Shown here: positions 1 through 64,000 of the stretch, in pieces | How the letters are laid out: the number at the start of each line of letters is the position of its first letter | Position numbering within the stretch: position 1 is the first letter of the stretch | Source: Methanocorpusculum parvum | GTDB taxonomy: Archaea; Halobacteriota; Methanomicrobia; Methanomicrobiales; Methanocorpusculaceae | NCBI GenBank assembly: GCA_015063085.1 | Contig: SUTD01000002.1 | Location: 62,001 to 126,000, forward strand | DNA length: 64,000 nt | Direction: 5' to 3' | Program-made: the position numbers and the translations under genes | Notes under the pieces: model-generated | Seen by the model: only the letters and a program-made list of their open reading frames with translations | Database searches by the model: none | What the model was told of the DNA's origin: nothing

Positions 1-352
1 CCCGAAGGGTTGAGACTTTTGACCGACGGCGAGCAAACAGGCAGCCGATTTCACTGCGAGGAGGTTTCCGAGCGGTGAAATGGGCGACCGAATGCCGCTG
101 GTTTTTGCATTCCTGATGTTTCAGAGGTACGGAGGCGCGACGCGGAGGCTTGTCCGAGGCGTGCCGCCGGAGTTTTGGAAAGGTGAAGCCGCAGGTGCAA
201 GCCGTCGGAGGACTCCTTTGGAGGGCGACGGTTGTACCGGAGGCTGAGCCGGCAATATGAATATACGCAAAACAGAGGAGTCCGGTTGGAGAGGATATCC
301 AACCGGAGACATGAGAGTCTGATTTTGTGGGTTCTTATTCTCTTGCTGTCTT
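1..352. other. gene-free GC-rich stretch
   Basis: I see no convincing gene here: the open frames on both strands have low-complexity, arginine- and serine-rich translations and no ribosome binding site. The first bases (cccgaagggttgag) resemble the tail of the dispersed repeat seen at 31386-31495 (ccctaaagggttgag), so the window may begin just inside another copy of that repeat. Confidence 0.4.
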
Positions 353-502
353 TTATTCAGATGATTCTATGAAGGCTTCAGCCACTATCATAAGAACCCA
401 GCCCACCCAGATAAGGAGACGTTTTATTGTCTCCTTTTTGATTACGGGCAGGATTTTCTTTAAGATTTGCTCGACGAAGTCAGATATTTTATGCCATAAC
501 AT
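353..502 (-). CDS. possible 49-residue hydrophobic protein
   Basis: Reading left from an ATG at 502, this frame encodes about 49 residues: a basic amphipathic first half (around VEQILKKILPVIKKETIKR) and a hydrophobic stretch (LLIWVGWVLMIVAEAF) that could be one membrane segment. The ATG lies inside the duplicated copy of the 3' end of the upstream 165-residue gene (574-1071), so before the repeat inserted the two genes may have overlapped and been translationally coupled. There is no clear Shine-Dalgarno sequence and no family I recognise. The amino-acid composition is more protein-like than the opposing plus-strand frame, but this could still be non-coding. Confidence 0.3.
   Translation of the reverse strand: MLWHKISDFVEQILKKILPVIKKETIKRLLIWVGWVLMIVAEAFIESSE
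414..439 (+). terminator. hairpin with T-run
   Basis: AGGAGAC (414-420) pairs with GTCTCCT (429-435) around an 8-base loop and is followed by a short T run. It looks like a plus-strand terminator, but no plus-strand gene precedes it, and it lies within the possible minus-strand ORF at 353-502, so its role is uncertain. Confidence 0.3.
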
Positions 503-596
503 CCTGAGTATATGCTCAGCGCCCAGAACTCCGCGACGCCTAAGGGACATGCGGCTCCGCCTTAGTCCCGGGGTTATGCCATAGCATCCTGAGTAT
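490..596. repeat. R1 repeat copy with duplicated gene 3' end
   Basis: A GC-rich hairpin repeat (core 531-573, carrying gcgacgcctaaggg and ccttagtccc) is flanked by two 22-bp copies, 490-511 and 575-596, differing at one position. The right copy is the functional 3' end of the 165-residue gene ending at 574; the left copy restores an equivalent C-terminus and stop. Related copies lie at 1344-1405, 28025-28080, 30368-30425, 31386-31495, 37662-37715 and 63421-63473. Confidence 0.75.
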
Positions 597-1071
597 CAGC
601 CCAGGTTTCGAGGGCTTCGAGGGTTGCGTCATAAGCGAATCCGGTGATAAGCATGTAGTTTTTGCCGATGGTGACGGTGAAGGAATCTTCGTGGACTTTG
701 CTGCCGATGGTGACATTTTTGGTGCAGGAGAACTTGACTGCCCAGTACTCCTCACCATCTGCTTCTGCAGCAGATCCGCCAACTCCAGCAAGAGTTTCCG
801 TGGTCTCGTTTCCGGTGAGGAGGGAAACAGCGTCGGAGAGCTGGTCGTTGGAAGTTCCATAGACGAGAATGTATCCGTTTTCGTCTCCGTCTGCGTCCGT
901 ATAGTCGATTCTGGTCTTGTAGGTTGCAGAAGATCTGTTTTTGGTAATCTCCATGGTGGTATCATCTGCGAATGCCTGTACAAGGGTGTTGAAGGTGTTC
1001 ACGTCCGCGATTTCTGCGGTGTAAACCCTCTTTGCATTTCTGGAAATAGAAGTCTCAGAAAAATCTGCCAT
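574..1071 (-). CDS. 165-residue protein, paralogue A
   Basis: The start is the ATG at 1071 (MADFSETSISRNAKR), preceded by CGGGAG in the minus-strand sense; the longer open frame upstream is non-coding. The product is a soluble, acidic protein of 165 residues. It aligns end to end, with the same length, to the neighbour at 1407-1904: both have the MADF-T-IS-NAKR start, a central ITK-SS-TYKT segment, a VKFSCT-VT-GSK segment and the ending YD-TL--IETWAD. The two genes are therefore a tandem duplication. I do not recognise the family; the beta-rich pattern and small size would fit a viral tail or capsid accessory protein, but nothing proves this. The 3' end is duplicated around an R1 repeat. Confidence 0.75.
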   Translation of the reverse strand: MADFSETSISRNAKRVYTAEIADVNTFNTLVQAFADDTTMEITKNRSSATYKTRIDYTDADGDENGYILVYGTSNDQLSDAVSLLTGNETTETLAGVGGSAAEADGEEYWAVKFSCTKNVTIGSKVHEDSFTVTIGKNYMLITGFAYDATLEALETWADTQDAMA

Positions 1072-1311
1072 AGTAATTGCTCCCGAGAAGAAGTAAGAAA
1101 ACAGGTATTTTGAGAGGAGGTAGTCACCGGTTTTCTTACCTCCTCTCTCTACTACTCTATTGGGGTGAAAACGGCATAAATTCTTTGGGGCAAAAGTGAA
1201 TCCGGGAAAGAATAATGATTTTTTGGTTTTTACATTCTGATAAGAGGATGAAGAGAGAAGACCGGCAATAGTATTTGGAAAAAAGAAAATCCGAGGATAC
1301 AGTATCCCGGA

Positions 1312-1437
1312 TTTATGCAAGTACAGTCTGACCGTCCGCCCAGCGCCCGTATGCCCGCGACGCCTAAGGGGCATGCGCCTAACGGCTTAGCCCCAAGACA
1401 GTGGGTTTATGCAAGTACAGTCTGACCGTCCGCCCAG
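1312..1437. repeat. R1 repeat copy with perfect 32-bp duplication of gene 3' end
   Basis: Positions 1312-1343 and 1406-1437 are identical over 32 bp and enclose a 62-bp R1 copy (1344-1405, with gtatgcccgcgacgcc and ggcttagcccc). The right copy is the real 3' end of the gene ending at 1407. The 335 bases between the two paralogues (1072-1406) otherwise hold only the 5' flank of paralogue A, and I see no gene there. Confidence 0.85.
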
Positions 1438-1904
1438 GTTTCAATCTTACTGAGGGTTTCATCGTAGGAGAAGCCGGTGACGCTCATGTACTCTTTACTG
1501 ATGGTGACGGTGAAGATATCTTCAATTTCTTTAGAGCCAACAGTAACGAGATTCGTACAGGAGAACTTTACCGACCAGGTATCATCCCTGCTGTCTTTGG
1601 ATGCGGAGCCGCCAATTCCTGCCATGGTTTCAGATGCTTCATTTCCTGCGAAGAGCGAGGAAGCCTCTTCAAGCTCAGAGGCGGTTGCTGCATAGATAAG
1701 AGCATATCCATGCTCGTTGCTTGCAGCATCAAAGTAGATGATTTTGGTCTTGTATGTCTCGGAAGACTTGGTTTTGGTAATTCCCATGGAAGTGTCGCCG
1801 GTAAATGCAGCGATTACTTCGTTGAATTTTTCAAATGTGGGAATCGGAGAAATGTACTCCCGTTTTGCATTCTGGGAGATTGCTGTTTTTGTAAAATCTG
1901 CCAT
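1407..1904 (-). CDS. 165-residue protein, paralogue B
   Basis: The start is the ATG at 1904 (MADFTKTAISQNAKR), with CGGGAG just upstream, exactly as in paralogue A. The product is 165 residues, soluble and acidic, with no signal peptide or membrane segment. Sequence conservation to paralogue A is strongest at the N-terminus, around VKFSCTNLVTVGSK and in the C-terminal IETWAD region. The family is unrecognised; the duplication and the accessory setting suggest a phage- or element-derived structural or stress protein, which is inference only. Its last 32 bases are perfectly duplicated on the far side of an R1 repeat, so the repeat insertion left the coding sequence unchanged. Confidence 0.75.
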   Translation of the reverse strand: MADFTKTAISQNAKREYISPIPTFEKFNEVIAAFTGDTSMGITKTKSSETYKTKIIYFDAASNEHGYALIYAATASELEEASSLFAGNEASETMAGIGGSASKDSRDDTWSVKFSCTNLVTVGSKEIEDIFTVTISKEYMSVTGFSYDETLSKIETWADGQTVLA

Positions 1905-2101
1905 AGTAATTAGCTCCCGAGGGAGGCAGAAAATAGCCGGAGATAGGGGGCGAGAACCGGAGCAGAATTCATTGTTCTGCATCCGGGGTGTAATTTCTGC
2001 CTCCTCTCTCTACTTAGGTGTGTGTTTTTTGCGGACTTAGATTCTTTGGAACAAACAGGAAAAAGAGGAGATAAAAGAGGAAGGCGAGAAATAGGAGTGG
2101 A

Positions 2102-2308
2102 TTATTCCAGGAAGGTGATTTCATAGTCAAGGAAGTCTTCGGCGTCCAGAATGATGTCTCCGCGTTTGTACAGTCTGCGGACTTCATGATATGCCTCCTC
2201 AACGTTCTCCGCCTCCACCGTGATACATTTCACAAGTGTTTCCCAAATCTCGAAGGTGAACTCTGTAAGCGATGCGGGAGCGGAAGAAGAGGGGGAAAAG
2301 GAGGTCAT
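2102..2308 (-). CDS. DpnD/PcfM-like small protein
   Basis: This 68-residue protein has a Ser/Pro-rich N-terminus followed by a compact domain: FEIWETLVKCITVEAENVEE, AYHEVRRLYKRGDIILDAED and YEI. The pattern (a beta strand with ETL, the VEAE--EEA helix, then a short RGDIILDAEDF segment) matches the DpnD/PcfM-like family, small proteins found in mobile elements and near the DpnII restriction locus, with no established biochemical role. Its ATG overlaps the stop of the upstream gene (2305-2766) by four bases (ATGA), so the two are co-translated. Confidence 0.7.
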   Translation of the reverse strand: MTSFSPSSSAPASLTEFTFEIWETLVKCITVEAENVEEAYHEVRRLYKRGDIILDAEDFLDYEITFLE

Positions 2309-2766
2309 GCGAACTCTCCTCCTGCATACACATAATCCATCTCCCGCTTCCAGGCTCTCATGGTATCAAGCGACACTGTCCCGCGGGAGAGAACACTGAC
2401 CTTCTTCGGCAGGGTGTTTCTGTCTCCCGCACAGTTTCTTCCTTCGGCATTGGTATTTCCTCTCTCCTCCCTGAGGGAATCCAGGGAGGAGTACACCTTC
2501 CTGTACCCTCCTTTCAGTGCCTTGGCAACCTCGTTAATGTAGGCAGGCTCAGCCACCTCCACCGGAGAAGTGTTCCGCTCCACGCTTGCCTTCCATCCCT
2601 CAAACAGATAATCCTTGAAGAACTCCTGCTTTGTTTCCTCAAAGATGAGCGTAACCCGCACAATCTTGCGGATTCTTCCAAACTCGTTTCTGGTAGAGAA
2701 CATCTGTACCAGAACCGACTCGCGGAGCTCTTCCGAACGTCCCATCCACTCACGCTTCAGTTCCAT
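2305..2766 (-). CDS. hypothetical protein, 153 residues
   Basis: I chose the ATG at 2766 (MELKREWMGRSEEL) because a strong GGAGGGG lies about 6 bases upstream; the frame stays open further upstream but reads through non-coding sequence. The product is charged and helical in its first two thirds (RIRKIVRVTLIFEETKQEFF, WKASVERN) and ends in a basic, serine-rich tail with MRAWKREMDYVYAGG. No signal peptide or membrane segment is visible. It overlaps the DpnD/PcfM-like gene by ATGA and so forms a two-gene unit with it. I do not recognise the family. Confidence 0.6.
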   Translation of the reverse strand: MELKREWMGRSEELRESVLVQMFSTRNEFGRIRKIVRVTLIFEETKQEFFKDYLFEGWKASVERNTSPVEVAEPAYINEVAKALKGGYRKVYSSLDSLREERGNTNAEGRNCAGDRNTLPKKVSVLSRGTVSLDTMRAWKREMDYVYAGGEFA

Positions 2767-3293
2767 GATGCCCCTCCAATAGAAGAAATAAGGGAGAATA
2801 AGGGGGCACGTTTCAGGCACCACGAAAAGAGTCTGCGGTCGATTGGGGTGTAGGCAGCACGGAAAAGCCTGCAACTGCCGGATTTCTGCCAGATGCGGTC
2901 GTTCATGTTCCAGACGAGCTTCACGAATTTGTGTTTTGTCATGCCGTCTCCGCTGAAAGACGGAGAGAGTATGATTTACGGCTGACGGGAATCCGGACGC
3001 GAGCGGAAGCGAGCGGGAGGATTATTTCCGGCAGACGAAAATCTTACCTCTCCGGATTTCAGAGGCATGAGACAAAACACGAGTGAAGCGAGTGGAACAT
3101 GTACGGCCCGCGGAAGTCAGGCGCAGGCAGGCTTGACGGATGCCGGAATCCCTAAAAGAGACCGCAGACGGGTTAGTGACCGGAGTCTTTGCCCCCATAC
3201 GACTGCGTATGAGAAATCAGGGCATTGCCGGATAGAGGAGATACAGATAGAGAGGAAAAAAGAGAAAAGATAGATCGGAAGATTCCAGGGGAA
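2767..3293. other. 527-bp gene-free spacer
   Basis: I find no supported gene. Open frames here have no ribosome binding site and improbable composition. The stretch contains short repeated words (gcgagcggaagcgagcgggag near 3000 and cgagtgaagcgagtgg near 3081), which look like degenerate inverted-repeat remnants. Confidence 0.4.
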
Positions 3294-3800
3294 TCAGAAT
3301 CCTGCTTCCTGTACCCGTTCCAGATAGGAACTGCATTCCTGAATCTGGCGGATGATTTCATCCTGCATGGTATCATCATCCGGCATGTTGAGTGTCAGAA
3401 CCGCGGAAGCAACCGCTGACTCACTCACATCTGATAAATCACAGCCCCCGCACGTCCTGCGGCCGTGCTCAACGGCATGAGTCCCTGCGGGCCACACGCC
3501 CATATCTACCGCGGCAGAGAGTGATTCCGAAAATCCGTAATCCGTGATTATCTCCATGCAGTCAGCCGTGTATATCGTTTCGTTGTCTATCTGTTCATAG
3601 ATGTACTCGCGAACCTCATCAGAAATGGAAATCCGGGAAATCCAGTCAGATACCACATCCTCAACCACATCCGCCGGATCATCTCCGTCTTCATCCACCC
3701 GCTCGAATACCTCATCCAGAATCTCATCAAGATTGTTGGAGAGGAAAGCATCCGCTGCTCCCCATACCACATTTTCCCGTGCGTCATCATAGCCTGTCAT
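3294..3800 (-). CDS. acidic hypothetical protein carrying an in-frame palindromic insert
   Basis: This 168-residue, strongly acidic protein begins MTGYDDARENVVWGAADAFL and continues with helical repeats rich in Asp and Glu (LDEILDEVFERVDEDGDDP). It has no signal peptide. Around residues 113-130 it contains GVWPAGTHAVEHGRRTCG, encoded by a 55-bp palindromic element at 3449-3503. Without those 18 residues the flanks join smoothly as AVDM/GCDLSDVSESAV. The adjacent upstream gene carries the same element in the same frame. Its ATG overlaps the stop of that gene by one base (TGATG), so the two are co-translated. Family not recognised. Confidence 0.65.
   Translation of the reverse strand: MTGYDDARENVVWGAADAFLSNNLDEILDEVFERVDEDGDDPADVVEDVVSDWISRISISDEVREYIYEQIDNETIYTADCMEIITDYGFSESLSAAVDMGVWPAGTHAVEHGRRTCGGCDLSDVSESAVASAVLTLNMPDDDTMQDEIIRQIQECSSYLERVQEAGF
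3449..3503. repeat. in-frame palindromic element, copy 1
   Basis: A 55-bp segment beginning cgcacgtcctgcggccgtgc aligns over its whole length, with one small compensating indel pair, to 4255-4309, and less closely to intergenic 60276-60335. It is read in the minus strand within the 168-residue gene and encodes a peptide matching G--------(H)EH-RR-C, the same frame as copy 2. Confidence 0.8.
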
Positions 3801-4366
3801 CAGGCATCGCCTCCGAGTACCTGATTCACCCGTTCTGCGAGAGAAGGGACAGCCGGATTGTAAACGAGTGGTTTCTCTGAATGTGCATTATGGATATGCG
3901 GTCGTTCAGATACCTGATATCCGCTGTCTATCCATTCGTAGCGTTCACACTCAATCGTTTTGGCATTTCCAAAGTTTATCAGCAGTCCGCTTTGGATTCC
4001 GCTTGCACATAAGTAGAACTGAATCTGTCTTCTGTGCATTGCGTAGAGTCTGGATGCAGCTTTGAGTTCCAGGAGAATCCGGTTATCCACGATGATATCC
4101 GCAGCGTATCCATGATTCAGGGTTTCCCCACTATAGAAGACAGGGATGCTGACCTGCCGTTCAGCAGGAAAACCTGCATTCTTCAGCTCAATCATCAAGG
4201 CTCTTTCATAAGTCGATTCAAGCATAGAGAAGCCAAGCTCACTTCTCACCTCATCGCACGCCCTTCGGTCGTGCTCATGGCTTGAGTCACTAACGTGCCT
4301 CTCGCCCATGGCGAGTCCTGCGATGCAGTACTCGTCTGTTCCTTCAATCAGGTTTAACCGTGTCAT
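3800..4366 (-). CDS. GxxExxY family (PD-(D/E)XK-like) protein, interrupted by an 18-codon element
   Basis: The ATG at 4366 (MTRLNLIEGTDEYCIAG) is chosen because the family alignment starts there; 188 residues. The conserved core is evident: LGFSMLESTYERALMIELKN (the GxxExxY region), then PVFYSGE, YAADIIVDNRILLELKA (nuclease-like D and E-x-K) and QIQFYLCASGIQSGLLINFG. These proteins resemble PD-(D/E)XK nucleases; their physiological role is not settled. Family members read IIGAAIEVH-ELG; here IAGLAM and EVRSELG are split by GERHVSDSSHEHDRRACD, exactly 18 codons from a palindromic element. Fold and activity may survive because the insert lies in the N-terminal helix region. A one-base overlap couples it to the downstream 168-residue gene. 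Confidence 0.8.
   Translation of the reverse strand: MTRLNLIEGTDEYCIAGLAMGERHVSDSSHEHDRRACDEVRSELGFSMLESTYERALMIELKNAGFPAERQVSIPVFYSGETLNHGYAADIIVDNRILLELKAASRLYAMHRRQIQFYLCASGIQSGLLINFGNAKTIECERYEWIDSGYQVSERPHIHNAHSEKPLVYNPAVPSLAERVNQVLGGDA
4255..4309. repeat. in-frame palindromic element, copy 2
   Basis: A 55-bp segment beginning cgcacgcccttcggtcgtgc lies inside the GxxExxY gene and is read on the minus strand to give an 18-residue insert with the EH-RR-C signature. Its own inverted repeat is gcacg/cgtgc around ccttcggt. Compare 3449-3503 and 60276-60335. Confidence 0.85.
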
Positions 4367-4381
4367 GATAAACACGATGCG

Positions 4382-4490
4382 AAACGGAACGGCACAAAGA
4401 TGATATTGCTGACGAGGATGGAATGGGTGAGGGAGAGAGAGCGACCGAATCCCTGACAGAATCGGCGGCATTATCTTCTTTGGGCTGAAT
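4382..4490. repeat. long imperfect direct repeat, left copy
   Basis: This segment, just upstream of the GxxExxY start, shares gcacaaagatgatattg at its left and ttatcttctttgggctgaat at its right with 7723-7827, at nearly equal spacing and with a more diverged middle. The two copies bound the 3.3-kb AT-rich block containing the GNAT and pentapeptide genes, so they may be footprints of its insertion or of a duplicated promoter region. Confidence 0.65.
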
Positions 4491-5082
4491 GAATCATGAA
4501 GGATGAGAGATTCTCCGGGATGAAAAAAGACTCGTCGCTGACGCACACTATCGCCAGTCTTTCAGACTGGCTCAAGCCTTGAGGTTTACGCCTCGCGCCA
4601 AACGCTCCGTCCGGGACGCGACGGGAAACCATGGTTAAAATCGAGGAGGTAAAACAATACAACCATAGTTTCCCGCCGCGAAAAAGACGCCGCGTTTAGC
4701 GAGCGTCAGCGGCGGGTTGTTATCATCATAGTAACATAAAAGTAAGACTGCAAGCTGACTACAGGTTATTTTTATTGAAGTTAAAAACTGGAAAAATGTA
4801 TCAGATAGAAGTAGTATGTATATCAATCAATAGCTATAGTTACAAATAGAGGATAGGAAAAATAAAGGATATTAGATAATTAAATAAAATAATATTAGAA
4901 TTTGATATATGAAAATTCAAATATTGTAAGTAAGGTATAAACTAATTCTTCATTTAACGAATGAGGGAACAAGACATGAAATATTAATACCATTACATAC
5001 ATATAATTATTATTATATACCATAATTTATGTCTATCACATATTGCCACCAATAATTATTTAAGAAGGAGAATTCATTAATC
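4491..5082. other. gene-free junction between GC-rich repeats and the AT-rich island
   Basis: No gene is supported. At 4553-4680 there are several inverted repeats: gccagtc/gactggc near 4554, gggaaaccatgg (4622) opposite ccatagtttccc (4660), and the 15-mer ccgtccgggacgcga (4607-4621), which recurs inverted at 7896-7910. From about 4690 the sequence becomes strongly AT-rich, marking the start of the defence island. Confidence 0.5.
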
Positions 5083-5202
5083 ATGGCTTTAATTGAGTAC
5101 AAAACAAAATATAAAATACCAGACATTTTGAAAAAAGAACAAACTGAACATACCGAAGAACTAAATGACTGTATTAGACATATAAAAAAATGGGGATATT
5201 AA
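5083..5202 (+). CDS. 39-residue hydrophilic ORF upstream of the GNAT gene
   Basis: The ATG at 5083 follows a good ribosome binding site (AAGAAGGAG, 5072-5080 approximately) and the frame runs to TAA at 5200-5202. The product begins MALIEYKTKYKIPDILKKEQ and ends IRHIKKWGY: 39 residues, charged, probably one or two helices. It ends 37 bases before the GNAT start on the same strand, so it may be a leader or a small partner such as an antitoxin. No family is recognised. The strong ribosome binding site is the main argument that it is translated. Confidence 0.5.
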   Translation: MALIEYKTKYKIPDILKKEQTEHTEELNDCIRHIKKWGY

Positions 5203-5238
5203 TTAGTTTTAATTATAGACACTATTCATGTTTATATA

Positions 5239-6099
5239 ATGTCTTTTTTTAAATCACTTAAAGAAATTCGTCAAAAATATATTATCACAGAAACGGTCTT
5301 TTACTCCTGTTTACCTCTCGTTAAAATAGTAAAGGAAGATGAAAAGATATATTATATAAGTCCATCAAGATTATTATCAGAATCTTCATCATCAAACTAC
5401 AAGAATTTATGGGCGAGTATATCTTTTCAATTGTTGTTAAAAGATATCAAAAAGAAAGATTATCTGGGGGTAGTTTCTAAATTTGACTCTGAAGAGAAAG
5501 AAATTAGAAATTATTTAATAAGTGAGGCATATCAAAATAAAGACGAGGACACATATCTTGTTTTTTGGAAACGCAAGCTTGTCGGGTATTTTTCATTAAA
5601 AAAAATAACGGATGAAGATGGAATAGCAATTATTAAAATCAGAGCACTTGGTAGAGATAGTCGATATATTGGTTGTGGAGTTGGGAAACAGATAATTAAC
5701 TTCATATTAATTGCAATTCAAAAAATCAATAAAGAAGATACAAAATACAACTATCTAACTACTGATGTGAAATGGGGAGCAAAACGATTCTATGATCGTT
5801 ACGGTTTTATTATTGATGAACAAGCGTCAAATGATGATGAAGTAATTACACTGTGGTTAAAGGTGAATGACACAGACCTAGAAAATACAGAAACTACTGG
5901 TGAACATCATGGTTGTTTAAAACGATTAATAATTAAGAGTGTTAATTACCTCTGTTTTCCATGGAAACACATTTGCCAGAAAAAGAGAGGAATCTGGAGG
6001 AGGATTAAATCTATAATAGTCACTACCTTTATACCTGTCTTAATAGCAGTTATCATATTTATTTTACTCAATCTATTTCTTCAGTATATACATCTATAA
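5239..6099 (+). CDS. membrane-anchored GNAT acetyltransferase
   Basis: This 286-residue protein has a GNAT domain at about residues 95-210. The YLVFWKRKLVGYFSLK strands, the acetyl-CoA-binding loop RYIGCGVGKQI (R/Q-x-x-G-x-G/A) and the terminal AKRFYDRYGFI motif are all visible. It continues into a basic linker (KKRGIWRRIK) and one C-terminal transmembrane helix (SIIVTTFIPVLIAVIIFILL). The N-terminal 90 residues are unassigned. GNATs transfer acetyl groups from acetyl-CoA to amines; several act as toxins on aminoacyl-tRNA, but a membrane tail is unusual for those. The substrate here is unknown. It follows a 39-residue ORF and converges with the pentapeptide gene. Confidence 0.75.
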   Translation: MSFFKSLKEIRQKYIITETVFYSCLPLVKIVKEDEKIYYISPSRLLSESSSSNYKNLWASISFQLLLKDIKKKDYLGVVSKFDSEEKEIRNYLISEAYQNKDEDTYLVFWKRKLVGYFSLKKITDEDGIAIIKIRALGRDSRYIGCGVGKQIINFILIAIQKINKEDTKYNYLTTDVKWGAKRFYDRYGFIIDEQASNDDEVITLWLKVNDTDLENTETTGEHHGCLKRLIIKSVNYLCFPWKHICQKKRGIWRRIKSIIVTTFIPVLIAVIIFILLNLFLQYIHL

Positions 6100-6130
6100 T
6101 AATCCACATTATCTATTATTAGAGCTTTAT

Positions 6131-7624
6131 TCAATATGATTTATTTTGGAACATAATAGCAAATCGAGTTACGAGTACTGCGAGTAGGAAATAGTTGAAC
6201 AGAGAGACTATATTGCTTTGAAAAATACATGCAGTATCAGCTGGTGATAAATATATTTTTTGATAGTCAGTAATATTTAATACTATACTCCTCAGTACCT
6301 CGTATAAATTTATCTGTGATAATGTTGTAATTTTTGCTAAAATGTTAGTATGGAATATATTATGGGACAACCAAGATAATGAATTGACTAACAGCAAGCA
6401 AGCACATGCTCTTTTCCCACTAGTCCCATAATCAGAGAGATACCAAAAGAACCTTATAGGACTCGTTAGAATAAGATTTTTATCATAATACCATTTTTCC
6501 CATTGTTTCTTTCTAACATTGTGTTCAAGGGCATTAGATAGTCTGGGATCTATCCGTGCACTAGACAAAGAAACTCCAGTGAAATTAGTGTCTTTATCAA
6601 TGAAATGCTCAGGTCTTCCTTTAAGTATAGTATCATTATTTACAGAACACATCATAAACTCAGCACCTTCGAGATTTGCATATGAAAAATTTGCATTAGC
6701 TAATTGTCCATATGTTAGATGTGCTTTACAGAGATTAGCATTCGTGAAATCTGCACCACAAAGATTCGTACTTAACAAATTTCCATTCATTAAATCTGAC
6801 CTTATGAAGTTTCCGTTCTGAATATTTGAATACGAAAGATTAATGTTTTTCATACATGAATATGAGAAGTCAACATTTTCAAGATTACATTCATGAAATA
6901 CCATGCCATCAAGCTTCATTTGTGAGAGGTTGATATTTCTTAATGATGCTTTCTTCAATTTTATCTCATTGCAGGAAAGCAGATACTTCTTCATCTCATC
7001 CTCTTTCTTCTTTTTCCCATCCTCTTTCTTCTTTTTCCCATCCTCTTTCTTCTTTTTCGGTATGCCCTTTATTTCTTTCACTATCTCTTCTATTTTTTCA
7101 AAGTATCCCTTATTCTTATTCTCTTTCTCCGTTATTTTTCCCGCATCATCGTTTTTCATTCGGATAGATTTTCCTGAATTTATAAGATGGCAGTATAACT
7201 TATCGCTCTTTGCTTTGTTCCATATCTGAACCAGACTTAACTGGATATTTCTGCATTCCAAATCATAATGATGACACTGCATCTCTTTGTTATCAAAGGA
7301 CGTTAGCAATAACTCAGAGTCAAACAAAGATAATATATAAAGTCCGACCAATAATTCCTCTTTATTACAAATTTTTTCAAATATTTTAGATATCTTTTTG
7401 GGTGAGATTTTACAATAGCCAGTAACTAGTGGAATAAGATATGATCTTAATTTATCACGATAACTTGGATTAGTTTGTTGATCTGATTCACTATCATCAA
7501 TCCGAGGAAATATTTTACGATACTCCTTTAGTGGAATATAGTCACCAATTGTAATACAATAGATAAAATACTCGATTGATTCCATTCTATTTAGGGTATT
7601 CGCATTATCTGCAGAGGACGTCAT
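6131..7624 (-). CDS. pentapeptide-repeat protein with C-terminal membrane domain
   Basis: I start at ATG 7624 (MTSSADNANT); a GTG at 7630 is the alternative. About 497 residues. The N-terminal half is helical and soluble and ends in a lysine-rich linker with a three-fold KKKKED(G) tandem repeat. Then come roughly 20 pentapeptide repeats (A/C-D/N-L/F-x-x: NLSYSNIQNGNFIRSDLMNG, CGADFTNANLCKAHL), giving a right-handed beta-helix. The C-terminus carries WEKWYYDKN, FFWYLSDYGTSGKR and two or three hydrophobic segments ending LFNYFLLAVLVTRFAIMF. The W-x-LSDYG-S--R segment followed by membrane helices is typical of pentapeptide proteins joined to ion-channel-like domains. Function unknown; the island setting suggests defence. 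Confidence 0.75.
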   Translation of the reverse strand: MTSSADNANTLNRMESIEYFIYCITIGDYIPLKEYRKIFPRIDDSESDQQTNPSYRDKLRSYLIPLVTGYCKISPKKISKIFEKICNKEELLVGLYILSLFDSELLLTSFDNKEMQCHHYDLECRNIQLSLVQIWNKAKSDKLYCHLINSGKSIRMKNDDAGKITEKENKNKGYFEKIEEIVKEIKGIPKKKKEDGKKKKEDGKKKKEDEMKKYLLSCNEIKLKKASLRNINLSQMKLDGMVFHECNLENVDFSYSCMKNINLSYSNIQNGNFIRSDLMNGNLLSTNLCGADFTNANLCKAHLTYGQLANANFSYANLEGAEFMMCSVNNDTILKGRPEHFIDKDTNFTGVSLSSARIDPRLSNALEHNVRKKQWEKWYYDKNLILTSPIRFFWYLSDYGTSGKRACACLLLVNSLSWLSHNIFHTNILAKITTLSQINLYEVLRSIVLNITDYQKIYLSPADTACIFQSNIVSLFNYFLLAVLVTRFAIMFQNKSY

Positions 7625-7722
7625 CTTCACTACATTATCTATTTTGTAATATTAATAAACTGTCTGCAATCTGGGTTATTTCTTGTACCAGAGCTATATA
7701 TTTCAGGTTAAAAACACCAAGT

Positions 7723-7827
7723 AAAACCGGACGGTACAAAGATGATATTGTCAACATGATTGGAAGCGAGGAGGCGGAAGCTTACGAGCGAGAAGACCCG
7801 GGGACATTATCTTCTTTGGGCTGAATT
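7723..7827. repeat. long imperfect direct repeat, right copy
   Basis: This is the partner of 4382-4490, sharing acaaagatgatattg and cattatcttctttgggctga. Left of it (7690-7722) lies a short stretch resembling the start of the GxxExxY gene (ttcaggttaaa against atcaggtttaa), which suggests a remnant of a second 5' region. Confidence 0.6.
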
Positions 7828-8180
7828 TACGAATAGAGAGGTAATAAAACAGATATGAAGCAGAATTCAATATCTATGAATATAACATAGATTTCTCTCG
7901 CGTCCCGGACGGCTCGATCAGGCAGCGGATAGTAACGAAGCTGCCGCAAGAGCCGTCAGCGAGAGGTCGTTTCGTGTCGGTTTTTTTCCTAAATAGTGCA
8001 TGTGGTGATTTCAAAGCAAAACCTGAACAAAATGGAGACCATAAACTACCCCCACCAGGATTTAATTCATGTAAGGTTGGGAAAAGGAGAGGCAAAAATA
8101 ACGTTGCGAGAGAAGAGAATCTCAAATCACATAATAAAGAAAAAGAGAGTAGAAGCCAAAAACCTCTCCTCTCTCTTTTT
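7828..8180. other. gene-free stretch with palindrome
   Basis: I see no gene. Positions 7893-7962 form an imperfect long inverted repeat (ctctcgcgtcccggacggctc against gagccgtcagcgagag) containing a shorter stem (ggcagcgg/ctgccgc). The motif tcgcgtcccggacgg is the reverse complement of 4607-4621. A run of aaacctctcctctctcttttttc at 8159-8181 is terminator-like. Confidence 0.45.
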
Positions 8181-8399
8181 TCATCTCAGAGATAAAACCT
8201 CAACATTACTTCCAGGAGATGATTTCAAGCCCCTGACATCCTCACAGAAATCCTTCTCATGAAGAATTGCAGTATCGACCTTATCTATCAATTCTTCAAA
8301 GGGAAACAGAGGTCTTACTGAAGCTTGGGATATGGCAATGCAGCACCTGTTCAAGGAAGTTACCACTGTTTCAGTCAATAACAATTCCTGCAAAATCAC
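8181..8399 (-). CDS. possible small protein or gene remnant
   Basis: A GTG-started frame of 72 residues begins 18 bases after the stop of the Sll1717-type ATPase gene. The translation (around LNRCCIAISQASVRPLFPFE and ELIDKVDTAILHEKDFCEDV) has natural protein composition and predicted amphipathic helices. It has only a weak ribosome binding site (CAGG directly before the GTG) and no recognised family. It could be a small partner of the ATPase, a fragment of a decayed gene, or chance. Confidence 0.35.
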   Translation of the reverse strand: MILQELLLTETVVTSLNRCCIAISQASVRPLFPFEELIDKVDTAILHEKDFCEDVRGLKSSPGSNVEVLSLR

Positions 8400-8417
8400 C
8401 CTGTTTATAACAAACCC

Positions 8418-9977
8418 TCAATATTTATTTCCAATCCGTGCGACAGAATTAAACCGAGTATCAATATTATATGCTCTTGCTGTGGCAAAATGTAATGTTA
8501 TATTCATATCTGGATTAAATGATGACGTCTGGTTTCGGAACTTGAATGAATAATGATGCTTCCTACTGTCACTTTCCTCATAGTGTCCAATCGCCCCAAG
8601 ATCGTACAATAGGTTACATATATATAATAAGTCGTCCGGAGTAAAACACTGATATTTCACATCAGAATTTATTTTATCTAATAAATCTGAATATAAGAAA
8701 TTTTTCATCCTCATTGATGTAATTAATTCTAGAGCCAGGCTAATATTTTTTCTTTCCAAAAATCCTGCCATTCCATCTCTAATCTCATTGATGAAGGAAT
8801 TCACTGCATAGTTTGTGATTCCATCTTTGATTTTATCGCTTGTCAACTCCGATCCATCTAATACTGTTTCTTGAATGTGGTTCATCAATTGAATTATGTC
8901 TCTTGGTGTGTGTCGTGTCCAATTTAGCAGGTTTTTTAAGCTTTCGTACCTTGTGGTTGCCCCAGAATATGATTCTGGGAAATATTTTTCAAAAATATTT
9001 ATTTCATTTTCTTGTTTTAAAGATATTTTTGCACGTAAATTGATGAGTTTTACAATATTTGTAGTATACACATTATTTGCTGTTTGATACCAGTTTAATT
9101 TAATTGTTTTGTCATCAGCTATCTTCCCAATATTTGGTCCAGAAAGGCTGTTGAATATATCTGTTCTACAAAGAATTACGATTTTTATGTTTATTCCTGC
9201 AGCCTCAAACTTAGAATTCAAAGTATTAGCTGACATTATCAATGCTAATAATGAACTGAATTGAATTTCTTTATGTGAAACCTCCTGGAATAGGATATAA
9301 TCCAAATCATCAATTACAATAATATGTTGATTGGACATAGTAAGAGAGAAGCAAACGTCACTTAATGCTGAGAATAACTGTTCTCTTGAAAGTGTTTTAT
9401 CTCCAAGAACTCGTTTTCCGCTAATACTGCCACTAATAACTGGTGTTTTGATTTTTAGACAGAAATCATAAAGGGAATGCAGAATTTTTTGAACGGGCGT
9501 TACATCCATAATATTATTTACAGAGGAGTCTGGAAGTAAGCCATGTTTTCTGTAGACTTCTTCAACTTTTTCTAAATCAACACCCTCTAAAGTTGTTGAT
9601 ACGGTTTTGTCTTGAATTATACTGTTAAATGTTAATAACAATAGGAGAAACTGCCAATAATTTGAATAACGAATCTCTGAAGGTTCATCAGAGGCATAGA
9701 GTTTATCAAATTCGCTGTATGAGAAGTCATTTAAGGAATATAACTTTGTAAAGAGTTTGTTCTCTGGATTTTCAGACATTAACTGTAATTTTGTTCCGAT
9801 TGCTGATTTTCCAGAACCTTTCGATCCAAGAATAAGAAAATGTGAATCATCTAATATCTTATTGATATATCCATATGCATCCAGGAATCCATCATTTAAC
9901 AAGTAGGAATAGCGCATTCCTCGCTCATTTTCAGCCGCAGCTTTTCCAAAGTTTATTTTCCCAAAGTCAGATTCCAT
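8418..9977 (-). CDS. P-loop ATPase, Sll1717-like family
   Basis: This 519-residue protein begins with a short FGKAAAENE segment, then Walker A at residues 51-58 (GSKGSGKS) in the context FLILGSKGSGKSAIGTKL, and Walker B at about 219-226 (IIVIDDLD). The GxKGSGKSA motif, the N-terminal FG--AAENE--YLL segment and the overall length match the P-loop ATPase family typified by Sll1717, which is common in defence islands and near restriction or retron-like genes. A biochemical function is not established for most members. The C-terminal 200 residues are helical, with an RH-TPRDIIQLMNHIQ segment like the lid of other STAND/AAA proteins. Likely intracellular. No linked effector gene is clear apart from the small ORF downstream. 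Confidence 0.75.
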   Translation of the reverse strand: MESDFGKINFGKAAAENERGMRYSYLLNDGFLDAYGYINKILDDSHFLILGSKGSGKSAIGTKLQLMSENPENKLFTKLYSLNDFSYSEFDKLYASDEPSEIRYSNYWQFLLLLLTFNSIIQDKTVSTTLEGVDLEKVEEVYRKHGLLPDSSVNNIMDVTPVQKILHSLYDFCLKIKTPVISGSISGKRVLGDKTLSREQLFSALSDVCFSLTMSNQHIIVIDDLDYILFQEVSHKEIQFSSLLALIMSANTLNSKFEAAGINIKIVILCRTDIFNSLSGPNIGKIADDKTIKLNWYQTANNVYTTNIVKLINLRAKISLKQENEINIFEKYFPESYSGATTRYESLKNLLNWTRHTPRDIIQLMNHIQETVLDGSELTSDKIKDGITNYAVNSFINEIRDGMAGFLERKNISLALELITSMRMKNFLYSDLLDKINSDVKYQCFTPDDLLYICNLLYDLGAIGHYEESDSRKHHYSFKFRNQTSSFNPDMNITLHFATARAYNIDTRFNSVARIGNKY

Positions 9978-10250
9978 GTTAGTCTATAGCATCTATAATC
10001 ACATAATGATTTTGTAATGATTTTTGAGATTGAATACATTTTACAATTCAATAAGCGAGGCAATATCAAGCATATCGTTCTGTTACTGAGAGATTTATGC
10101 TATATTATTCTTCACAAAGCATTTCTCAAAGATCTGAAGAATTACTCATCCAAACAGAAAAAGATTCAATCTTTTATATAATTAGATTATCTTTCTAACT
10201 TAATTGAAGATAGCATAAAAATATTTGATTGAAAAATAGTGTGGTGGATC

Positions 10251-10637
10251 TTATGACACAAAGAGATAAACTTCATAGATTACACCGTTGTGCTCTATGT
10301 ATCGGTTTCCACCTCCAGTGTAGTATCCATAAGCTTCTCGAATTGCATACCCAGTTTCTTTGTCCACACATCCAGGACGAATGTAGTACTCCGAGAGTGG
10401 GCCTTGGTCGATATAGAATGATTCTGGAATGTTTCTGAGCACTTGGTATTTTTCATAGTCTTCTTCGGTGAGCTTGATAATTTCTGCATCCTCAGGAATT
10501 GGTTCATTTGGAACTATGAAATTGAACTCTTCATATGGGGGTGCATTTATTATTGCCAAAATCGGCAATGCTGCCATGATAAGTATGACAAGGATAGACG
10601 CACCAATAATTACACAGAGACTTTTTTTATTTGTCAT
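10251..10637 (-). CDS. membrane-anchored small protein
   Basis: This 128-residue protein has a charged start (MTNKKS) and one hydrophobic segment (LCVIIGASILVILIMAALPILAII), then a hydrophilic, probably extracellular domain with many tyrosines (EEDYEKYQVLRN, GYAIREAYGYYTGGG, HNGVIYEVYLFV). The hydrophobic segment lacks a clear cleavage site, so it probably acts as an anchor. It lies 75 bases downstream of the secreted metallopeptidase gene on the same strand and may be co-transcribed with it. No family recognised. The HNGVIYEVY ending faintly recalls the HNGVTYTLT segment of the secreted paralogue at 13668, which may mean a shared fold element. Confidence 0.6.
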   Translation of the reverse strand: MTNKKSLCVIIGASILVILIMAALPILAIINAPPYEEFNFIVPNEPIPEDAEIIKLTEEDYEKYQVLRNIPESFYIDQGPLSEYYIRPGCVDKETGYAIREAYGYYTGGGNRYIEHNGVIYEVYLFVS

Positions 10638-10712
10638 GTTTCACTAACTAACAATGATTAGTAATATTTGATAGATAAATACAATCCAGATTTATTCTCC
10701 ATCTTTTAATAA

Positions 10713-12089
10713 TTAAGCATGTAAACTTATCTCAACTTTACAATTCCTAATTATTCTTGCATTGTCATGTGTTGCGTCGCCGAGATATGAGGGTGATGCT
10801 GTTGAGGAAAATTCAAGTAAGTTACAGCCAGAACCAAGATATCTATCAATCATGACTGTATCATGAAAGATAGCGCCATCAAACCATTTGGTATAAGACT
10901 GTTCATGGCGCCCATCAAAACAATGTCCAATCTCATGAATAATACAATACTTTCTTGAATAGTCATTACCATTATATGAACTGATTCCATCAGCAACCAT
11001 CTGACACCATGCATATCTTCCTTTATAGTCATCTGTTCTTCCTTGGACATGACCTTTTGGACCAATTCTGTCATATCCTCCAAGATAGAGGCAAATATCA
11101 GCCCCAATGGAATCCAGATATGATTTTGGATAAACAGCTTCAAGAGCCACTATTGGATCAGTAAGGATGTCCGGATGTGAACTCAGTTGATTCTTTCTTG
11201 ATGAATCATATGCAATTACATTAAGAAAAACGCCAACATCTTCACGTCCAAATGATGTGACACTGTTTGCATCAGCAATATATGATTCAGATATGGATAC
11301 CCAATCACCACCATAAATCCCTAATGGATTTTCAGAGAAATAATTGTCAGTAACTACCAGAACATCCACTGTGACAAGAGAATTTGTTGCCCTTGAATCA
11401 TCATTTTTATTCAGGAATGATTCACGTTCCAGCATTTCTGATACGGTTGGTTCGGGCATACCACAGAAATCAATTGGTTCACTTGGCTGGAGAATGTCAT
11501 ATTCTGAATAAACAATATGCATTGGACTTTTGCCGTTTTTGGTCTCGATGTTTGAATCAATAACTGTAATTGTCAGATACTCTCCAGGATAGGAGATACT
11601 TCCAATTAACAGGTTCTTATCATTTACTGTGAAGACAACTTGTGAGTCCGTAACTCCTTCAATGGTTCCTAAGTAAGAATCAATACCATCATCAAGATTA
11701 TCCGGCATACGTTCCAGATTTACGGTGTATTCTTCACCGTAAAGAGTGATGTCAAATTTCAATGTTTCAGAACGTACTGGAATTGGGTTATCAAACGCCA
11801 ATACTGAGTAAATTTCCTCATCATATCCAATCTCTTTGGATGCTTTTTTTGCATTTGAAGATTCAGTGATGAACTCAGGAATGTTCAGAGAACTTTGTGT
11901 ATATGTTGATAGAGCACTACCTTCTGGACCTGCTTTACCATCGTACACAATTGTTTTCTCGGGAATGGTGAAGATTGGAACATTCACTTTATCCGTAGAT
12001 TCGGCACTAATAGGGTGAATACACACAACTGCTGCCAACAGCAGTATGCATACAGCAAAGATTTTGACTTTTGCAGATTTTGTTTTCAT
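10713..12089 (-). CDS. secreted metzincin-like zinc metallopeptidase
   Basis: This 458-residue protein has a Sec signal peptide (MKTKSAKVKIFAVCILLLAA ... ISAES). A roughly 220-residue propeptide-like region is followed by a catalytic domain with the zinc motif HEIGHCFDGRH (H385, E386, H389, H395), which fits HExxHxxxxxH with the third ligand at the metzincin spacing; the usual glycine is shifted by one. The N-terminal region (TLYGEEYTVNLERM, SYLGTIEGVTDSQVVFTVND) resembles propeptides of reprolysin-like peptidases. Expected location is extracellular or the cell surface. Its promoter carries the same TCTAGAACAC site as the divergent promoter at 13.5 kb, so it is probably in one regulon with the secreted paralogues and could process them; that is inference. 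Confidence 0.8.
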   Translation of the reverse strand: MKTKSAKVKIFAVCILLLAAVVCIHPISAESTDKVNVPIFTIPEKTIVYDGKAGPEGSALSTYTQSSLNIPEFITESSNAKKASKEIGYDEEIYSVLAFDNPIPVRSETLKFDITLYGEEYTVNLERMPDNLDDGIDSYLGTIEGVTDSQVVFTVNDKNLLIGSISYPGEYLTITVIDSNIETKNGKSPMHIVYSEYDILQPSEPIDFCGMPEPTVSEMLERESFLNKNDDSRATNSLVTVDVLVVTDNYFSENPLGIYGGDWVSISESYIADANSVTSFGREDVGVFLNVIAYDSSRKNQLSSHPDILTDPIVALEAVYPKSYLDSIGADICLYLGGYDRIGPKGHVQGRTDDYKGRYAWCQMVADGISSYNGNDYSRKYCIIHEIGHCFDGRHEQSYTKWFDGAIFHDTVMIDRYLGSGCNLLEFSSTASPSYLGDATHDNARIIRNCKVEISLHA

Positions 12090-12142
12090 CTTCCGCTCCT
12101 GAGTACCAAGTCATATGGACTGACACTCTGGAGAGATATTCT

Positions 12143-12193
12143 TGCAGGAAATGTATTAAAAAGAGTGAGCAAAGTCTAGAACACTAGGTGTTC
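12143..12193 (-). promoter_or_regulatory. TCTAGAACAC operator and TATA element of the metallopeptidase gene
   Basis: GAACAC TAG GTGTTC (12179-12193) is a perfect inverted repeat extended to TCTAGA on the left. On the minus strand TCTAGA is followed by CTTTGCTCACTCTTTTTAAT, which matches the order seen at 13565-13592 (TCTAGATGACGCTCAC, then TTAAATAA). The operator lies immediately upstream of the TATA-like sequence, a position typical of archaeal activators. It overlaps the 3' end of the regulator gene. Confidence 0.65.
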
Positions 12194-13013
12194 ATTCACA
12201 GACTGCTGTTTCTGATTCCAACCGGGTCATATACACCTCACAGAAACTAGGATTTACCGAGTAACAGGTTGTATTCTTATGATTCTCTACCAGAATCAAC
12301 CCCTCACCAACCATTTTATCCAGATGCCATCGAAGGGTTGTCATTGGAATTCCTGTTTCTTTGGATAGTTGTCTCTGAGATATGCCGGGATTATCGTGAA
12401 TTGTCTGAAAGATATTCATTCTGCTTTCATTTTCCAGAAGCTTCCATGCCTTCCTGTCTTTTTCTGTATGGTATGTATCATGTGTATAATAGTGTGCAAT
12501 ACTATCCTTGGTTTTGTAGATTTTCATCTCCTGATTCAATCTCTTTAGATTATATGATACCGAACCGCGTGAAAATCCGGTAGCATTGATAATTTCAGTC
12601 TGCTGAGCACCGGGATGTTTCTGGAGATATTCAAGGATAATCATATGCCTGCTATCAGTATTATCAGAAAGTTTACGCCTCGTGTAAAGGAAGAAGAGAT
12701 AGCCAGAGGTTATAAGACCAATAATGGTGGTGATTATGCCTATGATAATTACAATAGTTTCCGCAGCCCAAACTGGAACGGCCCCCACATTGAAGAAATT
12801 GATGATACGTGCAAGTATATATGGTATCGAAAACTGAAATTCTGTTATTTCAACAATAGGATTATCTGTATCATCAGAAATGAATGGTGAATCAACTGGT
12901 ATTACTGTATATCCAGATATTGGATAATGGACTACTTCATCTAAAGCTTGCACTGGGAGACAAGTAAAAGAAATAATGAGAATAATCAGGCAGATTGCCC
13001 AATATTTTGCCAT
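12192..13013 (-). CDS. membrane-anchored transcription regulator with two winged-helix domains
   Basis: This 273-residue protein has an N-terminal signal or TM segment (MAKYWAICLIILIISFTCLP), a short outer domain of about 60 residues and a second TM helix (AAETIVIIIGIITTIIGLIT), placing the C-terminus in the cytoplasm. Two winged helix-turn-helix domains follow: residues about 128-170 (HPGAQQTEIINATGFSRGSV) and about 200-255 (NPGISQRQLSKETGIPMTTL, RWHLDKMVGEGLI). This is a one-component membrane sensor/regulator layout known in Methanomicrobia. It follows the small secreted protein gene with a 12-base gap and so is transcribed from the divergent operator at 13533-13578. It is the obvious candidate to bind that site and the one at 12179-12193. 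Confidence 0.8.
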   Translation of the reverse strand: MAKYWAICLIILIISFTCLPVQALDEVVHYPISGYTVIPVDSPFISDDTDNPIVEITEFQFSIPYILARIINFFNVGAVPVWAAETIVIIIGIITTIIGLITSGYLFFLYTRRKLSDNTDSRHMIILEYLQKHPGAQQTEIINATGFSRGSVSYNLKRLNQEMKIYKTKDSIAHYYTHDTYHTEKDRKAWKLLENESRMNIFQTIHDNPGISQRQLSKETGIPMTTLRWHLDKMVGEGLILVENHKNTTCYSVNPSFCEVYMTRLESETAVCE

Positions 13014-13025
13014 CTTAATTCCTTA

Positions 13026-13505
13026 TTAATAACTATTAACCCCAAGACTAAATAACTGTATGCCCACAACATCAACACCAACCACGACAAAAATCCAATT
13101 GCCCTGTTTAAGTCCATGTGTGTTGATTATTTTCAGATGAATCAATCCATTTGGATTTGGGTTGTCATGCGTATCTGTAAATTCTTCAACAACAAGTCCT
13201 TCAGGATCCAGAATCTGTAATTTCAATGAATTATAATTCGGAGAAAGAGGCCATGATAATTGAAATTCTATCTCAGTTGAACCTGGGGTAACATAATGAT
13301 TAAAATATCGTGCCTGTCCCTGCATAACTGATGAAGATATAGAAGAACGCGGTTCAATCAAATCCTCTATGTTCAGCGGAAGGATAAGATATTCAGACTC
13401 AATTTTCTCGACTCCAAAACCATCTGCCGCAGAAGCTGGTAATACACAAATACAAAGCAGGAGAAAAACTCCAACAACATAACGCCATTTCATAACATAG
13501 CTCAT
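13026..13505 (-). CDS. secreted protein with PPC-like beta-sandwich
   Basis: This 159-residue protein has a Sec signal peptide (MKWRYVVGVFLLLCICVLPA, then ASA). The mature part resembles a bacterial pre-peptidase C-terminal or jelly-roll domain: QARYFNHYVTPGSTEIEFQL, SLKLQILDPEGLVVEEF, GNWIFVVVGVDVVG. That pattern (a vector strand, a 'ldPeG' turn and a G-W-F/V-V strand) suggests a small beta sandwich at the cell surface. It is the first gene of a two-gene unit with the membrane-anchored regulator and is transcribed from the divergent TCTAGAACA promoter. It could be the extracellular ligand or partner of the regulator, by neighbourhood only. Confidence 0.65.
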   Translation of the reverse strand: MSYVMKWRYVVGVFLLLCICVLPASAADGFGVEKIESEYLILPLNIEDLIEPRSSISSSVMQGQARYFNHYVTPGSTEIEFQLSWPLSPNYNSLKLQILDPEGLVVEEFTDTHDNPNPNGLIHLKIINTHGLKQGNWIFVVVGVDVVGIQLFSLGVNSY

Positions 13506-13532
13506 TTATCCGGAGGCATATATCAAATTTTT

Positions 13533-13578
13533 GAGCATCATCTAGAACACTTGCAGTTTCATGTTCTAGATGACGCTC
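13533..13578. promoter_or_regulatory. divergent operator, 17-bp inverted repeat
   Basis: Arms 13533-13549 (gagcatcatctagaaca) and 13562-13578 (tgttctagatgacgctc) pair at 16 of 17 positions across a 12-base spacer. On each side the arm is followed by a TATA-like element: ttaaataa at about 13586 for the plus-strand paralogue genes, and GATATATG at about 13517-13524 for the minus-strand secreted protein/regulator genes. The half-site recurs at 12175-12193. Confidence 0.75.
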
Positions 13579-13667
13579 ACATTTCTTAAATAAGTTTTTG
13601 AATCCATAATTTCTTGTGGGGTGTGAAGTCCCTCACATTAATTAACCACAAAAAAGAGGTGATAAAA

Positions 13668-14366
13668 ATGAAAAAAGTACCTACAAAAGTACTCAGTATC
13701 TTACTGTGTATTGGTCTGATTGCTGGATTAATTCCTGGAGTTTTTGCTACAGAACCAACAACACAGACAATTGAGCATAATGGCGTTACCTACACCCTGA
13801 CCATTACTTACTCAGAAGAAGGGCAGCAGATAGCAACAGTAACTGGAGGAGGAGTAACAACATCTGCTCATTTTGAAGATGACATGCTTATTCTCACTGA
13901 AACAAATCTTGTAACCAAGGAAACTACCACCACTGTAAAAGATTTGAATGAAGAATCTGAATTCACCACAGCATCATCAAATCATAATACCCGCGGGTAT
14001 TATTCAGAACAATCTCAGTATTTCAATGTTGGATATGAGGTTACAACCAGATCTGGTGTTGATTATTGGATGATTTGGAATAGTGATAATTTTGCTAAAG
14101 CGGTTAACACCCCTCCGGTTGATTTGAACTTACTTAAAGATTTTCAGGAAGCTGTAAACTCGTGCTGCAATTATGAGCAAGAATTCAATTATGAGGTTGG
14201 AAGTAACATCATATACACTGTTGTTAATGCATTAAGCGGAGTTAATGGAATTACTGCAATTGCATCCGTACTTGGCCTCTTTGGAATTCCACTTGCCGTA
14301 GCAACAATCTGGGATAATGCACAGAGAGCTGCTAATTTGGCAGATTTCCATTATGATCACATCTAA
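13668..14366 (+). CDS. secreted paralogue 1, bacteriocin-like architecture
   Basis: The start at 13668 (MKKVPTKVLSILLCIGLIAG) has AAAGAGGTGAT upstream; 232 residues. It has a Sec signal peptide cleaved after VFA. A beta-rich region of about 75 residues follows (IEHNGVTYTLTITYSEEGQQ, VTGGGVTTSAHFEDDMLILT), then a domain shared with the next two genes (YFNVGYEVTTRSGVDYWMIW, NSDNFAKAVNTPP, FQEAVNSC--YEQEF) and a Gly/Ala-rich hydrophobic C-terminus (VNALSGVNGITAIASVLGLF). This plan recalls large secreted bacteriocin precursors such as the geobacillin-26 type, from memory and unverified. First gene of a three-paralogue operon under the TCTAGAACA operator. Confidence 0.7.
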   Translation: MKKVPTKVLSILLCIGLIAGLIPGVFATEPTTQTIEHNGVTYTLTITYSEEGQQIATVTGGGVTTSAHFEDDMLILTETNLVTKETTTTVKDLNEESEFTTASSNHNTRGYYSEQSQYFNVGYEVTTRSGVDYWMIWNSDNFAKAVNTPPVDLNLLKDFQEAVNSCCNYEQEFNYEVGSNIIYTVVNALSGVNGITAIASVLGLFGIPLAVATIWDNAQRAANLADFHYDHI

Positions 14367-14379
14367 AAGGAGTATTATC

Positions 14380-15102
14380 ATGAAAATTAATATGAAAATT
14401 ATTGCCATCTCATTATGTGTATGTCTTCTCATGTCATTTGCAGCACCAGTTGTTGCATACGAGACAAACTCTGTTGAGTCATTCAGAATCGAAAATTCTG
14501 GAGATATTTATGATGTAACCATCTCCTACAATGCAAAGGGAGAAAGAATTGCCACAGTCGTAAATAATGGTGTCTCTACAACTGCAGTCTTCTCTCCAAG
14601 AGAAAACTCAGTACTGTTAACTGAAAAATCATTAATCACAGGAGAGATTAAAACCACCAGAGTTAGTGGCTCACCAGATGTATTTGGAATGGAAGCATCA
14701 ATCTCAGATATCAGAGAGACAGAATCTGCAAAGTATTTCCATGTAGGATATAACATCGCAGATGGATCACCATATTTCAGATGGTCGATTACAAACAGCA
14801 ATCAAAACATAAAAATGGCTGATGAGACACCATCAAATGCAAACTACTTAAGCAATTTCAAAGGAAATGTCATGTCCTGTGTTGCCTATGAAAAAATGTT
14901 CGATGCGGCAGTTGGCTCTACACTACCAACATCTATCATTAATGCTCTCCTCAGAGTAGCAGGGTTCTCTGCAGTCTTAGCAATTCTTTATGCTCTTGGA
15001 ATTGCAGAACATCCAGCTGTTACTGCTGCAAATGCTTGGGAATCTGCAAGTTCACATGCAGATAACGCGGATTACTATTACAATTTAGTAACTGAACTCT
15101 AA
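14380..15102 (+). CDS. secreted paralogue 2
   Basis: The start at 14380 (MKINMKIIAISLCVCLLMSF) has AAAAGGAG 8 bases upstream; 240 residues. It has a signal peptide ending near VVA. It repeats the plan of paralogue 1: a beta region (IYDVTISYNAKGERIATVVN, NGVSTTAVFSP, LLTEKSLITGEIKTTRV), the shared domain (KYFHVGYNIADGSPYFRWSI, NSNQNIKMADETPS, FKGNVMSCVAYEKMF) and a hydrophobic, Ala/Leu-rich end (INALLRVAGFSAVLAILYAL). The conserved Cys-x-x-Y/N-Y-E segment is kept. It starts 13 bases after paralogue 1, so they are co-transcribed. Function unknown. Confidence 0.7.
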   Translation: MKINMKIIAISLCVCLLMSFAAPVVAYETNSVESFRIENSGDIYDVTISYNAKGERIATVVNNGVSTTAVFSPRENSVLLTEKSLITGEIKTTRVSGSPDVFGMEASISDIRETESAKYFHVGYNIADGSPYFRWSITNSNQNIKMADETPSNANYLSNFKGNVMSCVAYEKMFDAAVGSTLPTSIINALLRVAGFSAVLAILYALGIAEHPAVTAANAWESASSHADNADYYYNLVTEL

Positions 15103-15117
15103 TCAAAGGTGATTGAT

Positions 15118-15546
15118 GTGATACAAACATCTAGTTTGAGAAAAGGGTTGGTTTGTCTAACCTTTTTCTTATTACTCCTCTGCATGATATCTCCAATTTC
15201 TGCAGAAGAAAGCTCTGATGTCATAGAACAGGAATCAAAGTACTTTACTGTAGGTTATGTTCTCTCAGAAAAAAGTGAAGTATCCTACTGGATGTTGTGG
15301 AACTCAGAGAATATGGCAAAGGTTGCTGATGTCCCTCCAGACAACCCACTTATTCTTGAGAGATTCAGAAATGCAGTGGATACCTGTCTCATCTACGAAA
15401 CAAAATTCAATAAGGGAATTGTTACTCTCATTGCAGGATGTCTCTCACCATTTATCTGGGCAGTAACTGTTCCAGAGATGATGGAATCATGGAAACTTGC
15501 AGAAAATGCAGCAGATACAGCAGATTATTACTTTGCACAACTGTAA
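15118..15546 (+). CDS. secreted paralogue 3, short form
   Basis: I prefer the GTG at 15118, about 6 bases after AAAGGTG; a GTG at 15109 is in frame. About 142 residues. It has a signal peptide (LVCLTFFLLLLCMISPISA) and then goes directly to the shared domain (KYFTVGYVLSEKSEVSYWML, WNSENMAKVADVPPD, FRNAVDTCLIYETKF), lacking the beta-rich region of the two larger paralogues. It ends in a helical tail (WKLAENAADTADYYFAQL) like the tails of the other two. It could be a minimal form of the same molecule or an immunity-like decoy. It starts 15 bases after paralogue 2. Confidence 0.65.
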   Translation: MIQTSSLRKGLVCLTFFLLLLCMISPISAEESSDVIEQESKYFTVGYVLSEKSEVSYWMLWNSENMAKVADVPPDNPLILERFRNAVDTCLIYETKFNKGIVTLIAGCLSPFIWAVTVPEMMESWKLAENAADTADYYFAQL

Positions 15547-15664
15547 CAGGAAATATTATCAACCTTATTTTTCATCTCTCTTTTTAATCATCCTATAAGT
15601 CAACATATCCTAGCCTCAGTCTCAATCATCTTTATCAGGTTCATCATCCAATCTACAATACAGA

Positions 15665-16396
15665 ATGAAACCCTATCTCTTCCCAAGCCGCAGACATTCC
15701 GGCAGAAAATGCCGTAAACACACCCCACACAGCATATCTGAAAGACTCTATGAAGCGCTCTGGGACAATACCTTAGAGCTTAGAAAGAAGGCAGGAATTA
15801 TGATTGGTATCTTAGGAATCATCCTGCCGCTTCTCGTAACTGTTTATGCATCAAACAGTGAGGGTCTGGATTCAGGTTTATTTACTATCTTCTTTGGCAC
15901 ACTTCTTATGGTATTCCTGGAGTATTTTGGTCTTTACATCTGCCTGTATCTGACACCAAAGTACGGGCTTTCATGGAATCTTAAAGAACTGGATGAAAAG
16001 AAACTTAGGATATTTTCCGAGGAAGGAAGTGAGGAGGACAGGGAAGAAATCTGGGACAATTTACTGGTAGAACAGGGAGCGAAGTACACTCTGTACTTTT
16101 CATTATCGGCTGTACTGGATGTAATTCTGTTCCTCACTATTGGTGTTCTTGCAGTATTCCTGCTGGAATTAATCGCACCCATAACATCTGGCATGTCTCT
16201 TGTGACAGTGATGCTGGTGTTTTCCTTTGCATTTAGTGCATGTGTTGCTGAGGCAGTAATCTGTGCCGTTGGTTACATTTTCTCTAGTGTATATCCAAAA
16301 ATGGCGAGTAGATTTAACAATATAATATATCTTTTAGCCACTGCAGCTCTCTCGATGGTATTCTGGGGGATGTGGTTTTGGAATATGTTTAGCTAA
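15665..16396 (+). CDS. multi-pass membrane protein downstream of the secreted paralogues
   Basis: This 243-residue protein has a basic N-terminus (SRRHSGRKCRKHTPHS) and about five hydrophobic segments: IMIGILGIILPLLVTVYAS, FTIFFGTLLMVFLEYFGLYI, LSAVLDVILFLTIGVLAVFL, TVMLVFSFAFSACVAEAVIC and IYLLATAALSMVFWGMWFW. An acidic cytoplasmic loop (EEGSEEDREEIWDN) lies between the second and third. No transporter signature is visible. It is on the same strand, 118 bases after the third secreted paralogue, so it may serve as immunity or export function for that cluster. That is inference from position; the family is unknown to me. Confidence 0.6.
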   Translation: MKPYLFPSRRHSGRKCRKHTPHSISERLYEALWDNTLELRKKAGIMIGILGIILPLLVTVYASNSEGLDSGLFTIFFGTLLMVFLEYFGLYICLYLTPKYGLSWNLKELDEKKLRIFSEEGSEEDREEIWDNLLVEQGAKYTLYFSLSAVLDVILFLTIGVLAVFLLELIAPITSGMSLVTVMLVFSFAFSACVAEAVICAVGYIFSSVYPKMASRFNNIIYLLATAALSMVFWGMWFWNMFS

Positions 16397-16483
16397 AACT
16401 CTGAGTGAATAAAACAGTCCGGGAAAATATGTGTCAAGATACATTATGACACATCTGATTCATGAAATAAAACAGATAAGGGA

Positions 16484-17047
16484 TTAATGAAGAAGAAAAT
16501 CCCTGAGTTCATGCACCCATTCGGGAGCATTCGATATGAACTCCTGCAGAATCTCTTTCTGCAAATCAACTCCACGAACAGAATCAAGAGCCTTCCCTGT
16601 AACTCTCTTGACCTCCTTTGTCAGAGTTACCGGATAGAGGAAAACACCAGATTCCTCCTCCTTTTTCAACCTGAACAAATTAGAAGATTCCTGATTCAGT
16701 AAATCTTTGCGCATCTTCTTATGCATCTCATTCTTCAGTGTATCAAGTGTAACACCATTGTCAGAATCAAGAACAACCTTTATCGGATACTCACGTTCAT
16801 ATGAGTAGATTATCCACATCTGATGAATACAGGTATTCCGATTCTCATCCTGCTTGAGAAGATATGAGGCGGTACAGCGAGACCGCAGAAAATTCTTGAT
16901 AGTAACACTTTCCCCAGATAAATCAGATGCACCGCAAATCTGACCCCAGTTTTTAGACACAACACTCTGATTCTCGGCGCCCAAAAGCAGTGATAAAAAT
17001 ATCAAATCATGTTGTCCTTCACAAAGGACAACGCGTTTCCTCCTCAT
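16484..17047 (-). CDS. TOPRIM-domain protein of a split OLD-like pair
   Basis: This 187-residue protein opens with a TOPRIM signature: VVLCEGQHDLIFLSLLL gives the catalytic Glu10 and Gly11 with Asp14, and VVLDSDNGVT gives the second acidic motif DxD (residues 94-96). TOPRIM nickase domains in OLD-family defence nucleases normally follow the ATPase domain in one chain; here the domain is a separate gene whose ATG overlaps the ATPase stop (TAATG). The C-terminal part (EVKRVTGKALDSVRGVDLQK) is helical. Probable role: metal-dependent DNA or RNA cleavage regulated by the ATPase. Related two-gene layouts include PARIS and other ATPase/TOPRIM systems; I cannot say which is closest. Confidence 0.7.
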   Translation of the reverse strand: MRRKRVVLCEGQHDLIFLSLLLGAENQSVVSKNWGQICGASDLSGESVTIKNFLRSRCTASYLLKQDENRNTCIHQMWIIYSYEREYPIKVVLDSDNGVTLDTLKNEMHKKMRKDLLNQESSNLFRLKKEEESGVFLYPVTLTKEVKRVTGKALDSVRGVDLQKEILQEFISNAPEWVHELRDFLLH

Positions 17048-18195
17048 TACGTACCTCGTAAATCCATCTTCATCTCAACCATCTCTGCAAATGCTTCAGA
17101 CGGAGTGTAGTTATAGAGTTCATGTTCATCCCTACGTTTTACAATACGGGTAATCTGGATTAAATCCCGCTCCTCCACACTTTCCTCTTCATCATACTGG
17201 GAATAGTTTGCAAATGCCTCAATCAAATCATAACTATGTGTTGTCAGAAACACCTGCACATTCAATTTCCTGGCAAGCAACATCAGATTCTCAACAAAAA
17301 CCTGAAGATATCCGGGATGCATGTGATTCTCCGGTTCCTCTATCAAGAGCACACCATCGCGGCACTGCCGAATTGTTGAGATGAGATTCAGGAGAATACT
17401 AAATCCCGTTCCATGGACAGTATATGGGAGGAAATATGTCTCATCATTCTCACGGTAAACCACCCCATCCTCCATCAGTCTCTCGACATTTGGTAACAGA
17501 TTATGTTCCTGGACAAACTTATCCAACTCAATCAACTCAAGCGGGTCAGCAGTTACCTGATAGAACAATTTATCAGAATTGTTGATGAAACGAATGTTTC
17601 CGACATTTGCATCTACGTTCTCACTAAACCCATATGACATGCGGCAGAACTGATAGAGGTATTCCTGTAAATCTTCAGGACTAATATCAGCTCCAGCAAA
17701 AATACTCTGTGAATCGGCAACAAGTTTCTCAGAGAACCCTTTATAGGGTGTTACATCTATTGATCGAAGATTACTATCCAATACAGAAAATGACACCATC
17801 CGGGATTTTATCAGATAGTCAATAAACTTCTTCTGGTAAAATGGAGATGGCGTGAACTTTGCATTGTGGAATAATACCAGATTTAATTTCTCAACAATCT
17901 TTTCTGAAAAATCAGCGGGCAAATCAGAGAGAGAGCATGAGATGAAAAAGTCATGATTATCAGCTGAAATAGATGCACGTTCAGCATGAACATTAATTCC
18001 ATACCTATTGAGATATCGACCCTGATTGAAGATAGTCGGAACTTCCTTTCCCGTCAAAACTGCATAAATTGCCTCAAGAATTGTGGACTTCCCGGAATTA
18101 TTTCTTCCAATAAGCAGATTAACCTGTTTTGGTTCATACCGCAAATGAGAAATGCCTCGAAAATTATTGATTTCAATCCAAGGAAGCAATGTCAT
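17047..18195 (-). CDS. OLD-like ABC/SMC-type ATPase (AAA15/21)
   Basis: This 382-residue protein begins WIEINNFRGISHLRY, typical of OLD/RecF-like ATPases, then has Walker A at about 30-38 (GRNNSGKST) with ILEAIYAVL. Late in the chain are Walker B (VLLIEEPENHMHPGYLQ) and the switch histidine region (VFLTTHSYDLIEAF). The region in between is helical and divergent, as usual. Such ATPases dimerise on DNA ends or sense invaders and control a TOPRIM nuclease, which here is the next gene. It is complete at its C-terminus and contains no nuclease of its own. The pair has its own AT-rich promoter region upstream. Confidence 0.8.
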   Translation of the reverse strand: MTLLPWIEINNFRGISHLRYEPKQVNLLIGRNNSGKSTILEAIYAVLTGKEVPTIFNQGRYLNRYGINVHAERASISADNHDFFISCSLSDLPADFSEKIVEKLNLVLFHNAKFTPSPFYQKKFIDYLIKSRMVSFSVLDSNLRSIDVTPYKGFSEKLVADSQSIFAGADISPEDLQEYLYQFCRMSYGFSENVDANVGNIRFINNSDKLFYQVTADPLELIELDKFVQEHNLLPNVERLMEDGVVYRENDETYFLPYTVHGTGFSILLNLISTIRQCRDGVLLIEEPENHMHPGYLQVFVENLMLLARKLNVQVFLTTHSYDLIEAFANYSQYDEEESVEERDLIQITRIVKRRDEHELYNYTPSEAFAEMVEMKMDLRGT

Positions 18196-18511
18196 AGATA
18201 TACTATATTTTTGTGCGGGAAGATTAATAATTGTTCTTTCCTGGAATAGGGATCTAAGAGGGACTATGATATTAAGGGAAAGACATTATATCATCCGTAT
18301 ATCTGTACCATATAACCTGATCATAAAACCATCCACCCAAAGATAGGCCACTTCAATAGAATAGATTTCATAGTGAAACATCAACAAGATACTACCACTA
18401 TATTTTTAATTACGACCAATTACAAAATTCCTTTTTATCTATTACTCTATCTTTAGACCATTTATCAAGTCAATCGTAGAGTATATAATTCATGAATATA
18501 AATTACTCATT
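18196..18511. other. AT-rich divergent promoter region
   Basis: No gene is supported. The stretch separates the minus-strand ATPase/TOPRIM pair from the plus-strand 3-TM gene and contains several A/T-rich TATA-like words (ctatatttttaatta near 18398, tatataattcatgaata near 18482), so it probably carries both promoters. Confidence 0.4.
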
Positions 18512-18976
18512 ATGTCAGGGAATAACATTCAGCTATCTCATGATGAGTTATCATCTCTTCACAAGGAGATTGATTTGATTCAAAATTGTATTACAAGAAT
18601 GGCCCAAAATTCATTCATGATAAGAGGATGGGCCATATCTATTGTTGTAATTACCTGGGCGATTATTGGAATTGTAGAGAGTTGGGGGTCTATTGCGTTA
18701 ATTCTGCTTCTTCTCCCGATATTAATGTTCTGGTACTTAGATGCATTTTTTCTTATGACTGAACGCAGATATCGAGATATGTATAAATCCATTCTTGAAA
18801 AACGACTGAAAGATAAGAACTTTGAGAACATGTACGATTTAAATCCAAATAATTTTAAAAATGGATTTATGGATTTGCCAAAATGTATGATTTCAAAAAC
18901 ATTGTGGCCATTTTACCTGTCTTTAATAGTGGTAGTTGTGGTTGCCATAACATTACAGTTCCTTCTCTGTATTTGA
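18512..18976 (+). CDS. small integral membrane protein of a defence-associated type
   Basis: This 154-residue protein has an N-terminal helix (HDELSSLHKEIDLIQNCITR, MAQNSF), then two close TM helices (GWAISIVVITWAIIGIV and IALILLLLPILMFWYLDAFF), a conserved-looking FLMTERRYRDMYKSI segment, a soluble stretch and a third TM helix (FYLSLIVVVVVAITLQFLLC). The layout 'RMA-NSF--+GWAI ... P-++FW-LD-++L--ER-+R-+Y' matches a widespread uncharacterised family that often sits in defence islands and resembles SLATT-type membrane effectors in outline. It may be a pore-type effector for a neighbour, but no partner is clear; genes on both sides run on the other strand. Confidence 0.55.
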   Translation: MSGNNIQLSHDELSSLHKEIDLIQNCITRMAQNSFMIRGWAISIVVITWAIIGIVESWGSIALILLLLPILMFWYLDAFFLMTERRYRDMYKSILEKRLKDKNFENMYDLNPNNFKNGFMDLPKCMISKTLWPFYLSLIVVVVVAITLQFLLCI

Positions 18977-19041
18977 ATTGGAGTTTAGTGGCAACAATTC
19001 TGAGGTAAAATAATTAGGTGATTGATGTCTGACCATCATAA

Positions 19042-21513
19042 TTAGGGAATGGCTGGACAGTTTTTCATCTTTCCCCTGATATTAGATAAATCTTTAATTA
19101 TATTGTCAGGTTCAATATCTAAGATGGGAATCATGTCTTCAATCTTGTAACCGAAATTAGCGTATGAACATTTTGTTTCAAAGCGATTATTGATTAACTT
19201 GAGATTTTCAAGGAAGTTTTGTCTACCAAAATTAATTTCAAGTACTAATTCATGTTTGTCCTTGTAGATATCTACAATTTTATTTTTAATTTCTTCAGCA
19301 TTTTTAGAATCTTGTTCAGTACAACACAGCAATGTGAGAATACGACATTGCATATCCCATGTATCCTTATTAACAAATTCTTTGAGTTTTGTTTCTTCAG
19401 AATACTCCTGGAAGAAGTTACGAACAGATTGGTATGTGTCATTAAGTTGATAAACACCTGATGAATCCTGTTTTGAACAGATAACAAGACATTTGAAATA
19501 GTTGTAGAGGGTATTAAACTCAATTGTTTTCTTATCTCCGGGTAATGAGACAGGATTACTGTTGTATTCTATACCTAAGCACTGTAATGATTTCTGCATA
19601 TTTTCAATGCAAGATGCCGCACACTGTTCTCTTTCTTCATAATTTTTGATTCCTGAGCAAAGCCGCTGCATCTGCGCAAGACTAAGATTCCTGTATCCTT
19701 GCTGGCTTTCCCGAAGAAACCGCGATGCATCTGCATCAGCAATGTGCAATTTGAAATACTCTTCAGCCTTATCAAAACACCCCAAACGGAGATTCAATAA
19801 TCCTAACAGATTGTATGTCTGATTTAATCCGCGCTCTCCAGTTAAGTTGCCTATTTTTTGATAGATATTGATACTTGTCTTACATAAGAATTTGGCTAAT
19901 CCCAGAATCTCTGCATACATATTTTTTCGGTTCGTTGCATAATCATTATCATCTGGGATTGGTGGAAGGTCGGGGAGCATAGTCATAATTATATGTGCCA
20001 TTGATCGAAGTGACGCGGCAAACATTAAACTTTGATCAGGTGACATAGCATCACATGAAACTTGTAATTTCAGTGAATCCAGGTTGTGTGAATATGCCTT
20101 AACTATCTTATCTTTTCCCTGTAATCTATAGAGTTGAGCCACTGCGAGATGTGCTTCTGCCTCCAGATTTGTGTCTCCAGCGGATTTTGAGCGTTCGATG
20201 GCAGTGATACCTTGTTTAATACCCCATTCCATCACTTTACTGTCAGATTTTCTTTGATAAAGTTTGTATGCCAGTTTTGCATCCTGATATGGTGCATTTG
20301 CGGAATCTACATGGTTATTCAAAGACCTCATCAAATACCATGAAGCAATATCGGTAACATCACTATCAAAATACTGCAGTATTTCTGCTGAAACCTTTTT
20401 ATCAATTTCTGGTGTAAGTTTTTCAGACCAGGATTTAATGATAGCTTCAGTATACTCATCGATAGTGTTACTTGTTGTCTTGGTTGCTGATGTTATTGAA
20501 TCAGTAATTTCTTTATTATCAGGACAGATACGAGAGAAGAGAGATTTGGCATACTCTGCAGTATCAGTTTGGATTAAGTATGCTGCATTATTCTTATTCT
20601 GATTACAACAGGTATGAAGTGTGTTGTACATATTATGGTATGATACATCTTTCCATTCCATAAGAGCAGGAGATGTGCTATATTTATTTACTATATCTGA
20701 GAAATATGCAGAATCTGATATGATATTATCACCACCCTTTTCAGAAGATGTATGTTTTATCCAATAAATTTTCTTTGGACAGGATTCTGGTTTTGAGAGA
20801 ACTTTGTATAAATCATATTCATCTCTCAAGCTATGTCCCATAACTACCCATGTATGGTTATGCAGGGCTTCAAGAAGTTTGATTTTGGGAGTTACTGATT
20901 CGCTTTGATGTTGAGAAAGCAATGTTACTATAGACGCTGAGGTATCATTACCGTCAGGGTCACAAAAGGATCCATGCAATTTAATCAGATAACCTTCATG
21001 ATAATCCATAGTTTCTGTCTTATTACCCGTAATATCTTTAGTAAATTTTTCAAAATCATAGTTTTTTATGAGACAATGTGTACTATCAATAGTTGTATTG
21101 TAAAGTATTTTGTAAGCATCTTCAATCAGGCCGTCAAAATTTGTAGATATGACAATGTTTCCCTGCTGAATAAGAGCAGCAAGCAAGTAGTGGATTACAT
21201 TTGGCTCCACAGAATATCCGTCAGCTCTTGCTGTTGCTGTATCTAAAACCTTAAGCGGGAGCAGACCATCTCTTTCTCCCATATGTTTTAACAGAATCTG
21301 GAAGAATAATTCCGGGCGTATTTTCTCTAATATCATATTTCTATCAAAGTATTTCAGAGATGATAATTGTTTAAGGCAATTGTCTTGCGGGAAAAGAGAC
21401 AAATTGGTTGGTGAACTATAGGAGATGCCGGCACCAACAAGGAAGATTACAGGCTTGTTAGAATTGGTTTCATCACACAGACAATTTTTGATATATTCAA
21501 AGTAGGACGACAT
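19042..21513 (-). CDS. SIR2-like NADase fused to TPR repeats
   Basis: This 823-residue protein has an N-terminal SIR2 domain at about residues 1-270: IFLVGAGISYS (nucleotide-binding GAG-S at 27-31), VISTNFDGLIEDAY (N125, D127) and YLIKLHGSF (H180). It then has VVMGHSLRDEY, as in SIR2-like prokaryotic defence proteins. From about residue 380 to the end it is helical with degenerate TPR-like repeats (EAHLAVAQLYRLQGKDKI, TYNLLGLLNLRLGCFDKAEE). SIR2 effectors deplete NAD+ on infection; the TPR part probably senses or oligomerises. No SLOG domain is seen, so it is not a classical ThsA. It lies just downstream of the decayed TIR gene on the same strand. Confidence 0.8.
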   Translation of the reverse strand: MSSYFEYIKNCLCDETNSNKPVIFLVGAGISYSSPTNLSLFPQDNCLKQLSSLKYFDRNMILEKIRPELFFQILLKHMGERDGLLPLKVLDTATARADGYSVEPNVIHYLLAALIQQGNIVISTNFDGLIEDAYKILYNTTIDSTHCLIKNYDFEKFTKDITGNKTETMDYHEGYLIKLHGSFCDPDGNDTSASIVTLLSQHQSESVTPKIKLLEALHNHTWVVMGHSLRDEYDLYKVLSKPESCPKKIYWIKHTSSEKGGDNIISDSAYFSDIVNKYSTSPALMEWKDVSYHNMYNTLHTCCNQNKNNAAYLIQTDTAEYAKSLFSRICPDNKEITDSITSATKTTSNTIDEYTEAIIKSWSEKLTPEIDKKVSAEILQYFDSDVTDIASWYLMRSLNNHVDSANAPYQDAKLAYKLYQRKSDSKVMEWGIKQGITAIERSKSAGDTNLEAEAHLAVAQLYRLQGKDKIVKAYSHNLDSLKLQVSCDAMSPDQSLMFAASLRSMAHIIMTMLPDLPPIPDDNDYATNRKNMYAEILGLAKFLCKTSINIYQKIGNLTGERGLNQTYNLLGLLNLRLGCFDKAEEYFKLHIADADASRFLRESQQGYRNLSLAQMQRLCSGIKNYEEREQCAASCIENMQKSLQCLGIEYNSNPVSLPGDKKTIEFNTLYNYFKCLVICSKQDSSGVYQLNDTYQSVRNFFQEYSEETKLKEFVNKDTWDMQCRILTLLCCTEQDSKNAEEIKNKIVDIYKDKHELVLEINFGRQNFLENLKLINNRFETKCSYANFGYKIEDMIPILDIEPDNIIKDLSNIRGKMKNCPAIP

Positions 21514-21629
21514 AATTACTAATAAATAGTAATTATAGATATATCTTGTGCCCTTGCCAACTTGTCTAATCTCTGTAATATATTCTAGAAGTAACTCGTA
21601 CTATTTGAAATATTGAATAAAATAGGTAT

Positions 21630-22036
21630 CTATCCTAATTGTTTAGTTGCGTTCACAACAGACTTTATGTTCCATTTACGATAATATCAGCCGCTTCTTT
21701 CACTCGTGTTGATGTTTTCTCATAACCTCAGGGTTCAATTGGTTTTTTTTTAATCCATTTTTTGCCAAATCAATCTCAATATTAATCCACTTGCTATATG
21801 TAGAATAAACTCCTGCTAATATTAGAACAACAGAAGCATGTTTCATTTGCTCATGTATTGCCCATCTCAATTTATTATCTGAACCAGTGACATGAAGTGG
21901 ATTATCTTTTGGAATAGAATAGTCCTCGTAAGAAAAGTCACAATCATTATCCAGAAGGTTAATTAACTTCTTATACGAATCTGAGTAAGCCCAAGAATAG
22001 CTAATAAATAAATTATAAGTTTCTTGGAGTGGACAT
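21630..22036 (-). pseudogene. decayed TIR-like (ThsB/MTH538-type) gene
   Basis: A good ribosome site (GGAG) and ATG at 22036 give MSTPR, but the frame then stops. One base further the frame reads TYNLFISYSWAYSDSYKKL, then YSIPKDNPL, WAIHEQMKHASVVLILAGVY and STYSKWINIEIDLAKNG. This is a clear ThsB-type TIR-like core with the conserved Glu of W-x-x-x-E. After a run of nine A the frame shifts to KPIEP, a TGA where Trp is expected, and GYEKTSTRVKEAADIIVN. A further one-base loss leads to WNIKSVVNATKQLG and the stop at 21630. So there are two or three indels (the A-run one may include a small deletion) and one nonsense change. It starts 23 bases after the caspase gene, evidently the same operon. 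Confidence 0.75.
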
Positions 22037-22058
22037 TCCTATATCTCCAATAGATATA

Positions 22059-23012
22059 TTAAATTCTGTTATTTTTTACCAATTTCCAGTAATGTTTACC
22101 AAGTGCTGTTAGGACACATGATTTGCTATTTATAGCAGCATAATACATATGTATCTCATCTTTTGGAATAAGAAGATTCACTCTATTGTAACGCTGAAGA
22201 GTTGAAAAGATTTTTGTATTCTTTTCAACTTTTATTTCTGAAGTAGGTTCATAAGAGGGATCCAATTGATATTCTGAATCTGGATCTGCAAAGTATTCTG
22301 TAAGCCTATATAATTCCTGAAGAGTTATTGGAGGTGTATTTTTTCTCAGTGATACAAAACTATGTACATTAGTTTTAAACATTGGTCTTTGATCCCATGG
22401 ACCAAGTGCCTGATCAATATATGCATACACACTTCCTGGAGTGACATCCCCAACAAGATTCATAGCACCACCATTTAATGCCTCAACTAACAATGAGGTA
22501 AACACCCCTTTCCCTCCTTTTTCCATTGAATATTCTTCAGGTTTACACGCGGTAAGGATGGTTGTTCCCTCATTTATCAATGAGAAATCAGTATTACATG
22601 CTATATTTCCAGCAGTACCAGCATGACAGCAATCAAGAATAATAATTTTATTCCTTGCTTTGGAGGTGGCTGCAATTGTCAAAATATCATGAATTGCCAA
22701 CCCATTATCACCACGTTTTACATCAGATGTTAGAAGATATCCCCCTGTGTTTTCAACATACCCATGCCCTGAAAAATATAATAATGTTGAATCTACTGCC
22801 CCATCAAAGAGCTTTTTTATTTTATCTTTCAACTCTTCTTTGGATAATTGAGTACCAGGATTATCAGCTATATATAATTCTGTTGAAAAGTTTGGTGTGC
22901 CATCACCATTTCTGGAGAGTACATTGTACATTGCTGAGGCATCATTTCCACACCCAAACAAACTATTGATATGTTCATAATAGTTAATACCAATGCACAA
23001 CGCTTTTTTCAT
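22059..23012 (-). CDS. caspase-like (C14) protease
   Basis: This 317-residue protein has a p20-like catalytic domain: KALCIGINYYEHINSLFGC, FSGHGYVEN (His83) and IIILDCCHAGTAGN (Cys129 as nucleophile), and then ILTACKPEEYSMEKGGKGVF, LLVEALNGGA. The C-terminal 110 residues form a separate domain seen in many archaeal and bacterial caspase-family proteins (STLQRYNRVNLLIPKD, MYYAAINSKSCVLTALGKHY). It lies between an NLR-like gene (127 bases upstream) and the decayed TIR gene (23 bases downstream). A caspase paired with a TIR protein has been reported, as I recall it, as type IV Thoeris, in which a TIR-made nucleotide activates the protease; here that input appears broken. Confidence 0.85.
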   Translation of the reverse strand: MKKALCIGINYYEHINSLFGCGNDASAMYNVLSRNGDGTPNFSTELYIADNPGTQLSKEELKDKIKKLFDGAVDSTLLYFSGHGYVENTGGYLLTSDVKRGDNGLAIHDILTIAATSKARNKIIILDCCHAGTAGNIACNTDFSLINEGTTILTACKPEEYSMEKGGKGVFTSLLVEALNGGAMNLVGDVTPGSVYAYIDQALGPWDQRPMFKTNVHSFVSLRKNTPPITLQELYRLTEYFADPDSEYQLDPSYEPTSEIKVEKNTKIFSTLQRYNRVNLLIPKDEIHMYYAAINSKSCVLTALGKHYWKLVKNNRI

Positions 23013-23138
23013 ATAATTAATAATATCATCATAATAATATATCTTTAACTATTCTATGTTAATATCTCATAAGTATTGTATTAAAAATTATTTAATATAT
23101 TTCTCATTTCAATCGCATCTAATTATTTATATTGGTAA

Positions 23139-26100
23139 TTAATTTGTGATTTGAGATAGACGTTCCCTACATTCAGAAATATGTTTATCCAAGTATGTTT
23201 TATGATAACAACTAGAATTATTAAATTCAGTTTGATTATCAAACATACAAATAGCTTCAGAATAGAACTCTTTTGCCTTTTCAAGCATAAATCTTCTGAA
23301 ATAGAAATCACCCATATTAATTAATGTATATGTGAGATTATATGCATCATATCCCTTTGGATAACATTTTTCTAAATCCCTCCTAAGATTTAATGATTCT
23401 GAATACAGGTTTTCAATAATACTATAATCTTTTTGGAATATATCATTATAGTCATCATATAGATTTGCTAAATTAACAAATGTATCTGCAAGTTTCATAT
23501 AGTGAGATGTAAGCCCAATTTCCTTAAAATTATTCCTGATATTAAGGGCACATAGATACATTTTTTCAGCATTGTCATACTCACCGCGTAATTTCGATAA
23601 TCTTGCTAAGTTATAGTATGTATTTGCTAGACTCTCCTGATAATCATAGTTGTTTTTATCTCTGGACAGAAGAATTTTCTTCGCATTTAAAGCTAGTTCA
23701 TAACTTGACTGCACATCATCTAATTTACAATCTATATTAGGTTGGCTATTTTGATCAATTACTGATTGATATAATAACCCATAATTATTACAGAGCATCG
23801 AATAAAGATTAAGTTCCTCATCCATACAATTGATTTTTGAAGTATGAGTTATAAAATAACTAATTTCATCAAAATTCAATAGAACTTTTGCTTTATCATA
23901 ATTATCTTTAGAATGTACATAATCTTCTCCCATCCAGTACAGTCTACCACAATTAATGAGATTTTTAATAATATTGATTCTATTATTATATGGATTTTTA
24001 TTTAGAATAACCAATGCATTTTTATATAATCTCAATGCTTTGTCCCCCTCCCCAATTAATTCAAATATTCTTCCTCTTTTCTCCTGAATTGATGCAAAAT
24101 AAATATCTGATTCAAGTTCATTTTCACTAACAAGTGATTTTAAAAGCTTTTTTGCTTTTTCAAATTTTTTATTAGCTTGATGGAAATCATTCAATTCTAA
24201 GTGTAGATTTCCACAATGATATAAGAGATCAATAGTATTTCTCATACTCAATGTCTTAAACCTTAATAATGTATTACAACAGTCAATTATCCTTAATAAC
24301 TCACGTCGATTAGTATATTCATCAGAGTATGTTATAACTTTCTCCACATTTATTGAAGTGTTTAAACCAAGTAATATCTCATAATATAATATCTCAATAT
24401 TAGCAATTCTCTTCATTTCCCCTTCTCTTTCTGTAGACAATATTCTGTAGTAATCAAGACAAATATTATAATTAGTTTTTACTTCATCATCGTCAAACTT
24501 GAGACCATTAATATAATCTACAATTTGATGATATGAAACACACCATGACTTTCCATCTTTATTTCTTTCAACAAAACCTTTCTCTGAAAGAGATGAAAGT
24601 AATTCATCTACATTTCCATAAATTGTAATATTAGAACATGCTCTGCGTAAGACCTCTTGGTTGATATTAAAGAAAATATCATAATCAAATAGAGACAAGA
24701 GACGTAAAAATCTAATCTCATCTTCTGTAAGAATCAATTTGATTATCCTTTTCCAAATCTCCTGACTTCCATCTTTAGCATAGATTTCCTTAGAATTATG
24801 CTCCAACTCACAAATCATATTTTTATAGGTTTGTTTATCTAAGAGAGAGGGTAAATTTCTAACCATCAAGTAAGAAAAGATAGGATAACCACCTGCTATT
24901 TGTTGAATTATATCGATATTATCTTGTACCAATGTTGGATTAATACCCAATATTCGAGCAAAATATAGTAAAAGCTCCTCTACTTCTTCAATAGACGTAA
25001 CTTCTTTAGAGTATGCTTGTGAATTAACCAGATTATTTTTCTTTGATGTGGCTATTATTGTTATATCTTTATTAAGTAATCTATACACAGATTTATCTGC
25101 TAAGTCTATATCGTCTATTAATAATAAAATATTATTTTTATTACATATATTGGCAATCTGATCCATCCTATCAGCATCCGTACCCATTATATTATTATCA
25201 GATGATAATGTGTTAAGTATATGATCTAGTGTTAACTTTTCAGACTGCCCCATCCTAATATGTCTTATCTTGTCATTCCTATATCCCGACTTTGAGATAT
25301 ATGCTGAATATCTTGAGAATATAATCGCTTTATCTCCAGTTTCTAATATTCGCAATAAAGTTAATACTTCAGCAAGGGTTGTTTTACCTATACCTCCAGG
25401 ACCCCATAACAGTAATGACTTTTCAGTATCAATAATCTTATAAAGTTTTTTGAGTTCTGAATGATTACCAACAAAATTTTTAAACTTAAAATTTGGATTT
25501 GTATCTGGATGTGCATATCTATCCAAGATATCTTTCACTAAATTCTTGAATATTCGATCCACATTATCTTGGTTACATCTACCTAATGTCTCATTTCCTA
25601 TCTCAACCATCAATTGTGATAGTTTTGGCATATTATTGAATGTCAGAGAAATTTCATTCTCATCAAATACTATTGAGTTTGAATTTTTCCCAACCTCAGC
25701 AACAATATCTTCCCTCTCTTGAATACTCAGTTTATCATAAGTGTATCCATACTTCCATTTAGTACAACAATCCAATTTATTATTGTTTAGAATATCATAT
25801 ATTTTCCACAGATTGCCAAATAAAAATATTAAATGCGGGCAATTAATGCATCTTCCCAGCCTCAATTCACAATGAGTATATGATATTTTTCCATTACAAT
25901 CATCAGTTCCTTCATGATAATAACATCTCTCAGCAAATTTTATGTTTTCATTACCTTCCTTCTTTTCTCTTTCATTTAGACATAATTCAGAACATGAATC
26001 TGATACATGGCATTCATCAATCAACGACCCGTATTGTGGTGTTAATAAATAGATAATATAATCAGCATTGATTATGCCATAATCCCCATCATGAAAAATG

Positions 26101-26234
26101 AATTTTTGAGGTGACGTACTGCTCGCAAAATATTCCATTGCACGAGGAGTTACTGATTGTTGTAAACGAGTTAATATTTTTGACCGTACATAATCAAGAT
26201 CTTTGAAGGTAGAAGAAAGAAAGATATCTAACAT
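23139..26234 (-). CDS. NLR-like STAND ATPase: DUF4062, NB-ARC and TPR
   Basis: This 1031-residue protein has an N-terminal DUF4062 domain (MLDIFLSSTFKDLDYVRSKI; TIR-like fold) with an inserted cysteine-rich patch (CHVSDSCSELC, CYYHEGTDDC, HCELRLGRCINCP) that may bind zinc. Then comes a STAND ATPase: Walker A at 278-286 (GPGGIGKTT) and Walker B at about 368-377 (ILLLIDDIDLAD), with a winged-helix region following (YHQIVDYI). From about residue 600 the rest is TPR repeats (SLANTYYNLARLSKLRGEYD, NAEKMYLCALNIRN), the usual ligand-sensing part. The layout matches prokaryotic NLR-type immune sensors. First gene of an apparent operon with the caspase-like protease and the decayed TIR gene, so it may recruit or activate the caspase. 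Confidence 0.85.
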   Translation of the reverse strand: MLDIFLSSTFKDLDYVRSKILTRLQQSVTPRAMEYFASSTSPQKFIFHDGDYGIINADYIIYLLTPQYGSLIDECHVSDSCSELCLNEREKKEGNENIKFAERCYYHEGTDDCNGKISYTHCELRLGRCINCPHLIFLFGNLWKIYDILNNNKLDCCTKWKYGYTYDKLSIQEREDIVAEVGKNSNSIVFDENEISLTFNNMPKLSQLMVEIGNETLGRCNQDNVDRIFKNLVKDILDRYAHPDTNPNFKFKNFVGNHSELKKLYKIIDTEKSLLLWGPGGIGKTTLAEVLTLLRILETGDKAIIFSRYSAYISKSGYRNDKIRHIRMGQSEKLTLDHILNTLSSDNNIMGTDADRMDQIANICNKNNILLLIDDIDLADKSVYRLLNKDITIIATSKKNNLVNSQAYSKEVTSIEEVEELLLYFARILGINPTLVQDNIDIIQQIAGGYPIFSYLMVRNLPSLLDKQTYKNMICELEHNSKEIYAKDGSQEIWKRIIKLILTEDEIRFLRLLSLFDYDIFFNINQEVLRRACSNITIYGNVDELLSSLSEKGFVERNKDGKSWCVSYHQIVDYINGLKFDDDEVKTNYNICLDYYRILSTEREGEMKRIANIEILYYEILLGLNTSINVEKVITYSDEYTNRRELLRIIDCCNTLLRFKTLSMRNTIDLLYHCGNLHLELNDFHQANKKFEKAKKLLKSLVSENELESDIYFASIQEKRGRIFELIGEGDKALRLYKNALVILNKNPYNNRINIIKNLINCGRLYWMGEDYVHSKDNYDKAKVLLNFDEISYFITHTSKINCMDEELNLYSMLCNNYGLLYQSVIDQNSQPNIDCKLDDVQSSYELALNAKKILLSRDKNNYDYQESLANTYYNLARLSKLRGEYDNAEKMYLCALNIRNNFKEIGLTSHYMKLADTFVNLANLYDDYNDIFQKDYSIIENLYSESLNLRRDLEKCYPKGYDAYNLTYTLINMGDFYFRRFMLEKAKEFYSEAICMFDNQTEFNNSSCYHKTYLDKHISECRERLSQITN

Positions 26235-26514
26235 AGTGTTAATTAGACTTTTTGATGATATAAATTATTTGTATAATATAGTACATAACATCTTCATATT
26301 TCTAAATCATTGAATATTCAAATATCAATAACGAATAATAACCATGTCAATTTTTTGAATATCATAATGGTACTCCATAAAACAACTACCTTATTTAATG
26401 TTGAGACAGTGTCAGTAAATATCAAAGACACATTTAAACAAATAATCTATTTCCAGGCATATACAAATATCTAAAATAAAAGAGAGGAGGATAGTGCAGA
26501 GAGCCACAGAAAAC

Positions 26515-26700
26515 CTACCGCACCCTCCTGACAACCGTATCAGACACAGCCAGCCCGTGAAACAGCAAAGCACTCTTCACTGACGCCTTCGAACACCCAA
26601 GCCGCCGTGCAATCATCTGCGCCGAGCCTTCCTCCATCACCAGAACCGCCAGCTTATGCCGGTCAGCAAGCTCCGGAACATTCCGCCACGACGGAATCAT
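26515..26700 (-). CDS. small helix-turn-helix protein
   Basis: This 61-residue protein has one HTH (EEGSAQMIARRLGCSKASVK, SALLFHG) like the DNA-binding part of resolvase- or homeodomain-type proteins. Its ATG overlaps the stop of the preceding gene (ATGA at 26697-26700), so it is translated with the operon running from 28967 down to 26515. It is the last gene; the AT-rich 280 bases to its left separate the operon from the NLR gene. Possible role: DNA-binding accessory of an integrated element. Confidence 0.6.
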   Translation of the reverse strand: MIPSWRNVPELADRHKLAVLVMEEGSAQMIARRLGCSKASVKSALLFHGLAVSDTVVRRVR

Positions 26701-27200
26701 ACACCCTCCGATGGAGAAGAAATCTCCTCAATCACATAATCCATCAGCCGCTCCTCCTTCTCCGTCAGCCGGGAAAACACGTGCGACGGAACAACCTTCG
26801 ATAACTCAGTCGAATTCACCACTTCATACTTCTGAATCTCCGAAGAACCCAGAATATCCCGTGCCTCAAGATACAAAGCCCGCCTGCCGATAATCTTCTC
26901 CGCATCACTTGCCTTCACGTGAACCAGAGAATCAAACAGCTCAGAACTATAAGCAGCCACATCCGCCACCTTCACCTTCGTATAACTCCGGTACTTCCCG
27001 CACAGAGCATACTTCTCCGATGTCAGCCCTTTATCCAGAATGTCTGCTACCTGGTGCTTATACTCAACCTCCACAAAGTCAAGCATCCACCGAAGCGCCT
27101 CTCTAAATTCAAAAAGCCATACCGCCCGTTCAAACCCAGAATTCACCGGACACGGGTGTGCATCCTGGATAATATCCAGATACTCCTGAGGTGTTTTCAT
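26697..27200 (-). CDS. hypothetical helical protein of the element operon
   Basis: This 167-residue protein begins MKTPQEYLDIIQDAHPCPVN and is largely helical and charged (EFREALRWMLDFVEVEYKHQ, KEERLMDYVIEEISS). No signal peptide, membrane segment or motif is recognised. It overlaps both neighbours by four bases: its ATG with the stop of the HNH gene and its stop with the ATG of the HTH gene. GC content and arginine/serine usage match the rest of the operon rather than the AT-rich island to the left. Confidence 0.6.
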   Translation of the reverse strand: MKTPQEYLDIIQDAHPCPVNSGFERAVWLFEFREALRWMLDFVEVEYKHQVADILDKGLTSEKYALCGKYRSYTKVKVADVAAYSSELFDSLVHVKASDAEKIIGRRALYLEARDILGSSEIQKYEVVNSTELSKVVPSHVFSRLTEKEERLMDYVIEEISSPSEGV

Positions 27201-27808
27201 ACTTTTTCCTCCTTCTTCATGCTCAACTCATCTTCCAGAATCCTTCGGACTACCGCCTGCTGTACTCCGTACTTCGTACGAATGGTATTAATCGAAATTC
27301 CTCTGGAAAAATCCGCAACAATCTTCTTCCGGACTTCTCCCGGGACAGCCTCTATCGGCACATCCGACATATACGACTGATTATGAATAATCCGGGAAAT
27401 TACTGAATGATTACAGTTATAATCGCGGGAGAGCTGCATTACCGTCGCTCCTTCTGCATACTTCTTCCGCATCTCCTGAACCTGCGCGAAGGTGAACTTT
27501 GCATTCGTCAAAAGCTGGTTTTCTGCAGCAGTTACCAGCCGCAGATTGCAGAGCCGGTTATCCTTCTTATTTCCGTTTATGTGGTCTAATTGGAAACCGA
27601 CCGGAATCGGACCGTTTGCAGCAACCCAGATAACATGGGACAGCAGAAAACGGCTGACTGTGATATACCCTCTGCTGTTCTCAGAACCTACCAGATTGCC
27701 TTTCTTTGCAGTCGAATACACCTGTCCGGTATCCAGAGACGGAACCCACTCTCCGGAGCGGATTTTATCCAGGATATACACATCCGACATACTACAGAGA
27801 GTTACCAT
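27197..27808 (-). CDS. HNH endonuclease with C-terminal HTH domains
   Basis: This 203-residue protein has an HNH_3-type nuclease core at about residues 40-100: SRFLLSHVIWVAANGPIPVG, FQLDHINGNKKDNRLCNLRL, VTAAENQ (D-H, N, N-L-R). Two HTH-like segments follow (MRKKYAEGATVMQLSRDYNC with NHSVISRII; SINTIRTKYGVQQAVVRRIL). This is the layout of phage or element homing-type HNH nucleases. Start at 27808 (MVTLCSMSDVY) has GGGGGAG close upstream and overlaps the previous gene by 17 bases; MSDVY at 27790 is the alternative. Expected to cut DNA at a specific site; target unknown. Confidence 0.8.
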   Translation of the reverse strand: MVTLCSMSDVYILDKIRSGEWVPSLDTGQVYSTAKKGNLVGSENSRGYITVSRFLLSHVIWVAANGPIPVGFQLDHINGNKKDNRLCNLRLVTAAENQLLTNAKFTFAQVQEMRKKYAEGATVMQLSRDYNCNHSVISRIIHNQSYMSDVPIEAVPGEVRKKIVADFSRGISINTIRTKYGVQQAVVRRILEDELSMKKEEKV

Positions 27809-28103
27809 TCTCTCCCCCTAAGAACCGGAGTGCTGCAAACACTCCTTCCAGGAACCAGCGGTCCGCATTCGGCGTCGGCGACGAATTGTCACTTGCGATA
27901 ATCACCGCACACTTCAGCTCCTCCACATCTGCAGGAGAATGGAAATATGACGTCACAATAAAGTCCAGCATCTGCTTCTGCTTCTCCGGACTCTGTACCA
28001 GACTATGGTCTTTTTCCAACCGCCCGGATGCCCGCGACGCCTGAGGAGCATGCGCCTCCGGCTTAGCTCCTGTATCCCTGTTATGGTCTTTTTCCGACCG
28101 CAT
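27792..28103 (-). CDS. hypothetical protein with N-terminus extended by an R1 repeat
   Basis: Starting at ATG 28103 this frame gives 103 residues, of which residues about 8-33 (RDTGAKPEAHAPQASRASGR region) are encoded by an R1 repeat inserted in frame. The duplicated flank EKDHN/EKDHS shows the original start was MRSEKDHSLVQSPEKQK, giving about 77 residues. The rest (MLDFIVTSYFHSPADVEELK, WFLEGVFAALRFLG) is similar in pattern to the gene just upstream (FIEGVMSGLNARRV against FLEGVFAALRFLG), so the two may be distant paralogues. Function unknown. It overlaps the HNH gene by 17 bases. Confidence 0.6.
   Translation of the reverse strand: MRSEKDHNRDTGAKPEAHAPQASRASGRLEKDHSLVQSPEKQKQMLDFIVTSYFHSPADVEELKCAVIIASDNSSPTPNADRWFLEGVFAALRFLGGENGNSL
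28004..28101. repeat. R1 repeat copy between duplicated gene ends
   Basis: tatggtctttttcc occurs at 28004 and again 78 bases later at 28082, with ccgc/ccgc following (one mismatch between). The enclosed R1 core (28025-28080: gatgcccgcgacgcctgagg ... ggcttagctcc) thus sits between two copies of sequence that is both the 3' end of the upstream gene and the 5' end of the downstream one. The 78-bp step is 26 codons, so both reading frames are kept. Confidence 0.8.
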
Positions 28104-28365
28104 CAAGAACCCTCCTCGCGTTTAATCCGCTCATCACACCCTCGATAAAGGCGCAGTCAAGGTACGGAGTGCGCGAATGCTCACGCGCCTCCTGCAAAGC
28201 ACGGGGAACAACCTCATTCATCATGAACTCCCAGCCGGAATCCCCTTCCCGGGAACCCATTGCCGCAAGCATCAGAAACTCTGCCCGAAACGGCTCATCA
28301 TGATACAGAGATGCACCCCGCTTTTCCTGCTTCTCCGGCTCGGCAGGATTCCGGTATTTTGTCAT
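28081..28365 (-). CDS. hypothetical protein, 94 residues
   Basis: The start at 28365 (MTKYRNPAEPEKQEKRGASL) has a strong GGAGGTGAT at the right distance. The product is soluble and helical (FRAEFLMLAAMGSREG, WEFMMNEVVPRALQEAREHS, LDCAFIEGVMSGLNARRV). It overlaps the 58-residue gene upstream by ATGA and ends where the downstream gene begins. Its last codons (EKRP-like end, positions 28081-28101) are the sequence duplicated around the R1 repeat. Family not recognised. Confidence 0.6.
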   Translation of the reverse strand: MTKYRNPAEPEKQEKRGASLYHDEPFRAEFLMLAAMGSREGDSGWEFMMNEVVPRALQEAREHSRTPYLDCAFIEGVMSGLNARRVLDAVGKRP

Positions 28366-28538
28366 GCGACAATCACCTCCTCCTGGTGCTGAAGAGCAGA
28401 AATCCGCCTCCTGCGTTCCCGGAAGAACCATTCCTCCGCATCAATAACGCCGGCAGATTTATTCTTCTGCAATCCAAATGCCTTATGGCTGTGCCGTGTC
28501 TCCGTAATACCCGGTTCAGCCTCAGTGTTTCTTTTCAT
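28362..28538 (-). CDS. 58-residue basic protein
   Basis: ATG at 28538 to TGA at 28362, overlapping the upstream gene by 17 bases and the downstream ATG by ATGA. The sequence starts MKRNTEAEPGITETRHSHKA and ends in a basic helix (EEWFFRERRRRISALQHQEE). Its overlaps on both sides and the strong downstream ribosome site within its 3' end (GGAGGTGAT) support translation. A nucleic-acid-binding peptide is plausible from the RRRR helix; no family recognised. Confidence 0.5.
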   Translation of the reverse strand: MKRNTEAEPGITETRHSHKAFGLQKNKSAGVIDAEEWFFRERRRRISALQHQEEVIVA

Positions 28539-28779
28539 AATCTGATTCCATATGATTCCAACTCGCTTTTCTCCGGTCTGTTAAACCGTGTTTGTCATAG
28601 ATACGCTCCCGGAAAATTTTCTCCCCGGCATAATGCTCCATGGACTTCCGCTGAAAATCAGCAATGCTTTTGCAGCCGAGTTCCTGCATCCTGCGTTCTA
28701 TGACAGCCAGTTCCTCGGAAGAAACCGTCACTGACAGTTTGTGTCCGAGTTTGCTTTTGGGTTTTAACCGCCCGTTCAT
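28522..28779 (-). CDS. ribbon-helix-helix/MobC-like small protein
   Basis: This 85-residue protein has a pattern of a ribbon-helix-helix DNA-binding fold: LGHKLSVTVSSEELAVIERR (strand, then first helix) and MQELGCKSIADFQRKSMEHY (turn and second helix), followed by a basic tail. This resembles plasmid mobilisation accessory proteins (MobC type) and phage repressors. It overlaps the 63-residue gene upstream by ATGA. No relaxase is seen in the window, so mobilisation is only a suggestion; autoregulation of the operon through the repeats at 29.1-29.35 kb is the other option. Confidence 0.6.
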   Translation of the reverse strand: MNGRLKPKSKLGHKLSVTVSSEELAVIERRMQELGCKSIADFQRKSMEHYAGEKIFRERIYDKHGLTDRRKASWNHMESDYEKKH

Positions 28780-28967
28780 AGATCTTTCAAATCCTCATAC
28801 CGCTCTTTGAGCATCCGTTTCAACTCCTTCTGCAAAACCTCACCATACGCATGCAGGCGGCTTCTCAGCGCATCTTCACCGCATTCCTGAAGGAATCTGC
28901 GCATCGAACCATAGTCACGCTCTATGTCCCCGAAAACACGGGAGAACAGCTCTTCTGGGTTTGTCAT
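28776..28967 (-). CDS. 63-residue coiled-coil protein, first gene of the element operon
   Basis: The start at 28967 (MTNPEELFSRVFGDIERDYG) has AGAAGGAT just upstream. The whole product is helical and charged (LHAYGEVLQKELKRMLKERY) and may form a short coiled coil. It is the first of eight overlapping minus-strand genes running to 26515; the promoter should lie in 28970-29370. Family not recognised. Confidence 0.55.
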   Translation of the reverse strand: MTNPEELFSRVFGDIERDYGSMRRFLQECGEDALRSRLHAYGEVLQKELKRMLKERYEDLKDL

Positions 28968-29373
28968 ATCCTTCTCGATAAGTCCCTTGAGATACGCCCC
29001 CGGTTTTTTCCGGTTCTTCAGGTGGGTGTAGAGGTGTTGTTCGTTTCGTTTAAAGTGCAGCTTGAACTCGCTCGCTTTTTGCGGCGAATTCGCTGTTCTT
29101 TGATTGTTGGTGATGCTATCACCAATGAAAAATGCGGGTTGGGATTATTTAATGCTGTGTCAGGCAATTTTGCAAAATGTCTGACATTTTCGCATGTTTT
29201 CCAGGAAATACCGTTATTTGAGCAGATTTTGTCAGACATCCGGTCACGGATTTTTCCGGCTTTCAGAGATGGAGATTGCTTTAATCTGAAGAATACCCGT
29301 GCCGCAGGATTTTTTTTCCTGTCTGACATTGTCAGACATTTTCGGGCATACGGATTCTTCCTCCATGCGGGTT
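28968..29373. promoter_or_regulatory. operator-rich region with TGTCWGACA sites
   Basis: No gene is supported in these 406 bases. Four copies of a 9-bp near-palindrome occur: tgtctgaca at 29178 and 29320, gtcagacat at 29231 and tgtcagaca at 29330, the last two head to tail. Three of them are followed by ttttcg or a similar word. A separate perfect inverted repeat, ttggtgat/atcaccaa, lies at about 29107-29125. This is the expected control region for the eight-gene operon. Confidence 0.55.
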
Positions 29374-29682
29374 CTATGGGAAGAGTTTCATTGCGACGTG
29401 AAGAGCTGAGATGGCACCCTCTATCACTTCTTTATGCTCTTCAATCCATTCCCTGCAATAGGCAATGTCCGTTCTGAGTTCCTGCAGTTCCGTATCAGTG
29501 ACACGGGGTGATTCCGGAAAACAACTGCTGTATCTGAGGTACTCACTCATCGTTCTGAATCCATAATCACGGGTGTTCTTCTGGATAAGATTCTGTTCCT
29601 CTTCAGTAATGCGGAGAGTTATTCGGATGAGCTTTTTCTGCGGCTGTTTTTCCGTCTTGTAAGTTCGACGTTTCTCAGTCAT
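29374..29682 (-). CDS. ribbon-helix-helix/MobC-like protein
   Basis: I start at ATG 29682 (MTEKRRTYKTEKQPQKKLIR); the open frame continues upstream with unlikely sequence. About 102 residues: a basic arm, a strand-helix-helix core (LIRITLRITEEEQNLIQKNT, RDYGFRTMSEYLRYSS) and a C-terminal helix (ELQELRTDIAYCREWIEEHK). The ITLR-TEEE--+I----++G--T+SEYLR pattern is the MobC/relaxosome-accessory or RHH repressor pattern. It is related in layout to the 85-residue protein at 28522-28779. It is separated from the rest of the operon by the operator-rich region, so it may be the regulator that binds there. Confidence 0.65.
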   Translation of the reverse strand: MTEKRRTYKTEKQPQKKLIRITLRITEEEQNLIQKNTRDYGFRTMSEYLRYSSCFPESPRVTDTELQELRTDIAYCREWIEEHKEVIEGAISALHVAMKLFP

Positions 29683-30360
29683 CCAAGTCAAGCGGTATTG
29701 CATGTATGCTATTTTGACTTTTTGCCGGGAATTTCTCTGCGCGCCGGATACAAAACCGGGAAAAAAACGATAACCCGGCAAAAAATGAATTTCCGGTCGG
29801 AAAATTATATATCAGAGAAGAGTGCCGGAAAAACGAAAACGGAAATCCTTTGAGCAATCGAAAAAATACGGCAGAAACAGCAAAATCAAAAATCACGAAA
29901 AATGGTCTTCAGATGCGGTTTTGGAGAGGTTCACACGCAAAATCAATCCGTGAATCACTGATTCCTGCTGTGAACCGCTGAAAAACCAGTGAACCGGAAG
30001 CAGTGATTTTCGCCGTCTTCGTAAATTTGCTCCAAAGTCTTTAATGTTTTTTACTTACACTAATACAATGGGCTGAAATTTTAAAAAGTGAAAAAACTGT
30101 GTTTTCATTTTAAAAAATGAAAAAACATGCTGTTTTCAAATCGAAAAACCTGTTTTCAAGTGGAAACAGAGACAGTGATTTTTGCTGTGAACTGCCGGGA
30201 GTATTTATAGTACAGAGGATTTTACCGGTTCACACCTAAAAGATATAAAAAGATTTCCGACCGGAAAATCAGAATTTACCCGGACATCGTTTTTTCCATA
30301 CGACGTTTTGAAAAGAACAGGAAAACAACACAGAATAAAGAAAAATAAAATGAGCCTTTT
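29683..30360. other. gene-free repeat-rich region, possible origin or promoter
   Basis: I see no gene in about 680 bases. Short motifs recur: cagtgattttcgccgt (30000) and cagtgatttttgctgt (30174), gctgtgaaccg (29967) and gctgtgaactg (30183), and a cluster of tgttttca words at 30089-30160 including a ttttcatttt/aaaatgaaaa inverted repeat. The arrangement resembles iterons of a plasmid origin or a multi-site promoter. Confidence 0.4.
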
Positions 30361-30367
30361 ACCCTAC

Positions 30368-30425
30368 ATCGTAGGGCTAAGGCTCGAAGAGCCGCACGCC
30401 CTAAAGGCGTCGCGGGGATATGGGC
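30368..30425. repeat. R1 repeat copy at the 3' end of ftr
   Basis: ccctacatcgtaggg hairpin followed by ctaaggctcgaagagccgcac and gcgtcgcggggatatgggcg: the reverse complement of the R1 orientation seen at 1344-1405. It abuts the ftr stop codon (30428) directly. No duplication of the ftr end is visible on its left. Confidence 0.75.
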
Positions 30426-30427
30426 GT

Positions 30428-31324
30428 TCAGATGCAGTCCTTTAAGTTGAACTTGAACGGACCGAGGTTTCCGCCGTAGTTTCCTGCGGTGATCTTAACG
30501 ACACCCGGAACTCTGCATGCTGCCTGGACACCGGCCTTCATTGCTGCCTTGACTGCCTCTTCGGAGACACCGTCAATGACAATCTCGTAAACTGCCTTGA
30601 CGCCTTCCGGAATCTCAGTCTCGAGACCCTTCTCAATGACTGCTTCACGGATGGATGGGCAGAACTTTTCGTTGGTGGAAGCTCCCATGAACTTGTAGTT
30701 TAAGGAACCAACCTTGGAACCAGAGGAGACAACTCCTCCCGGGAACGGAGTGATGACACCGTCAACTTCTGCAATTGCATCGACTGCTGCTTCTGCAGCG
30801 ATTAATGCGGACATCTGGGAGTCACCGAGGATTAAGAAGTTACCGCCCGCAACACCCTTGATTGCGCCGATTTCTTCCTCAACAATGAAGTCGCCGCCCA
30901 TGATTGGGATGGACCAGCACTGGATTCCGCCAACCTCGACCTTCTTCTCGAACTTGTCTCCGAAGAAGTGGAGCTTGATTGGGATGATTTCCTCTTCGCC
31001 TGCGTGTCCGTTGAAGACAGCGGTGGTTGGTGCGGTTAAGACACACTCAGAGACGCGCTCTAAGACCTGCTCTTTGAGTGCCTTCTTTCCGCAGCAGATA
31101 AGAATGGAGTAACCCGGGCGGTTGTCCGGAGTCTCGGATGCCGGGATGAACTTCTCAATACCTGCTTCACACGGGCATCCGATGGTGGAGGTTGCAAATC
31201 CGGTTGCTTCGGTTGCTGCCTTGTATGCCCATTCCTTCGTTACTGCAGTGATAATTACACGGGCTGCCCAGACAGGGAAACCTTCTGCGTAAGTATCCTC
31301 GATAATTACACCGTTAAATTCCAT
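30428..31324 (-). CDS. ftr: formylmethanofuran:tetrahydromethanopterin formyltransferase
   Basis: The start at 31324 (MEFNGVIIEDTYAEGFPVWA) has GGTGAACTT upstream and gives 298 residues, the usual length. It is recognised along its whole length: ARVIITAVTKEWAYKAATEA, TGFATSTIGCPCEAGIEKFI, SGSKVGSLNYKFMGASTNEKF and the ending GPFKFNLKDCI. The enzyme moves the formyl group from formylmethanofuran to tetrahydromethanopterin, the second step of CO2 reduction to methane, in the cytoplasm as a tetramer. It stands alone here, not with fmd/fwd genes, and is bracketed by R1 repeats on both sides. Some Ftr homologues act in methylotrophs, but the setting is clearly methanogenic. Confidence 0.97.
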   Translation of the reverse strand: MEFNGVIIEDTYAEGFPVWAARVIITAVTKEWAYKAATEATGFATSTIGCPCEAGIEKFIPASETPDNRPGYSILICCGKKALKEQVLERVSECVLTAPTTAVFNGHAGEEEIIPIKLHFFGDKFEKKVEVGGIQCWSIPIMGGDFIVEEEIGAIKGVAGGNFLILGDSQMSALIAAEAAVDAIAEVDGVITPFPGGVVSSGSKVGSLNYKFMGASTNEKFCPSIREAVIEKGLETEIPEGVKAVYEIVIDGVSEEAVKAAMKAGVQAACRVPGVVKITAGNYGGNLGPFKFNLKDCI

Positions 31325-31385
31325 AAGTTCACCTATGTAGTGATACCATATGTTTGTAGCGAGAACTAAATAGTACTTTCCTTTC

Positions 31386-31495
31386 GCCGTATGCCCGTGA
31401 CGGGCGCGAGCCGAAGGCTCAAGCCGGGAGCAAGTCAGCATGACTTGCGAGCCTGAGGGGCATACGGCTCTTCGAGCCGTAGCCCTAAAGGGTTG
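31386..31495. repeat. long R1 repeat copy upstream of ftr
   Basis: This copy has the same ends as the others (cgccgtatgcccgtgacg; cctgaggggcatacggctct with tcgagccgtagccct) but an additional internal segment of about 50 bp with its own hairpins (gcgagccgaaggctc; caagtcagcatgacttg). It fills most of the 288-bp gap between ftr and the next gene. No duplicated flank is seen. Confidence 0.65.
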
Positions 31496-31612
31496 AGGTA
31501 TTCGAGATTATGGAAAAAGCGCAGAGGACATAAATGCCCGTCTTGAAAGAAGGAACAGGAACTATGTTTCTCTCAAAATCAAAAAAAAGAACAGGAAAAG
31601 AATGTCGGGATA

Positions 31613-32356
31613 TTACTTTCCTGCGTGTTCCTTGATTTTCTGCCAGGCTTCGTCATGATGCCGGGCGACAGAGTCCGGGAATGCCTTTGCCAGGCGCTGA
31701 ATCTGCCGTTTTGACCGGGAAAAAGCCGCAAAAACATCCTCACGGAAATCCTCCGCATTGTCTTTGAACTCCTCTGCCGCATGTTCGATGCGGTGCTGAA
31801 CATGTGCAAGATGCGACTTGAGATGCAGAAGCGAGGAAAGCGTCACTGCCAGATCGGCGGCAAACAGAACCAGGAAAACCAGTGCTAACGGATTTGCAAT
31901 ATCTGCCGGGATGGAAACGGTAACGCGGGACACCAGCGGCTGGACGATATAGATAATCACCACCGACATCAGCCCGAAGAACAGCGCACTCTTCAGACAA
32001 ATGCGACCCTGGAAATTGAACTTCTGCTTCGAATAATCCCACCAGCGGATATGGAATGCGCTTTCGAGAATCACGGCAGTCACATATTCCAGAAGCGTAC
32101 AAATCACCAGACCGCCGAAAAACACCAGCGGAATATCAACATAGGGAAGATGTGTCGGAATTGCGGAACTGCGGAAAAAAGACATCGCCAGCATCACAAA
32201 AACCGCACCGAACCCGTAAACCGGAATTACCGGACCGTTTAAAAAACCACGGTTAATGAAATGCCCTGCGCGAATCGAGCAGAACGTCGTCTCCCACACC
32301 CAGCCGAGAAAGCTGTATATTGCAAACCAGATGAAGAGCGTAACAATATTTATCAT
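31613..32356 (-). CDS. CmpB-type membrane protein (putative ABC transporter permease family)
   Basis: This 247-residue protein has the characteristic N-terminus of the family once called putative ABC transporter, CmpB type: FIWFAIYSFLGWVWETTFCS, GHFINRGFLNGPVIPVYGFG. About five to six TM helices follow, then a cytoplasmic C-terminal tail that is helical and basic (FSRSKRQIQRLAKAFPDSVA). The transport function was inferred in the family and never well proven. It is monocistronic here, between ftr and EF-2. Confidence 0.75.
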   Translation of the reverse strand: MINIVTLFIWFAIYSFLGWVWETTFCSIRAGHFINRGFLNGPVIPVYGFGAVFVMLAMSFFRSSAIPTHLPYVDIPLVFFGGLVICTLLEYVTAVILESAFHIRWWDYSKQKFNFQGRICLKSALFFGLMSVVIIYIVQPLVSRVTVSIPADIANPLALVFLVLFAADLAVTLSSLLHLKSHLAHVQHRIEHAAEEFKDNAEDFREDVFAAFSRSKRQIQRLAKAFPDSVARHHDEAWQKIKEHAGK

Positions 32357-32502
32357 TCACCGCTTTGTTTGCTGTATAAAGTATAATAGCTGAAGATTGC
32401 GGCAGAAAAGAAGTACAAAACAGAAAACCCGAGAGGGTGGGTTTTGGGATTTCTCCCAACCCGAAAACCTGTCCAAAGGACAGGAACAGGTGTGTGAAAG
32501 AC

Positions 32503-34701
32503 TTACTCGAGGTAGTCCTTCGGGGTTGGAATCTCTTCCTTGAGGCCCTTTCTCTTACGGATACCCTTAACGATTTCCGGAAGCATACCCTGCGGGACCA
32601 TTGCGAATCCTGCAAAGGACTGGGACCACATTGCACGACCCTCAGTTGCAGAACGGAGATCGCCTGCGAAACCGAAGAGCTCTGCAACCGGTGCCTGACC
32701 GTTGACAACGATCTGGTCACCCTCAACATCAGTAGTGGAGAGCATACCGCGTCTTCCCTGAATCTGGGAAATTGCTGCACCCATCTGATCCTGCGGAACA
32801 GTGATCTGGATGTTCTGCATCGGCTCTAAGAGAGTGTCGCCTGCCATGAGGAGAGCTGCCTTCATACCGCCGCGAACTGCCGGAATGACCTGTCCCGGAC
32901 CACGGTGGATTGCATCTTCGTGGAGCTTGACATCGTGGAGCTTGATTAAGACATTCTGAACCTGCTCATCTGCAAGCGGTCCGCCGTCGAGTGCCTCGTG
33001 GATACCATCGATGATAAGTTCCATGGTTTCGTTGAGGTACTGAATACCCTTGGTACAGTCGACGAACATGTTGGATCCGTAGATGTCCTTGACAGACTTT
33101 GCTTCTTCCTTGTCCATACCGAGTGCAACGAGTGCGTCACGGCGTGCGATGTTGTCCATGTTCATGGTAACTTCGTTTGCCTGGATTGCATCGAGGATGT
33201 TCTGCGGCATTGGCTCAACAGAGAGGAAGAATCTGTTGTGTCTGTTCGGGGACTTTCCTTCAACAGTACCGTTGAGTGCCTGTGCGACGGTCTCACGGTA
33301 AACAACGATTGGCGGAGAGGTAATGATGTCGACACCTTTGTCTCTCTTGATACGTCCGGTAACGACTTCAAGGTGAAGTTCACCCATACCTGCAATGAGG
33401 TGTTCTCCGGTCTCTTCGTTGATGTTGACACGGATTGTCGGGTCTTCCTTTCCGACCTGGTGGAGAACTTCAATGAGTTTCGGCAGGTCTTTGGTGTTCT
33501 TTGCCTCGACTGCGACGGTCATAACCGGCTCAGAGTAGTGCTGGAGAGACTCGAACGGAGTCATTTCCTTTAAGGAAGTAACAGTGGATCCGACGATTGC
33601 GTCACCGAGACCAGTAACTGCTGCGATGTTACCTGCAACAATCTTGTCGACATCGACACGGGTCGGACCCATGAAGATACCAACCTGCTGGAGTCTGTTC
33701 GGCTTGCCTGCAGTTCCGGAGACGTAGAGTTCCTGACCGCGGGTAAGAGTTCCGGAGAACAGTCTTCCGGTTGCGACTTCTCCTGCGTGCTTGTCGAAGG
33801 AGATATCAGTAATCATGAGTGCGACAGGTCCGTTCGGGTCGCATGCGTACATTGCCTTACCGACAGTGGACTCGACATCGCCGTGCCAGATGATGTGGCA
33901 TCTGTTACCCTGTGCCTGGAGCGGGTTCGGGAGGAACTCGACGACCATGTCAAGGAGAACTGCGTGAAGCGGGGATGCCTTTGCGAGGTACTTTGCGTCG
34001 CCTTCATTGCACTTGTCAATGATAGTCTGGAGGGTGACACCGGACTTCTTCATGTACGGAATCGAGATTGCCCAGTTGTAGAGTGCAGATCCGAATGCTA
34101 CGTTGCCCTTTAATGCATCGAGCTTCCATCCGCCGTTGTTGTAGAGCTCCTCGTTCATTCCCTTAATGAGCTTGTTAACTTTGTCGATGACTTTTCCTAA
34201 GCGGATCATCATGTCCTGCGGGTTAACTTTAAGCTCGTTGATAAGTCTGTCAACCTTGTTGATGAACAGTACTGGGTGAACACCCTCTTTGAGTGCCTGA
34301 CGGAGAACAGTCTCAGTCTGCGGCATCGGGCCTTCGACTGCATCGACGACAACGACTGCACCGTCGACTGCTCTCATTGCACGAGTAACATCTCCACCGA
34401 AGTCGACGTGACCTGGGGTGTCGATCATGTTGATGAGGTATTCCTGACCGTTGACTTCGTGAACCATCGAAACGTTGGAAGAGTCGATAGTAATTCCGCG
34501 AGCCTGTTCTTCCTCGTCGGAGTCAGTCCAGCATGCCTTTCCTGCAAGCTCTTCGGAGAGCATTCCTGCTCCGGAGAGAAGGTTGTCAGAAAGGGTAGTC
34601 TTTCCGTGGTCAATGTGTGCTACGATACCGATGTTGCGAATGTGCTGGGTGTCGTTCATCAGCACATTAATACGCTCGACCATTTTCTTTCCGCGTGACA
34701 T
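32503..34701 (-). CDS. fusA: translation elongation factor 2
   Basis: This 732-residue protein is the full archaeal EF-2 length. GTPase motifs are [20 protein letters not shown] (G1), RGITIDSS (G2), [12 protein letters not shown] (G3) and FINKVDRL (G4). The diphthamide loop is present in [20 protein letters not shown], with the modifiable histidine after DAI. It translocates tRNA and mRNA on the ribosome. Start [14 protein letters not shown] has GGTGA 6-7 bases upstream. It is the last gene of the uS12-uS7-EF-2 operon. The diphthamide synthesis gene dph6 is 11 kb away at 45.5-46.2 kb. Confidence 0.98.
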
Positions 34702-34737
34702 TTTCTTTCACCTGAAAAATAAATTGTATGGGGGTGA

Positions 34738-35322
34738 TTAGCGTGCAGACTTTGCCATACGCTCGACTTCGTCTTTCTTTCCGACAGAGAAGCACTTGGT
34801 ATCTCCCTTTGCTGCCATGATTAACTCATTTGCAAGGACAAGGTATGCCGGCTTCTTTGTTTTGTGGGATCCCTTCCAGGTTGCAAGGGCAATGTATCTG
34901 AGTGCAGTGTTGACACGGCGGATTGGTGCAGAGTCAACGGACTTTGGAACATTGATACCACCGTACTTTAAACGGACAATTTCCTCACGCGGTGCTGCGT
35001 TGGAGATTGCGTCAACTAAGACCTGAAGCGGGTTCTGCTTGGTCTTCTTGTTGATCTCGTCGAATGCATCCATGACCATCTTGGTACAGTGCATCTTCTT
35101 TCCGGTGTTGGTTTCGGTCTGCATTAAGCGGTTGATAAGTCTCTCGACGATTGCCATCTGGGACTTGGTGAACTGCTGCTGGGTAAGTCTTCCACAGGAG
35201 CTTGGGATTTCAGTGGAGCTTACGGTGATGTAGCGGATGAGACCCTGGTCTTTTACAACGACTTCGGAAGTATCCCACTTGCCGAAGAGGAGAATCTTGG
35301 AGGTTGCGTTTTCTTCAGTCAT
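34738..35322 (-). CDS. rps7: 30S ribosomal protein S7 (uS7)
   Basis: This 194-residue archaeal uS7 is recognised by LTQQQFTKSQMAIVERLINR, LMQTETNTGKKMHCTKMVMD, NAAPREEIVRLKYGGINVPK and SVDSAPIRRVNTALRYIALA. It nucleates assembly of the small-subunit head and contacts the E-site tRNA. AGGTAAATATC precedes the ATG. It lies between uS12 (5 bases upstream) and EF-2 (36 bases downstream). Confidence 0.97.
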   Translation of the reverse strand: MTEENATSKILLFGKWDTSEVVVKDQGLIRYITVSSTEIPSSCGRLTQQQFTKSQMAIVERLINRLMQTETNTGKKMHCTKMVMDAFDEINKKTKQNPLQVLVDAISNAAPREEIVRLKYGGINVPKSVDSAPIRRVNTALRYIALATWKGSHKTKKPAYLVLANELIMAAKGDTKCFSVGKKDEVERMAKSAR

Positions 35323-35327
35323 GATAT

Positions 35328-35756
35328 TTACCTTCTTGCCTTCTCCTGACGTCCGAGAACAAGTTCGTGTAAGGTGACACCGTTGACTGCGATGACAACG
35401 AAACGAACTCCCGGGATATCTCCCATGGAACGTCCTGCACGACCGCCGATACCGCAGATGGTAACTTCGTCGTGTTCATCAATGAAGTTGATTGCACCGT
35501 CGCCGACTGCGAATGCAGTAACCTGACGACCGTTCTTGATAAGCTGAACTCTGACGCACTTTCTGATTGCGGAGTTCGGCTGCTTTGCTTCAACACCGAC
35601 CTTTTCGAGGACGATTGCACGTCCGAGCGGTGCACCCTCTAACGGGTCTGCTTTCAGTTTCAGTTTAAGTGCCCTGCGGGAGTAAACTGAGTCGCTCCAC
35701 CGGAATTTCTTGGCGTTGCGAACTAATTGTCTTGCTGCGAATTTTCCCTGTCCCAT
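35328..35756 (-). CDS. rps12: 30S ribosomal protein S12 (uS12)
   Basis: This 142-residue archaeal/eukaryotic-type uS12 shows the decoding-site segment [20 protein letters not shown], then [20 protein letters not shown] and [20 protein letters not shown]. It monitors codon-anticodon pairing. The ATG follows GAGGA. It is the first gene of the operon in this window; in most archaea nusA and rpl30e come directly before it, but here 300 bases of non-coding DNA and the FBPase genes lie upstream, and nusA is at 51.5 kb. Confidence 0.97.
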
Positions 35757-36059
35757 TAAAGTTCCTCTTTATACAAGTTGGATTAATGTGATTTGGTATT
35801 GTGACTGTTAGCGGAGATCTCACGCTAACATGTTCCTATACTTATGAGTTGGATGAGGTTATAATAGTGACGGAGGTCAAAATAAGCCCGAATCGGCCTT
35901 CAAACCAGTCATTTTTGGAAGAAACAGCAACACAAAACAATCATGTTTAAATATAATGACTGAGATTGTCTGTAAATTTCGCAAAAACAAAATGTTCGTA
36001 ACCGAACAATGATATCTTGTTCGTGCAAAAATCCATGCGCGCCAGAAGCGCAGGAAAAA
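35757..36059. other. promoter region of the uS12 operon
   Basis: No gene is supported in about 300 bases. The AT-rich part near 35920-36010 carries short inverted words (gttcgtaaccgaac near 35994) and TATA-like sequences; transcription of the uS12 operon must start here because the upstream gene ends at 36060. Confidence 0.4.
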
Positions 36060-36707
36060 TCAGAGTTCTGATGCCCGGAAACGCGGGGCATCAAAGAGCG
36101 GAGTGTCAAAGAGGTCAAGAGGCCCGGTAAGCACTCCGCTGCCTAAAGAAAATCCAAGAGCAACAACCGGCGTTACTTTTGTTCTGACGATTGCAGAATC
36201 GCAAAGGCTCACCGGAGCAATGCCGCGAAGGCTTGCTTTTTCGTCTGCAAATGTTTCCAGGAGTTCTGCTGTAGTACAGAACTCGCCTTCCGTTCTGCAA
36301 AGCATAACTGATGCAGAAGAAGCAGCCTGGTTTTCCCCTTTTGGAATCAAGCCGTTCCAAAACGCAGTATCCGATGAGCCTGCAAGGAAGAGAACGAAAG
36401 CCTCTGACTCGCGTTCTTCAAAGGTCAGAGATATTGAAGATTCTGCTGCAGGATTTTTGAAGAGCTTTCTTTTCTCTGCAATCTCTTCTCCGACAGCATA
36501 TGCTTCCTTAATTATAGATGCAACGTCGCCGTCTGAAACAAGTAAGGAAACCACTCTGTCTCCGATGTGTGTGACAACGAAGTCATGCAGGATATCTCCT
36601 TTTGCTTTCCGGAAAACCTTGTCTACTGCCTGTAAGACATCTGGAAATACGCGTGTGCATCCGGCAATTCCGCCGAGAGGTTTTGCATAAACCGTGAGAG
36701 TGGACAT
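36060..36707 (-). CDS. shortened, catalytically dead FBP aldolase/phosphatase homologue
   Basis: This 215-residue protein aligns in order with the archaeal bifunctional FBP aldolase/phosphatase (about 365-400 residues). Its matching segments are TLTVYAKPLGGIAGCTRVFP against T-SVIKADIGSLAGH--VHP, DFVVTHIGDR against YYITHVGDD, FEERESEAFVLFLAGSSDTA against IEERASEPIAIFMADKTEPG, and VVALGFSLGSGVLTGPLDLF against LLGLGFNVKNGRLVGPTDLF. The metal-binding Asp and His of the first motif, the second Asp of HVGDD, the AGQDLLSDSFSGN loop and the Lys/Tyr of the aldolase site are all missing. It therefore should not be an enzyme. TAATG overlap couples it to the class I FBPase upstream. Confidence 0.7.
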   Translation of the reverse strand: MSTLTVYAKPLGGIAGCTRVFPDVLQAVDKVFRKAKGDILHDFVVTHIGDRVVSLLVSDGDVASIIKEAYAVGEEIAEKRKLFKNPAAESSISLTFEERESEAFVLFLAGSSDTAFWNGLIPKGENQAASSASVMLCRTEGEFCTTAELLETFADEKASLRGIAPVSLCDSAIVRTKVTPVVALGFSLGSGVLTGPLDLFDTPLFDAPRFRASEL

Positions 36708-37591
36708 TACTCGGTTGCTTCAATCTTGGCAATCATGCCGTGGCTTCCGACATAGACAATGGTTCTCTGGTGAACTTCTTCCGGCACAATGTCTAAGGTG
36801 GTCTTGGTTCCGTTAGAGACAGCTCCTCCTGCCTGAACTGCGAGGTATCCGATCGGATTTACTTCAAAGACTAAACGGAGCTTTCCGTTCGGCTGCTTCT
36901 CGCTTGGCGGGTATGCGTATACTCCTCCGTACTGGAGAATCTGGTGGAAGTCTGCAACGAATGAACCGGAGTAACGGTTCTTTGCCCCTTCGTTTTCGAT
37001 GCGATTAACGAACTTTGCGTGCTTTCCAAGCCACTCGGTTCTGACCCCTCCGCTTCCATAGAGATTTCCTTCCGGAATCTTGACATGGTTTTTGAGCATC
37101 TGGTAAACACCCTCTTTGTCCTGCGCAAAGATGGCAACCCCTTTTCCAACCGAGACAGTAAGAGTAGTCATTGGACCGTAGAGGATATAGAATGCAGCCT
37201 TGAGGTCTTTTCCGGCCTGCATACAGCTTCCCTCGTAGATTCCAACAATGGTTCCCACACAGAGGTTGACTTTGATTAAGGATGAGCCGTCGAGCGGGTC
37301 CATGACGACAGAGTACTTTGCAGACTCAGAGAGTTTGACAATATCATCACGTTCTTCGGATGCAACCTCACGAACAAGTCCGCTTCCGGCAAGCACATTA
37401 GTAATGTGGGTGTCAGACCAGGTGTCCATCTCAGCCTGCGTTTCTCCTGAGGAGTTGGTCGAGTCGGCATAGTTCTGGTTGGAGATGAATGCATCGCGGA
37501 TTGGTGCTGCCTGTGCCCCGATAAGGGAGATGATAGAGATAAGCTCCTCATCGGCACCGCAGTCTTTCAGATATTCAGGCAGTGTGGTCAT
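36707..37591 (-). CDS. fbp: fructose-1,6-bisphosphatase, class I
   Basis: This 294-residue protein carries the class I signature metal site VVMDPLDGSSLIKVNLCVGT with the upstream acidic loop SEERDDIV, and the substrate motifs KNRYSGSFVADFHQIL, GGVYAYPPSEKQPNGKLRLV and FEVNPIGYLAVQAGGA. It hydrolyses fructose 1,6-bisphosphate to fructose 6-phosphate in gluconeogenesis. Most methanogens use the bifunctional FBPA/P or class IV enzymes; class I is the bacterial/eukaryotic type, so horizontal acquisition is likely. It is the first gene of a two-gene unit with the inactive FBPA/P homologue. Confidence 0.92.
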   Translation of the reverse strand: MTTLPEYLKDCGADEELISIISLIGAQAAPIRDAFISNQNYADSTNSSGETQAEMDTWSDTHITNVLAGSGLVREVASEERDDIVKLSESAKYSVVMDPLDGSSLIKVNLCVGTIVGIYEGSCMQAGKDLKAAFYILYGPMTTLTVSVGKGVAIFAQDKEGVYQMLKNHVKIPEGNLYGSGGVRTEWLGKHAKFVNRIENEGAKNRYSGSFVADFHQILQYGGVYAYPPSEKQPNGKLRLVFEVNPIGYLAVQAGGAVSNGTKTTLDIVPEEVHQRTIVYVGSHGMIAKIEATE

Positions 37592-37661
37592 AGTATCTAT
37601 ACTATATGCGTTTCTGCCTAATAATCATCAAGGTTGATACACAAAAGAAGAAGAATACACT

Positions 37662-37715
37662 GGGGTTAAGGCTCGCAGAGCCGCATGCCCCTTAGGCGTC
37701 GCGGGCATACGGGCG
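37662..37715. repeat. R1 repeat copy beside tRNA-Leu
   Basis: ggttaaggctcgcagagccg and ccttaggcgtcgcgggcata with terminal cgggcg: the same orientation as the copy at 30368. It ends 9 bases from the 3' end of tRNA-Leu. No duplication of the tRNA end is visible. Confidence 0.75.
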
Positions 37716-37724
37716 TGTGAAAAG

Positions 37725-37807
37725 TGCGAGGGAAGGGATTCGAACCCTTGAACTCCTAGAGACTGCGCCCTAAACGCAGCGCCGTTGACCGACTTGGCAA
37801 CCCTCGC
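37725..37807 (-). tRNA. tRNA-Leu (UAG anticodon)
   Basis: On the minus strand the acceptor GCGAGGG pairs with CCCTCGC and is followed by discriminator A. The anticodon arm is CTGCG-TTTAGGG-CGCAG, giving anticodon UAG, and a long class II variable arm and the T arm GGG-TTCGAAT-CCC follow. It decodes CUA and CUG leucine codons. No intron and no encoded CCA. Confidence 0.95.
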
Positions 37808-37942
37808 TAAGTTGTTTAACTATATACGTCAGGTATCACTAAATACTCTTCTATACTGCCCTGCCTGACAGCGAAGTGAAGTATTCCGGAATACGGGTGA
37901 GTGATAAAGTCTATCTTTTATCACGGAGAATAGAATAGTAAC

Positions 37943-38095
37943 ATGGTTGTAGAACACACCTGCGGATTCAAACGCGATATTTACTGTCGGGAATGCGGCA
38001 CTGAACTGATTCAAAACCCGCGCGGAGAACTGCTCTGTCCGAAATGCGGAAGAAGGCCGGCAATCCTTTGTCCGCACTGCGGAAAGCTCTGGTAA
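37943..38095 (+). CDS. 50-residue zinc-ribbon protein
   Basis: ATG at 37943, TAA at 38093. The product contains three CxxC pairs: C15/C18 (YCRECG), C32/C35 (LLCPKCGRRP) and C43/C46 (LCPHCGKLW), with an additional Cys7. This suggests one zinc ribbon plus a half. It has no recognised partner. It lies in the 290-base gap between tRNA-Leu and the DUF1922 gene and converges with the latter. The regular cysteine spacing makes a chance frame very unlikely. Confidence 0.75.
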   Translation: MVVEHTCGFKRDIYCRECGTELIQNPRGELLCPKCGRRPAILCPHCGKLW

Positions 38096-38096
38096 T

Positions 38097-38366
38097 TTAC
38101 GCTGAAGTCAGCCACTCGGAATACTTTTTCCGGACAAGAGCAACCTCTTCCGGATGCAGATCAGCACGGCCGGTGTGCTGAAGATATCGGTGAACCGCAG
38201 CAATCAGCTCCTCCGCCTCGGAAAAATCATTCACTTCCAAATATACCGGGACAGCCGAAAGGGAAATCACCTCTCCGCAGACCGGACAGAGTTTCCACTT
38301 CCCATATTTATCCGTATACGTGAACTCACGGCAGTTCGGACAGCGGACAACCCAATAGGCACCCAT
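38097..38366 (-). CDS. DUF1922-like zinc-ribbon protein
   Basis: This 89-residue protein has an N-terminal zinc ribbon (YWVVRCPNCREFTYTDKYGK, LCPVCG) followed by a helical tail (FSEAEELIAAVHRYLQHTGR). The first part matches the archaeal DUF1922 domain, known only structurally. It converges with the 50-residue zinc-ribbon gene, one base apart. Confidence 0.75.
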   Translation of the reverse strand: MGAYWVVRCPNCREFTYTDKYGKWKLCPVCGEVISLSAVPVYLEVNDFSEAEELIAAVHRYLQHTGRADLHPEEVALVRKKYSEWLTSA

Positions 38367-38410
38367 CTCTTCTTTGAATATTGTCCTGACAGGTAAATAA
38401 GGTATCTGTG

Positions 38411-38896
38411 TCAGAGCCTCTGGATAATGGAGTTTGCCGCGACAGTTACTGTTTTCATCTCCGGCTTCATGATGGCGACCGGCACATCAACAACCCTTTC
38501 GACAAGTGAGGAGAGAATCGGTGCACAGATAATTCCGGCAGCCCCCTCATTTCTTGCATGAACCGCCGCGACAAGACAGTCTTCAAGAGAGTTTGCCGTA
38601 TAGCCTTTCAGCCGGTACTCAACACCGTCTGCATGAATTTTTGTCCCCTCCACTTCATCGAGCAGGAACTTTGCGGCAATCACCGCGATGAACTTTCCGT
38701 GATTTGGAGAAAAGACGGAGACGATTTTTTTGACAGTTGAAAGACGCGGATCGCGCTCTCCGGATGCTATTTTGTACAGAGTAACCGCAGGGATTCCGGT
38801 AAGTTCTGAGAGCTGACGGATTGACATATCCCTTCTATCAAGCTCTTCCTGAAATGCGATTCTAAAATCAGTCTCAAATATACGCTGTTCGAACAT
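38411..38896 (-). CDS. XRE-type transcription regulator with C-terminal sensor domain
   Basis: This 161-residue protein has a Cro/CI-type HTH at about residues 15-60 (LDRRDMSIRQLSELTGIPAV, TLYKIASGERDPRLSTVKKI). The C-terminal part (FIAVIAAKFLLDEVEGTKIH, CLVAAVHARNEGAAGIICAP, VVDVPVAIMKPEMKTVTVA) is an alpha/beta fold that may bind a small ligand. The layout matches a family of archaeal predicted regulators. It is followed 43 bases later by the DUF1922 gene and may regulate itself. Confidence 0.8.
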   Translation of the reverse strand: MFEQRIFETDFRIAFQEELDRRDMSIRQLSELTGIPAVTLYKIASGERDPRLSTVKKIVSVFSPNHGKFIAVIAAKFLLDEVEGTKIHADGVEYRLKGYTANSLEDCLVAAVHARNEGAAGIICAPILSSLVERVVDVPVAIMKPEMKTVTVAANSIIQRL

Positions 38897-38957
38897 CGTA
38901 AGATACCAATGACAATTATTTATGACGTTGGATATTAAAAAAGTGATGTGGTGTATA

Positions 38958-40784
38958 TTATACTCTCAGCATCCGCATGGAGTTCAGAATCGCGATTACG
39001 GCAACCCCGACATCTGCAAATATTGCCTCCCACATGTTTGCAAGACCGAAGAGTGCGAGGATGATTACCCCGAACTTGATTCCCAGCGCAAAGACAATGT
39101 TCTGGATTACAATCCTGCGCGTTTTCTTTGCGATTCTGATTGCTTCAGGCAGTCGTGTCAGCGAGTCATCCATTAAGACAATGTCGGCCGCTTCGATTGC
39201 TGCATCACTTCCAAGCGCACCCATTGAAACACCGATATCTGCTCTGGCAAGCACCGGCGCATCATTGATTCCGTCTCCAACGAACACAACTGTTCCGCGT
39301 TTTTCTGTGAGCAGGGCTTCTACTGCTGAAACTTTGTCCTGCGGCAGAAGGTCTGAGCGGAATTCTGAAACACCGACAGCGTCTGCGACACGTTTTGCGG
39401 CCTCCTCTCTGTCTCCGGTGAGCATGACGGTTTTCTTAATGCCCATCGAGCGAAGCTCGCTGAAAGCCTTCTTTGCCTCAGGTTTTACCGTGTCTTCTAA
39501 GACAACACACCCTGCGTAATTTCCGTCAACAGATACATAAACCGTTGTACTGTCTGATGAAGACGGTTCGAATGCGATTCCGTTCTCATCCATGAGTTTT
39601 GCGTTTCCAGACAGCACATGGTGTCCGTCAACCTCGGCAGAGATACCGCGGCCGCCAAACTCAAGGATATTTTTGACGCGGTTTCTGTCAATCTCTCCGA
39701 ACTTTTCGCGGATTGAAACCGAAAGCGGGTGAGTGCTTTCCACTCCTGCGTGGGCTGCATAGTACAGTGCTTTTTCGTCCGCAGAGATGACGGAAAATGT
39801 TCCGGTCGTAATCGTTCCTGTTTTGTCGGAGACGAAGGTGTCCGCTTTTGCAAGCGCTTCGAGATAGTTTCCTCCCTTAATCAGGATGCCGTGTCTGGAT
39901 GCCGCACCGATTCCGCCGAAGAATCCAAGCGGGATGGAGATGACAAGAGCACACGGACATGATACCACAAGGAAAATCAGCGCACGGAAAATCCATTCTT
40001 CCCATACTCCGTTGAAGAACAGCGGAGGAATGAACGCGGCAGCAAGAGCGGCAAAGACAACAGCAGGCGTGTAGTATCGTGCAAAAACACTGATGAAGTT
40101 TTCCGCCTTTGCTTTTTTGGCAGCTGCATTTTCCACGAGCGCTAAAATCCTGGATACCGCAGAGTCACCGAACGTCTTCTCCGTCTTTACTCTCAACACT
40201 CCAGACAGGTTGATGCATCCGGAAATTACCGAATCGCCTGCTGATACTTCGCGCGGAACTGATTCCCCCGTCAGTGCTGATGTGTCGAGTTCGGAAGTTC
40301 CGTCGATTACAACTCCATCGAGCGGCACTCTGTCGCCTGCTCTGATGAGAATCGTTGAGCCGATTGGAACTTCATCAGGAGAGACGGTTACAAATTCATC
40401 TCCTTTGAGGATGTTTGCGGTATCCGGGGCAATGCTCATGAGATCAGCAATCGACTGACGCGAGCGGGCGACTGCAACATCTTCGAATAGTTCCCCTGTT
40501 TTGTAGAACAGCATCACAAATACTGCTTCCGGATACTGTCCGATTACCAGAGCGCCGATTGTTGCAAGTCCCATTAGGAAGTTTTCGTCGAAGACTTTTC
40601 CCCGAATTATGTTTCGTCCGGCAGAATAGAGTACATCCCATCCGATGAGGAGATAGGGGATGAGGAAGACCAGAAGCTTTGGGATTCCTGACAGCGGGAT
40701 GAAGCTGACTGCAAGAAGCAGAACCGCCGAGATGATAATCCTGATAATGGTCTGTTTCTGCTTTTTGCTGAAGGTAATCTTCAT
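38958..40784 (-). CDS. P1B-type heavy-metal ATPase (Zn/Cd exporter type)
   Basis: This 608-residue protein has eight predicted TM helices, the transmembrane metal site SCPCALVISIPLGF, the phosphorylation site SDKTGTITTG, the TGES loop (ALTGESVPREV) and the hinge GDGINDAPVLARADIG. CPC-x4-SIP together with the late-helix Asp in ADVGVAVIAILNSMRM indicates subgroup 2 (Zn2+, Cd2+, Pb2+). It has no N-terminal metal-binding domain; that is encoded as a separate gene immediately upstream (ATGA overlap at 40781-40784). Location is the cell membrane, exporting metal with ATP. Confidence 0.92.
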   Translation of the reverse strand: MKITFSKKQKQTIIRIIISAVLLLAVSFIPLSGIPKLLVFLIPYLLIGWDVLYSAGRNIIRGKVFDENFLMGLATIGALVIGQYPEAVFVMLFYKTGELFEDVAVARSRQSIADLMSIAPDTANILKGDEFVTVSPDEVPIGSTILIRAGDRVPLDGVVIDGTSELDTSALTGESVPREVSAGDSVISGCINLSGVLRVKTEKTFGDSAVSRILALVENAAAKKAKAENFISVFARYYTPAVVFAALAAAFIPPLFFNGVWEEWIFRALIFLVVSCPCALVISIPLGFFGGIGAASRHGILIKGGNYLEALAKADTFVSDKTGTITTGTFSVISADEKALYYAAHAGVESTHPLSVSIREKFGEIDRNRVKNILEFGGRGISAEVDGHHVLSGNAKLMDENGIAFEPSSSDSTTVYVSVDGNYAGCVVLEDTVKPEAKKAFSELRSMGIKKTVMLTGDREEAAKRVADAVGVSEFRSDLLPQDKVSAVEALLTEKRGTVVFVGDGINDAPVLARADIGVSMGALGSDAAIEAADIVLMDDSLTRLPEAIRIAKKTRRIVIQNIVFALGIKFGVIILALFGLANMWEAIFADVGVAVIAILNSMRMLRV

Positions 40785-41002
40785 GGTTCGATGATTCTGC
40801 AGTCAGGCTCTACTTTGCGGATGGCTTTTTTGACTTCCTCTAAGACTGCCGGGAAGTTTTCCTCGTCTGCTTCGAGGATGAGTTTCTGTGTCATGAAGGC
40901 GATGGCTGCAGACTCAACACCGTTGATTTTTTTGATTGCGTGCTCCATGTTTGCTGCACAGTGAGCGCAGCAGAGGTTTTCGAGTTTGTATGATTTCTGC
41001 AT
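40781..41002 (-). CDS. stand-alone heavy-metal-associated (HMA) domain
   Basis: This 73-residue ferredoxin-like HMA domain has the metal site LCCAHCAANMEHAIKKINGV (CxxC) and the usual VESA-I-F pattern. It probably delivers zinc or cadmium to the ATPase with which it overlaps by ATGA. In most relatives this domain is fused to the N-terminus of the ATPase, so here it seems to be a split version. Divergent to the HxlR-type regulator. Confidence 0.88.
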   Translation of the reverse strand: MQKSYKLENLCCAHCAANMEHAIKKINGVESAAIAFMTQKLILEADEENFPAVLEEVKKAIRKVEPDCRIIEP

Positions 41003-41030
41003 AGGGGTTTCCTTTGGTTACTTAGTGTTG

Positions 41031-41050
41031 GATTTATATTATTATAAATC
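41031..41050. promoter_or_regulatory. inverted repeat between HMA and HxlR genes
   Basis: gatttata and tataaatc form perfect 8-bp arms around ttat. It lies in the 78-base divergent gap and contains TATA-like sequence for both directions, so a regulator bound here would control both. The HxlR-type protein is the likely binder. Confidence 0.6.
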
Positions 41051-41080
41051 GAAGAGTTACTTCAAAGAGAGGAGATTTCT

Positions 41081-41455
41081 TTGGAGAAACTTAGTCACAA
41101 GCAGATTTGTTTCTGCCCGCTTCACGGGATTTTGGATACGATAAGCAAGAAATGGGCGCTGATGGTAATTGCAGTTATTGGAAACTCAGGCTCTGCCGGA
41201 TTTAATGAGATGAAGCGTGCTCTCTGTAATGTGAGCTCGAAGACGCTTTCAAACACGCTCAAGGATTTGGAGGTGCAAAATCTGGTCGAGCGAAGAGTGG
41301 AGGATACGATGCCTCCAACGGTTCATTATTATCTGACTGTTTCCGGATGGGAGCTTCGGGAGCTTTTGATTCCGCTTCTTGAGTGGGTTCAGAAAAACGG
41401 CGGGCATGAAGAGGAAGGGTGTCCGATTCATGTACAGATGGAAAAAGACGATTAG
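41081..41455 (+). CDS. HxlR-family transcription regulator
   Basis: This 124-residue protein starts at TTG 41081 after GAGAGGAG. It has the DUF24/HxlR winged helix (CPLHGILDTISKKWALMVIA, FNEMKRALCNVSSKTLSNTL, KDLEVQNLVERRV, VHYYLTVSGWELRELLIPLL). It has extra cysteines at the N-terminus (ICFCPLH) and C-terminus (EEGCPIH), which could bind the metal exported by the divergent ATPase; such cysteines in HxlR proteins sense redox or electrophiles in other organisms. Convergent overlap of four bases with cbiB. Confidence 0.85.
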   Translation: MEKLSHKQICFCPLHGILDTISKKWALMVIAVIGNSGSAGFNEMKRALCNVSSKTLSNTLKDLEVQNLVERRVEDTMPPTVHYYLTVSGWELRELLIPLLEWVQKNGGHEEEGCPIHVQMEKDD

Positions 41456-42369
41456 AGAAGAAGCATCAGCAAAACACCAACAACACCTGCAAGAACAGTA
41501 GCCCATCTCATCGAAGAAATAATCAGGCGTCCGCCTTCCTCAAGCGTCCGCTTGCAATCCCCAATCCGATACACCGCAGGCTTTTCAAAACACACACCGC
41601 ATCCGCCGGCAATAAGGCTCATCGGTGTTCCGCCGTTAAAGCCCGGACGCTTCTTTCTGTCTCTTCTGTAACATTTCAGAGCATCGCCTGCAGTTCCTTT
41701 CACCGCAAACACTGCAAGAAGAAAAACACCAGTTACTCTCGCCGGAATGAATGCCAGAACATCATCTGCCCGTGCCGCAAACCAGCCGAGGCGAATCCGC
41801 TCATCCTTGTATCCGAGCATTGCATCCATAGTATTTGCACAGCGGAACAGAACCGCTCCAAAAATTCCGGCACCGAAGATAATTTCGCAGACAACAAACC
41901 AGAAGATCGGAGCAATAATACTGTCCACCAGATTTTCCGCTGCCGACTCGTATGCACCGGATCTAATCTGCTCGAAGGTCAGTTTCTTTGTGTCTCTGCT
42001 TACAAGATATGATACCGCACGGCGCCCTTCCTCCTCGCCTTTCGCAAGAGCCGCTTCAACAGATGCAACATGCTCCTCCAAAGACCGCCAGCCGATGCAG
42101 AATGCAAGAGCAAGGATTGAGAAAATCACAAAGACCGCTTTCGGCGCGAACAGATAGAGAAGAACGCACGGAGCAAAAGCGATAGAAACGGTTGCAAGCC
42201 ATCCAAGAATGCCGGTTACCCGTTCAAGCGGGCGCGGATAGACGTTTGTTCTGCCCCAGAATCCGATAAGATTTCCAAGCAGAGCTACCGGATGAAAACG
42301 CGAGCGCGGATCTCCGATAAGGCGGTCAAGGACTAACCCGAAAAAAAGAATTATTGAGCCGAACGGCAT
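41452..42369 (-). CDS. cbiB: adenosylcobinamide-phosphate synthase
   Basis: This 305-residue protein opens with the CbiB signature FGLVLDRLIGDPRSRFHPVA, LLGNLIGF, and contains SYLVSRDTKKLTFEQIRSGA, YESAAENLVDSIIAPIFWFV and NTMDAMLGYKDERIRLGWFA, ending in a transmembrane helix. It attaches aminopropanol phosphate to cobyric acid in late cobalamin synthesis, at the membrane. Methanogens need corrinoids for methyl transfer. Its start overlaps the end of the upstream DUF7524-like gene by 19 bases. Confidence 0.93.
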   Translation of the reverse strand: MPFGSIILFFGLVLDRLIGDPRSRFHPVALLGNLIGFWGRTNVYPRPLERVTGILGWLATVSIAFAPCVLLYLFAPKAVFVIFSILALAFCIGWRSLEEHVASVEAALAKGEEEGRRAVSYLVSRDTKKLTFEQIRSGAYESAAENLVDSIIAPIFWFVVCEIIFGAGIFGAVLFRCANTMDAMLGYKDERIRLGWFAARADDVLAFIPARVTGVFLLAVFAVKGTAGDALKCYRRDRKKRPGFNGGTPMSLIAGGCGVCFEKPAVYRIGDCKRTLEEGGRLIISSMRWATVLAGVVGVLLMLLL

Positions 42370-42881
42370 GCAATCAGAATACCGGCAAGCATAATCACAT
42401 AGATAATAACAGCCATCAGAATTCCCGGAGCTAACGGGAATACTGCAATCCAGAGGATTAAGACGGCAAGAGCCAATACCGGCATAATACCGTTGATTAC
42501 CTGCTGCGGAATCTTAAACGGCTTCTTTTCAACAACCTCCGGCTCTTCGCATACGCACGGTTCCGGCTCCGGGAGAAGAACGTTTACAGTAAACTCCTCG
42601 CGGTGCATACCGTAACCGGAGATCATCTGCATCGTAAAGCTTCCCGGATTTGCATTCGGCAGAATGTCAATTCTCACCTCAGACTCATCCTGAACATAGA
42701 GATTCTCATACGTGAAGCTCGTGTATGCATTTCCTTCGGTTTTCAGTGTTGCGTGGGTTGGCGCTCCGTAGTTGATGATTCTGACGTGGAGTGATGTTCC
42801 AACACTTACATCAACGCTGTCGGTTGAAATTTCCAGCGAGTTGATGCCAAGACGGTTTAATTGTACTTCAACAAGTGCCAT
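42351..42881 (-). CDS. DUF7524-like membrane protein
   Basis: This 176-residue protein has an N-terminal beta-sandwich domain (VSVGTSLHVRIINYGAPTHA, GNAYTSFTYENLYVQDESEV, GYGMHREEFTVNVL), a Pro/Glu/Cys-rich linker (PEPEPCVCEEPEVVEKKP) and two C-terminal TM helices. The RI-NYG-PTH pattern and this layout fit a small family widespread in euryarchaea, annotated in my recollection as DUF7524. No function is known. It lies between a Trm112-like gene and cbiB on one transcript. Confidence 0.65.
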   Translation of the reverse strand: MALVEVQLNRLGINSLEISTDSVDVSVGTSLHVRIINYGAPTHATLKTEGNAYTSFTYENLYVQDESEVRIDILPNANPGSFTMQMISGYGMHREEFTVNVLLPEPEPCVCEEPEVVEKKPFKIPQQVINGIMPVLALAVLILWIAVFPLAPGILMAVIIYVIMLAGILIACRSAQ

Positions 42882-42883
42882 GA

Positions 42884-43063
42884 TTACCTCTGATTATCCG
42901 GCAGAAGGTCAGCAATTCCTTCTGCAATCGAATATACGCGTTCGCATTTCATGCAGGTCAGAGTTCCTTCCAGAACCTCGTTCTCGTCTCCCTCAGACTC
43001 CGAGAGACACAGGCTGCCCTTACATTCCGGGCAGCAGATGTATTCCATTATCCATCTCTTCAT
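42884..43063 (-). CDS. Trm112-like methyltransferase activator
   Basis: This 59-residue protein begins MKRWIMEYICCPECKG and ends EGIADLLPDNQR. The N-terminal +W-++Y-CCPECKG and the LTCMKCERVYSIAEGIADLL segment match the Trm112 family, a zinc-ribbon partner that stabilises several tRNA and protein methyltransferases. The start at 43063 fits the usual MK+W start; the stop at 42884 is two bases before the next ATG. Normal length for archaea is about 60 residues. Confidence 0.8.
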   Translation of the reverse strand: MKRWIMEYICCPECKGSLCLSESEGDENEVLEGTLTCMKCERVYSIAEGIADLLPDNQR

Positions 43064-43200
43064 ACGGCATCCTGTTCAGAAAGATTCTTCCTGCACAATA
43101 ATATAGTACTCTTTGTTCGGAAAGGTGATAAGTCATTGGGTTGGAAGGGACACTTCCCATTCAGAAAACCACTTATTACAGCAGGTACAAATTTATACAT

Positions 43201-43731
43201 ATGAATACCAGAAACCCAGGAATTGCCAACTTCGGCATTACTGTCATCCAGTCACGCCACAGCGTGCGCAAATTCAAGGACGCAGAAGTCCCGCCGGAAT
43301 TTGTCAGAAAGGCCCTTGAATGTGCATCCAAGGCATGCACCGCAAGAAACGTTCAGCCATGGATTTTCGTTGTGGTAAAAGAGAAGGAAACCCTCGCAAA
43401 GATTGCAGAGCTCGCACCAAACGGAGCATTCATCGCCGGTGCAGGTGTTGGAATTCTTGTCTTCGGTGAAGCAGACCACCAGTATGTTGTCGAAGACTGT
43501 TCTGCTGCAACCCAGAACCTTTTACTCGCACTCCACGCATACGGATACGGCGGATGCTGGATTGCCGGAAACGGTAAGGACTACGCAGAAGCAGTCAGAG
43601 AGCTCGTCGCTGTTCCGGACAAATACAAACTCATGTCCATCGTTGCAGCAGGAGTTCCGGATGTTGGCGGAATCACTCTTGCAGAGAAGAAGAAGCTCGA
43701 AGATATTGTATTCAACGAGAAGTACGAGTAA
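43201..43731 (+). CDS. nitroreductase-family flavoprotein
   Basis: The ATG at 43201 (MNTRNPGIANFGITVIQSRH) gives 176 residues. Family features are SRHSVRKFKDAEVPPEFVRK, CTARNVQPWIFVVVKEKE, ATQNLLLALHAYGYGGCWIA and VAAGVPDVGG. It binds FMN and reduces a nitro or related compound with NAD(P)H; the natural substrate is unknown. It is monocistronic, with no strong ribosome binding site and a TATA-like tttataca just before the ATG, so it may be translated from a short leader. Confidence 0.85.
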   Translation: MNTRNPGIANFGITVIQSRHSVRKFKDAEVPPEFVRKALECASKACTARNVQPWIFVVVKEKETLAKIAELAPNGAFIAGAGVGILVFGEADHQYVVEDCSAATQNLLLALHAYGYGGCWIAGNGKDYAEAVRELVAVPDKYKLMSIVAAGVPDVGGITLAEKKKLEDIVFNEKYE

Positions 43732-43770
43732 GTATTTCTCATTTCTTTTTTTCAAAAAAAAGTTCGGTGC

Positions 43771-45507
43771 TTAGAGCACCATCATGCAGACTACAAGGAC
43801 TGCGAAGAATGCCACAAGCAGGAAGAGGATGCAGTACGGCCCAAGGTTTGCAATGATGCTTGAAACAAGCGAGGTTAGCTGAATGATTTTTCCAGGCCCA
43901 AACACTTCGACCTCTTCACAGATTTCGGTTGCCGCACCGACTTCTGCCGGAGATAAATCATCTGCCGCACGCTTGACGCTGTCTAAGACAAACGGAATGA
44001 TTTCTTCTGCATCAATCTCCTCTCCCACCGGGTTTCTTCCGGACATGGAGTTTACCACATGGGAATCGGTTGTCAGAATTTCACACTCGTCAAATCCTTC
44101 CGCAAGGACTGCGTCGCGGAGAACTTCACGGACACCTGCTTTTACGTTGTTTCCATCGAAGAGCACATAGACGGTCCGCATATCTCCTGCCTCTGTTACA
44201 AGCGTTACAATTCCTGTATCGCCGAATCCGCAGTCTCTGTCAAACGGAAGCTCCACATGGGAAACACCGGCTCTAAGAGGGAACATCTCGGCATTTTCCA
44301 TGCTGGAAAGTGCGGCAGTACCTCCGGTGATAAACTCGTTTCCTGCTTTGGTTGACGGGTAGATGATTTTGGTGACATTCGTCATGCAGTTGTGGGCATC
44401 CACAAATCCTACGTTCTCATAGCGGTGTTTTCCCTCACCCATGATGATTCTTCCAATGGAGTAGTCCATGTCTTCAGTCATCTTCGGAGAACGGGTGGTA
44501 ACCATCAGAAGCGAATCGCCGAACTTCTGCGAAAGAATCGAAACATTTCCGCATCTGCTCCTTAATGGACGGCTTGCAGTACCTGAGTATACGGCATTCG
44601 GTCTGCTCTTTTTGATGGCGGCAGATATTTTGACCGTCTCGTTGTTCGAAATCATGTTTAAGTCATGACTTGCACATCCGTGAGAGACAAGAACCGTTGC
44701 TTCATTGGAGAATTCCTGGAAGAGAAGGTTTGGGAAGTTGCTTCCGCCAATGTCTGCCATCGGGCCCGGGTGGAGGTTTGGCACAACGAACCAGATGTCC
44801 TTCTTGTTTTCGCGGCGGAAGAAGAAGGTGGTGACAGGAACTGATACAAACTCGCTGATTTTGTGGAAGTAATCTTCCATGTCGTTTGAGCCGTTGGTTA
44901 AGTGTCCGAAGAATACGTTGACGAAGTGCATTCCGGAAAGTCCGACAGAACGCTTGAGCGGCATGTCAAAGAGGAGGAGGAAGGCGATGACACATACTGC
45001 AAAGGTTCCAACGGAGACAATTACCGGCATGATGATGTGCGGACCGGAGAGGAAGACCGCACAGACCGATGCGGCAAGAGTCGGCATTGCGGCAGGCAGA
45101 ATCATTCTTGGGATGCGGTAGTCAACGACAGCCACAAGCACAATCAGTCTGATTGCAAAGACAAATCCAAGACCGTAGACGTAGGCGAATCCGACTCCAA
45201 GAAGCTGAGCTGTCAGAAGCCAGAAGACGGCAAAGATTTCTCCGGCGAGAGCGAGAAGAGCGGAACGATTCCAGGTGAACTCCTGACGGCCGAGAATTTT
45301 GACCAGCGGATTTGTGGTCAGGATTGCAAATGCTGCAGGAATCGAGAAGGCAAAGCCTAAGCCGATTCCAAGATTTGCCGCATAACAGATTAAATCAATT
45401 ACTGCGCCGATTGCAAAGATGATGAGCAGTGACTGCCACCATTTCGGTGCACGAAACATGAATCTCGTCAATGTCTCCGGCTGAATTTCCCGGATTTTTA
45501 TTTTCAT
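43771..45507 (-). CDS. DUF2070 membrane protein
   Basis: This 578-residue archaeal protein has about six N-terminal TM helices (LLIIFAIGAVIDLICYAANL, FSIPAAFAILTTNPLVKILG and others). A large hydrophilic part follows (FVVPNLHPGPMADIGGSNFP, LVSHGCASHDLNMISNNETV, HNCMTNVTKIIYPST, TDSHVVNSMSGRNPVG) with several His and Asp residues arranged like a metal site, and one C-terminal TM helix (GPYCILFLLVAFFAVLVVCM). The HPGP and DSHVVN segments are the family hallmark. Function not known. It ends the four-gene minus-strand unit of UPF0212, PfkB-type kinase and Dph6-like protein. Confidence 0.85.
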   Translation of the reverse strand: MKIKIREIQPETLTRFMFRAPKWWQSLLIIFAIGAVIDLICYAANLGIGLGFAFSIPAAFAILTTNPLVKILGRQEFTWNRSALLALAGEIFAVFWLLTAQLLGVGFAYVYGLGFVFAIRLIVLVAVVDYRIPRMILPAAMPTLAASVCAVFLSGPHIIMPVIVSVGTFAVCVIAFLLLFDMPLKRSVGLSGMHFVNVFFGHLTNGSNDMEDYFHKISEFVSVPVTTFFFRRENKKDIWFVVPNLHPGPMADIGGSNFPNLLFQEFSNEATVLVSHGCASHDLNMISNNETVKISAAIKKSRPNAVYSGTASRPLRSRCGNVSILSQKFGDSLLMVTTRSPKMTEDMDYSIGRIIMGEGKHRYENVGFVDAHNCMTNVTKIIYPSTKAGNEFITGGTAALSSMENAEMFPLRAGVSHVELPFDRDCGFGDTGIVTLVTEAGDMRTVYVLFDGNNVKAGVREVLRDAVLAEGFDECEILTTDSHVVNSMSGRNPVGEEIDAEEIIPFVLDSVKRAADDLSPAEVGAATEICEEVEVFGPGKIIQLTSLVSSIIANLGPYCILFLLVAFFAVLVVCMMVL

Positions 45508-46164
45508 TTACCAAAACCTCCTATAGGTAACTTTTCCAACCATTCCTGCGAAATGGGTTTCCATGCCTTCTGCATTCACCGGAGATGAGAAGAACGGAGC
45601 GTTGAACACAAGGGATTCATACTCTCCTCCTTCTCCTGCGATGTGGATGCGGCGTTTTTTCTCGACAGCTTTTAAGACGCGGATTAAGTCCTCATCGATT
45701 TTTTTGCCGAGAACGTTTTCACCAAGTCCGTCAGCCGCGGTTACAACGATTCTTGCATCCATGCGGGATGCAACTTCAGATACGACATCATCCGGAGACA
45801 TTCCCCAAAGAGGGGCAAAGACTTCGAGGCCTAACTCGCGGCAGACGGCTTCAACTCTCTCGCGCTGATAGGTCGAGGCAATTGCCCCGACAATCAGCCC
45901 TTCGGTTTTAAGCCCGCGGATTCCATCCCGCATGTCAGCAATCTCTGCTTCCTTTTCGCCTGCGGTTGGAATCTCGAGATATTCCATTCCGGCTCTTTCT
46001 GCCATGATGCGGACTGCATCAAGATTTGCCGAGTGGAACATATAGGATTCTTTGTTTTCGGGAACGACCGTTATCATGTGGGTTACGGTGTGTCCCGCAT
46101 CGAAGGCTTTCTGAATTGCGAGGATGGAGTCTTTTCCGCCGGATGTTAATGCCGCAAGTTTCAT
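45508..46164 (-). CDS. dph6: diphthine-ammonia ligase-like ATP pyrophosphatase
   Basis: This 218-residue protein has the PP-loop LAALTSGGKDSILAIQKAFD and the family segment VVPENKESYMFHSANLDAVR, then EGLIVGAIASTYQRERVEAV, PLWGMSPDDVVSEVA and HIAGEGGEYESLVFNAPFF. It matches the archaeal form of Dph6, which amidates diphthine in EF-2 with ATP and ammonium. Its ATG overlaps the kinase stop by ATGA. The EF-2 with the target histidine is in the same window. Confidence 0.88.
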   Translation of the reverse strand: MKLAALTSGGKDSILAIQKAFDAGHTVTHMITVVPENKESYMFHSANLDAVRIMAERAGMEYLEIPTAGEKEAEIADMRDGIRGLKTEGLIVGAIASTYQRERVEAVCRELGLEVFAPLWGMSPDDVVSEVASRMDARIVVTAADGLGENVLGKKIDEDLIRVLKAVEKKRRIHIAGEGGEYESLVFNAPFFSSPVNAEGMETHFAGMVGKVTYRRFW

Positions 46165-47045
46165 TTGGGCAGTTCTCCAAACGCTTTTTCAAAGCGTGCC
46201 GCCATTTCATCCCATGTGGGAAGATTGGTCTGCGTTCCAATCTTTTCAACAGCAAAGGATGACACAACAGCTCCGACTTTGCAGGCATCGGCTAAGTCAA
46301 ATCCTTTTTTCCATGCGGTAAAAAGACCTGCACGGTATGCATCGCCTGCGCCTGTCGGATCAACTGCGTTGACCGAAACAGACGGGATTTTTTCTGCATC
46401 TCCGCGATACAGTGTACTTCCGGCTTTTCCTTCGGTGATAACTGCTGTTGGAACGGAAGCAATAATATCTTTGTGACTCATGCCTGTTGTTTCTGCCATG
46501 ATATCGAGCTCGAAGTTGTTGCAGATGAGAAGTCCGATGTTTGCGAAGAGTTCTGCGAGCTGTTCTTTGGTGTAGTATTTTACGTCCTGACCAGGGTCAA
46601 GTGATGCAAAGCCAGCGTTTTTGGCGACACCGATGTTGTATGCAGCATCTCCTGTTGCCATGTGGATGAATTCACGCTTCGGAGATTCGCTTCGGGCAAA
46701 TGCTTCTCCTGCTCCCCACTCGAAGTAGGTAATCTGATCTCCTGCGGTGGTGTTTACCATAAATGCAGTAGAGCAGTTCTGCTGGCTTTCGAAGAATGCT
46801 GTTTTGACACCCATCTCTTCAAGGTGTCTTTCGTACGGGCTTCCCGGGAAATCTCTTCCGACAGCAGAGATGAGTTCAGCCTCTCCGCCGAGTTTTGCAA
46901 TGCCGACAGCGATATTTGCAGCCCCTCCTCCGAAGTAGTTTTCGCGGTTTACTACTCTTCTGGATTCTCCAATCGGCGGATACTCGTCAACAGTTATGAT
47001 ATAGTCATTACAGAGGTGACCGGTTACGGAGATGAGATTACTCAT
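46161..47045 (-). CDS. PfkB-family sugar or nucleoside kinase
   Basis: This 294-residue ribokinase-fold protein has the N-terminal signature NYFGGGAANIAVGIAKLGGE and C-terminal catalytic motif VNAVDPTGAGDAYRAGLFTA with the Asp base. FVDEYPPIGESRRVV-type N-terminal strands form the lid. Archaeal relatives phosphorylate nucleosides, ADP-dependent sugars or ribose; the exact substrate cannot be told from sequence. It overlaps UPF0212 upstream by 8 bases and Dph6 downstream by ATGA. Confidence 0.85.
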   Translation of the reverse strand: MSNLISVTGHLCNDYIITVDEYPPIGESRRVVNRENYFGGGAANIAVGIAKLGGEAELISAVGRDFPGSPYERHLEEMGVKTAFFESQQNCSTAFMVNTTAGDQITYFEWGAGEAFARSESPKREFIHMATGDAAYNIGVAKNAGFASLDPGQDVKYYTKEQLAELFANIGLLICNNFELDIMAETTGMSHKDIIASVPTAVITEGKAGSTLYRGDAEKIPSVSVNAVDPTGAGDAYRAGLFTAWKKGFDLADACKVGAVVSSFAVEKIGTQTNLPTWDEMAARFEKAFGELPK

Positions 47046-47406
47046 TTGACACCTCGGATTCGAGCTGTTCGATGCTGTAGGTGGAAAGCGGGATGTCCCG
47101 GAGTGCTTTTCCGATTACGGTCTTTGCAATACGCTCTGCATGCTCAGGATTTTCTGCGGAGAAAACTTTCATGGAGAGAAGAAGTCCGACAAATCCTGTT
47201 CTGGCCACAACCATTCCGGTGTCGATTTCCCGTCCGCAGTATGGACAGGGAGTGGTTAAAACATCAACATCGACAAATTTTGCAGACGGCTGAAGACGTT
47301 TTCCTGCCTCGCTTACAGCGATGCCGATGGCGTCAGAGACAGAGGTTACGTCTTTTACAATCCATGCGGCTTCCAAGATTACCCGATAATCCAACATAGT
47401 CATCAC
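47038..47406 (-). CDS. UPF0212 (DUF555) archaeal protein
   Basis: This 122-residue protein matches the archaeal UPF0212 family closely: LDYRVILEAAWIVKDVTSVS, DAIGIAVSEAGKRLQP, TTPCPYCGREIDTGMVVART and AERIAKTVIGKALRDIPLST. The CPYCG motif probably holds part of a zinc site. The function is unknown. First gene of the minus-strand unit ending at DUF2070; divergent from the wHTH/helicase operon. Confidence 0.92.
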   Translation of the reverse strand: MMTMLDYRVILEAAWIVKDVTSVSDAIGIAVSEAGKRLQPSAKFVDVDVLTTPCPYCGREIDTGMVVARTGFVGLLLSMKVFSAENPEHAERIAKTVIGKALRDIPLSTYSIEQLESEVSNE

Positions 47407-47531
47407 TCTATAGTTAAGTAATATATTTGATTTGATGGTAGATAATCATTCGGTGGAGAGGAGTGCAGTTCCAACTCTCAACATCTTTTTTATCTCTCTT
47501 AACGACAAATATATACTCAATAGGATTAGCC

Positions 47532-48332
47532 ATGCCCGAAGATCCATTATACAATATCCTGCGAAGCAAAAGGGAAACCACCCGCTTCCAGGTTTTAGTC
47601 GAGATTGCAGAGCACCAGCCGTCCATTCGTCAGCAGGAAATCGCAGACAAACTTGGTGTAACTCCGCAGGCAATCTCCGAGTATGTCCGCGTACTTGCCG
47701 AAGAAGGATATATCAGTGCGGAAGGAAGAGGAAGATACTATGTCACCCACAAAGGTGTCGAGTGGGTATTGAACAACGCAGAAGTCCTCGAAGCATATGC
47801 ACGGCACGTCAGACGCGACATCATTCACCAGGTGGTAACTTGGGCTGCCATTGCCGATACTGACCTGAAAAAAGGAGATTCGGTTGGCGTCTACATGAAG
47901 GACGGATGGCTCTATGCAGGCAAAAAACCGCAGACAGCTATGGGAATGGTTGCAAACGATGCAAAAGAAGGCGACGATGTCGGCGTTGCCCGTCTTGCCG
48001 GAATCATTGAGCACACCGAAGGCAAAGTCGATGTGGCAAAAGTCCCGCGTATCGAACGCGGAGGATCATCCACAATCAATTCGGCAGCACTTTCAGCCCT
48101 CAGCAAAAATGCAGATGTGATAGGAGCTGTCGGTCTTGAAGCCTATCTGGCACTCAAGAAAGCAGACATTACACCGGATATGTTCTACGGAGCACGGGAA
48201 GGAGTAATTGAGGCAGCATTCCACGGACTGCGCTGTCTGATGCTCATTGTTGATGAAGAGTTTACCGAATTCCTCAAACGTCTGGAAACCGCCGGGCTTT
48301 CCTACACCATTCACGAGCTGGTGAAGGAATAA
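47532..48332 (+). CDS. archaeal winged-helix regulator with C-terminal domain
   Basis: The ATG at 47532 (MPEDPLYNILRSKRETTRFQ) gives 266 residues. An N-terminal winged helix (HQPSIRQQEIADKLGVTPQA, ISEYVRVLAEEGYISAEGRG, RYYVTHKGVEWVL) is followed by a mixed alpha/beta domain (KGDSVGVYMKDGWLYAGKKP, IERGGSSTINSAALSALSKN). This is a conserved archaeal family of predicted transcription regulators often placed before the Ski2-like helicase, as here. The helicase GTG follows the TAA directly. Confidence 0.85.
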   Translation: MPEDPLYNILRSKRETTRFQVLVEIAEHQPSIRQQEIADKLGVTPQAISEYVRVLAEEGYISAEGRGRYYVTHKGVEWVLNNAEVLEAYARHVRRDIIHQVVTWAAIADTDLKKGDSVGVYMKDGWLYAGKKPQTAMGMVANDAKEGDDVGVARLAGIIEHTEGKVDVAKVPRIERGGSSTINSAALSALSKNADVIGAVGLEAYLALKKADITPDMFYGAREGVIEAAFHGLRCLMLIVDEEFTEFLKRLETAGLSYTIHELVKE

Positions 48333-50975
48333 GTGTCTACAATCGTTCAGCCCTATAAGAAAGGGTACAAGGTTTTCTTCTGTGACGACAAGAAGGCCGG
48401 AAAAATCAAACATGTTGGAACAGTGGAACTCGAGCAGACCTCAAAGGGCATGAGGCCTTCCGAGTTCTTTGTCCGTCGTCCGGGCACATCTCATGTTCAG
48501 AAAACTCCGACAAAAGAGTTCATAACCGTACTTCGGGCAAACGGCGCGGTTATGCTCACGGAAACTCTTCCGGAGTTTCAGGATTTCCTTCGCGGAATGA
48601 ACATCAAATGGGAGAAGGTGTCGCTTTGCCGTACGTGTCTTTTTGATGACCGGATTATGCCGTTAAACGAGCAGACCAGAATCCGCTGCGGAACGGAGTT
48701 TGTCTGTCTCGACTGTGCAAAGCGTGAGCTCAGACGTGAACTCGCACATATCAAGCGTCTTGGAAAACGCACGCAGCTCCACATCGAAGAGCTCCTGGAA
48801 GAGTATCGCGATCTGGATATGGTTCTGGCAATCCTTCAGCCGGAATCCTTGGACACCAAGAAGACGATGTTCGACTGTCTCGAAGCACATGAGCAGGTTG
48901 CAACCGAGAGAATCGAAAACCTGCCGCTTCCGCGTGAGTTTGTGGACGTCTGCGGTGTGGATACCTTAATGCCGGCACAGCAGTTAGCTGTCGAAGCAGG
49001 GCTTCTGTACGGAAAAGACCTGCTTGTTGTAGCAGCCACTGCATCCGGTAAGACCTTCATCGGAGAGATGGCAGGTCTCAAAAACTATCTGGAAAAGAGA
49101 GGGCGCATGCTGTTCTTAGTCCCGCTGGTGGCTCTCGCAAACCAGAAGTATGATCGCTTCTCCGAGAAGTACAAAGGCATCACGCAGACCTCGATTATGA
49201 CGGGAACTTCCCGTCTGAACCTTCCGGAGACCAGAGCTGTTGGAAACCGCGGATCGGGCGGAGGTATTGTTGTTGGTACCTACGAAGGTGTGGACAACAT
49301 GCTAAGAAAAGGCATGAAGCTGAACAACATTGGAACGATTGTTATCGATGAGGTTCAGACCTTGGAAGATCCCGATCGCGGTCACCGTTTAGACGGTCTG
49401 ATTGCCCGCTTAAAGTACGTAGCGCCAAAGGCTCAGTTCCTCTACCTCTCGGCAACCATCGGCTCTCCGCATATCTTAGCAAAGAAACTGCATGCATCGC
49501 TCGTTCCGTATGCCGAGCGTCCGGTAGCCCTCGAGCGTCACTTAATCTTCACCGAAAAGGAAGCGAAGGTCCCATACATCAAAAAGCTGGTCTTCGAAGA
49601 GTTCAACAAGGTATCTTCGAAGGGTTACAAAGGACAGACCATCGTTTTCACGAATGCGAGAACGCGCTGTCACTCGCTTGCCGAGGCAATCGGCTCGATG
49701 GCAGCGCCCTATCATGCCGGTCTCACCTCTCAGGAACGCCGTCAGGTTGAGAAGAAGTTCGAGGAAGGAAAACTTGCCTGCGTTGTCACAACCGCAGCCC
49801 TTGCGGCCGGTGTGGATTTCCCGGCAAGTCAGGTCATCTTTGATGCTCTCGCGATGGGAATCAACTGGCTCTCGGTTCAGGAGTTCCATCAGATGATGGG
49901 CCGTGCAGGAAGACCGGACTATCACGATATCGGAAGAGTTGTTATCCTGGCCGAGCCTGGAGCATCCTACTCGCGGGAAACCAAACTCACCGAAGAAGAG
50001 GTCGCAATTCAGCTTCTGAGAGGCAGAATGGAGGAGGTTGCTCCAGTCTACGAAATTGAAGAGGCCTCCGAAGAGTTTGCGGCAAACGCGGTTGTTGCCC
50101 GCGGAAACGAGAAGGACATTGCAGGAATCGGTTCTTCGATGGTTGGAGAAGGCGATGACCCGCTGTCTGAGATGGTGAGACACAAGCTTGTCCGGAAAAA
50201 CAGAAACACGCTTGAGCTCTCGCCTCTCGGACGCGTGATGGCTGAGCACTTTATCGGCATGAATCGTGTCTTAGCAATTGACCATCTGGTCCGTGAGATG
50301 GATGAGCCGCTCGAAATCATCGCCGAGCTTGCTGCAATGGATGAGGAGGAGGCAAAGGAGCGCCGCCGCGGAGACAAAGGTTCTGTGGAGAAGAACGGTC
50401 TTGTCAAAGCACGCGAGCTGATGTCTAAGAAACAGGAGCCGCCTGCATGGGTTGCCAAACGCAAGGAGCAGAATGCAGCAGTCAAACGCGAACACACCAA
50501 AGACCGCGTTGAGCGTGCAGGAAAGCGCCCTGTCGAGCGCGAAATCATCCGCGAGGCAAAAGCTCCGCGCCGTGCCACCAAAGAGCAGGAGGAGAGAATC
50601 GAGCGCAAGAAGCGTGAGGCAAACCAGTTCATCCCTGCACCAAAGCGCAAGAAGTCTGACGAGTGGGATGCAGTGGAGGCCGGAATCGATGCACGCCGTG
50701 CCGGAAAGTATGATGATGCCTTAGGCATTCTTCTCGCATGGGTTGACAATCATCCAAGAGACAGCCGTGCACTCACAGAGCTTGGAAAGGTGTATGACCT
50801 CAGAGGTTCCCGCGATGAGGCATATGCCTGCTATCAGCGGGCGGCCGCGGCAGACACGCAGAACCGTGAAGCAATCGACCGCATGAATGCGTATCTGATT
50901 GGAATCACGGTTGACATCGATGACGAACCGGCAAGCAGGATTCCAACCGGCGTTGTGAAGAGGAAGAATGCCTGA
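48333..50975 (+). CDS. archaea-specific Ski2-like superfamily II helicase
   Basis: This 880-residue protein starts at GTG 48333, adjacent to the previous stop. An N-terminal zinc-finger region (CRTCLFDDRIMPLNEQTRIR, CGTEFVCLDC) precedes the helicase core: Walker A VVAATASGKTFIGEMAG, motif II VIDEVQT (DEVQ form), motif III LYLSATIGSP, TIVFTNARTRCHSLAEAI, and motif VI FHQMMGRAGRPDYHDIGRV. A highly charged basic linker follows, then a C-terminal TPR pair (AGKYDDALGILLAWVDNHPR, ALTELGKVYDLRGSRDEAYA). It matches the COG1202 type. Its role is probably RNA or DNA unwinding in repair or RNA quality control; not experimentally fixed for this family. Confidence 0.9.
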   Translation: MSTIVQPYKKGYKVFFCDDKKAGKIKHVGTVELEQTSKGMRPSEFFVRRPGTSHVQKTPTKEFITVLRANGAVMLTETLPEFQDFLRGMNIKWEKVSLCRTCLFDDRIMPLNEQTRIRCGTEFVCLDCAKRELRRELAHIKRLGKRTQLHIEELLEEYRDLDMVLAILQPESLDTKKTMFDCLEAHEQVATERIENLPLPREFVDVCGVDTLMPAQQLAVEAGLLYGKDLLVVAATASGKTFIGEMAGLKNYLEKRGRMLFLVPLVALANQKYDRFSEKYKGITQTSIMTGTSRLNLPETRAVGNRGSGGGIVVGTYEGVDNMLRKGMKLNNIGTIVIDEVQTLEDPDRGHRLDGLIARLKYVAPKAQFLYLSATIGSPHILAKKLHASLVPYAERPVALERHLIFTEKEAKVPYIKKLVFEEFNKVSSKGYKGQTIVFTNARTRCHSLAEAIGSMAAPYHAGLTSQERRQVEKKFEEGKLACVVTTAALAAGVDFPASQVIFDALAMGINWLSVQEFHQMMGRAGRPDYHDIGRVVILAEPGASYSRETKLTEEEVAIQLLRGRMEEVAPVYEIEEASEEFAANAVVARGNEKDIAGIGSSMVGEGDDPLSEMVRHKLVRKNRNTLELSPLGRVMAEHFIGMNRVLAIDHLVREMDEPLEIIAELAAMDEEEAKERRRGDKGSVEKNGLVKARELMSKKQEPPAWVAKRKEQNAAVKREHTKDRVERAGKRPVEREIIREAKAPRRATKEQEERIERKKREANQFIPAPKRKKSDEWDAVEAGIDARRAGKYDDALGILLAWVDNHPRDSRALTELGKVYDLRGSRDEAYACYQRAAAADTQNREAIDRMNAYLIGITVDIDDEPASRIPTGVVKRKNA

Positions 50976-51180
50976 GATAAAACATCATCTCTGGAAACTT
51001 TCTTTCCTTATCGGACTTGTGCCCTTTATTGTCCCGATAGTTCTGGGGCTCTACACGATGACTGTTGAGTCATGGGAGCTTTTTGACTGGATTGTGCTCT
51101 ACTCATTTGTCTACTGGCCAACCTATGCGGCAGGACTGATAGTAATTGTTGTATCCCTTGTCGGGATGTTTAAAAAATAA
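50968..51180 (+). CDS. small two-TM membrane protein
   Basis: This 70-residue protein overlaps the helicase end by 8 bases and has two hydrophobic helices (LSFLIGLVPFIVPIVLGLY and IVLYSFVYWPTYAAGLIVIV) with a short acidic linker (TVESWELFDW). Family not recognised. The overlap with the helicase suggests it is translated from the same mRNA; it converges with hisE. Confidence 0.6.
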   Translation: MPEIKHHLWKLSFLIGLVPFIVPIVLGLYTMTVESWELFDWIVLYSFVYWPTYAAGLIVIVVSLVGMFKK

Positions 51181-51185
51181 AAAAG

Positions 51186-51500
51186 TCAGTCGTGCAGGTG
51201 CATTCCTGCACGGCGAAGTTCAAGTTCTTCCTCGATTAACGAGAAGTCAACATTGGCTGCCTTTAATGCAACCATCAGGTGGAACATCAGATCTGCGGCT
51301 TCTCCGACAATCTGCTCTTCTTTTCCGTCCTTGCATGCAAGAACAAACTCGCAGGCTTCCTCTCCAACCTTTTCGAGGGATTTGTTGATTCCCTTCTCGT
51401 GGAATAAGAGGTGGCGGACGTAGGACTTTTCCGTGGATGCGGATTCTGCACGCTGGCAGATGACCTGCCATAACTCATCAAATACGTTTGCGTTACTCAT
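51186..51500 (-). CDS. hisE: phosphoribosyl-ATP pyrophosphohydrolase
   Basis: This 104-residue protein is an all-helical MazG-like fold with the HisE pattern SYVRHLLFHEKGINKSLEKV, GEEACEFVLACKDG and EEQIVGEAADLMFHLMVALK (E-x-x-E and D metal ligands). It removes pyrophosphate from phosphoribosyl-ATP, the second step of histidine synthesis. No other his gene is nearby. Its start overlaps the NusA-like gene stop by ATGA. Confidence 0.93.
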   Translation of the reverse strand: MSNANVFDELWQVICQRAESASTEKSYVRHLLFHEKGINKSLEKVGEEACEFVLACKDGKEEQIVGEAADLMFHLMVALKAANVDFSLIEEELELRRAGMHLHD

Positions 51501-52000
51501 GCTCTTTCTCCAAGAATTTCTATCTCTGCAATATCGCGGCCGAAGAACCGGCGGACTAAAAGACGGGCTTTCTCGATAGTTGCCCCGCCTTTTCCAATGG
51601 CAAGACCGAAGTTTGCCCGCTCGGAAACGGAAACCTCAACCGGAGAGTTTCCTTCACCGAAGATAACGGATGAAATCTCTGCGGGTTTGAACATATTCGA
51701 AACAAAAGCCTCGCGGGATTCATCGTACTCAACCATCTCGATGCGTTTTCCAAGAACTCTTGCGAGTTTTTTAATATTGTCTCCGCCTTTGCCGATGGCA
51801 AGCCCCATGTCTCCCGGTTTTATGATGTAGATAATCCGCTCGAAACGGTCATCAATTACACAGTCAACAGCGGTCGAGCGGGTTAATATTCTCAGCTCTT
51901 CTATGTATCGTCGTTCTTTGAATCCGAGACTTCTCTCCATGACTGCAAGGTCAAGGCAGTCAGCCTCGGTAGGATTTTCGCGGGTAAAGAAATTTGTCAT
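51497..52000 (-). CDS. nusA: archaeal NusA-like KH protein
   Basis: This 167-residue protein has two KH domains, each with a G-x-x-G loop: DMGLAIGKGGDNIKKLARVL and NFGLAIGKGGATIEKARLLV. This is the whole archaeal NusA, which lacks the bacterial RNA polymerase-binding N-terminus. It probably binds RNA near the polymerase or in ribosome-linked transcription control. Archaeal nusA normally lies directly before rps12; here it is 16 kb away with hisE and proS. Confidence 0.92.
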   Translation of the reverse strand: MTNFFTRENPTEADCLDLAVMERSLGFKERRYIEELRILTRSTAVDCVIDDRFERIIYIIKPGDMGLAIGKGGDNIKKLARVLGKRIEMVEYDESREAFVSNMFKPAEISSVIFGEGNSPVEVSVSERANFGLAIGKGGATIEKARLLVRRFFGRDIAEIEILGERA

Positions 52001-52058
52001 GTATTCTCCATTTAGATATTGGTAAAATGAAAGGTGGGGCTGAACCCCTATTGGAAGA

Positions 52059-53492
52059 TTAGTAAGAGCGTCCGATTAATGCCGGTTTTGCCGGTTTGCC
52101 GCAGATGATACATCTGCCTTCATCGTCTGCAACATATTTGCTTCTGACCTCGGTTCCAAGGAGAGAAGAGTTGGTGAGTTCTTCTAATTTGTCTGCACAT
52201 TCGCGGTCTCCGCACCAGTGAACAGCAACGACATTTCCTTCGAGGACTTCGTTTGCCTGCTCAACGGTTTCTGCGTGTTTGAGGTGAGCCTCGAGGTGGT
52301 TTTCTGCCTTCTCTAAAATCTGGTCGTGTGCTTCGGTTAAGAGGCGGTTGACGGATTCAACAGCTCCTTCACGCGGAATCTGAGTCTTGACGCCAAGACG
52401 GTTGACGCAGACGAGCTGTTTGTTGTCGAGGTCGCGCGGACCGATTTCAACTCTGAGTGGTACACCGTGGAGCTCCCAGTGGTAGTATTTTGCACCAGGT
52501 CTCATGTCGCGCTTGTCGGTCTTGACGCGAAGTCCTGCGGCCTTCAGCTCTGCTTCGAGCTCTGCTGCTGCTGCTAAGATTTCGTCTCCGCGTTTTCCAA
52601 CGATAATCGGGATGATGACAACCTGCGTCGGAGCTACGGTTGCCGGAAGGACGAGACCTTTGTCGTCACCGTGGACAGCGATGATTGCTGCAAGGCTTCT
52701 CTCGGAAATACCGAAGCAGGTCTGGGATGCGAGCTGCTGTTCTCCGTTGACATCTTCGTAGGTGATGTCGAAGGTCTTTGCGAAGTGGTCTCCTAAGTGG
52801 TGGACGGTTCCAATCTGGAGGGTTCTTCCGTCCGGGAAGACTGCATCGACTGCGATGGTGAAGTCTGCTCCCGGGAATTTGTCCCAGTCAGGGCGCTTGG
52901 AGATGATGATTGGAACACCAAGTTCGCGGTAGAACTCTTTGGCGAGCTCGATTTCGTACTCGACCTGGTTGTTTGCATCTTCCCAGTCGGTGTGGACGGT
53001 GTGGGATTCCATGAAGGAGGTAATCTCTCTGACACGGATTAACGGCCTGGTGTGCTTTGTCTCGTAGCGGAAGGTGTTTACAATCTGATAGAGTTTGAGC
53101 GGTAAGTCTGCGTGGGAACGTACCCATAAGGAGTACATCGGGTAGATTGCAGTCTCACTGGTTGGTCTGAGTGCGAGTTTGACATCAAGCGGGGTTAAAC
53201 CTCCGTGAGTTACCCAGTAAACTTCGTCTTCGAAGCCTTTGATGTGCTCGGCTTCCTTCATGAATTCGTTTTCCGGGATGAGAAGCGGGAAGAGTGCTTC
53301 TTCGTGGTCGCGGTTTAAGAGACTGCGGAGGAGATTATAGGTGTGCTGACGAAGTGCGAATCCGAATGGATACCAAACGTTGAGTCCCTTAACCGGGTAT
53401 CTTACGTCGATGATATCTGCACGGCGGATGACTTCGTTGTACCATGCACTGAAATCAGTGCGTGAGGGTAAGCCTTCTGTTTCTTCTGCCAT
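52059..53492 (-). CDS. proS: prolyl-tRNA synthetase, archaeal/eukaryotic type
   Basis: This 477-residue protein shows class II motifs: [40 protein letters not shown] (motif 2 region), [20 protein letters not shown] and [20 protein letters not shown] with the anticodon-binding domain after it. The C-terminal zinc-binding-like domain ends [19 protein letters not shown], with the terminal tyrosine typical of this type. It charges tRNA-Pro with proline. Divergent from def. Confidence 0.97.
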
Positions 53493-53516
53493 TGATATTG
53501 TTCACCTGAAGCATAT

Positions 53517-53590
53517 TATATTGAACCCGTGAGAGTATTAAGATAGAGGTTGGGTTTGCGGTATGTTGATGATTTACTGAGTTCAATATA
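53517..53590. promoter_or_regulatory. perfect inverted repeat in the proS/def divergent gap
   Basis: tatattgaac (53517-53526) and gttcaatata (53581-53590) are perfect reverse complements in the 106-base gap between the divergent proS and def genes. The left arm contains a TATA-like element correctly placed for a near-leaderless proS mRNA; the right arm is only 8 bases before the def ATG, too close for a TATA box, so an operator role for the pair is an alternative. Confidence 0.5.
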
Positions 53591-53598
53591 GTTAGACA

Positions 53599-54087
53599 AT
53601 GGATATCCAGATATATGGAAAACCGGTCTTAGCTGCTGTCGCCGAGCCGGTAAAAGAAATCACCCCCGAACTTCTTGCAATCTTAGACGAGATGGTTCCA
53701 ATGCTTACCACTCACCGCGGGGTAGGCCTTGCCGCTCCGCAGGTTGGAATCTCCAAGAGATTCTTCATCATGAATGCCGGAGACAAACTCAGAAAAGTCA
53801 TCAACCCGGAGATTGTAAAAGCAGGCTCCGCTCAGGCTGAGATGGAGGAAGGATGTCTCTCTGTTCCGGGCATTCACAAAAAAGTCCGCCGTCCAAGAAG
53901 AATCACCGTCCGCTACACCAACGAAGCAGGGGAGACAGTAGAAGAAGAACTCAAAGACTTCACAGCCCGCGTATTCCAGCACGAATATGACCACCTGGAC
54001 GGAGTCTTATTTGTCGACCGCTTAACACCGGTCGCCCGCAAACTGATTTCCCGGCAGCTTGAATCATTAAAGGAGGAGGAAGAATGA
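53599..54087 (+). CDS. def: peptide deformylase
   Basis: This 162-residue protein has all three catalytic motifs: RGVGLAAPQVG (motif 1), EMEEGCLSVPG (motif 2, with the metal-binding Cys) and VFQHEYDHLDGVLF (motif 3, HExxH). These are intact, so deformylase activity is expected. The enzyme removes N-formyl groups from new proteins in bacteria; archaea start translation with unformylated methionine, so its presence is odd. It overlaps fmt by four bases (ATGA), forming a bacterial-type two-gene cassette. Confidence 0.93.
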   Translation: MDIQIYGKPVLAAVAEPVKEITPELLAILDEMVPMLTTHRGVGLAAPQVGISKRFFIMNAGDKLRKVINPEIVKAGSAQAEMEEGCLSVPGIHKKVRRPRRITVRYTNEAGETVEEELKDFTARVFQHEYDHLDGVLFVDRLTPVARKLISRQLESLKEEEE

Positions 54088-55028
54088 GAGTAATTTTCAT
54101 GGGAACGCCGGAGTATGCGATTTCCTCGTTAGAAGCAGTCTATGCTGAACATGAAGTGGTCGCTGTCCTCACCAGAGCCGACAAGCCGAACAAGAGAGGA
54201 AACAAGATTCAGTTTTCTCCGGTCAAAGAGTTTGCGCTCGCCCACAACATCCCGGTATTCCAGCCGGAAAACCTCAAAGACGAGGCACTCTATGCCGAGC
54301 TTGCGGCCCTCAAGCCGGACATCTCCGCAGTTGTTGCATACGGAATGATGATTCCAAACAACATCATCGACCTTCCAAAGATGGGAACCATTAATGTTCA
54401 CGGTTCGCTTCTGCCAAAATACCGCGGAGCAGCTCCGATGCAGTACTCTGTACTGAATGGAGATGAGACAGCAGGAGTTACCATCATGTACGTCACCGAG
54501 GCTCTTGACTCCGGAGACATCATCTTAAAGAAGGAGATTCCGGTGGGCGTTGATGAAACCTTCGGCGAGCTGCATGACCGCCTTGCTGTTTTAGGTGCTG
54601 AAGCTCTTGTTGAAGCAATGCGGGGAATTGTTGAGGGAACTTCCACCAGAACTCCGCAGAACTCTGCAGAAGCCACCTTTGCTCCGTCGATTAAGAAGGA
54701 AGAGTGCGTCATTGACTGGTCTCTTCCATCCGCACAGGTTCATAATCGTGTTCGCGGACTGTCTCCCATTCCCTGTGCAAACACCCGTCTGCCTGACGGC
54801 AAGCTGCTGAAAATCTACCGCACGGAAAAGGTTGAAGGATACTCCGGACAGCCGGGCGAAATCGTGGATGTCATCAAGAAGAAGGGATTTGTTGTTGCAT
54901 GCGGAGATGGAGCAGTGTGTGTTGTCTCTGCAAAGCCTGAAGGCAAACGGGAAATGCCCGGATTTGAGTTAGTCAATGGACATTATGTAAAAATCGGCGA
55001 TGTTTTTTCAGCAGGAAATTCCTGCTGA
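54084..55028 (+). CDS. fmt: methionyl-tRNA formyltransferase
   Basis: This 314-residue protein has the N-terminal formyltransferase fold with KMGTINVHGSLLPKYRGAAP, MQYSVLNG (catalytic Asn and His), then ALDSGDIILKKEI with the catalytic Asp, and the C-terminal OB-like domain (CVIDWSLPSAQVHNRVRGLS) specific to Fmt, not to GART or ArnA. The product would formylate Met-tRNA with 10-formyl-tetrahydrofolate, a cofactor many methanogens lack or make in limited amounts. The link with def argues for a real function; a modified formyl donor is another possibility. Confidence 0.93.
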   Translation: MRVIFMGTPEYAISSLEAVYAEHEVVAVLTRADKPNKRGNKIQFSPVKEFALAHNIPVFQPENLKDEALYAELAALKPDISAVVAYGMMIPNNIIDLPKMGTINVHGSLLPKYRGAAPMQYSVLNGDETAGVTIMYVTEALDSGDIILKKEIPVGVDETFGELHDRLAVLGAEALVEAMRGIVEGTSTRTPQNSAEATFAPSIKKEECVIDWSLPSAQVHNRVRGLSPIPCANTRLPDGKLLKIYRTEKVEGYSGQPGEIVDVIKKKGFVVACGDGAVCVVSAKPEGKREMPGFELVNGHYVKIGDVFSAGNSC

Positions 55029-55034
55029 ACTTTT

Positions 55035-56393
55035 TTAGAATGCATAGCTTGCCGGGTTGAAGATGGCAAGCATTAAGTTGTAGAACTCTTTGATGATGTC
55101 GAGTGGGTTCGGGAAGAAGAATGTCTTCGGGAATGTGTATTTTACTGTAATCGAGTTTGGTGATACGGAGTCAATTGTTGCCAACTTATTATTGATGTAA
55201 ACATTTGTTTCTTCATCAAAGGCAGTGTTTGAACTGCTGATAGGGATTGATACCTCTGCAATGTATTCCACACCTGCATCAAACTCACCTTCAACTAATG
55301 CAGGCGTCCATTTGATATCTGCAGATTTCGCAGCACTAGTTGGACTTGTTGTAACGGTTGCAGCAGTTTTCGGTGCAAGTTCACCTGTTCTTGGTTCCGC
55401 AAAGGTTACCTTTACTGTGCTCACAGACGCAATCTCTGTAAATGTACAGGTTACTTTGGCTTTTATGTTACTAATCCAATCAATATTGATTGCCGGATCG
55501 CCAGTTACGACTGCTGATATGTCCTCACTAATGATGTATCCTTCTTTTGCATTGACGATAATGGTTGCTGTGTATATTGTATCCGGCTTGAATTTATCTG
55601 CGGTATTCCAAGTAATGGCGGCATCGGTTTTGTCGTCCTGAGAGCTCTTTATGCTCTTACTTGGAGATGCCCCCACTGAAGGAGGAGTGATGGTAAAGCT
55701 AAAGTCATCAGCAATTCCCTTTGGTTCGGTTTCACCGAACTCGTATGTTACGGTAATGGATGATGAAGATACGGTGGAGACTTTGGCATTATACCCATTT
55801 ACTTTTGCGGTAGCAGATGTGGATATCGGGAATGCTTTCACATTGGTTGATTCCAATACGATGGTGGCTGTGTATTTCTCTCCGAGCTCGAATTTTGTAT
55901 CAGTTGGTGACCATGTTACTGGTTTTACTTTGAGACCTTTTGAAGGACTTGTAATTGTTGCGGTTGTCGCAGGGGTGTTTGCAGCAAGAGGTTTTGTCAG
56001 AGTAAGTTTGATTGAGTCAGTAGTAACTGCAGAAGCCGTCTCTTGGAAGGTGTGTGAAATCGTGATTTTCCCGTCAACAAGATTCCATGTCTTTACATTC
56101 CCGTTTAATTTGATTGTTCCATGGGAGGCAAGAGTGTTTCCGGATGTTGGCTCGACAGTAATGGTGGCAGTATATACTTTCTCTGCATCAAAGGTTCCAC
56201 TTGCTCCATTGTCCCAGGAAACTGGGGCTTTTACTCCGGAAGAGGCAGTAGCCGTGGTGGGAACAGTTTCTCCGGTTTTCGGATCATCCAATGAGAGAGT
56301 AATCGAATTAATTTCTGCACCGCTCACACATCCAACACACCCTGCAAGCAGCAGTACTGCAAGCAGAACCGTTATTATCTTCCAAATCTTCAT
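55035..56393 (-). CDS. surface lipoprotein or secreted protein with four beta-repeats
   Basis: This 452-residue protein has a signal peptide with a lipobox-like cysteine (IITVLLAVLLLAGCVGCVSG). About four repeats of roughly 100 residues follow, each with a pattern like DPKTGETVPTTATASSGVKA, VSWD, F-A--VYTATITVEP and a closing FN/VNG-strand (EPRTGELAPKTAATVTTSPT in the last). The repeats look like bacterial cell-surface beta-sandwich modules. No C-terminal sorting signal is visible, so it may be lipid-anchored. It is 1 base from the next gene (PH/Yip1) on the same strand. Confidence 0.7.
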   Translation of the reverse strand: MKIWKIITVLLAVLLLAGCVGCVSGAEINSITLSLDDPKTGETVPTTATASSGVKAPVSWDNGASGTFDAEKVYTATITVEPTSGNTLASHGTIKLNGNVKTWNLVDGKITISHTFQETASAVTTDSIKLTLTKPLAANTPATTATITSPSKGLKVKPVTWSPTDTKFELGEKYTATIVLESTNVKAFPISTSATAKVNGYNAKVSTVSSSSITVTYEFGETEPKGIADDFSFTITPPSVGASPSKSIKSSQDDKTDAAITWNTADKFKPDTIYTATIIVNAKEGYIISEDISAVVTGDPAINIDWISNIKAKVTCTFTEIASVSTVKVTFAEPRTGELAPKTAATVTTSPTSAAKSADIKWTPALVEGEFDAGVEYIAEVSIPISSSNTAFDEETNVYINNKLATIDSVSPNSITVKYTFPKTFFFPNPLDIIKEFYNLMLAIFNPASYAF

Positions 56394-56394
56394 T

Positions 56395-58329
56395 TTAAAT
56401 CACCCCGATGCAGACAAGCACTGCATAGACAACAATCAATCCGACAAACGAAGCCGCAGCGGCAGCTCCCTGCCCCATATCCTGGGATGCGGCAAGTCCT
56501 TTCCAGGCGCATACTGCTGCCCAGATGGACGCCGCAAACATGCCGAGAATCGGAATCCATCCGCAGACTGCATAGGTCATGGAACTGCGCATGACAACAC
56601 CCATACATTCCCCAAAGGACGCTCCCGGTTCAAGCAGAGCGGAAAGTCCGCCGGAGATTACTCCATGCAGGAGAACACAGACTGCCCACATAACAAAGAG
56701 TATCAGCATGAGAATCACCAGAAGCAGCGGGATGCTCTGAAGCGAGGTGATAATCGGGAAGGTTGCCTTGTCCAGCTTTAAAATCAGCGGGATGATGAAT
56801 GCCAGGAACAGCACTGTGATAACCGACCAGATAACTCCACTTACGAGGAAGAATGGCAGTGCCTGCTTTACTCCGTCTCTGCAATAGTATGAGAAGGCAT
56901 CAGTTGGTCTTGTGATGAATCCCATAATACTTCCATTGTATGGCGCCTTTGGCTTCGGCATTCTTGGAGGACGTTCTGCTCTTACTTTCTCAGGTTTTGC
57001 CCGCTTCTGTTGTCTCTGCTGTCTTTCCTCTGCCGGCGCCGGATGCAGTTCGGCTCCGCAGAAGGAACAGTACTCATCTGCTGCATGATTCATTGCATAA
57101 CAGGACGGGCAGGAGATCTGCTGCGTGTGAACCGGCTTCTGCGGAGTGACGGTGGTGACAGTGTAGTCGCGGGTTTCCGGTGCAGTAATTGCTCTATCCG
57201 GAATCACTTCTGTTAATGCATCAATCCATGCTTCGCGGTCGTTAACCGAGGAGAAGATGATGTGCATCTCCTTCTCCCCCATGGATGAGCCTATTTTAAG
57301 GGAAATTCCCGGTTCGCCGATTTCACTTGCCATTCTGACCGCACGGTTCAAGGTGTTTAAGGCGAACTCGCCAACCAGTCCTGACGGGCTGTCTACAACA
57401 AAGCGGGTGTTTGTTAAGTGGATGACAGAGAGCCGGTTTTTGATTCTGACGTCAGGAGTTGTGATGAGCGTTTTCTCGTTTGTGGCCGGAACAAAGGTTC
57501 CAACCCGCTCTGGTGCTGCCGGCACTTCCTGTTTCGGTGCCGGTCTGTGAGCGGGAAGTTTTGCCTGCAGTTCGCTCATCCATGCATCGCGTGCCGGTTT
57601 TGTCGGGAAGGAGAGAATCATCTGGCGAAGGCCGGACTGCATGCCGACAGACAAGGCAATTTCCGGCTCGCCTGCGTCAGATTCCAGCTCAGCAGCATCT
57701 TTGAGGTCTGAGATGGCAAATTCTCTGCCGATTTTTCCTGCATTGTTCTGGAGGATTAAGCGGAGGTTGGTTAAGTATATAGTAAAGAACGTATGCTTGA
57801 CACGAACTCCCGCGGTACTGATGGTGATTGTCTCTCCCGGAATTAAGTCGGGCTCGCCTGCCGGTTTTTCTTCCGGTTTGTTCTCGATGATGGTGATTGT
57901 CTCAGATGGTTTTGGTTTTTCTGCTTCCGTCTCGATTACGATGTCTTTGCTGATGTCTGTCCTCGTCAGTTCATTTGCGGATTCTGCCGGGACGGCAAGC
58001 GGATTTTCTCCGATGATATTGGTGATGCTGTCTACCCATGCATCGCGCTCGCCTTCTCTGAACTGTTCGGAGCAGGGGAAGGTCCAAATCATTTCTTTTT
58101 GTCCGGCAGGTGTTGCGAATACGATTTTGACTGCCGGTTCCCTCTCCTGAAGGGGGATTGGATATGCGGCAAGAATTGCGGTTGTTTTGAATTCACGCGA
58201 AGTTGGCCCGTCAATTACGAGCCGTTCGTTTGTGAGTGTTGCGAAGTACTGCTGCCCTTTGACGAGGATTGAGGAGGCATAGTGCTGTACTTCGTCATCA
58301 TGCATCGAGACGGGAGACATTTGAATCAT
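56395..58329 (-). CDS. PH-like repeats, zinc ribbon and Yip1-type membrane domain
   Basis: This 644-residue protein has three N-terminal beta-domains of about 110 residues that look like PH/GRAM folds: KGQQYFATLTNERLVIDGP, VKHTFFTIYLTNLRLILQNN, IKNRLSVIHLTNTRFVVDSP, each ending in R-AW(M/I)-L/I. A zinc ribbon follows (ISCPSCYAMNHAADEYCSFC), then a basic linker and a C-terminal Yip1-type domain with five TM helices (FITRPTDAFSYYCRDGVKQA onwards). The first part would face the cytoplasm, perhaps binding lipids or peptides. Start MIQMSPVSMHDDE at 58329. Function unknown. Confidence 0.7.
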   Translation of the reverse strand: MIQMSPVSMHDDEVQHYASSILVKGQQYFATLTNERLVIDGPTSREFKTTAILAAYPIPLQEREPAVKIVFATPAGQKEMIWTFPCSEQFREGERDAWVDSITNIIGENPLAVPAESANELTRTDISKDIVIETEAEKPKPSETITIIENKPEEKPAGEPDLIPGETITISTAGVRVKHTFFTIYLTNLRLILQNNAGKIGREFAISDLKDAAELESDAGEPEIALSVGMQSGLRQMILSFPTKPARDAWMSELQAKLPAHRPAPKQEVPAAPERVGTFVPATNEKTLITTPDVRIKNRLSVIHLTNTRFVVDSPSGLVGEFALNTLNRAVRMASEIGEPGISLKIGSSMGEKEMHIIFSSVNDREAWIDALTEVIPDRAITAPETRDYTVTTVTPQKPVHTQQISCPSCYAMNHAADEYCSFCGAELHPAPAEERQQRQQKRAKPEKVRAERPPRMPKPKAPYNGSIMGFITRPTDAFSYYCRDGVKQALPFFLVSGVIWSVITVLFLAFIIPLILKLDKATFPIITSLQSIPLLLVILMLILFVMWAVCVLLHGVISGGLSALLEPGASFGECMGVVMRSSMTYAVCGWIPILGMFAASIWAAVCAWKGLAASQDMGQGAAAAASFVGLIVVYAVLVCIGVI

Positions 58330-58456
58330 TAGTAATTTGATTTATAAGTATAAATGGGTGGTACTTCTTCTGTATGGGACAGAAGGTGCTGGTGATTTTT
58401 CACGTGTTTCAGAAGGATTAAAAGGGCTCTTGTTCAATAGTATTATGCAGGTTTGC

Positions 58457-58528
58457 GGGCTTGTATATCAGGGGTAGATAGCTACGTTCGCAACGTAGAT
58501 GCCGCGGGTTCAAATCCCGCCAAGTCCA
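58457..58528 (+). tRNA. tRNA-Ala (CGC anticodon)
   Basis: Acceptor GGGCTTG pairs with CAAGTCC and contains the G3-U70 pair that is the alanine identity element, with discriminator A. The D arm is TATC/GATA, the anticodon arm CTACG-TTCGCAA-CGTAG (anticodon CGC), and the T arm GCGGG-TTCAAAT-CCCGC. Decodes GCG. No encoded CCA, no intron. Only three bases separate its 3' end from the stop codon of the integrase on the other strand. Confidence 0.95.
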
Positions 58529-58531
58529 TTT

Positions 58532-59473
58532 TTATCCGCTCTTCTTGTTAAATATGCTGAGCTTTTTTTCGGCTTTTATGTATTGTTTGAGGACTTGTTT
58601 TCTGGTGTAGCGCCGGTAGGATGCAGAGAGGTATCCTTCGTGTCCTGCGATGTGTTCTGCGACATCTTTGCTTGCGGCAAGGGTGAATCGGCTGATGAAC
58701 CATTTCCGTGTCATATGCCAATGTATGGTTGCTTTCTCTCCGTTGTTTTTGAGTGCAAGGTCTTTTGATGCTTTTCTCAGATAGTATTGTGCAGCTTCAG
58801 GGGTGAAGGGGAAGAGTCTTTCGTCGTCGTCGTCTCTTGACCGGAGGTAGTTGATGAGGGCTATTGATGCTTCGTTGGTGAGATAGGTTGTTCTTCCGGT
58901 TTTTGTTTTGGTGATTTCTGCAGGGATGGTGATTTCGGTTCGTTCTGTATTCCAGTTGATGTCTGTGATTTTGAGTTTGAATGTTTCACCAAGACGCATG
59001 CCTGAGCCTAGCATGACGAGGAGGAGTGTTCCCATTCTTTCGGGGAGTTCGTTGTAGACGGCGCAGAGTGTTTTTCGTTTGAGTTCGATTTCTGCGGTTC
59101 TTGGTTTGGGTGACGGAATTTGTGCAAGAATTCTTGTCCGTTCACGCTTTTTTAATGGCAGGTTTGATTCTTCGAGCCAGAGGATGGTGTTTGATAAGTA
59201 GAGGTGTGTGGTTGTTGATGCGTATTTTCCGGTTAAGATGTAGGCATATTCTTTCAGGTCTCTGTAGTGATTTCTTTCTCCGGATTTTAATGCGTCGAAG
59301 TAGCGAAGTGCTAATACGTCAGGCTCTGCGTATTTGCCGCTTCTTGATGATTTGCATACCAGATGCAGGAAGTGTGTGATTGCTATACGATAGTTGTCAC
59401 GGGTTTTTTTGTTCTTGTAGCTGTCTAAAAATTCGGTTACCGGTTTTTCGATGTGGATTTTTCTGGTTTGCAT
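58532..59473 (-). CDS. tyrosine recombinase/integrase
   Basis: This 313-residue protein has an N-terminal SAM-like core-binding domain (LDSYKNKKTRDNYRIAITHF). Its C-terminal catalytic domain carries the R-H-x-x-R-H-Y set: GSGMRLGET (Arg160), HWHMTRKW (His253, Arg256), IAGHEGY (His278) and SYRRYTR (Tyr286 or Tyr289). The gene's 3' end touches the 3' end of tRNA-Ala, which is the usual attachment site position for archaeal and bacterial integrating elements. It is intact. No second copy of the tRNA end is visible in the window, so the element boundary is not established. Confidence 0.88.
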   Translation of the reverse strand: MQTRKIHIEKPVTEFLDSYKNKKTRDNYRIAITHFLHLVCKSSRSGKYAEPDVLALRYFDALKSGERNHYRDLKEYAYILTGKYASTTTHLYLSNTILWLEESNLPLKKRERTRILAQIPSPKPRTAEIELKRKTLCAVYNELPERMGTLLLVMLGSGMRLGETFKLKITDINWNTERTEITIPAEITKTKTGRTTYLTNEASIALINYLRSRDDDDERLFPFTPEAAQYYLRKASKDLALKNNGEKATIHWHMTRKWFISRFTLAASKDVAEHIAGHEGYLSASYRRYTRKQVLKQYIKAEKKLSIFNKKSG

Positions 59474-59595
59474 TTTTCACTCCAGAGAGTATTGTTTTGG
59501 TGTTGTGATATTGTGTTTTTCTATATTTATCCGGCAGTTGCCAAGGATATGAGAGAGATACTCCGGTTATGATTTGGAGTGTGTAAGAATTGAGT

Positions 59596-59669
59596 GAAAA
59601 AAGCCTTCGTAAAATTTGGGTGATTTGTATCTCCAAAGGAGATGCAAATCTTTGTCTTCCGATTAGCTT
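59596..59669. repeat. R3 repeat copy 1
   Basis: A 74-bp segment matching 60383-60456 at 70 of 74 positions. It contains a hairpin of tgtatctcc/ggagatgca around aaa and begins with gaaaaaagcc. Read on the minus strand it ends in a T-run, like a terminator. The 355 bases between the integrase and the small ORF at 59829 otherwise hold only AT-rich sequence. Confidence 0.8.
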
Positions 59670-59828
59670 TACGTGAATTCTTTCAGTGAAGAGGTTATTT
59701 AGAACTACAAAAAATGTATCAAAAATCTCTGTTGTATCGGGGAGGTTATTTGTATTGAAAGAGCACTGATATATGCTGACTTTTGTCGGCTCCGGACTTT
59801 ACCGGATTATCAAAAGGAGACACTCATC

Positions 59829-59933
59829 ATGTCTGTAGACTATATAATGATCTTCATGACGGCTATAAATACCGTTGTGAATGTCTTGCGAGAACTTCGC
59901 GAGAGGAAACGAGATAAGATTAAGAGGGAATAA
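59829..59933 (+). CDS. 34-residue membrane peptide
   Basis: ATG at 59829 after AAAAGGAG (about 9 bases upstream) to TAA at 59931. The peptide reads MSVDYIMIFMTAINTVVNVL and then a strongly basic tail (RELRERKRDKIKRE). This is one short hydrophobic helix plus positive charge, the classic layout of small membrane toxins such as type I toxin peptides. A perfect hairpin with T-run overlaps the stop codon and ends the transcript. TATA-like tgatatat is about 60 bases upstream. No family known to me. The tight signals on both sides make a real gene likely. Confidence 0.65.
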   Translation: MSVDYIMIFMTAINTVVNVLRELRERKRDKIKRE

Positions 59934-59950
59934 ATTATTCCCTCTCTTTT
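59924..59950 (+). terminator. strong hairpin terminator after the 34-residue peptide
   Basis: gagggaata (59924-59932) pairs with tattccctc (59936-59944) around a three-base loop and is followed by tctttt. Such stable hairpins are uncommon as archaeal terminators; together with the peptide gene upstream it makes a compact self-contained unit. Confidence 0.6.
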
Positions 59951-59963
59951 CTCGAAGCAAGAC

Positions 59964-60115
59964 TATTTATTCTTTTGAGTACTATTATTTTACGTCAACG
60001 AATCATCGATTCGTTTGTACTATCTGAATGAATTCAGATTGATTGTTATATAGTCTAGGCGCGGATGTTTTCCGGAGTGATGACCGGAAATCAACACATT
60101 CGCGTTTGTAGATGA
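59964..60115. repeat. R4 repeat copy 1
   Basis: About 150 bp shared with 63564-63713: ttattcttttgagtactat, an aacgaatc/gattcgtt hairpin, an atgaattcagat hairpin in this copy, and gcggatgttttccgg with ggtga-accggaaa, ending with a gcggatg/cattcgc stem. Both copies lie in gene-free DNA; conserved hairpins suggest a structured RNA or mobile repeat. Confidence 0.7.
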
Positions 60116-60275
60116 ATCTATTTTACTGTGTTCTTATTTTGTTGAAATGTTTTCTCTTATCTCAACTACATTTAGGATATTCCACCGTGCACTGTTCCAG
60201 ATTCTATTTCAAAATAAAAATCATCCTGCGCTGAGATTTAGAAACACGTGAATCGCCAGCTGCTGATGCATCTTT

Positions 60276-60335
60276 CGCACGTCCTTCAGTCGTGCTTATG
60301 GCTTAGTCCAGTAGTTCGCTAACCTCCCTCGCCAA
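60276..60335. repeat. intergenic copy of the in-frame palindromic element
   Basis: cgcacgtccttcagtcgtgc followed by ttatggcttagtcc aligns with 3449-3503 and 4255-4309 but has no coding context. If read in the same minus-strand frame it would contain a stop. It may be a source or a decayed copy of the element. The rest of 59934-60484 holds only repeats, and I see no gene. Confidence 0.65.
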
Positions 60336-60382
60336 TCGCTCTGCTTAGGGTATGTTTCAGAGAGAACTGTTTTAGAAAATAA

Positions 60383-60456
60383 GAAAAAAGCCTTCGTAAA
60401 ATTTGGGTGATTTGCACCTCCAAAGGAGATGCAAATCTTTGTCTTCCAATCAGCTT
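60383..60456. repeat. R3 repeat copy 2, at the 3' end of the S-layer gene
   Basis: Partner of 59596-59669. On the minus strand it follows the S-layer stop (60485) by about 30 bases, forms ttgcatctcctttggaggtg hairpin and ends in a T-rich tail (cttttttcttattttc), so it probably terminates S-layer transcription. The second copy suggests the terminator has been duplicated or is mobile. Confidence 0.75.
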
Positions 60457-60484
60457 AGAGCCGATTCTTCTGTTTCAGAAGAAT

Positions 60485-62698
60485 TTACTCGCGGCGGAGG
60501 AGGAGGACTGCGACTGCTCCAAGACCTGCAAGTGCTGCAAGTGCTCCGAAACCTGGGGTTTCTGGAACGACTGGCTCATCGTCTGCCGGCGGAGTGACTG
60601 GTTCGTCATCTGCTGGCGGGGTAACTGGCTCAGATGCTGCAACGATTGCAACAGCTGCAGTGTCGTACTGATTTCCGTCAAGTTCGACGGTAACGATGTA
60701 GCTTCCAAGCTCTAACTTGGAGGTGTCAATCTTTGCCTCAAAGGTTCCGTCTTCTTTGGTGACTGCCTTCTCAGTGAGGAAGAGTGCTGCGTTCTCGTCG
60801 CCCTTAACGGTTGCGCCGAACTTGCCGGAGAGAACGTTGACGATTACTTCAACACCCTCACCGGAGTTGGTGTAACCAGTGACGGTAAGTGCGGTTCCCT
60901 TTGCAACTTCTGCCGGGATTGGGTTAATCTCAACTTTCTTTGCTTCGACTTCGAAGGTTCCCTGAACGAAGATATCGTCGATGTTCTGACCTGCAATCTC
61001 TTCAAGGAGTGCCTGTGCTGCGAAGTTGGTTCCGCGCTTGAATGCGTTGAAGACGAAGTTATCAAGGGCATTGTTTCCTGCATTTGCTCCAACTGGACGG
61101 GTTGCATCTTCGGTTGCTGCATAGTAGAAGTCACCGAAGGTGGTCTCACCAAGTACTGCAGATTCATTAGTCCAGACGTTGAAGAGAGTGTCCTTCATTG
61201 GGTGCTGGATAAGGTAGAAGTAAGTTCCAACAGCCATGTCTTTGGTGATACCTGCACTAAGGAGATCAAACTCAAACTGTTCGTTCTTGTCAGTTGTAGT
61301 TGGCTGGAATGCGAAGTAGTTGGTTCCAAAGACGTAGAGTTTAACGTTCTTTGCTGCATATGCAGTACCAGTAATCTTGTATATGTCACCCTGAACAACA
61401 ACTGCTGGTGCTTCAACTCCAGTAATGAACGGCTGAGTCAGAGTGATAGCTGCAGTTGCATAGGTGGAGCCCATTACGGTTTCCTTGACACCTGCTGCCA
61501 GGGCGGTGGTGGTTGCAGAAATGGTTGGCTCGTTTGCAAGAGAGACGATTACCGGGTAGGTTCCTGCGATAAGGGTCTTACCGTTTGCATCCTTAATGCC
61601 TGCTGCATCAATCTTTACATTCCAGTTCTCGCCATTCCATTCAATGTCACCAGCTGGGACATTAATCTTGGTGAAGAGGAAGTTCTGTCCTTCAATGTAG
61701 AAGTTGAGGCCCTTACCTGCAGTGCTGGTTCCAGAGAGGTAGATTGGGTTTCCAACGAAGAAAGAGTCTTCATCTGCTGCTGCAGTAATGACACCCTTTG
61801 CAATGGTGACAGTAACTTCTGCATCCTCATACTGAGTGGTGTCAAGCGTAAAGGTGGTTTCACCATCAATATTTGCTTTGAATGCAACAGATCCGCGTCC
61901 GTCGATTCCAAGTGCAACGGTGACAAAGTCATCTCCTGTGTTGTAGGTGACGCCTGCCTGTGGTTTAGTTTCATCATACTCGACCTTTCCGTCGAAGAAG
62001 ACATCAACATAGGTTGCTCCTGGGACAAGAACATTGATGACAATGCTCTGACCGATGTTGACAGTGTCCTTTACAGAGGAGATGATTGCATCAGTCTCGG
62101 AGACAGTGAAGTAGTACGGAAGACCGATAATCTGGACTCCAGAGACACCGGTTGCGCCAGTCAGGTTTGCTGCAACTCCCCACTTACCTGCAGTGAACGG
62201 GAAGTTAGTTGCCGGAGATCCGCTGTTTGGTCCTGTGTAAATGACACCATCCTCATCAATAAAGACAACGGAGGTTGAGGAGTATAAGCCACCAACAGTG
62301 TAGACTGCACCCTGTGCAATGCCAACAGTAACAGTCTGTCCAATAATAGAAATGCCACCACTGAGGGCAGTAACTGGTGCGGTTGGTGCGACTAAGATAA
62401 ATTTAACAGAGACAACACCAGAGGAAGATGTTGCAGTTCCAGTGTAAACTTTACCATATGCTTCTTCATTTTCTGCGAAGTATGCTGCAGTTCCAGTTCC
62501 ATATGTAGTAATTACAGAACCATCTGCGGCAGCATAATCTCCTGCAAGTACAACTCCATTGAGCTGCACGTTAGAGAAAGCAGTATATGCTGGTACGCTT
62601 CCTAAGTCGAGAGTGTCTGCTGCTGCGCCTGCACCTGCGAATGCGGTGACTGCGAGCAGTGCGACAAGGACTGCGCCCATGATTTTCTTTGCGTTCAT
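60485..62698 (-). CDS. major S-layer-type surface glycoprotein with PGF-like C-terminal signal
   Basis: This 737-residue protein has a Sec signal peptide (MNAKKIMGAVLVALLAVTAF, AGAGAAAD), long beta-rich extracellular domains with repeated Ig-like strands (TVNIGQSIVINVLVPGATYV, DEDSFFVGNPIYLSGTSTAG, APAVVVQGDIYKITGTAYAA, AEVAKGTALTVTGYTNSGEG). It also has a Pro/Asp-rich stalk with repeated PVTPPADDE and the terminal sorting segment TPGFGALAALAGLGAVAVLLLRRE-like (Gly-rich TM then Arg-Arg-Glu). This is the plan of methanogen S-layer proteins processed by archaeosortase. It has an AGGAGG site and a long leader. Likely the most abundant surface protein of the cell. Confidence 0.88.
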   Translation of the reverse strand: MNAKKIMGAVLVALLAVTAFAGAGAAADTLDLGSVPAYTAFSNVQLNGVVLAGDYAAADGSVITTYGTGTAAYFAENEEAYGKVYTGTATSSSGVVSVKFILVAPTAPVTALSGGISIIGQTVTVGIAQGAVYTVGGLYSSTSVVFIDEDGVIYTGPNSGSPATNFPFTAGKWGVAANLTGATGVSGVQIIGLPYYFTVSETDAIISSVKDTVNIGQSIVINVLVPGATYVDVFFDGKVEYDETKPQAGVTYNTGDDFVTVALGIDGRGSVAFKANIDGETTFTLDTTQYEDAEVTVTIAKGVITAAADEDSFFVGNPIYLSGTSTAGKGLNFYIEGQNFLFTKINVPAGDIEWNGENWNVKIDAAGIKDANGKTLIAGTYPVIVSLANEPTISATTTALAAGVKETVMGSTYATAAITLTQPFITGVEAPAVVVQGDIYKITGTAYAAKNVKLYVFGTNYFAFQPTTTDKNEQFEFDLLSAGITKDMAVGTYFYLIQHPMKDTLFNVWTNESAVLGETTFGDFYYAATEDATRPVGANAGNNALDNFVFNAFKRGTNFAAQALLEEIAGQNIDDIFVQGTFEVEAKKVEINPIPAEVAKGTALTVTGYTNSGEGVEVIVNVLSGKFGATVKGDENAALFLTEKAVTKEDGTFEAKIDTSKLELGSYIVTVELDGNQYDTAAVAIVAASEPVTPPADDEPVTPPADDEPVVPETPGFGALAALAGLGAVAVLLLRRE

Positions 62699-62871
62699 GT
62701 GAATTTTATTCCTCCTAAATTAGGATTGTAATTTGTGTGTTTGCTTACCCGTTGGGCTTGCAAACGCGTGATATTCGGCAGATGCCGAACAATCGTTCTG
62801 CAAGGGTTATACTCCGTCGAGCGAAGTATGATATGATATTTGATTACCCTATATTATAAACCTGGTGGTCA
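62699..62871 (-). promoter_or_regulatory. S-layer promoter and structured leader
   Basis: On the minus strand TTTATAATAT (62851-62860) is a good TATA box. A leader of roughly 130 bases follows, with two hairpins: a stem at atactccgtcgagcgaagtat (62809-62829) and ttcggcagatgccgaa (62772-62787). A strong TTAGGAGGAATA site precedes the ATG at 62698. Long structured leaders stabilise S-layer mRNAs in other archaea, which may be the case here. Confidence 0.6.
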
Positions 62872-63121
62872 AAACAGACATCGGAGGCATTTTTGCGGCG
62901 TACATTTACCCTCAGGACGACAAATCATCATGACAGCGCATGAAAAATGTGTGTCTGCATCCAAAAAATCATATGCAAAATCGCAAAATTTCATTTCGAC
63001 AAATAACGGATTGCACTACGCTTGGGAGAGTGAGCGCAGGTTTTGTGCGGGGGGTGGAGGAATATATAGTATAGTGTGTTTTTCTCAGAACTGCAGGCAC
63101 ATACTTTCATATTACACAACA

Positions 63122-63268
63122 TCCAGCAAAATATGCTGGTCTAACTAACCAGACAATAGAACAGGAGGTGAGAAAGATATCTGTTCACATTGTAATCGTA
63201 TAATGTGAGCAGGTATTAGATTGGGGTGGAGTAGTTAACCACCATACAAACCAATCTCACCTCTCTTT
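63122..63268 (+). ncRNA. candidate structured RNA with closing stem and inner hairpins
   Basis: The stem gaggtgaga (63165-63173)/tctcacctc (63255-63263) is perfect. Inside are an 11-bp hairpin ctgttcacatt/aatgtgagcag (63181-63212) and a second hairpin attgg-gtgg/ccac-ccaat (63219-63255). Upstream two mutually exclusive hairpins, ccagca/tgctgg and ctggt/accag, share bases. A T-run follows the closing stem. TATA-like atatatagtatag lies at 63062-63075. No ORF fits. The strand is inferred from the TATA and T-run. The rest of 62872-63563 has no gene. Confidence 0.6.
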
Positions 63269-63420
63269 TGCTAAAAGCTATTTTGGAACAGTATTTTAAT
63301 CTCGATGAGACAATTATTATTTAGAGTTTTACTGCATCGCAAGTCTCTTCGAGCCTGTCTAAAATTATCCAAACTGTTTTATCAAAATTCAAATCGCCAT
63401 AATCGAAAATACCTCCATTC

Positions 63421-63473
63421 CTGCTAAGGCTCGGAGAGCCGCATGCAGGTAAGGCGTCGCGGGGATATGGGCG
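63421..63473. repeat. R1 repeat copy near the window end
   Basis: gctaaggctcggagagccgc and gtaaggcgtcgcggggatat followed by gggcg, the same orientation as the copies at 30368 and 37662. No gene end or duplicated flank is visible next to it. Between 63474 and 63871 I see only repeat R4 and AT-rich sequence. Confidence 0.7.
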
Positions 63474-63563
63474 ACTTGCATCTGCGGAGTTGTGACCGCT
63501 AAAAAAAGGATGCATGTCTAAATTAGTTAAACTGTTTTGTCAATTCTGAAAGACGGACAGAGT

Positions 63564-63713
63564 TTTTATTCTTTTGAGTACTATATAATCATGTCAACGA
63601 ATCTCCGATTCGTTAGAACGAACCGGAGAAAATCCAGATTCCTAATATGAGTTCTATGTGCGGATGTTTTCCGGGGTGGTATCCGGAAAATCCAAGCATC
63701 CGTGCTTTTGATG
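63564..63713. repeat. R4 repeat copy 2
   Basis: Partner of 59964-60115: ttattcttttgagtactat, then caacgaatc-tccgattcgtt, and gcggatgttttccggggtgg/atccggaaaa with gcatccgtgc at the end. The hairpins are kept by compensating changes at several positions (for example the loop of the aacgaatc stem), while loop sequences differ. Confidence 0.7.
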
Positions 63714-63871
63714 ATTGCTTTTTTCCTGTATATTTCTTTAATCCAAATCAAATTACATCCACCCATGATACATATATCCTGAAAATCCAAACCCCAAGAC
63801 AACACCAGCCCAATCTGTAAAACCGGCAGACAAATCCATTATATCTCACAAAAACAAATAACACATCATAC

Positions 63872-64000
63872 ATGACCGCACAATCCCCTCCATACACCAT
63901 AACCAACACCATCATCGACAAAATATCCTCAATCAGCCGCCTGCTTGGACAGCTCACCGCAGAAAACACTCTCGATAAAAAACCGCACCTCAGAAAAGCA
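63872..64000 (+). CDS. N-terminus of a Fic-like protein, cut by the window edge
   Basis: ATG at 63872; 43 codons are visible. The start (SPPYTITNTIIDKISSISRL, LGQLTAENTLDKKPHLRKA) matches the N-terminal segment of Fic-family proteins of the type with YTIT--I---I--I---LG, before the catalytic Fic core and before the usual NRI+TI-SSLAIE segment. If complete, the protein would AMPylate or otherwise modify a target protein. Only the start is seen, so catalytic residues cannot be judged. Confidence 0.6.
   Translation, partial: MTAQSPPYTITNTIIDKISSISRLLGQLTAENTLDKKPHLRKA

Follow-up and report, generated by a model that had tools for sequence, protein, structure and literature searches.

Genes and repeat copies at the locus

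The window (the whole 64,000-nucleotide stretch that was analyzed) belongs to a 1.40-Mb draft genome that is 80% complete (G000). Near its start are adjacent genes for a GxxExxY protein and a partner protein, each carrying a short repeat in frame (Table 1). The GxxExxY protein exceeds the curated cut-offs for PDDEXK_3 and TIGR04256 (111 bits versus 22 and 107.5 versus 35, respectively) and retains the family-invariant residues E50, Y53, D90, E100, K102 and Q114 (alignment A8). In its AlphaFold2 model (pLDDT 77), the insert lies in a loop that separates helix one from helix two, and the nearest solved folds are those of lambda-type exonucleases and of SSO0001, a Cas4-family nuclease. Relatives of the partner fold were not found in the PDB, and the insert is the sole segment of the partner model with pLDDT below 50. 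The insert residues are modeled as a low-confidence loop in both proteins, and the low values may reflect shallow alignments.

Table 1. Genes, element copies and leader hairpins in the window, with scores under the element covariance model (R1) where available.
Feature	Position	Strand	Details
Partner gene	3294..3800	-	168 aa; all-helical model; no Pfam/NCBIfam match over cut-off
Element in frame in partner gene	3447..3500	+	18 codons added, VWPAGTHAVEHGRRTCGG; R1 45.8 bits; present in G019/G020, absent from G021 orthologue
GxxExxY gene	3800..4366	-	188 aa; PD-(D/E)XK nuclease family; PF13366 5.5e-32, TIGR04256 5.1e-31
Element in frame in GxxExxY gene	4253..4306	+	18 codons added, GERHVSDSSHEHDRRACD; R1 65.8 bits; exact 54-bp insertion, absent from G019, G020 and G021
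Leader hairpin (R2 family)	4374..4489	-	upstream of GxxExxY gene; alignment A6, model R2
Intergenic element copy	4550..4599	+	upstream of GxxExxY leader; R1 62.2 bits
Second leader-hairpin copy	7715..7825	-	upstream of pentapeptide-repeat gene; R2 family
Element copy just upstream of FTR gene	31403..31451	-	overlaps start of longest ORF (30428-31441); R1 54.7 bits
Intergenic element copy of the initial annotation	60274..60333	+	R1 48.9 bits

The initial annotation had described two related palindromic segments in these genes and a third copy between genes. All three are real. The R1 model, trained on 19 copies, gives the boundaries listed in Table 1; the two in-gene copies are 54 bp each, are 76% identical and encode the translations originally given. 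A search with the pattern GCACGYCCTBCRGYCGTGCT, allowing up to 3 mismatches, identified exactly three sites in the window (0.01 expected), namely the two in-gene copies and the copy near 60276. The model also identified two window copies that had been missed, those starting at 4550 and 31403. The latter is nested at the center of another palindromic repeat (flank palindrome score 14.5). An ORF-based look made it a candidate coding copy, which was rejected; the copy is counted as non-coding because the FTR domain begins downstream of it. Also present towards the end of the window are two pairs of direct repeats, one of 87 nt with 89% identity (59596-59682 and 60383-60469) and one of 76 nt with 75% identity (59960-60035 and 63559-63634).

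Structure and distribution of the element

The element is approximately 45-57 bp long, with the layout TCGC, hairpin A, linker TCATGGCTTGAG, hairpin B and CTCGCC. The "palindromic" segment is therefore best read as two separate hairpins joined by a linker. In counts of covariation, 29 and 129 cells are changed on both sides, compared with 9.6 and 37.2 in shuffles (0/500). Since compensatory changes in both stems far exceed those of shuffled and slid controls, the conserved feature is the paired structure. The copy in the partner gene is not more stably folded than shuffled DNA (z -0.38).

Further genomic copies, the search for which had been proposed, are abundant. Among the best 150 candidates in each genome, at least 47 are element copies in G000 and at least 45 in G021. 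An exact 23-base search of the genome collection matched only Methanocorpusculum metagenome-assembled genomes (MAGs), from the guts of goat, cattle, water deer and water buffalo. When 150 genomes of the order were scanned, matches were identified in 20 of the 25 Methanocorpusculum genomes, and outside this genus in six genomes only, each with a single weak match. Strong copies occur in seven species. The host genomes are MAGs from ruminant guts, and several are incomplete. Weak R1 matches in three genomes (G013, G014 and G018; at most 39 bits) may represent other hairpin families and were left out of the coding census. In one of these the weak matches form a tandem array with a 52-bp period (G014:C3:59831-60185).

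Credible genes contain only 5 of the 196 copies inspected; these 5 belong to one operon type (GxxExxY plus partner), and the rest are intergenic. A match of 18 bits inside an amidohydrolase-like gene (L196) was discarded as a chance match.

Filled and empty insertion sites

Alignment of orthologues shows exact 18-codon insertions in both the GxxExxY and the partner genes. The GxxExxY protein of the window reads IAGLAM-GERHVSDSSHEHDRRACD-EVRSELG, whereas the element-free orthologues read IAGLAM-KVRSELG (G019 and G020) and IVGLAM-KVRNQLG (G021), which bears out the original suggestion that removal of 18 residues restores the family pattern. G000, G019 and G020 all carry the partner insert, and the site is empty in G021 (AAVDMG-CDLSD). 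A GxxExxY paralogue of G020 (L130) carries a different element copy near its start, which also adds 18 residues. Thus there are three independent coding events (GxxExxY of G000, the partner gene and L130), all 54 bp long and stop-free, and the three encoded peptides differ from one another. Exact filled and empty orthologous pairs were identified at intergenic sites as well. The existence of empty orthologous sites and of additional genomic copies supports the initial reading of an inserted repeat rather than a normal part of the fold.

No target site duplication was seen at the GxxExxY site, the partner site or several intergenic filled/empty pairs; one leader site (L137) is readable as a 3-bp duplication. 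Flanking palindromes are enriched at the insertion point (P 2e-4), and five copies are nested at one shared position in the center of another family of palindromes. In the window, a second palindromic family (D1/D3) is represented at 520-565, 1344-1389, 28021-28066, 30374-30427, 37663-37716 and 63421-63474, and short elements are nested in the center of palindromes of this family in several genomes.

Among 147 distinct intergenic copies, 31 (21%) have a length divisible by 3, and one of these is 54 bp. The three coding events are all 54 bp; judged against the intergenic copies, P is 0.009 for their length and 0.0015 if an open frame is also required. The fact that the two window inserts are read in the same frame, emphasized in the initial annotation, says little, given that one or two frames on each strand are open in most copies.

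Comparison with known repeats

Rickettsia palindromic elements (RPEs) are the classic case of in-frame palindromic insertion; they are approximately 150 bp long, and nearly half are located in functionally unrelated genes (review, PMC10969869). Like RPEs, the element is multicopy palindromic DNA found in frame in protein genes, where it adds surplus residues that are absent from orthologues. Unlike RPEs, it is 45-57 bp long, has an archaeal host, enters one operon type instead of many unrelated genes, and encodes three different peptides instead of a conserved peptide per family. Thus, the proposed archaeal equivalent of RPEs holds as far as an in-frame palindromic repeat in protein genes is concerned, but not as a general habit, given the coding census.

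In bacteria, a minority of repetitive extragenic palindromes (REPs) are intragenic, with DNA repair genes hosting many of these copies; nesting in palindromes is also seen for some (PMC3733652). The element resembles GTAG/CGTC REPs in being multicopy and in forming mainly extragenic hairpins, single or clustered, some of them nested in palindromes. However, the GTAG end tag occurs in only 1 of 175 copies. CGTC or GACG is found near an end in 45 of the 175, at no fixed position. Unlike these REPs, the element has two hairpins, and a Y1/RAYT transposase was not found in the 25 genomes of the genus. Like miniature inverted-repeat transposable elements (MITEs), it is short, non-coding and multicopy with exact filled and empty sites, but it lacks a clear target duplication and has no known parent transposon. 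Terminal inverted repeats were not seen in the element alignment. At the in-gene loci the element behaves like an RPE, and overall it is mainly extragenic and REP-like. We would class it with REPs and RPEs, as a new archaeal variant that fails defining features of each family. Our literature search found no archaeal in-frame palindromic insertion.

Proposed origin of the in-gene copies

Most probably, the element is a short, non-autonomous mobile DNA of two hairpins, mainly intergenic, that three times entered the GxxExxY/partner operon and was kept there as an in-frame loop. It would spread mainly between genes, inserting precisely and without clear target duplication, often at the center of another palindrome or near GxxExxY genes. 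Three separate entries into this operon type, each as a 54-bp stop-free insert, would then have been retained, as such an insert adds a flexible loop of 18 residues without a frame shift. Movement would be in trans by an enzyme, possibly via a single-strand or hairpin-loop insertion route, and translation would presumably proceed through the insert. If this reading is true, in-frame palindromic insertion extends to an archaeon, and the genus, without a detected Y1 transposase, provides a test case for REP-like spread without RAYTs. With clean filled and empty sites in close relatives, tolerance versus selection of such inserts becomes a question that can be addressed directly.

Selection on the host genes and inserts

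The latter question, raised by the initial annotation, is partly answered. Both host genes are under purifying selection (when G000 is compared with G020, dN/dS is 0.14 in GxxExxY and 0.11 in the partner; core dN is 0.03 versus dS 0.67), and synonymous sites in the partner insert show unusual conservation. In the comparison of G000 with G019, this insert has three residue differences and zero synonymous changes, while 69% of flanking synonymous sites, which are nearly saturated between the species, differ. Codons for the same residue are identical in 15/15 cases in the insert versus 48/90 in the flanks (P 3e-4), and fourfold sites in 10/10 versus 12/34 (P 5e-4). Gene conversion from the other inspected copies is unlikely to be the source of this identity because none of them is closer than 83% to the partner insert. 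The pattern, drawn from few sites, points to constraint on the partner insert at the DNA or RNA level.

It is possible, though less likely than not, that the inserts are kept by selection rather than simply tolerated, either for a DNA- or RNA-level role (e.g., an mRNA hairpin or a protein-binding site) or as a useful protein loop. However, the conservation concerns a single short insert, the GxxExxY insert occurs in one genome only, and repeated recent insertion at the same site could conceivably have occurred.

Mobilization and the GxxExxY genes

Y1 transposases (Y1_Tnp, PF01797) were not found in the 25 Methanocorpusculum genomes, two of which are single-contig; the same model was positive in 5 sister-genus genomes and in 5 of the 14 genomes that served as controls. 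Elements are concentrated around GxxExxY genes. In G000, 11 of 15 GxxExxY genes have an element no more than 1 kb away (0.8 expected, P 9e-12), as do 5 of 9 in G021 (P 5e-5), and elements in inverted orientation often flank these genes. One GxxExxY gene (L144:2332-3028) sits between two identical copies of a shortened, 36-bp element in inverted orientation, at distances of 94 and 96 bp.

This proximity and orientation, the failure to find a Y1 transposase in the genus, and a fold whose nearest neighbors are a Cas4-like nuclease and exonucleases of the lambda type are consistent with mobilization of the element by the GxxExxY nuclease, the role attributed to RAYT transposases in the case of REPs. 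We consider this unlikely, however. Three genomes (G010, G022 and G027) have 22-34 element matches and no detected GxxExxY gene, albeit at only 69-76% completeness, and the single-contig genome G031 encodes three GxxExxY genes yet has few, weak element matches. Elements and GxxExxY genes may both simply accumulate in defense islands.

In the loci fetched from five species, GxxExxY genes are arranged in convergent pairs with a spacing of 1.3-7.7 kb, and most pairs combine two different subtypes (L112, L113, L114, L116, L131, L133, L134, L136-L140, L142, L143 and L146). Of the cargo genes tested between them, most are for restriction-modification or defense (MmeI-type enzymes, DpnI, C5 (cytosine) methylases, type I HsdM/HsdR, GmrSD and Abi_alpha), and some are surface or regulatory genes. 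Most GxxExxY genes examined are preceded by the leader hairpin, which has 16 pairs with compensatory changes (alignment A5, 25 leaders). An Rfam scan of five sources gave no match except a tRNA, and among 33 Methanocorpusculaceae genomes the R2 model identified the leader only in G000, G019, G020, G021 and G023. Restriction-modification cassettes flanked by GxxExxY genes with a structured leader are apparently an undescribed set. A broader proposal, that the nucleases and leader hairpins form a mobile system that moves these cassettes and spreads the elements, with the in-gene copies as by-products of insertion, seems to us quite improbable.

Integrity and expression of the interrupted genes

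Could the inserts have inactivated the genes, leaving young pseudogenes? In the GxxExxY protein, the insert interrupts the region of the family's first helix, and it is confined to one genome. On the other hand, the reading frames remain open, the catalytic residues have been retained, core dN is low relative to dS as given above, and the partner insert is common to three species in which the gene is still constrained. Inactivation is thus very unlikely, and retention of a mobile element as an in-frame loop remains our preferred explanation.

In certain mitochondrial genes of yeast, skipping of short hairpin inserts, either at the mRNA level or by the ribosome, has been reported. Such skipping of the 54 nt here, to which the presence of short hairpin-forming inserts within conserved coding sequence might point, is scarcely credible, since skipping requires neither a length divisible by 3 nor avoidance of stop codons, and all three coding events have both.

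Follow-up and report, generated by a model that had tools for sequence, protein, structure and literature searches.

ToxR/ToxS-type bacterial regulators comprise a membrane-tethered winged-helix factor and an extracytoplasmic partner whose gene lies in the same operon. In archaea, precedent for membrane-bound one-component regulation comes from the Sulfolobus activators ArnR and ArnR1; for ArnR, recruitment of basal factors has been inferred (PMC6396743). ArnR has a single N-terminal HTH, a HAMP-like and a sensor domain and a C-terminal pair of TM segments, and it controls pili and the archaellum. Geobacillin 26 and alicyclobacillin 24 belong to one family of class III bacteriocins, and both have been tested and found to be antibacterial (PMC13176240). 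Membrane-bound one-component regulators and Geo26 bacteriocins are known kinds of protein. Here we describe a locus that brings the two together in Methanocorpusculum, a largely host-associated genus of hydrogenotrophic methanogens (PMC10035134). The locus lies in a 64,000-nucleotide stretch of DNA, referred to as the window; its features are collected in Table 1.

Table 1. Genes and regulatory elements of the locus, in window coordinates.
Feature	Position	Strand	Basis or remark
P128, single-TM 128-aa protein	10251..10637	-	adjoins peptidase homologues in L029, L035, L037
Secreted zincin-type metallopeptidase	10713..12089	-	HEIGHCFDGRH; Reprolysin_3 below cut-off
TATA-like element TTTTAATACA, peptidase gene	12153..12162	-	sequence
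Single operator half-site GTGTTCTAGACTTTGCTCA before peptidase promoter	12166..12184	-	exact, 1 of only 3 in genome
Membrane-anchored double winged-helix regulator	12192..13013	-	TM 6-24, 83-101; wHTH ~118-180, ~190-256
P159, secreted jelly-roll protein, 159 aa	13026..13505	-	probable start 13493; regulator directly follows in homologous loci
TATA-like element GATATATG, P159-regulator operon	13517..13524	-	sequence; placement conserved in 24 cassettes
Palindromic operator, common to two divergent promoters	13532..13579	.	IR score; both half-sites exact genome-unique matches
TATA-like element TTAAATAA, Geo26 operon	13586..13593	+	sequence
GEO1, geobacillin-26 family protein, 232 aa	13668..14366	+	NF035925 44.9 bits, cut-off 40
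GEO2, geobacillin-26 family protein, 240 aa	14380..15102	+	NF035925 76.6 bits, cut-off 40
GEO3, short C-terminal-domain-only paralogue, 145 aa	15109..15546	+	NF035925 21.6 bits, fails cut-off; alignment
P243, multi-TM protein downstream of Geo operon	15665..16396	+	no significant family match

The regulator has two membrane segments separated by an external loop of ~60 residues, followed by two winged helices. Like ArnR and ArnR1, it is an archaeal protein that joins a DNA-binding domain to membrane segments, as befits a membrane-bound archaeal one-component regulator, and inverted-repeat boxes mark its putative target promoters (PMC6396743). The set predicted to be under its control again consists of surface or secreted products. 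However, the domain order is reversed: whereas ArnR carries its TM pair at the C-terminus, the regulator described here has an N-terminal TM pair with an external loop and two C-terminal wHTH domains, and it additionally has a linked gene for a secreted partner and a private operator for each copy. We therefore did not assign it to the ArnR family proper. The linked gene encodes P159, which has a signal-peptide-like N-terminus and matches the C-terminal jelly-roll domain of a subtilase by profile (1wmd, E 2.9e-5); a Foldseek search with its predicted fold likewise pointed to 9ues and 1wmd at 1-2e-5. By profile and predicted fold, P159 thus resembles the C-terminal domain of the subtilases KP-43 and Tk-SP. 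Unlike in those enzymes, the domain is free-standing, lacks a protease domain and is linked to a regulator. P159 is secreted and its gene immediately precedes that of the regulator, which makes it a natural candidate for the regulator's signal partner outside the membrane. The pair would work in a manner similar to ToxR/ToxS, with the opposite domain order and at archaeal promoters, a likeness drawn from layout.

The three transcription units of the locus are linked by a shared promoter motif. By pattern scan, the complete 1.40-Mb sequence contains just two copies of TCTAGAACAC, at window positions 12175 and 13541, and exactly three of TCTAGA-N(3-6)-GCTCA, all within the window, where 0.17 are expected and none of 100 shuffles reached three. 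The fuller 19-bp motif RTGTTCTAGANNNNGCTCA (RTGTTCTAGA-N4-GCTCA) likewise has exactly three perfect matches in the genome, at 12166-12184 (-), 13532-13550 (-) and 13561-13579 (+). All three are promoter sites of one cluster, each just upstream of the TATA-like element of the peptidase gene, the P159-regulator operon or the Geo operon. The next-best matches in the genome carry two mismatches, and at three mismatches the background did not exceed that of a reversed-pattern control. The motif is accordingly not spread at random, and the proposal in the preliminary description that one operator ties the peptidase, the regulator operon and the three paralogues together is borne out. The order of TCTAGA, GCTCA and TATA-like element that it reported also recurs at all three promoters, whereas its spacing of 4-5 bases has to be corrected to 4 nt throughout. 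As these scans by pattern matching yielded no further exact site in the assembly (80% complete), we rejected a genome-wide regulon.

At the divergent promoters the motif forms a palindrome with arms at 13532-13549 and 13562-13579 (TGAGCrTCATCTAGAACA), in which 17 of 18 positions pair across a 12-bp spacer and which scores 15.5 against a shuffle maximum of 9.5. The inverted repeat of 17 bp first noticed here is hence real and, at 18+18 bp, slightly longer. Its recurrence before the peptidase promoter is exact, as a lone half-site and not a second copy of the palindrome. It is extremely improbable that the motif reflects chance or an unrelated regulator and is merely a general promoter element of this genome. 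TGNYCA-type cores do lie beside the TATA-like element in many related cassettes, but the 1.40 Mb hold only the three exact sites, the window count far exceeds expectation, and a scan of related genomes returned almost no matches where a close relative of the regulator is absent.

We consider it likely that the locus forms an effector cassette complete in itself, in which a membrane-tethered double-wHTH regulator acts through a private operator on Geo26 proteins and a protease, with P159 modulating, and activates them on an external cue. In such a scheme, the N-terminal loop of the regulator would lie outside the cell and the two winged helices inside, where they would bind RTGTTCTAGA-N4-GCTCA directly ahead of the BRE/TATA in three units: its own operon with P159, the Geo26 operon and the gene for the secreted metallopeptidase. 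It would occupy the arms as a dimer or higher oligomer and recruit basal factors, as proposed for ArnR (PMC6396743). P159, made from the same mRNA, would most likely modulate the regulator from outside the membrane, and the most likely outcome would be a small antagonism set activated on an external cue. The comparative evidence set out below suggests the membrane double-winged-helix protein as the cognate factor of the operator, in agreement with the auto-regulation proposed earlier; the signal-responsiveness proposed with it remains putative.

Using the NCBIfam model NF035925 (Geo26A_fam) with its curated cut-off of 40 bits, we assigned GEO1 and GEO2 to the geobacillin-26 bacteriocin family, so that the secreted paralogues represent a described kind. 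Hydropathy segments at residues 8-26 and 194-212 of GEO1 and 7-25 and 193-211 of GEO2 correspond to the signal peptide and the C-terminal hydrophobic helix typical of the family. These two features and a length of ~240 aa are shared with geobacillin 26 and alicyclobacillin 24 (PMC13176240), whereas the archaeal host, the tandem of three genes, the truncated third copy and the dedicated membrane regulator set the present proteins apart. The AlphaFold model of GEO2 had a pLDDT of 67, too uncertain to be used, and a fold search with it yielded nothing significant, while a PDB profile search with Geo26 returned chance-level matches to lectins. GEO3 might, at a guess, be an immunity or accessory protein, and P243 could equally be guessed to be a candidate immunity protein. 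The products have signal peptides of the ordinary kind, and no export machinery was recognised in 10251-16396; the locus is thus not the secretion system it was first taken for.

Since the outputs are Geo26-family proteins and a protease, they probably serve antagonism towards neighbours, and, although the similarity to Geo26 is remote, we infer an antimicrobial function for the archaeal proteins. They could instead be surface or scavenging proteins, with the cassette acting as a nutrient-responsive switch for exoenzymes, a reading that is possible but which we doubt. It would fit the co-regulation with a protease, and cassettes elsewhere in the genus have peptidases, a phospholipase-like protein and proteins of unknown kind under their control; yet the two tested members of the family are antibacterial (PMC13176240), and the patchy presence of Geo26 fits weapons under gain and loss. 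Within the class, the family occurs in three of 232 genomes, all Methanocorpusculum, a distribution that fits acquisition and loss. Searches of plasmids and genome contigs for a donor found no Geo26, and therefore no bacterial donor was identified.

The peptidase that shares the operator has homologues in 15 of the family's 33 genomes. Among named organisms, relatives occur in a Methanocorpusculum sp. of goat cecum (69%), in M. petauri and in M. parvum, and at greater distance in Methanocalculus, which identifies the host as a Methanocorpusculum. Compared with HExxHxxGxxH, the third His of its motif is present and the Gly is one place off. As its Reprolysin_3 score of 13.7 bits also falls under the Pfam cut-off of 22.4, we rejected a filing under M12B/metzincins and describe it only as zincin-type. 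The neighbouring P128 is possibly its co-transcribed partner.

The P159-regulator pair extends far beyond this locus, a wider cassette family that the preliminary description overlooked together with P159 itself, although the private operator it saw linking the units stands. P159 homologues occur in 17 of the family's 33 genomes and in 105 of the 232 in the class; at E<=1e-8 they were found in 106 of 392 genomes sampled across the phylum. The regulator directly follows P159 in all ~40 Methanocorpusculaceae cassettes examined, in 20/20 loci from other families of the order and in 16/16 from other parts of the phylum. Within Methanocorpusculum, a gene for a secreted protein often lies divergent to the pair. 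The proteins concerned are peptidases of the type found in the window, Geo26 (in G016), a phospholipase-like protein and others, as described by eye except for Geo26 and the peptidase. The closest complete cassette (L025, in genome G012) encodes a regulator 41% identical to that of the window and has TCTAGA-N4-GCTCA twice: 55 nt before the P159 gene and ~0.25 kb before the start codon of a trypsin-like protease gene. Less in keeping with the proposed scheme, another genome, G019, encodes a regulator with 58% identity and a GEO3 homologue without the long form; it retains only the GCTCA part of the operator, and P159 was not found in this assembly (83% complete).

Palindromes scoring 15-33 lie upstream of the P159 gene in 22 of 41 Methanocorpusculaceae cassettes, whereas none of 492 shuffled regions scored above 12.5. 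About half of the pairs lack one, mostly those that are not divergent from a secreted gene. The layout of the arms is conserved: a cassette-specific inner part is followed by a TGNYCA core, 2-8 nt and the TATA-like element. As the core overlaps the BRE position, repression is also conceivable. The regulator would then sit on the palindrome and block TFB/TBP at both promoters until an external signal, relayed by P159 and the membrane segment, released it. Autorepression of a divergent operon is common. However, archaeal activators usually bind upstream of the BRE/TATA, which is where the specific half of each site is located, and ArnR and ArnR1, the characterised membrane-bound factors of archaea, activate (PMC6396743). 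We therefore regard repression, the main alternative, as unlikely and infer activation.

The operators co-vary with their regulators. When homologous pairs (regulator identity 38-80%) were aligned around the core, identity reached 0.59-0.92 from -10 to +19, compared with ~0.2-0.36 in the upstream flank and 0.37-0.55 downstream, on the gene side. Operator distance tracked regulator distance: for the inner 14 nt, rho was 0.35 with the whole protein and 0.41 with wHTH1 (p 0.001, n=24). With close copies removed (n=17; Mantel p<0.02), the inner 8 nt gave a rho of 0.37 (p 0.0007) and the whole 20 nt one of 0.27 (p 0.005). In the eight peptidase-type cassettes the operator tracked peptidase and regulator equally, and the co-variation partly reflects common descent of whole loci. 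A division of labour in which wHTH1 reads the core and wHTH2 the variable part was unsupported, as wHTH1 correlated better with both parts.

Pairs of cassettes that differ in either target or regulator separate the two. The targets of L078 and L080 are 88% identical, with regulators at 39% and operators matching at 10/20 positions; conversely, L078 and L034, as well as L030 and L075, have unrelated targets but regulators 85-87% identical and operators matching at 19-20/20. Similarly, the peptidases of the window and of L029 share 71% identity, whereas the regulators share 24% and the operators 12/20. Secreted targets are exchanged between regulator-operator pairs, and these cases speak for the operator following the regulator rather than the target. 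Alternatively, most of the long palindromes' symmetry could stem from inverted duplication of a single promoter on capture of a new secreted gene, and it would then be a poor guide to dimeric binding. Their arms, up to 41 nt long, take in the TATA box, and exchanged targets sit under an arm of the new cassette. Against this, cassettes resemble one another mainly in operator and TATA, the arms in the window keep 17/18 operator bases while their flanks differ, and the isolated half-site of the peptidase retains the same 15 specified bases. Duplication as the main origin of the symmetry is therefore quite improbable.

In the open-licence literature, where a lack of reports weighs little, we found neither archaeal Geo26 proteins nor any family of methanogen regulators that combines a jelly-roll partner with private mirror operators. 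We tentatively propose, with somewhat less than even confidence, that these cassettes represent a previously undescribed, phylum-wide and modular form of methanogen signalling. It would consist of a secreted jelly-roll sensor and a membrane-tethered double-wHTH factor with a co-evolving mirror operator per copy and interchangeable secreted effectors (peptidases, phospholipase-like and bacteriocin-family proteins). In Methanocorpusculum, it would include a bacteriocin of bacterial descent directed against gut neighbours. A widespread regulator family with predicted targets and predicted binding sites opens to experiment the question of how archaea perceive their surroundings and use secreted proteins, possibly against bacteria, and the exchange of effectors between regulator-operator pairs offers a natural system for studying the evolution of DNA-binding specificity. 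The cultured isolate M. petauri has eight P159 copies and would permit direct tests. Outside the genus, several cassettes share another palindrome, of the form TGTCCATATCATCCAACTG.

In several methanogen families, the paired genes for P159, a secreted jelly-roll protein, and the membrane-anchored double winged-helix regulator are preceded by a conserved palindrome with the pattern TGTCCATATCATCCAACTG/CAGTTGGATGATATGGACA. This palindrome probably constitutes another operator class, common to different orders.

The small, single-TM protein P128 was found repeatedly adjoining peptidases of the window type, and also beside the GEO3-regulator pair of genome G019; it is possibly an inhibitor or immunity partner. 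In G019, a short protein resembling GEO3, the short geobacillin-26-family (Geo26) paralogue, overlaps the start of a regulator ORF, whose product is 58% identical to the window regulator. Neither P159 nor a long Geo26 gene was found in this genome, which is 83% complete. There are also stand-alone copies that lack the catalytic domain and comprise only the peptidase's propeptide-like N-terminal part, arranged in tandem or adjoining Geo26.

Some cassettes show apparent decay, with in-frame stops within the peptidase of G031 and, as TAG, within P159 of G016:C9 and G032:C5. Both flanks of the window cluster carry likely defence genes: one for a Sll1717-family ATPase, one for an OLD-type ATPase that together with its partner resembles PDC-M38A/B, and others for a SIR2-type protein and for a membrane protein similar to PDC-M50A.

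Features in the window and in compared loci (L-numbers, own coordinates)
Feature	Locus and positions
Palindrome upstream of P159	L132, L134, L127, L124, L115, L108
P128	window 10251-10637
P128 copies	L029 5512-5904, 8465-8863; L035 4472-4894; L037 5110-5493; L028 12417-12794
GEO3-like gene overlapping regulator ORF (G019)	L028 10548-11844
Stand-alone peptidase N-terminal copies	L027 8771-9400; L039 8117-8806, 9595-10431, 11949-12665; L043
Decayed-looking cassettes	L030 7630-9078; L035 6466-6940; L076 5301-5732
Likely defence genes around cluster	window 8418-9977, 16484-18195, 18512-18976, 19042-21513

What the first reader, a model, noticed from the sequence alone, without database searches (positions are those of the whole stretch)
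13668..15546. Three tandem secreted paralogues resembling bacteriocin precursors
Seen: shared domain YF-VGY ... W---NS-N-AK-A--PP ... F---V--C--YE--F, signal peptides, and hydrophobic Gly/Ala-rich C-termini in the two larger ones; the third lacks the beta-rich part. A membrane protein follows. The plan recalls large secreted bacteriocins (geobacillin-26 type), from memory. Inference: archaeocins or a surface-protein family.
Basis: inference. Interest (0 to 1): 0.75.

Follow-up and report, generated by a model that had tools for sequence, protein, structure and literature searches.

The report
Methanogen cousins of a bacterial bacteriocin
A methane-making archaeon carries three side-by-side genes for secreted proteins related to geobacillin 26, a protein that bacteria use to damage the membranes of close competitors, which suggests that methanogens too may make such weapons, although killing has not been tested.

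Summary
Window 13668-15546 (+) holds a tight three-gene operon (geoA 232 aa, geoB 240 aa, geoC 145 aa) of secreted paralogues. The recalled link to geobacillin 26 holds: NCBIfam NF035925 (cut-off 40 bits) scores geoB 76.6 and geoA 44.9; geoC, which lacks the beta-rich part, scores 21.6. Alicyclobacillin 24, a proven bacteriocin of the family, scores 124.2. In the order, the family is confined to the window's genus; the three full-length archaeal members form one clade among Bacillota subtypes. New here: (1) the operon lies in an exchangeable cassette with a divergent secreted protein and a membrane-anchored two-HTH regulator; a related genome has 95-99% identical flanks but other secreted proteins between. 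(2) A tiny membrane protein follows 15 of 18 full-length Geo26 genes examined outside the window, one archaeal (controls 10 of 171): a candidate immunity gene. The window lacks it; geoC stands there instead. (3) Long inverted repeats lie between regulator and effector in several such modules. The membrane protein that follows belongs to the flank. Most likely: secreted, membrane-damaging archaeocins. Killing is inferred, not shown.

The parts
13668..14366 (+). geoA, full-length geobacillin-26 family protein, 232 aa, signal peptide, beta-rich region, core, C-terminal hydrophobic segment
   Evidence: NF035925 44.9 bits, cut-off 40
14380..15102 (+). geoB, full-length geobacillin-26 family protein, 240 aa
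   Evidence: NF035925 76.6 bits, cut-off 40; AF2 model
15109..15546 (+). geoC, short paralogue without the beta-rich region, 145 aa, GTG start; proposed decoy or immunity protein (inference)
   Evidence: NF035925 21.6 bits, below cut-off; orphan relatives in G030, G031, G032, G034
13506..13667 (.). divergent intergenic region; inverted repeat with perfect 12-nt arms at 13538-13573 (31-nt imperfect arms 13519-13549 / 13562-13592), candidate operator (inference)
13026..13505 (-). secP5, secreted 159-aa protein, divergent from geoA and paired with the HTH gene in related loci
12192..13013 (-). membrane-anchored regulator: signal sequence, one membrane helix, two winged HTH domains, 273 aa
   Evidence: Pfam PF13412 and PF24266 above cut-off
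10713..12089 (-). secreted metalloprotease-like protein of the same exchanged cassette (HEIGH..H stretch read by eye; no curated family above cut-off)
10251..10637 (-). 128-aa membrane-anchored protein with relatives in G030 and G031 beside the same kinds of genes; role unknown

Best explanation
geoA and geoB are archaeal members of the geobacillin-26 bacteriocin family. Shown: sequence membership, secretion-type N-termini, operon structure, confinement to one genus within the order, and cassette exchange. Inferred: they are exported by the Sec route, the signal peptide is removed, and the mature proteins act on the envelope of closely related cells. There the conserved core would bind, and the C-terminal hydrophobic hairpin between two long helices would enter or disturb the membrane, as proposed for geobacillin 26 and alicyclobacillin 24. 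The divergent pair secP5 plus membrane-anchored two-HTH protein would sense something outside the cell and switch the operon through the inverted repeat between them. Single-copy Geo26 loci are mostly followed by a one- or two-helix membrane protein of about 40-70 aa, which I propose as the immunity protein. In the window that position is taken by geoC, a toxin-like protein without the beta-rich region, which I propose protects the producer as a decoy or partner.
For: Profile match above the curated cut-off for geoA and geoB, and 101.6 bits for the sister archaeal copy; proven bacteriocin Ali24 in the same family. Archaeal members form one clade, support 100/99, among Bacillota subtypes. Patchy distribution: 3 of 232 genomes of the order. 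Exchange of the cassette between 95-99% identical flanks. AF2 model of geoB shows strands followed by long helices around a hydrophobic pair, as described for Ali24 and Geo26 in PMC13176240. Small membrane ORF downstream in 15 of 18 full-length genes against 10 of 171 controls, including archaeal G027. Orphan geoC-like proteins in four genomes of the genus.
Against: No activity data. geoA is only 4.9 bits above the cut-off and geoC is below it. Identity to proven members is about 20% (A6: geoB to Ali24 21%). The window has no small membrane ORF after geoA or geoB, so its immunity is a guess. Two short Bacillota forms (L144, L145) have a small membrane ORF of their own, which fits a toxin better than a decoy for the short form. 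The same regulator pair also sits beside secreted proteases, which need not be weapons. AF2 confidence is modest (pLDDT 62.4), lowest in the hydrophobic part.
Confidence: 0.62

Rival explanations
1. A self-directed envelope or signalling system: the secreted proteins are ligands or surface components whose state is read by secP5 and the membrane-bound HTH protein, so that the family has been recruited in the archaeon for sensing or surface remodelling rather than killing.
For: The secP5 plus HTH pair recurs beside varied secreted proteins, proteases included; the N-terminal part of the metalloprotease (residues 93-255) is also found in one frame with HTH domains (G000:C24), which suggests sensing of such proteins.
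Against: Full-length relatives with data are bacteriocins; confined, patchy and fast-changing distribution; cargo exchanged between otherwise near-identical flanks.
Confidence: 0.22
2. Toxins aimed at bacteria or at other organisms of the habitat, not at relatives: same proteins and mechanism, different target.
For: The family is shared with Bacillota, and nothing in the sequence tells the target. Passages of PMC12352652 describe archaeal proteins that kill bacteria.
Against: Ali24 and geobacillin 26 act only on close relatives; archaeal lipids and envelopes differ from bacterial ones.
Confidence: 0.1
3. The 243-aa membrane protein (15665-16396) is the immunity protein of the operon.
For: It is the next gene downstream on the same strand, 118 bases after geoC, and is hydrophobic.
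Against: It is 93% identical in G031, where the neighbouring cassette holds unrelated secreted proteins, and the 98.8% identical flank begins at 15631, before this gene. It is absent from G027, which has a Geo26 gene.
Confidence: 0.07

Closest known systems
Alicyclobacillin 24 (Alicyclobacillus acidoterrestris), Geo26-family class III bacteriocin (PMC13176240: abstract, passages, Discussion read)
   Same: Same NCBIfam family; 238 aa against 232 and 240; signal peptide, beta elements, helical core, C-terminal hydrophobic segment
   Different: About 21% identical to geoB; single gene on a plasmid followed by a 2-helix ORF; window has three genes, a short paralogue, an archaeal-type divergent regulator, no such small ORF
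Geobacillin 26 (Geobacillus stearothermophilus), class III bacteriocin; NCBIfam NF035925 (original paper not held; known through)
   Same: Founding member of the family profile that geoA and geoB exceed
   Different: Its sequence was not compared directly; thermophilic bacterial host; its locus was not examined
Archaeocins (halocins, sulfolobicins), passages of PMC4609331
   Same: Secreted archaeal proteins thought to inhibit relatives; in halocin C8 the immunity protein comes from the same precursor as the toxin (recalled), a parallel for geoC
   Different: No sequence relation tested or seen; those come from haloarchaea and Sulfolobus, not methanogens

Membership tests
geobacillin-26 family (NF035925) | Profile score above the curated cut-off of 40 bits, geoA and geoB | tested here: met
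   44.9 and 76.6 bits
geobacillin-26 family (NF035925) | Profile score above the cut-off, geoC | tested here: not met
   21.6 bits; so geoC is filed as a short relative, not a member
geobacillin-26 family (NF035925) | Sec signal peptide | tested here: inconclusive
   Hydrophobic N-termini and VFA/VVA/ISA ends by eye; no SignalP run
geobacillin-26 family (NF035925) | C-terminal hydrophobic (membrane) segment | tested here: met
   19-residue windows with mean hydropathy 2.05 in geoA and geoB
geobacillin-26 family (NF035925) | Helical core supported by beta elements | tested here: met
   AF2 model of geoB, modest confidence
class III bacteriocin / archaeocin | Secreted protein that inhibits or kills other cells | not testable with these tools
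   Needs expression and assay
class III bacteriocin / archaeocin | Membrane damage in target cells | not testable with these tools
   Reported for Ali24, not for the archaeal proteins
Geo26 gene plus small downstream membrane protein (arrangement proposed here) | Membrane ORF of 36-90 aa within 120 bases downstream | tested here: not met
   Met by 15 of 18 outside the window; window geoA and geoB have none
structural surface-protein family | Match to any Pfam model above its curated cut-off, surface or S-layer models included | tested here: not met
   None for geoA, geoB, geoC

The most novel reading that the evidence does not exclude
Methanogens wage chemical warfare with a toxin family shared with Bacillota: geoA and geoB are archaeocins of a methanogen with proven bacterial homologues, carried in strain-exchangeable cassettes whose cargo is swapped behind a common membrane-bound sensor and regulator; and the family has its own immunity solution, a tiny membrane protein or a toxin-like decoy such as geoC, that works in both domains of life.
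Probability: 0.4. Interest if true: 0.82.

Novelty: new variant of a known kind. Interest (0 to 1): 0.62.

Why it matters
The archaeocins named in the review passages read are from haloarchaea and Sulfolobus. A methanogen homologue of two experimentally studied bacteriocins gives a directly testable case of antagonism among the archaea that make methane, with genes to express. The candidate immunity gene of the Geo26 family, found here by neighbourhood and not discussed in the alicyclobacillin paper (0 occurrences of 'immunity'), would be useful for the bacterial members as well. Practical interest lies in narrow-spectrum agents against methanogens.

Tried and rejected
The 243-aa membrane protein as immunity protein: rejected on the flank evidence.

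Fold comparison: Foldseek against the PDB gave no match at E 0.001, and the profile against PDB sequences gave nothing convincing (best E 0.073, LexA). No statement on pore-forming folds rests on these.

Reaching named relatives by DNA patterns: genome contigs with A3 found 49 stretches and no relative; viral contigs with A2 found 3 and none; genome contigs with A4 found 145 stretches and 1 relative, A. fastidiosus. tblastn in phages: no match for geoA, the G027 copy or Ali24. In plasmids: none for geoB, one for the G027 copy, three for Ali24, itself included.

Two weak archaeal hits outside the genus (G344, G534; 23.7 and 24.0 bits, partial) were not followed. The hit in G026:C5 was a signal-peptide match to another secreted family and was dropped, leaving 6 of 232. 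L133 was dropped from the counts as an identical copy of L132; frameshifted or cut genes (L126, L134, L135, L139, L142) and the short forms were not counted among the 18. The tree left out L133 and all proteins under 210 aa.

The TTGAGCA motif in module intergenic regions (9 in 4457 bp against 0.75 expected) was picked after looking, and two of its five regions are orthologous, so I give it little weight. In the control one of the five windows with arms of 12 or more (L080, starting at 6000) lies close to the L080 module region, so the control is if anything too generous.

Full report
What is there. The window is 64 kb of a 1.40-Mb, 36-contig genome, 79.8% complete. It carries archaeal EF-2 and formylmethanofuran:H4MPT formyltransferase, so the host is an archaeon with a methanogenesis enzyme. 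Positions 4,000-27,000 form an AT-rich island (GC about 0.27-0.45 in 2-kb windows against 0.43-0.54 in the rest). In it, on the + strand, lie geoA (13668-14366), geoB (14380-15102) and geoC (15109-15546), 13 and 6 bases apart.

Are they real paralogues? Yes. geoB is 35% and geoC 31% identical to geoA in the alignment; against the whole genome geoA finds geoB at 3.2e-32 and geoC at 6.3e-16 and nothing else.

Which family? NCBIfam NF035925, geobacillin-26 family protein: geoB 76.6 bits, geoA 44.9, geoC 21.6, curated cut-off 40. The copy in a sister genome, G027, scores 101.6. Alicyclobacillin 24 scores 124.2. Pfam has no match above a cut-off and PADLOC none for the three. Of Ali24 I read the abstract, passages and the Discussion (PMC13176240): secreted, narrow spectrum, propidium iodide enters treated cells, signal peptide of 27 residues, about 25% identity to geobacillin 26, predicted C-terminal membrane helix. 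Geobacillin 26 itself I know only through that paper and the table of PMC8868475.

Where else? NF035925 rings in 3 of 232 genomes of the order (2 over the cut-off), all of one genus; in 4 of 392 of the phylum sample (2 over the cut-off, both of that genus); in 3 of 398 of the sample from the phylum of A. fastidiosus; and in 22 of 398 of its class (18 over the cut-off). A profile of the archaeal proteins (A2) matches 7 of 232 genomes of the order, all of the same genus, one of them a signal-peptide match only. A soil Clostridioides difficile plasmid gene carries the same annotation. In a tree of 20 full-length proteins the three archaeal ones form one side of a branch with support 100/99, with long branches of 0.8-1.1: fast divergence from one archaeal stock. 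Direction and number of transfers are not resolved.

Surroundings. Divergent from geoA are secP5 (13505-13026) and a regulator with a signal sequence, a short outer part, one membrane helix (by eye) and two winged HTH domains (13013-12192). The same two-gene unit recurs in related genomes beside different secreted genes: metalloprotease relatives in L072-L074, L078, L079, L081 and L082, a Geo26 gene in L008 (G027), and other secreted proteins in L064 and L165. The clearest case is G031 (L064). Window 15631-22731 is 98.8% identical over 7107 bp and window 8354-10188 is 94.7% identical, but of the 5.4 kb between only parts of the secP5 and HTH genes align (74-79% DNA identity over short stretches), and two unrelated secreted paralogues stand in place of geoA-C. 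So the geo operon sits in an exchanged cassette. The break lies between geoC and the 243-aa membrane protein, which therefore belongs to the flank (93% in G031, no match in G027).

A candidate operator. Between secP5 and geoA there is an inverted repeat with perfect 12-nt arms (13538-13573) inside imperfect 31-nt arms. Of 15 module intergenic regions examined, 5 have perfect arms of 12 or more and 4 of 15 or more (17, 26, 21, 21); of 1482 control 200-bp windows, 5 have 12 or more and none 15 or more. The region lengths differ (106-797 bp), so the comparison is rough; the window's own repeat (12) is at the edge of the control range.

A candidate immunity gene for the family. Immediately downstream of the sister archaeal gene (4 bases) is a 64-aa two-helix ORF. 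A. acidoterrestris (64 bases) and A. fastidiosus (61 bases) have such ORFs too, similar to each other, and so do most Bacillota loci fetched. With limits of 36-90 aa, at least one helix and within 120 bases, 15 of 18 full-length genes have one, against 10 of 171 other ORFs in the same loci (Fisher p 3.7e-13); with two helices, 10 of 18 against 3 of 171. With a limit of 30 bases it is 6 of 18 against 4 of 171. They fall into types that go with the toxin subtype. Third codon positions change most in the one-helix group and in the Alicyclobacillus pair; in the group of L124 to L134 the excess is slight. None of ten scanned has a Pfam family above the cut-off. Caveats: near relatives are counted apart, the limit was set after seeing distances, one positive (L123) has a hydrophilic C-terminal half and may be unrelated, and three lack it (L125, L132, and L128, which has one upstream only). 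The window's geoA and geoB have none.

What is geoC? It keeps the signal peptide and core but not the beta-rich part. Similar proteins occur without a full-length partner in G030, next to an HTH gene 58% identical to the window's regulator, and in G031, G032 and G034 near ribosomal protein genes or hypF-like genes (by eye). Short Bacillota forms also exist (L144-L148). An orphan toxin-like protein is easier to understand as a decoy or immunity protein than as an unprotected toxin; but L144 and L145 have a small membrane ORF of their own, which points the other way.

Structure. The AF2 model of geoB (4 sequences, mean pLDDT 62.4, pTM 0.47) shows strands at 33-96 and 112-147, then helix 154-179, two shorter helices at 184-205 in the hydrophobic part, and helix 212-238. 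It has no convincing match among solved structures. The hydrophobic pair between two long helices is compatible with membrane insertion but is the least certain part.

Conclusion. Family membership of geoA and geoB is firm; the killing function is a transfer from homologues of low identity. I put 0.62 on membrane-active archaeocins and 0.22 on a self-directed envelope or signalling role. For print: searches for 'geobacillin 26' (6 papers), 'archaeocin' with 'methanogen' (12), 'geobacillin-26' inside words (0) and 'Methanocorpusculum' with 'bacteriocin' (17) showed, in titles, abstract starts and the passages read, no archaeal member of this family. The library holds open-access papers only, so this is not proof of absence. 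PMC12352652 (passages) searched archaeal genomes for BAGEL4 bacteriocins and reports patchy homologues; it was not among the papers holding 'geobacillin 26'.

Noticed in passing
window 10713-12089; G000:C24:13116-14288; L083 9117-13665: The N-terminal part of the secreted metalloprotease-like protein recurs as stand-alone secreted proteins of 229-278 aa (three in a row in L083) and in one frame with HTH domains: a shared pro- or sensor domain in effectors and regulators.
   Followed up: partly
L064 7183-8823, 10319-11347; L165 4317-5099; L065 1075-2070; L068 7970-8929: An unnamed secreted family (motif YGDRL/YGERL..DGSL/DGTL) is the commonest other neighbour of the secP5 plus HTH unit; no Pfam or NCBIfam match for three members. 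The L165 member shares its signal region with geoA (50% over 36 residues).
   Followed up: partly
L162 5006-5452, L163 4360-4764, L164 4869-5315: A geoC-like secreted protein without a full-length partner is kept in three related genomes next to hypF-like and ribosomal protein genes.
   Followed up: partly
L089 6739-8702: In A. fastidiosus a G1 glutamic endopeptidase gene is divergent from the Geo26 gene, recalling the secreted protease near the window's operon.
   Followed up: no
window, L072, L073, L074, L081 module intergenic regions: TTGAGCA/TGCTCAA, mostly at the ends of the inverted repeats: 9 occurrences in 4457 bp against 0.75 expected; picked after looking.
   Followed up: partly
window 8418-26234: The island looks like a defence island: Sll1717-family P-loop ATPase, OLD/GajA-like ATPase with a small partner gene, SIR2-like protein, caspase-like protein and a large NTPase-like protein (the last by eye).
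   Followed up: no

Follow-up and report, generated by a model that had tools for sequence, protein, structure and literature searches.

A decayed TIR gene next to a caspase-like gene in Methanocorpusculum parvum, very probably the TIR partner lost from a type IV Thoeris-like pair

Introduction

A TIR-like reading frame that is broken several times lies in this stretch of Methanocorpusculum parvum DNA, and the question is whether it is a dead gene, a gene misread in sequencing or a gene that can be switched on, and what it once belonged to. The window (the whole stretch of 64,000 nt that was analysed) comes from the genome of a gut methanogen, an assembly of 1.4 Mb in 36 contigs that is 79.8% complete, and carries the gene for formylmethanofuran-tetrahydromethanopterin formyltransferase. 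The locus very probably holds what is left of the TIR member of a caspase-TIR pair of the type IV Thoeris-like kind, a gene that would have decayed once and then probably been transferred as part of a block of DNA.

Two relatives from the same genus are used throughout for comparison. Methanocorpusculum UBA424 has an intact copy of the pair. Methanocorpusculum RGIG1678 (contig JAFQBW010000014.1, isolate label Goat_Cecum-2) is a separate assembly, and it and the genome of the window count as different species by GTDB, each GTDB species being represented by one genome. Coordinates of the features are in Table 1.

Table 1. Features of the TIR pseudogene, its neighbours and the block shared with RGIG1678 (window coordinates).
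Feature	Coordinates	Strand	Evidence or remark
SIR2-domain protein, 823 aa, downstream	19042..21513	-	one other relative in the phylum sample, which stands alone
Decayed ThsB-type TIR gene (pseudogene)	21630..22036	-	start codon ATG at 22036; old frame ends in the stop codon at 21632-21630
Third remnant, ...KWNIKSVVNATKQLG	21633..21686	-	third frame, frame change near 21677; TIR profile E 3.6e-3
Second remnant, GYEKTSTRVKEAADIIVNGT	21668..21727	-	second frame, just after the TGA; TIR profile E 1.4e-4
Main TIR open stretch, 112 codons, TYNLFISYSWAYSDSYKKL ... WINIEIDLAKNGLKK	21703..22038	-	frame differs from that of the ATG
In-frame TGA	21728..21730	-	Trp at this position in the intact UBA424 gene
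A9 run (A8 in RGIG1678)	21743..21751	-	next to it 13 bases are missing relative to the intact gene of UBA424
Caspase-like protease, intact, 317 aa, presumed effector	22059..23012	-	Peptidase_C14 1.8e-18
DUF4062 (TIR-like)-NTPase-TPR protein, 1031 aa, upstream	23139..26234	-	beside the caspase here and in RGIG1678, in no other species examined
Near-identical block, window and RGIG1678	18300..26236	.	99.9%, 9 differences in 7937 aligned columns

Results and Discussion

Structure and identity of the TIR pseudogene

The ATG at 22036-22034 has a GGAG motif ahead of it and opens a frame that reads MSTPRNL, 7 codons in all, and then meets a TAA. The main open stretch lies in a different frame and spans most of the TIR fold, the Glu of WINIEIDLA included, and no start codon (ATG, GTG or TTG) is found in this frame before the first TIR strand, TYNLFISYSW. 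The second frame runs past the A9 run, through the TGA and into GYEKTSTRVKEAADIIV, and the third frame brings KWNIKSVVNATKQLG to its end at the TAG (21632-21630). Around the A-run, the change of frame is accompanied by a gap relative to the intact UBA424 gene, of 13 bases here and 14 in RGIG1678. A preliminary description of this DNA had put a lesion at the A9 run, and a frame change is indeed located there, but with a gap of this size beside it the run alone does not make up the whole lesion. The same description proposed a comparison with intact homologues; alignment with the UBA424 TIR gene brings out the gap, the frame breaks and the TGA in place of Trp that it had reported.

The main piece passes the curated cut-off of the Pfam ThsB_TIR model (PF08937), with an E-value of 1.5e-12 and 48.2 bits against a threshold of 21.2. 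A custom TIR profile was built from 45 intact TIRs that adjoin caspase genes, and with it the TIR body matches profile positions 46-137 (E 2.6e-42). The second piece matches positions 146-163 (E 1.4e-4) and the third positions 163-176 (E 3.6e-3), these two E-values being for a search space of one sequence, to which the order of the pieces adds weight. The three pieces are colinear, and the next-best piece of the region on both strands has an E-value of 0.037. In a local alignment of DNA, the tail scores 26 against UBA424, where shuffled sequences have a mean of 15.9 and the best of 2000 shuffles reaches 29. With the best shuffle above the observed score, it is the profile matches, and the order in which they fall, that identify the tail. 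A sequence search of the PDB with the TIRs gives MTH538 and one TIR entry.

These results bear out the TIR-like pseudogene of the preliminary description, which lies on the minus strand, with pieces in three frames that match a ThsB-type TIR profile in order; the four peptides it had named do occur on that strand in different frames and in the correct order. Its statement that the gene is hidden from ORF calling is true of the complete TIR; a listed ORF of 56 aa at 21700-21870, however, begins at an internal TTG and matches ThsB_TIR (8.8e-7).

A scan of the window's own genome with ThsB_TIR and TIR_2 returned the pseudogene as its sole match; no other ThsB_TIR is present in this assembly, which is 79.8% complete, so that the missing fifth may hold another. 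In RGIG1678, three successive TIR_2 matches with open frames of 644-763 aa are found on another contig (C62, 3191-7596), and these three genes were likewise not found in the window's genome at its 79.8% completeness.

The caspase-like gene and its TIR partners

The pseudogene directly follows the caspase-like gene on the same strand. This context, with the TIR as one half of a defence pair and a caspase as its neighbour, was absent from the preliminary description. A scan of 84,980 GTDB genomes yielded 373 relatives of the caspase from many phyla, and the best 80 of the 373 were analysed. The catalytic dyad, His83 and Cys129, is His and Cys in 80 of the 80 sequences, that of the window included. 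Among 87 near-invariant columns the window caspase deviates at 4, against a median of 1, and 75 of the 80 sequences deviate at fewer. This is a weak hint of relaxed constraint, divergence of the lineage being equally possible. With the model for EACC1-associated caspases (NF047832) it scores 97.2 bits, below the curated cut-off of 140, and the only PDB entries that a sequence search with the caspases recovers are metacaspases.

A TIR gene is adjacent to the caspase in all of these best 80 loci, and none of the 80 has a nearest open TIR stretch shorter than 109 aa apart from the locus of RGIG1678, which has the same pseudogene. The caspase of UBA424 is 58% identical and is followed 12 bases on by an intact TIR gene of 136 aa, the pair being located between housekeeping genes. 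In one genome of the same phylum (G044) the TIR gene is just before the caspase, and in one of the same order (G377) TIR genes are on both sides. The latter locus (L015, 964-2961) has a single caspase flanked by two different TIR genes, and several bacterial loci among the 80 likewise combine one caspase with two TIR genes, a pattern suggestive of two-TIR versions of the caspase system.

Neighbouring genes and a possible second activator

The DUF4062 and SIR2 proteins that flank the pair were considered as partners of the caspase and rejected, since among the 79 other loci only the sister copy in RGIG1678 has either of them next to its caspase. The SIR2 protein has one other relative in the phylum sample, at 40% identity, and that one stands alone. 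The most natural reading of the two proteins is as independent defence modules that share an island.

Two further observations concern genes beyond the SIR2 gene. An AAA ATPase of 382 aa (matches to AriA, AbiLi and PDC-M38A models) overlaps the gene of a 187-aa partner without a Pfam match at 16484-18195, possibly a PARIS- or OLD-like two-gene system. Between this ATPase and the SIR2 gene, but on the other strand, a protein of 154 aa is encoded at 18512-18976 that matches the PADLOC candidate family PDC-M50A (3.2e-38).

The flanking genes bear on a different reading of the locus, in which the caspase is still in use but has been rewired to another activator, for example the DUF4062 TIR-like protein, so that loss of the TIR gene would carry no cost. 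The caspase is open with its dyad retained, and DUF4062, a TIR-like NADase domain (PMC13174449), is encoded just upstream on the same strand. However, DUF4062 proteins with a described activity break NAD+ down to ADP-ribose and do not make a cyclic signal, and to this are added the lack of DUF4062 or SIR2 neighbours at caspase loci other than the sister copy and the deviating caspase columns, with their weak hint of relaxed constraint. Rewiring is therefore considered unlikely; if true, it would represent an archaeal caspase pathway with a replaced activator.

The same broken copy in a second species

A 600-base region around the pseudogene was compared with 25 genomes of the genus, and only RGIG1678 and the intact UBA424 relative, at 63% identity, were found. 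The RGIG1678 copy has the same frame break at the start, the short gap, the TGA and the third frame break, and within the pseudogene the length of the A-run is the sole difference between the two species.

That the gene is in fact intact and its frame breaks are errors of sequencing or assembly is very improbable. In favour of this explanation, two of the frame changes fall at short A-runs and the TIR body lacks none of its conserved residues, but a TGA and a 13-base gap are atypical of errors in runs, and the contig of another species, assembled separately, shares the lesions. Several lesions common to separate assemblies of two species are thus biological, and the possibility of error is already refuted except for the A9/A8 difference, which itself may be a sequencing error. 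Least probable of all is a phase-variable run that turns the TIR on and off, for although the run does differ in length between the species, slippage of homopolymers is expected in neutral sequence, both copies lack an in-frame start and have the TGA and the third frame break as fixed lesions, and neither A9 nor A8 gives one open frame, as a change of run length alone would in a phase-variable gene. The locus is therefore a case of ordinary gene decay, not of sequencing error or a genetic switch, and the preliminary description, which had leaned toward decay with sequencing error or phase variation as possible contributors, is supported by the lesions common to RGIG1678.

In its aligned stretch the TIR body retains every residue that is at least 90% conserved in the 45 intact relatives, which, as judged from the sequence, indicates that the decay is recent. 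The presence of all these residues would also fit a TIR body that is retained as a fragment for some use.

History of the shared block

Diverged DNA borders the block of approximately 8 kb that carries the dead TIR gene, at least at one end. The flank at 26.5-27.7 kb is mostly 60-90% identical between the window and RGIG1678, and the other flank, at 17-18.3 kb, is 93-100% identical. In the simplest account, the block probably moved between species at a recent date, when its TIR gene was already dead, and the broken TIR appears to have been transferred in that state. A search of plasmid and phage collections with a 7.2-kb block, at megablast sensitivity, gave no match. The sharp drop in identity (60-90%, 26500-27800) occurs at an HNH endonuclease gene (27197-27808) and may be a recombination edge.

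In the decay scenario, the TIR gene would have decayed once, after which the 8-kb block would have been exchanged between Methanocorpusculum species or passed to both from one source. The A-run would then have changed in length by one.

Comparison with known systems

The main piece covers positions 1-86 of the 100 of the Thoeris ThsB TIR family (PF08937), and what sets it apart from members of this family is the damage to its start and its C-terminal part, in the form of frame changes, a gap and a stop codon. There is some resemblance to Swarozyc and the DUF4062 TIR-like NADases (PMC13174449), as the upstream neighbour has a DUF4062 domain. This neighbour, however, also carries NTPase and TPR parts; it is a separate protein and does not belong to the caspase-TIR pair.

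The closest likeness is to type IV Thoeris, in which, as summarised in PMC12847820 citing Rousset et al. 2025, the TIR makes N7-cADPR, a signal that turns on a caspase-like protease and so leads to the degradation of cell proteins. The likeness is one of layout as described. In a working system of this kind the TIR would sense infection and convert NAD+ to a cyclic ADP-ribose signal (N7-cADPR in type IV, according to that summary); the signal would activate the caspase, which is then expected to degrade cell proteins. Here the signal maker would be dead and the caspase orphaned, and it is probably inactive in this pathway. Among the titles and abstracts listed in a literature search, a Thoeris pseudogene of this kind was not found. 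The kind of thing is known, and the archaeal example and the apparent transfer in a broken state are modestly interesting.

As in type IV Thoeris, TIR and caspase-like genes are adjacent as a two-gene unit, here the caspase and then the TIR remnant; the TIR is of the ThsB type, the catalytic His and Cys of the protease are kept, and a TIR gene accompanies the caspase throughout the related loci. The difference is that the TIR is a pseudogene with several lesions common to RGIG1678, where type IV has a functional TIR. Broken in this way, the locus is a remnant and not a working system. The genus Methanocorpusculum thus has a type IV Thoeris-like caspase-TIR pair that is intact in one species and has its TIR broken in two, and in its broken form the pair offers a natural experiment on how a caspase effector fares after the loss of its signal maker.
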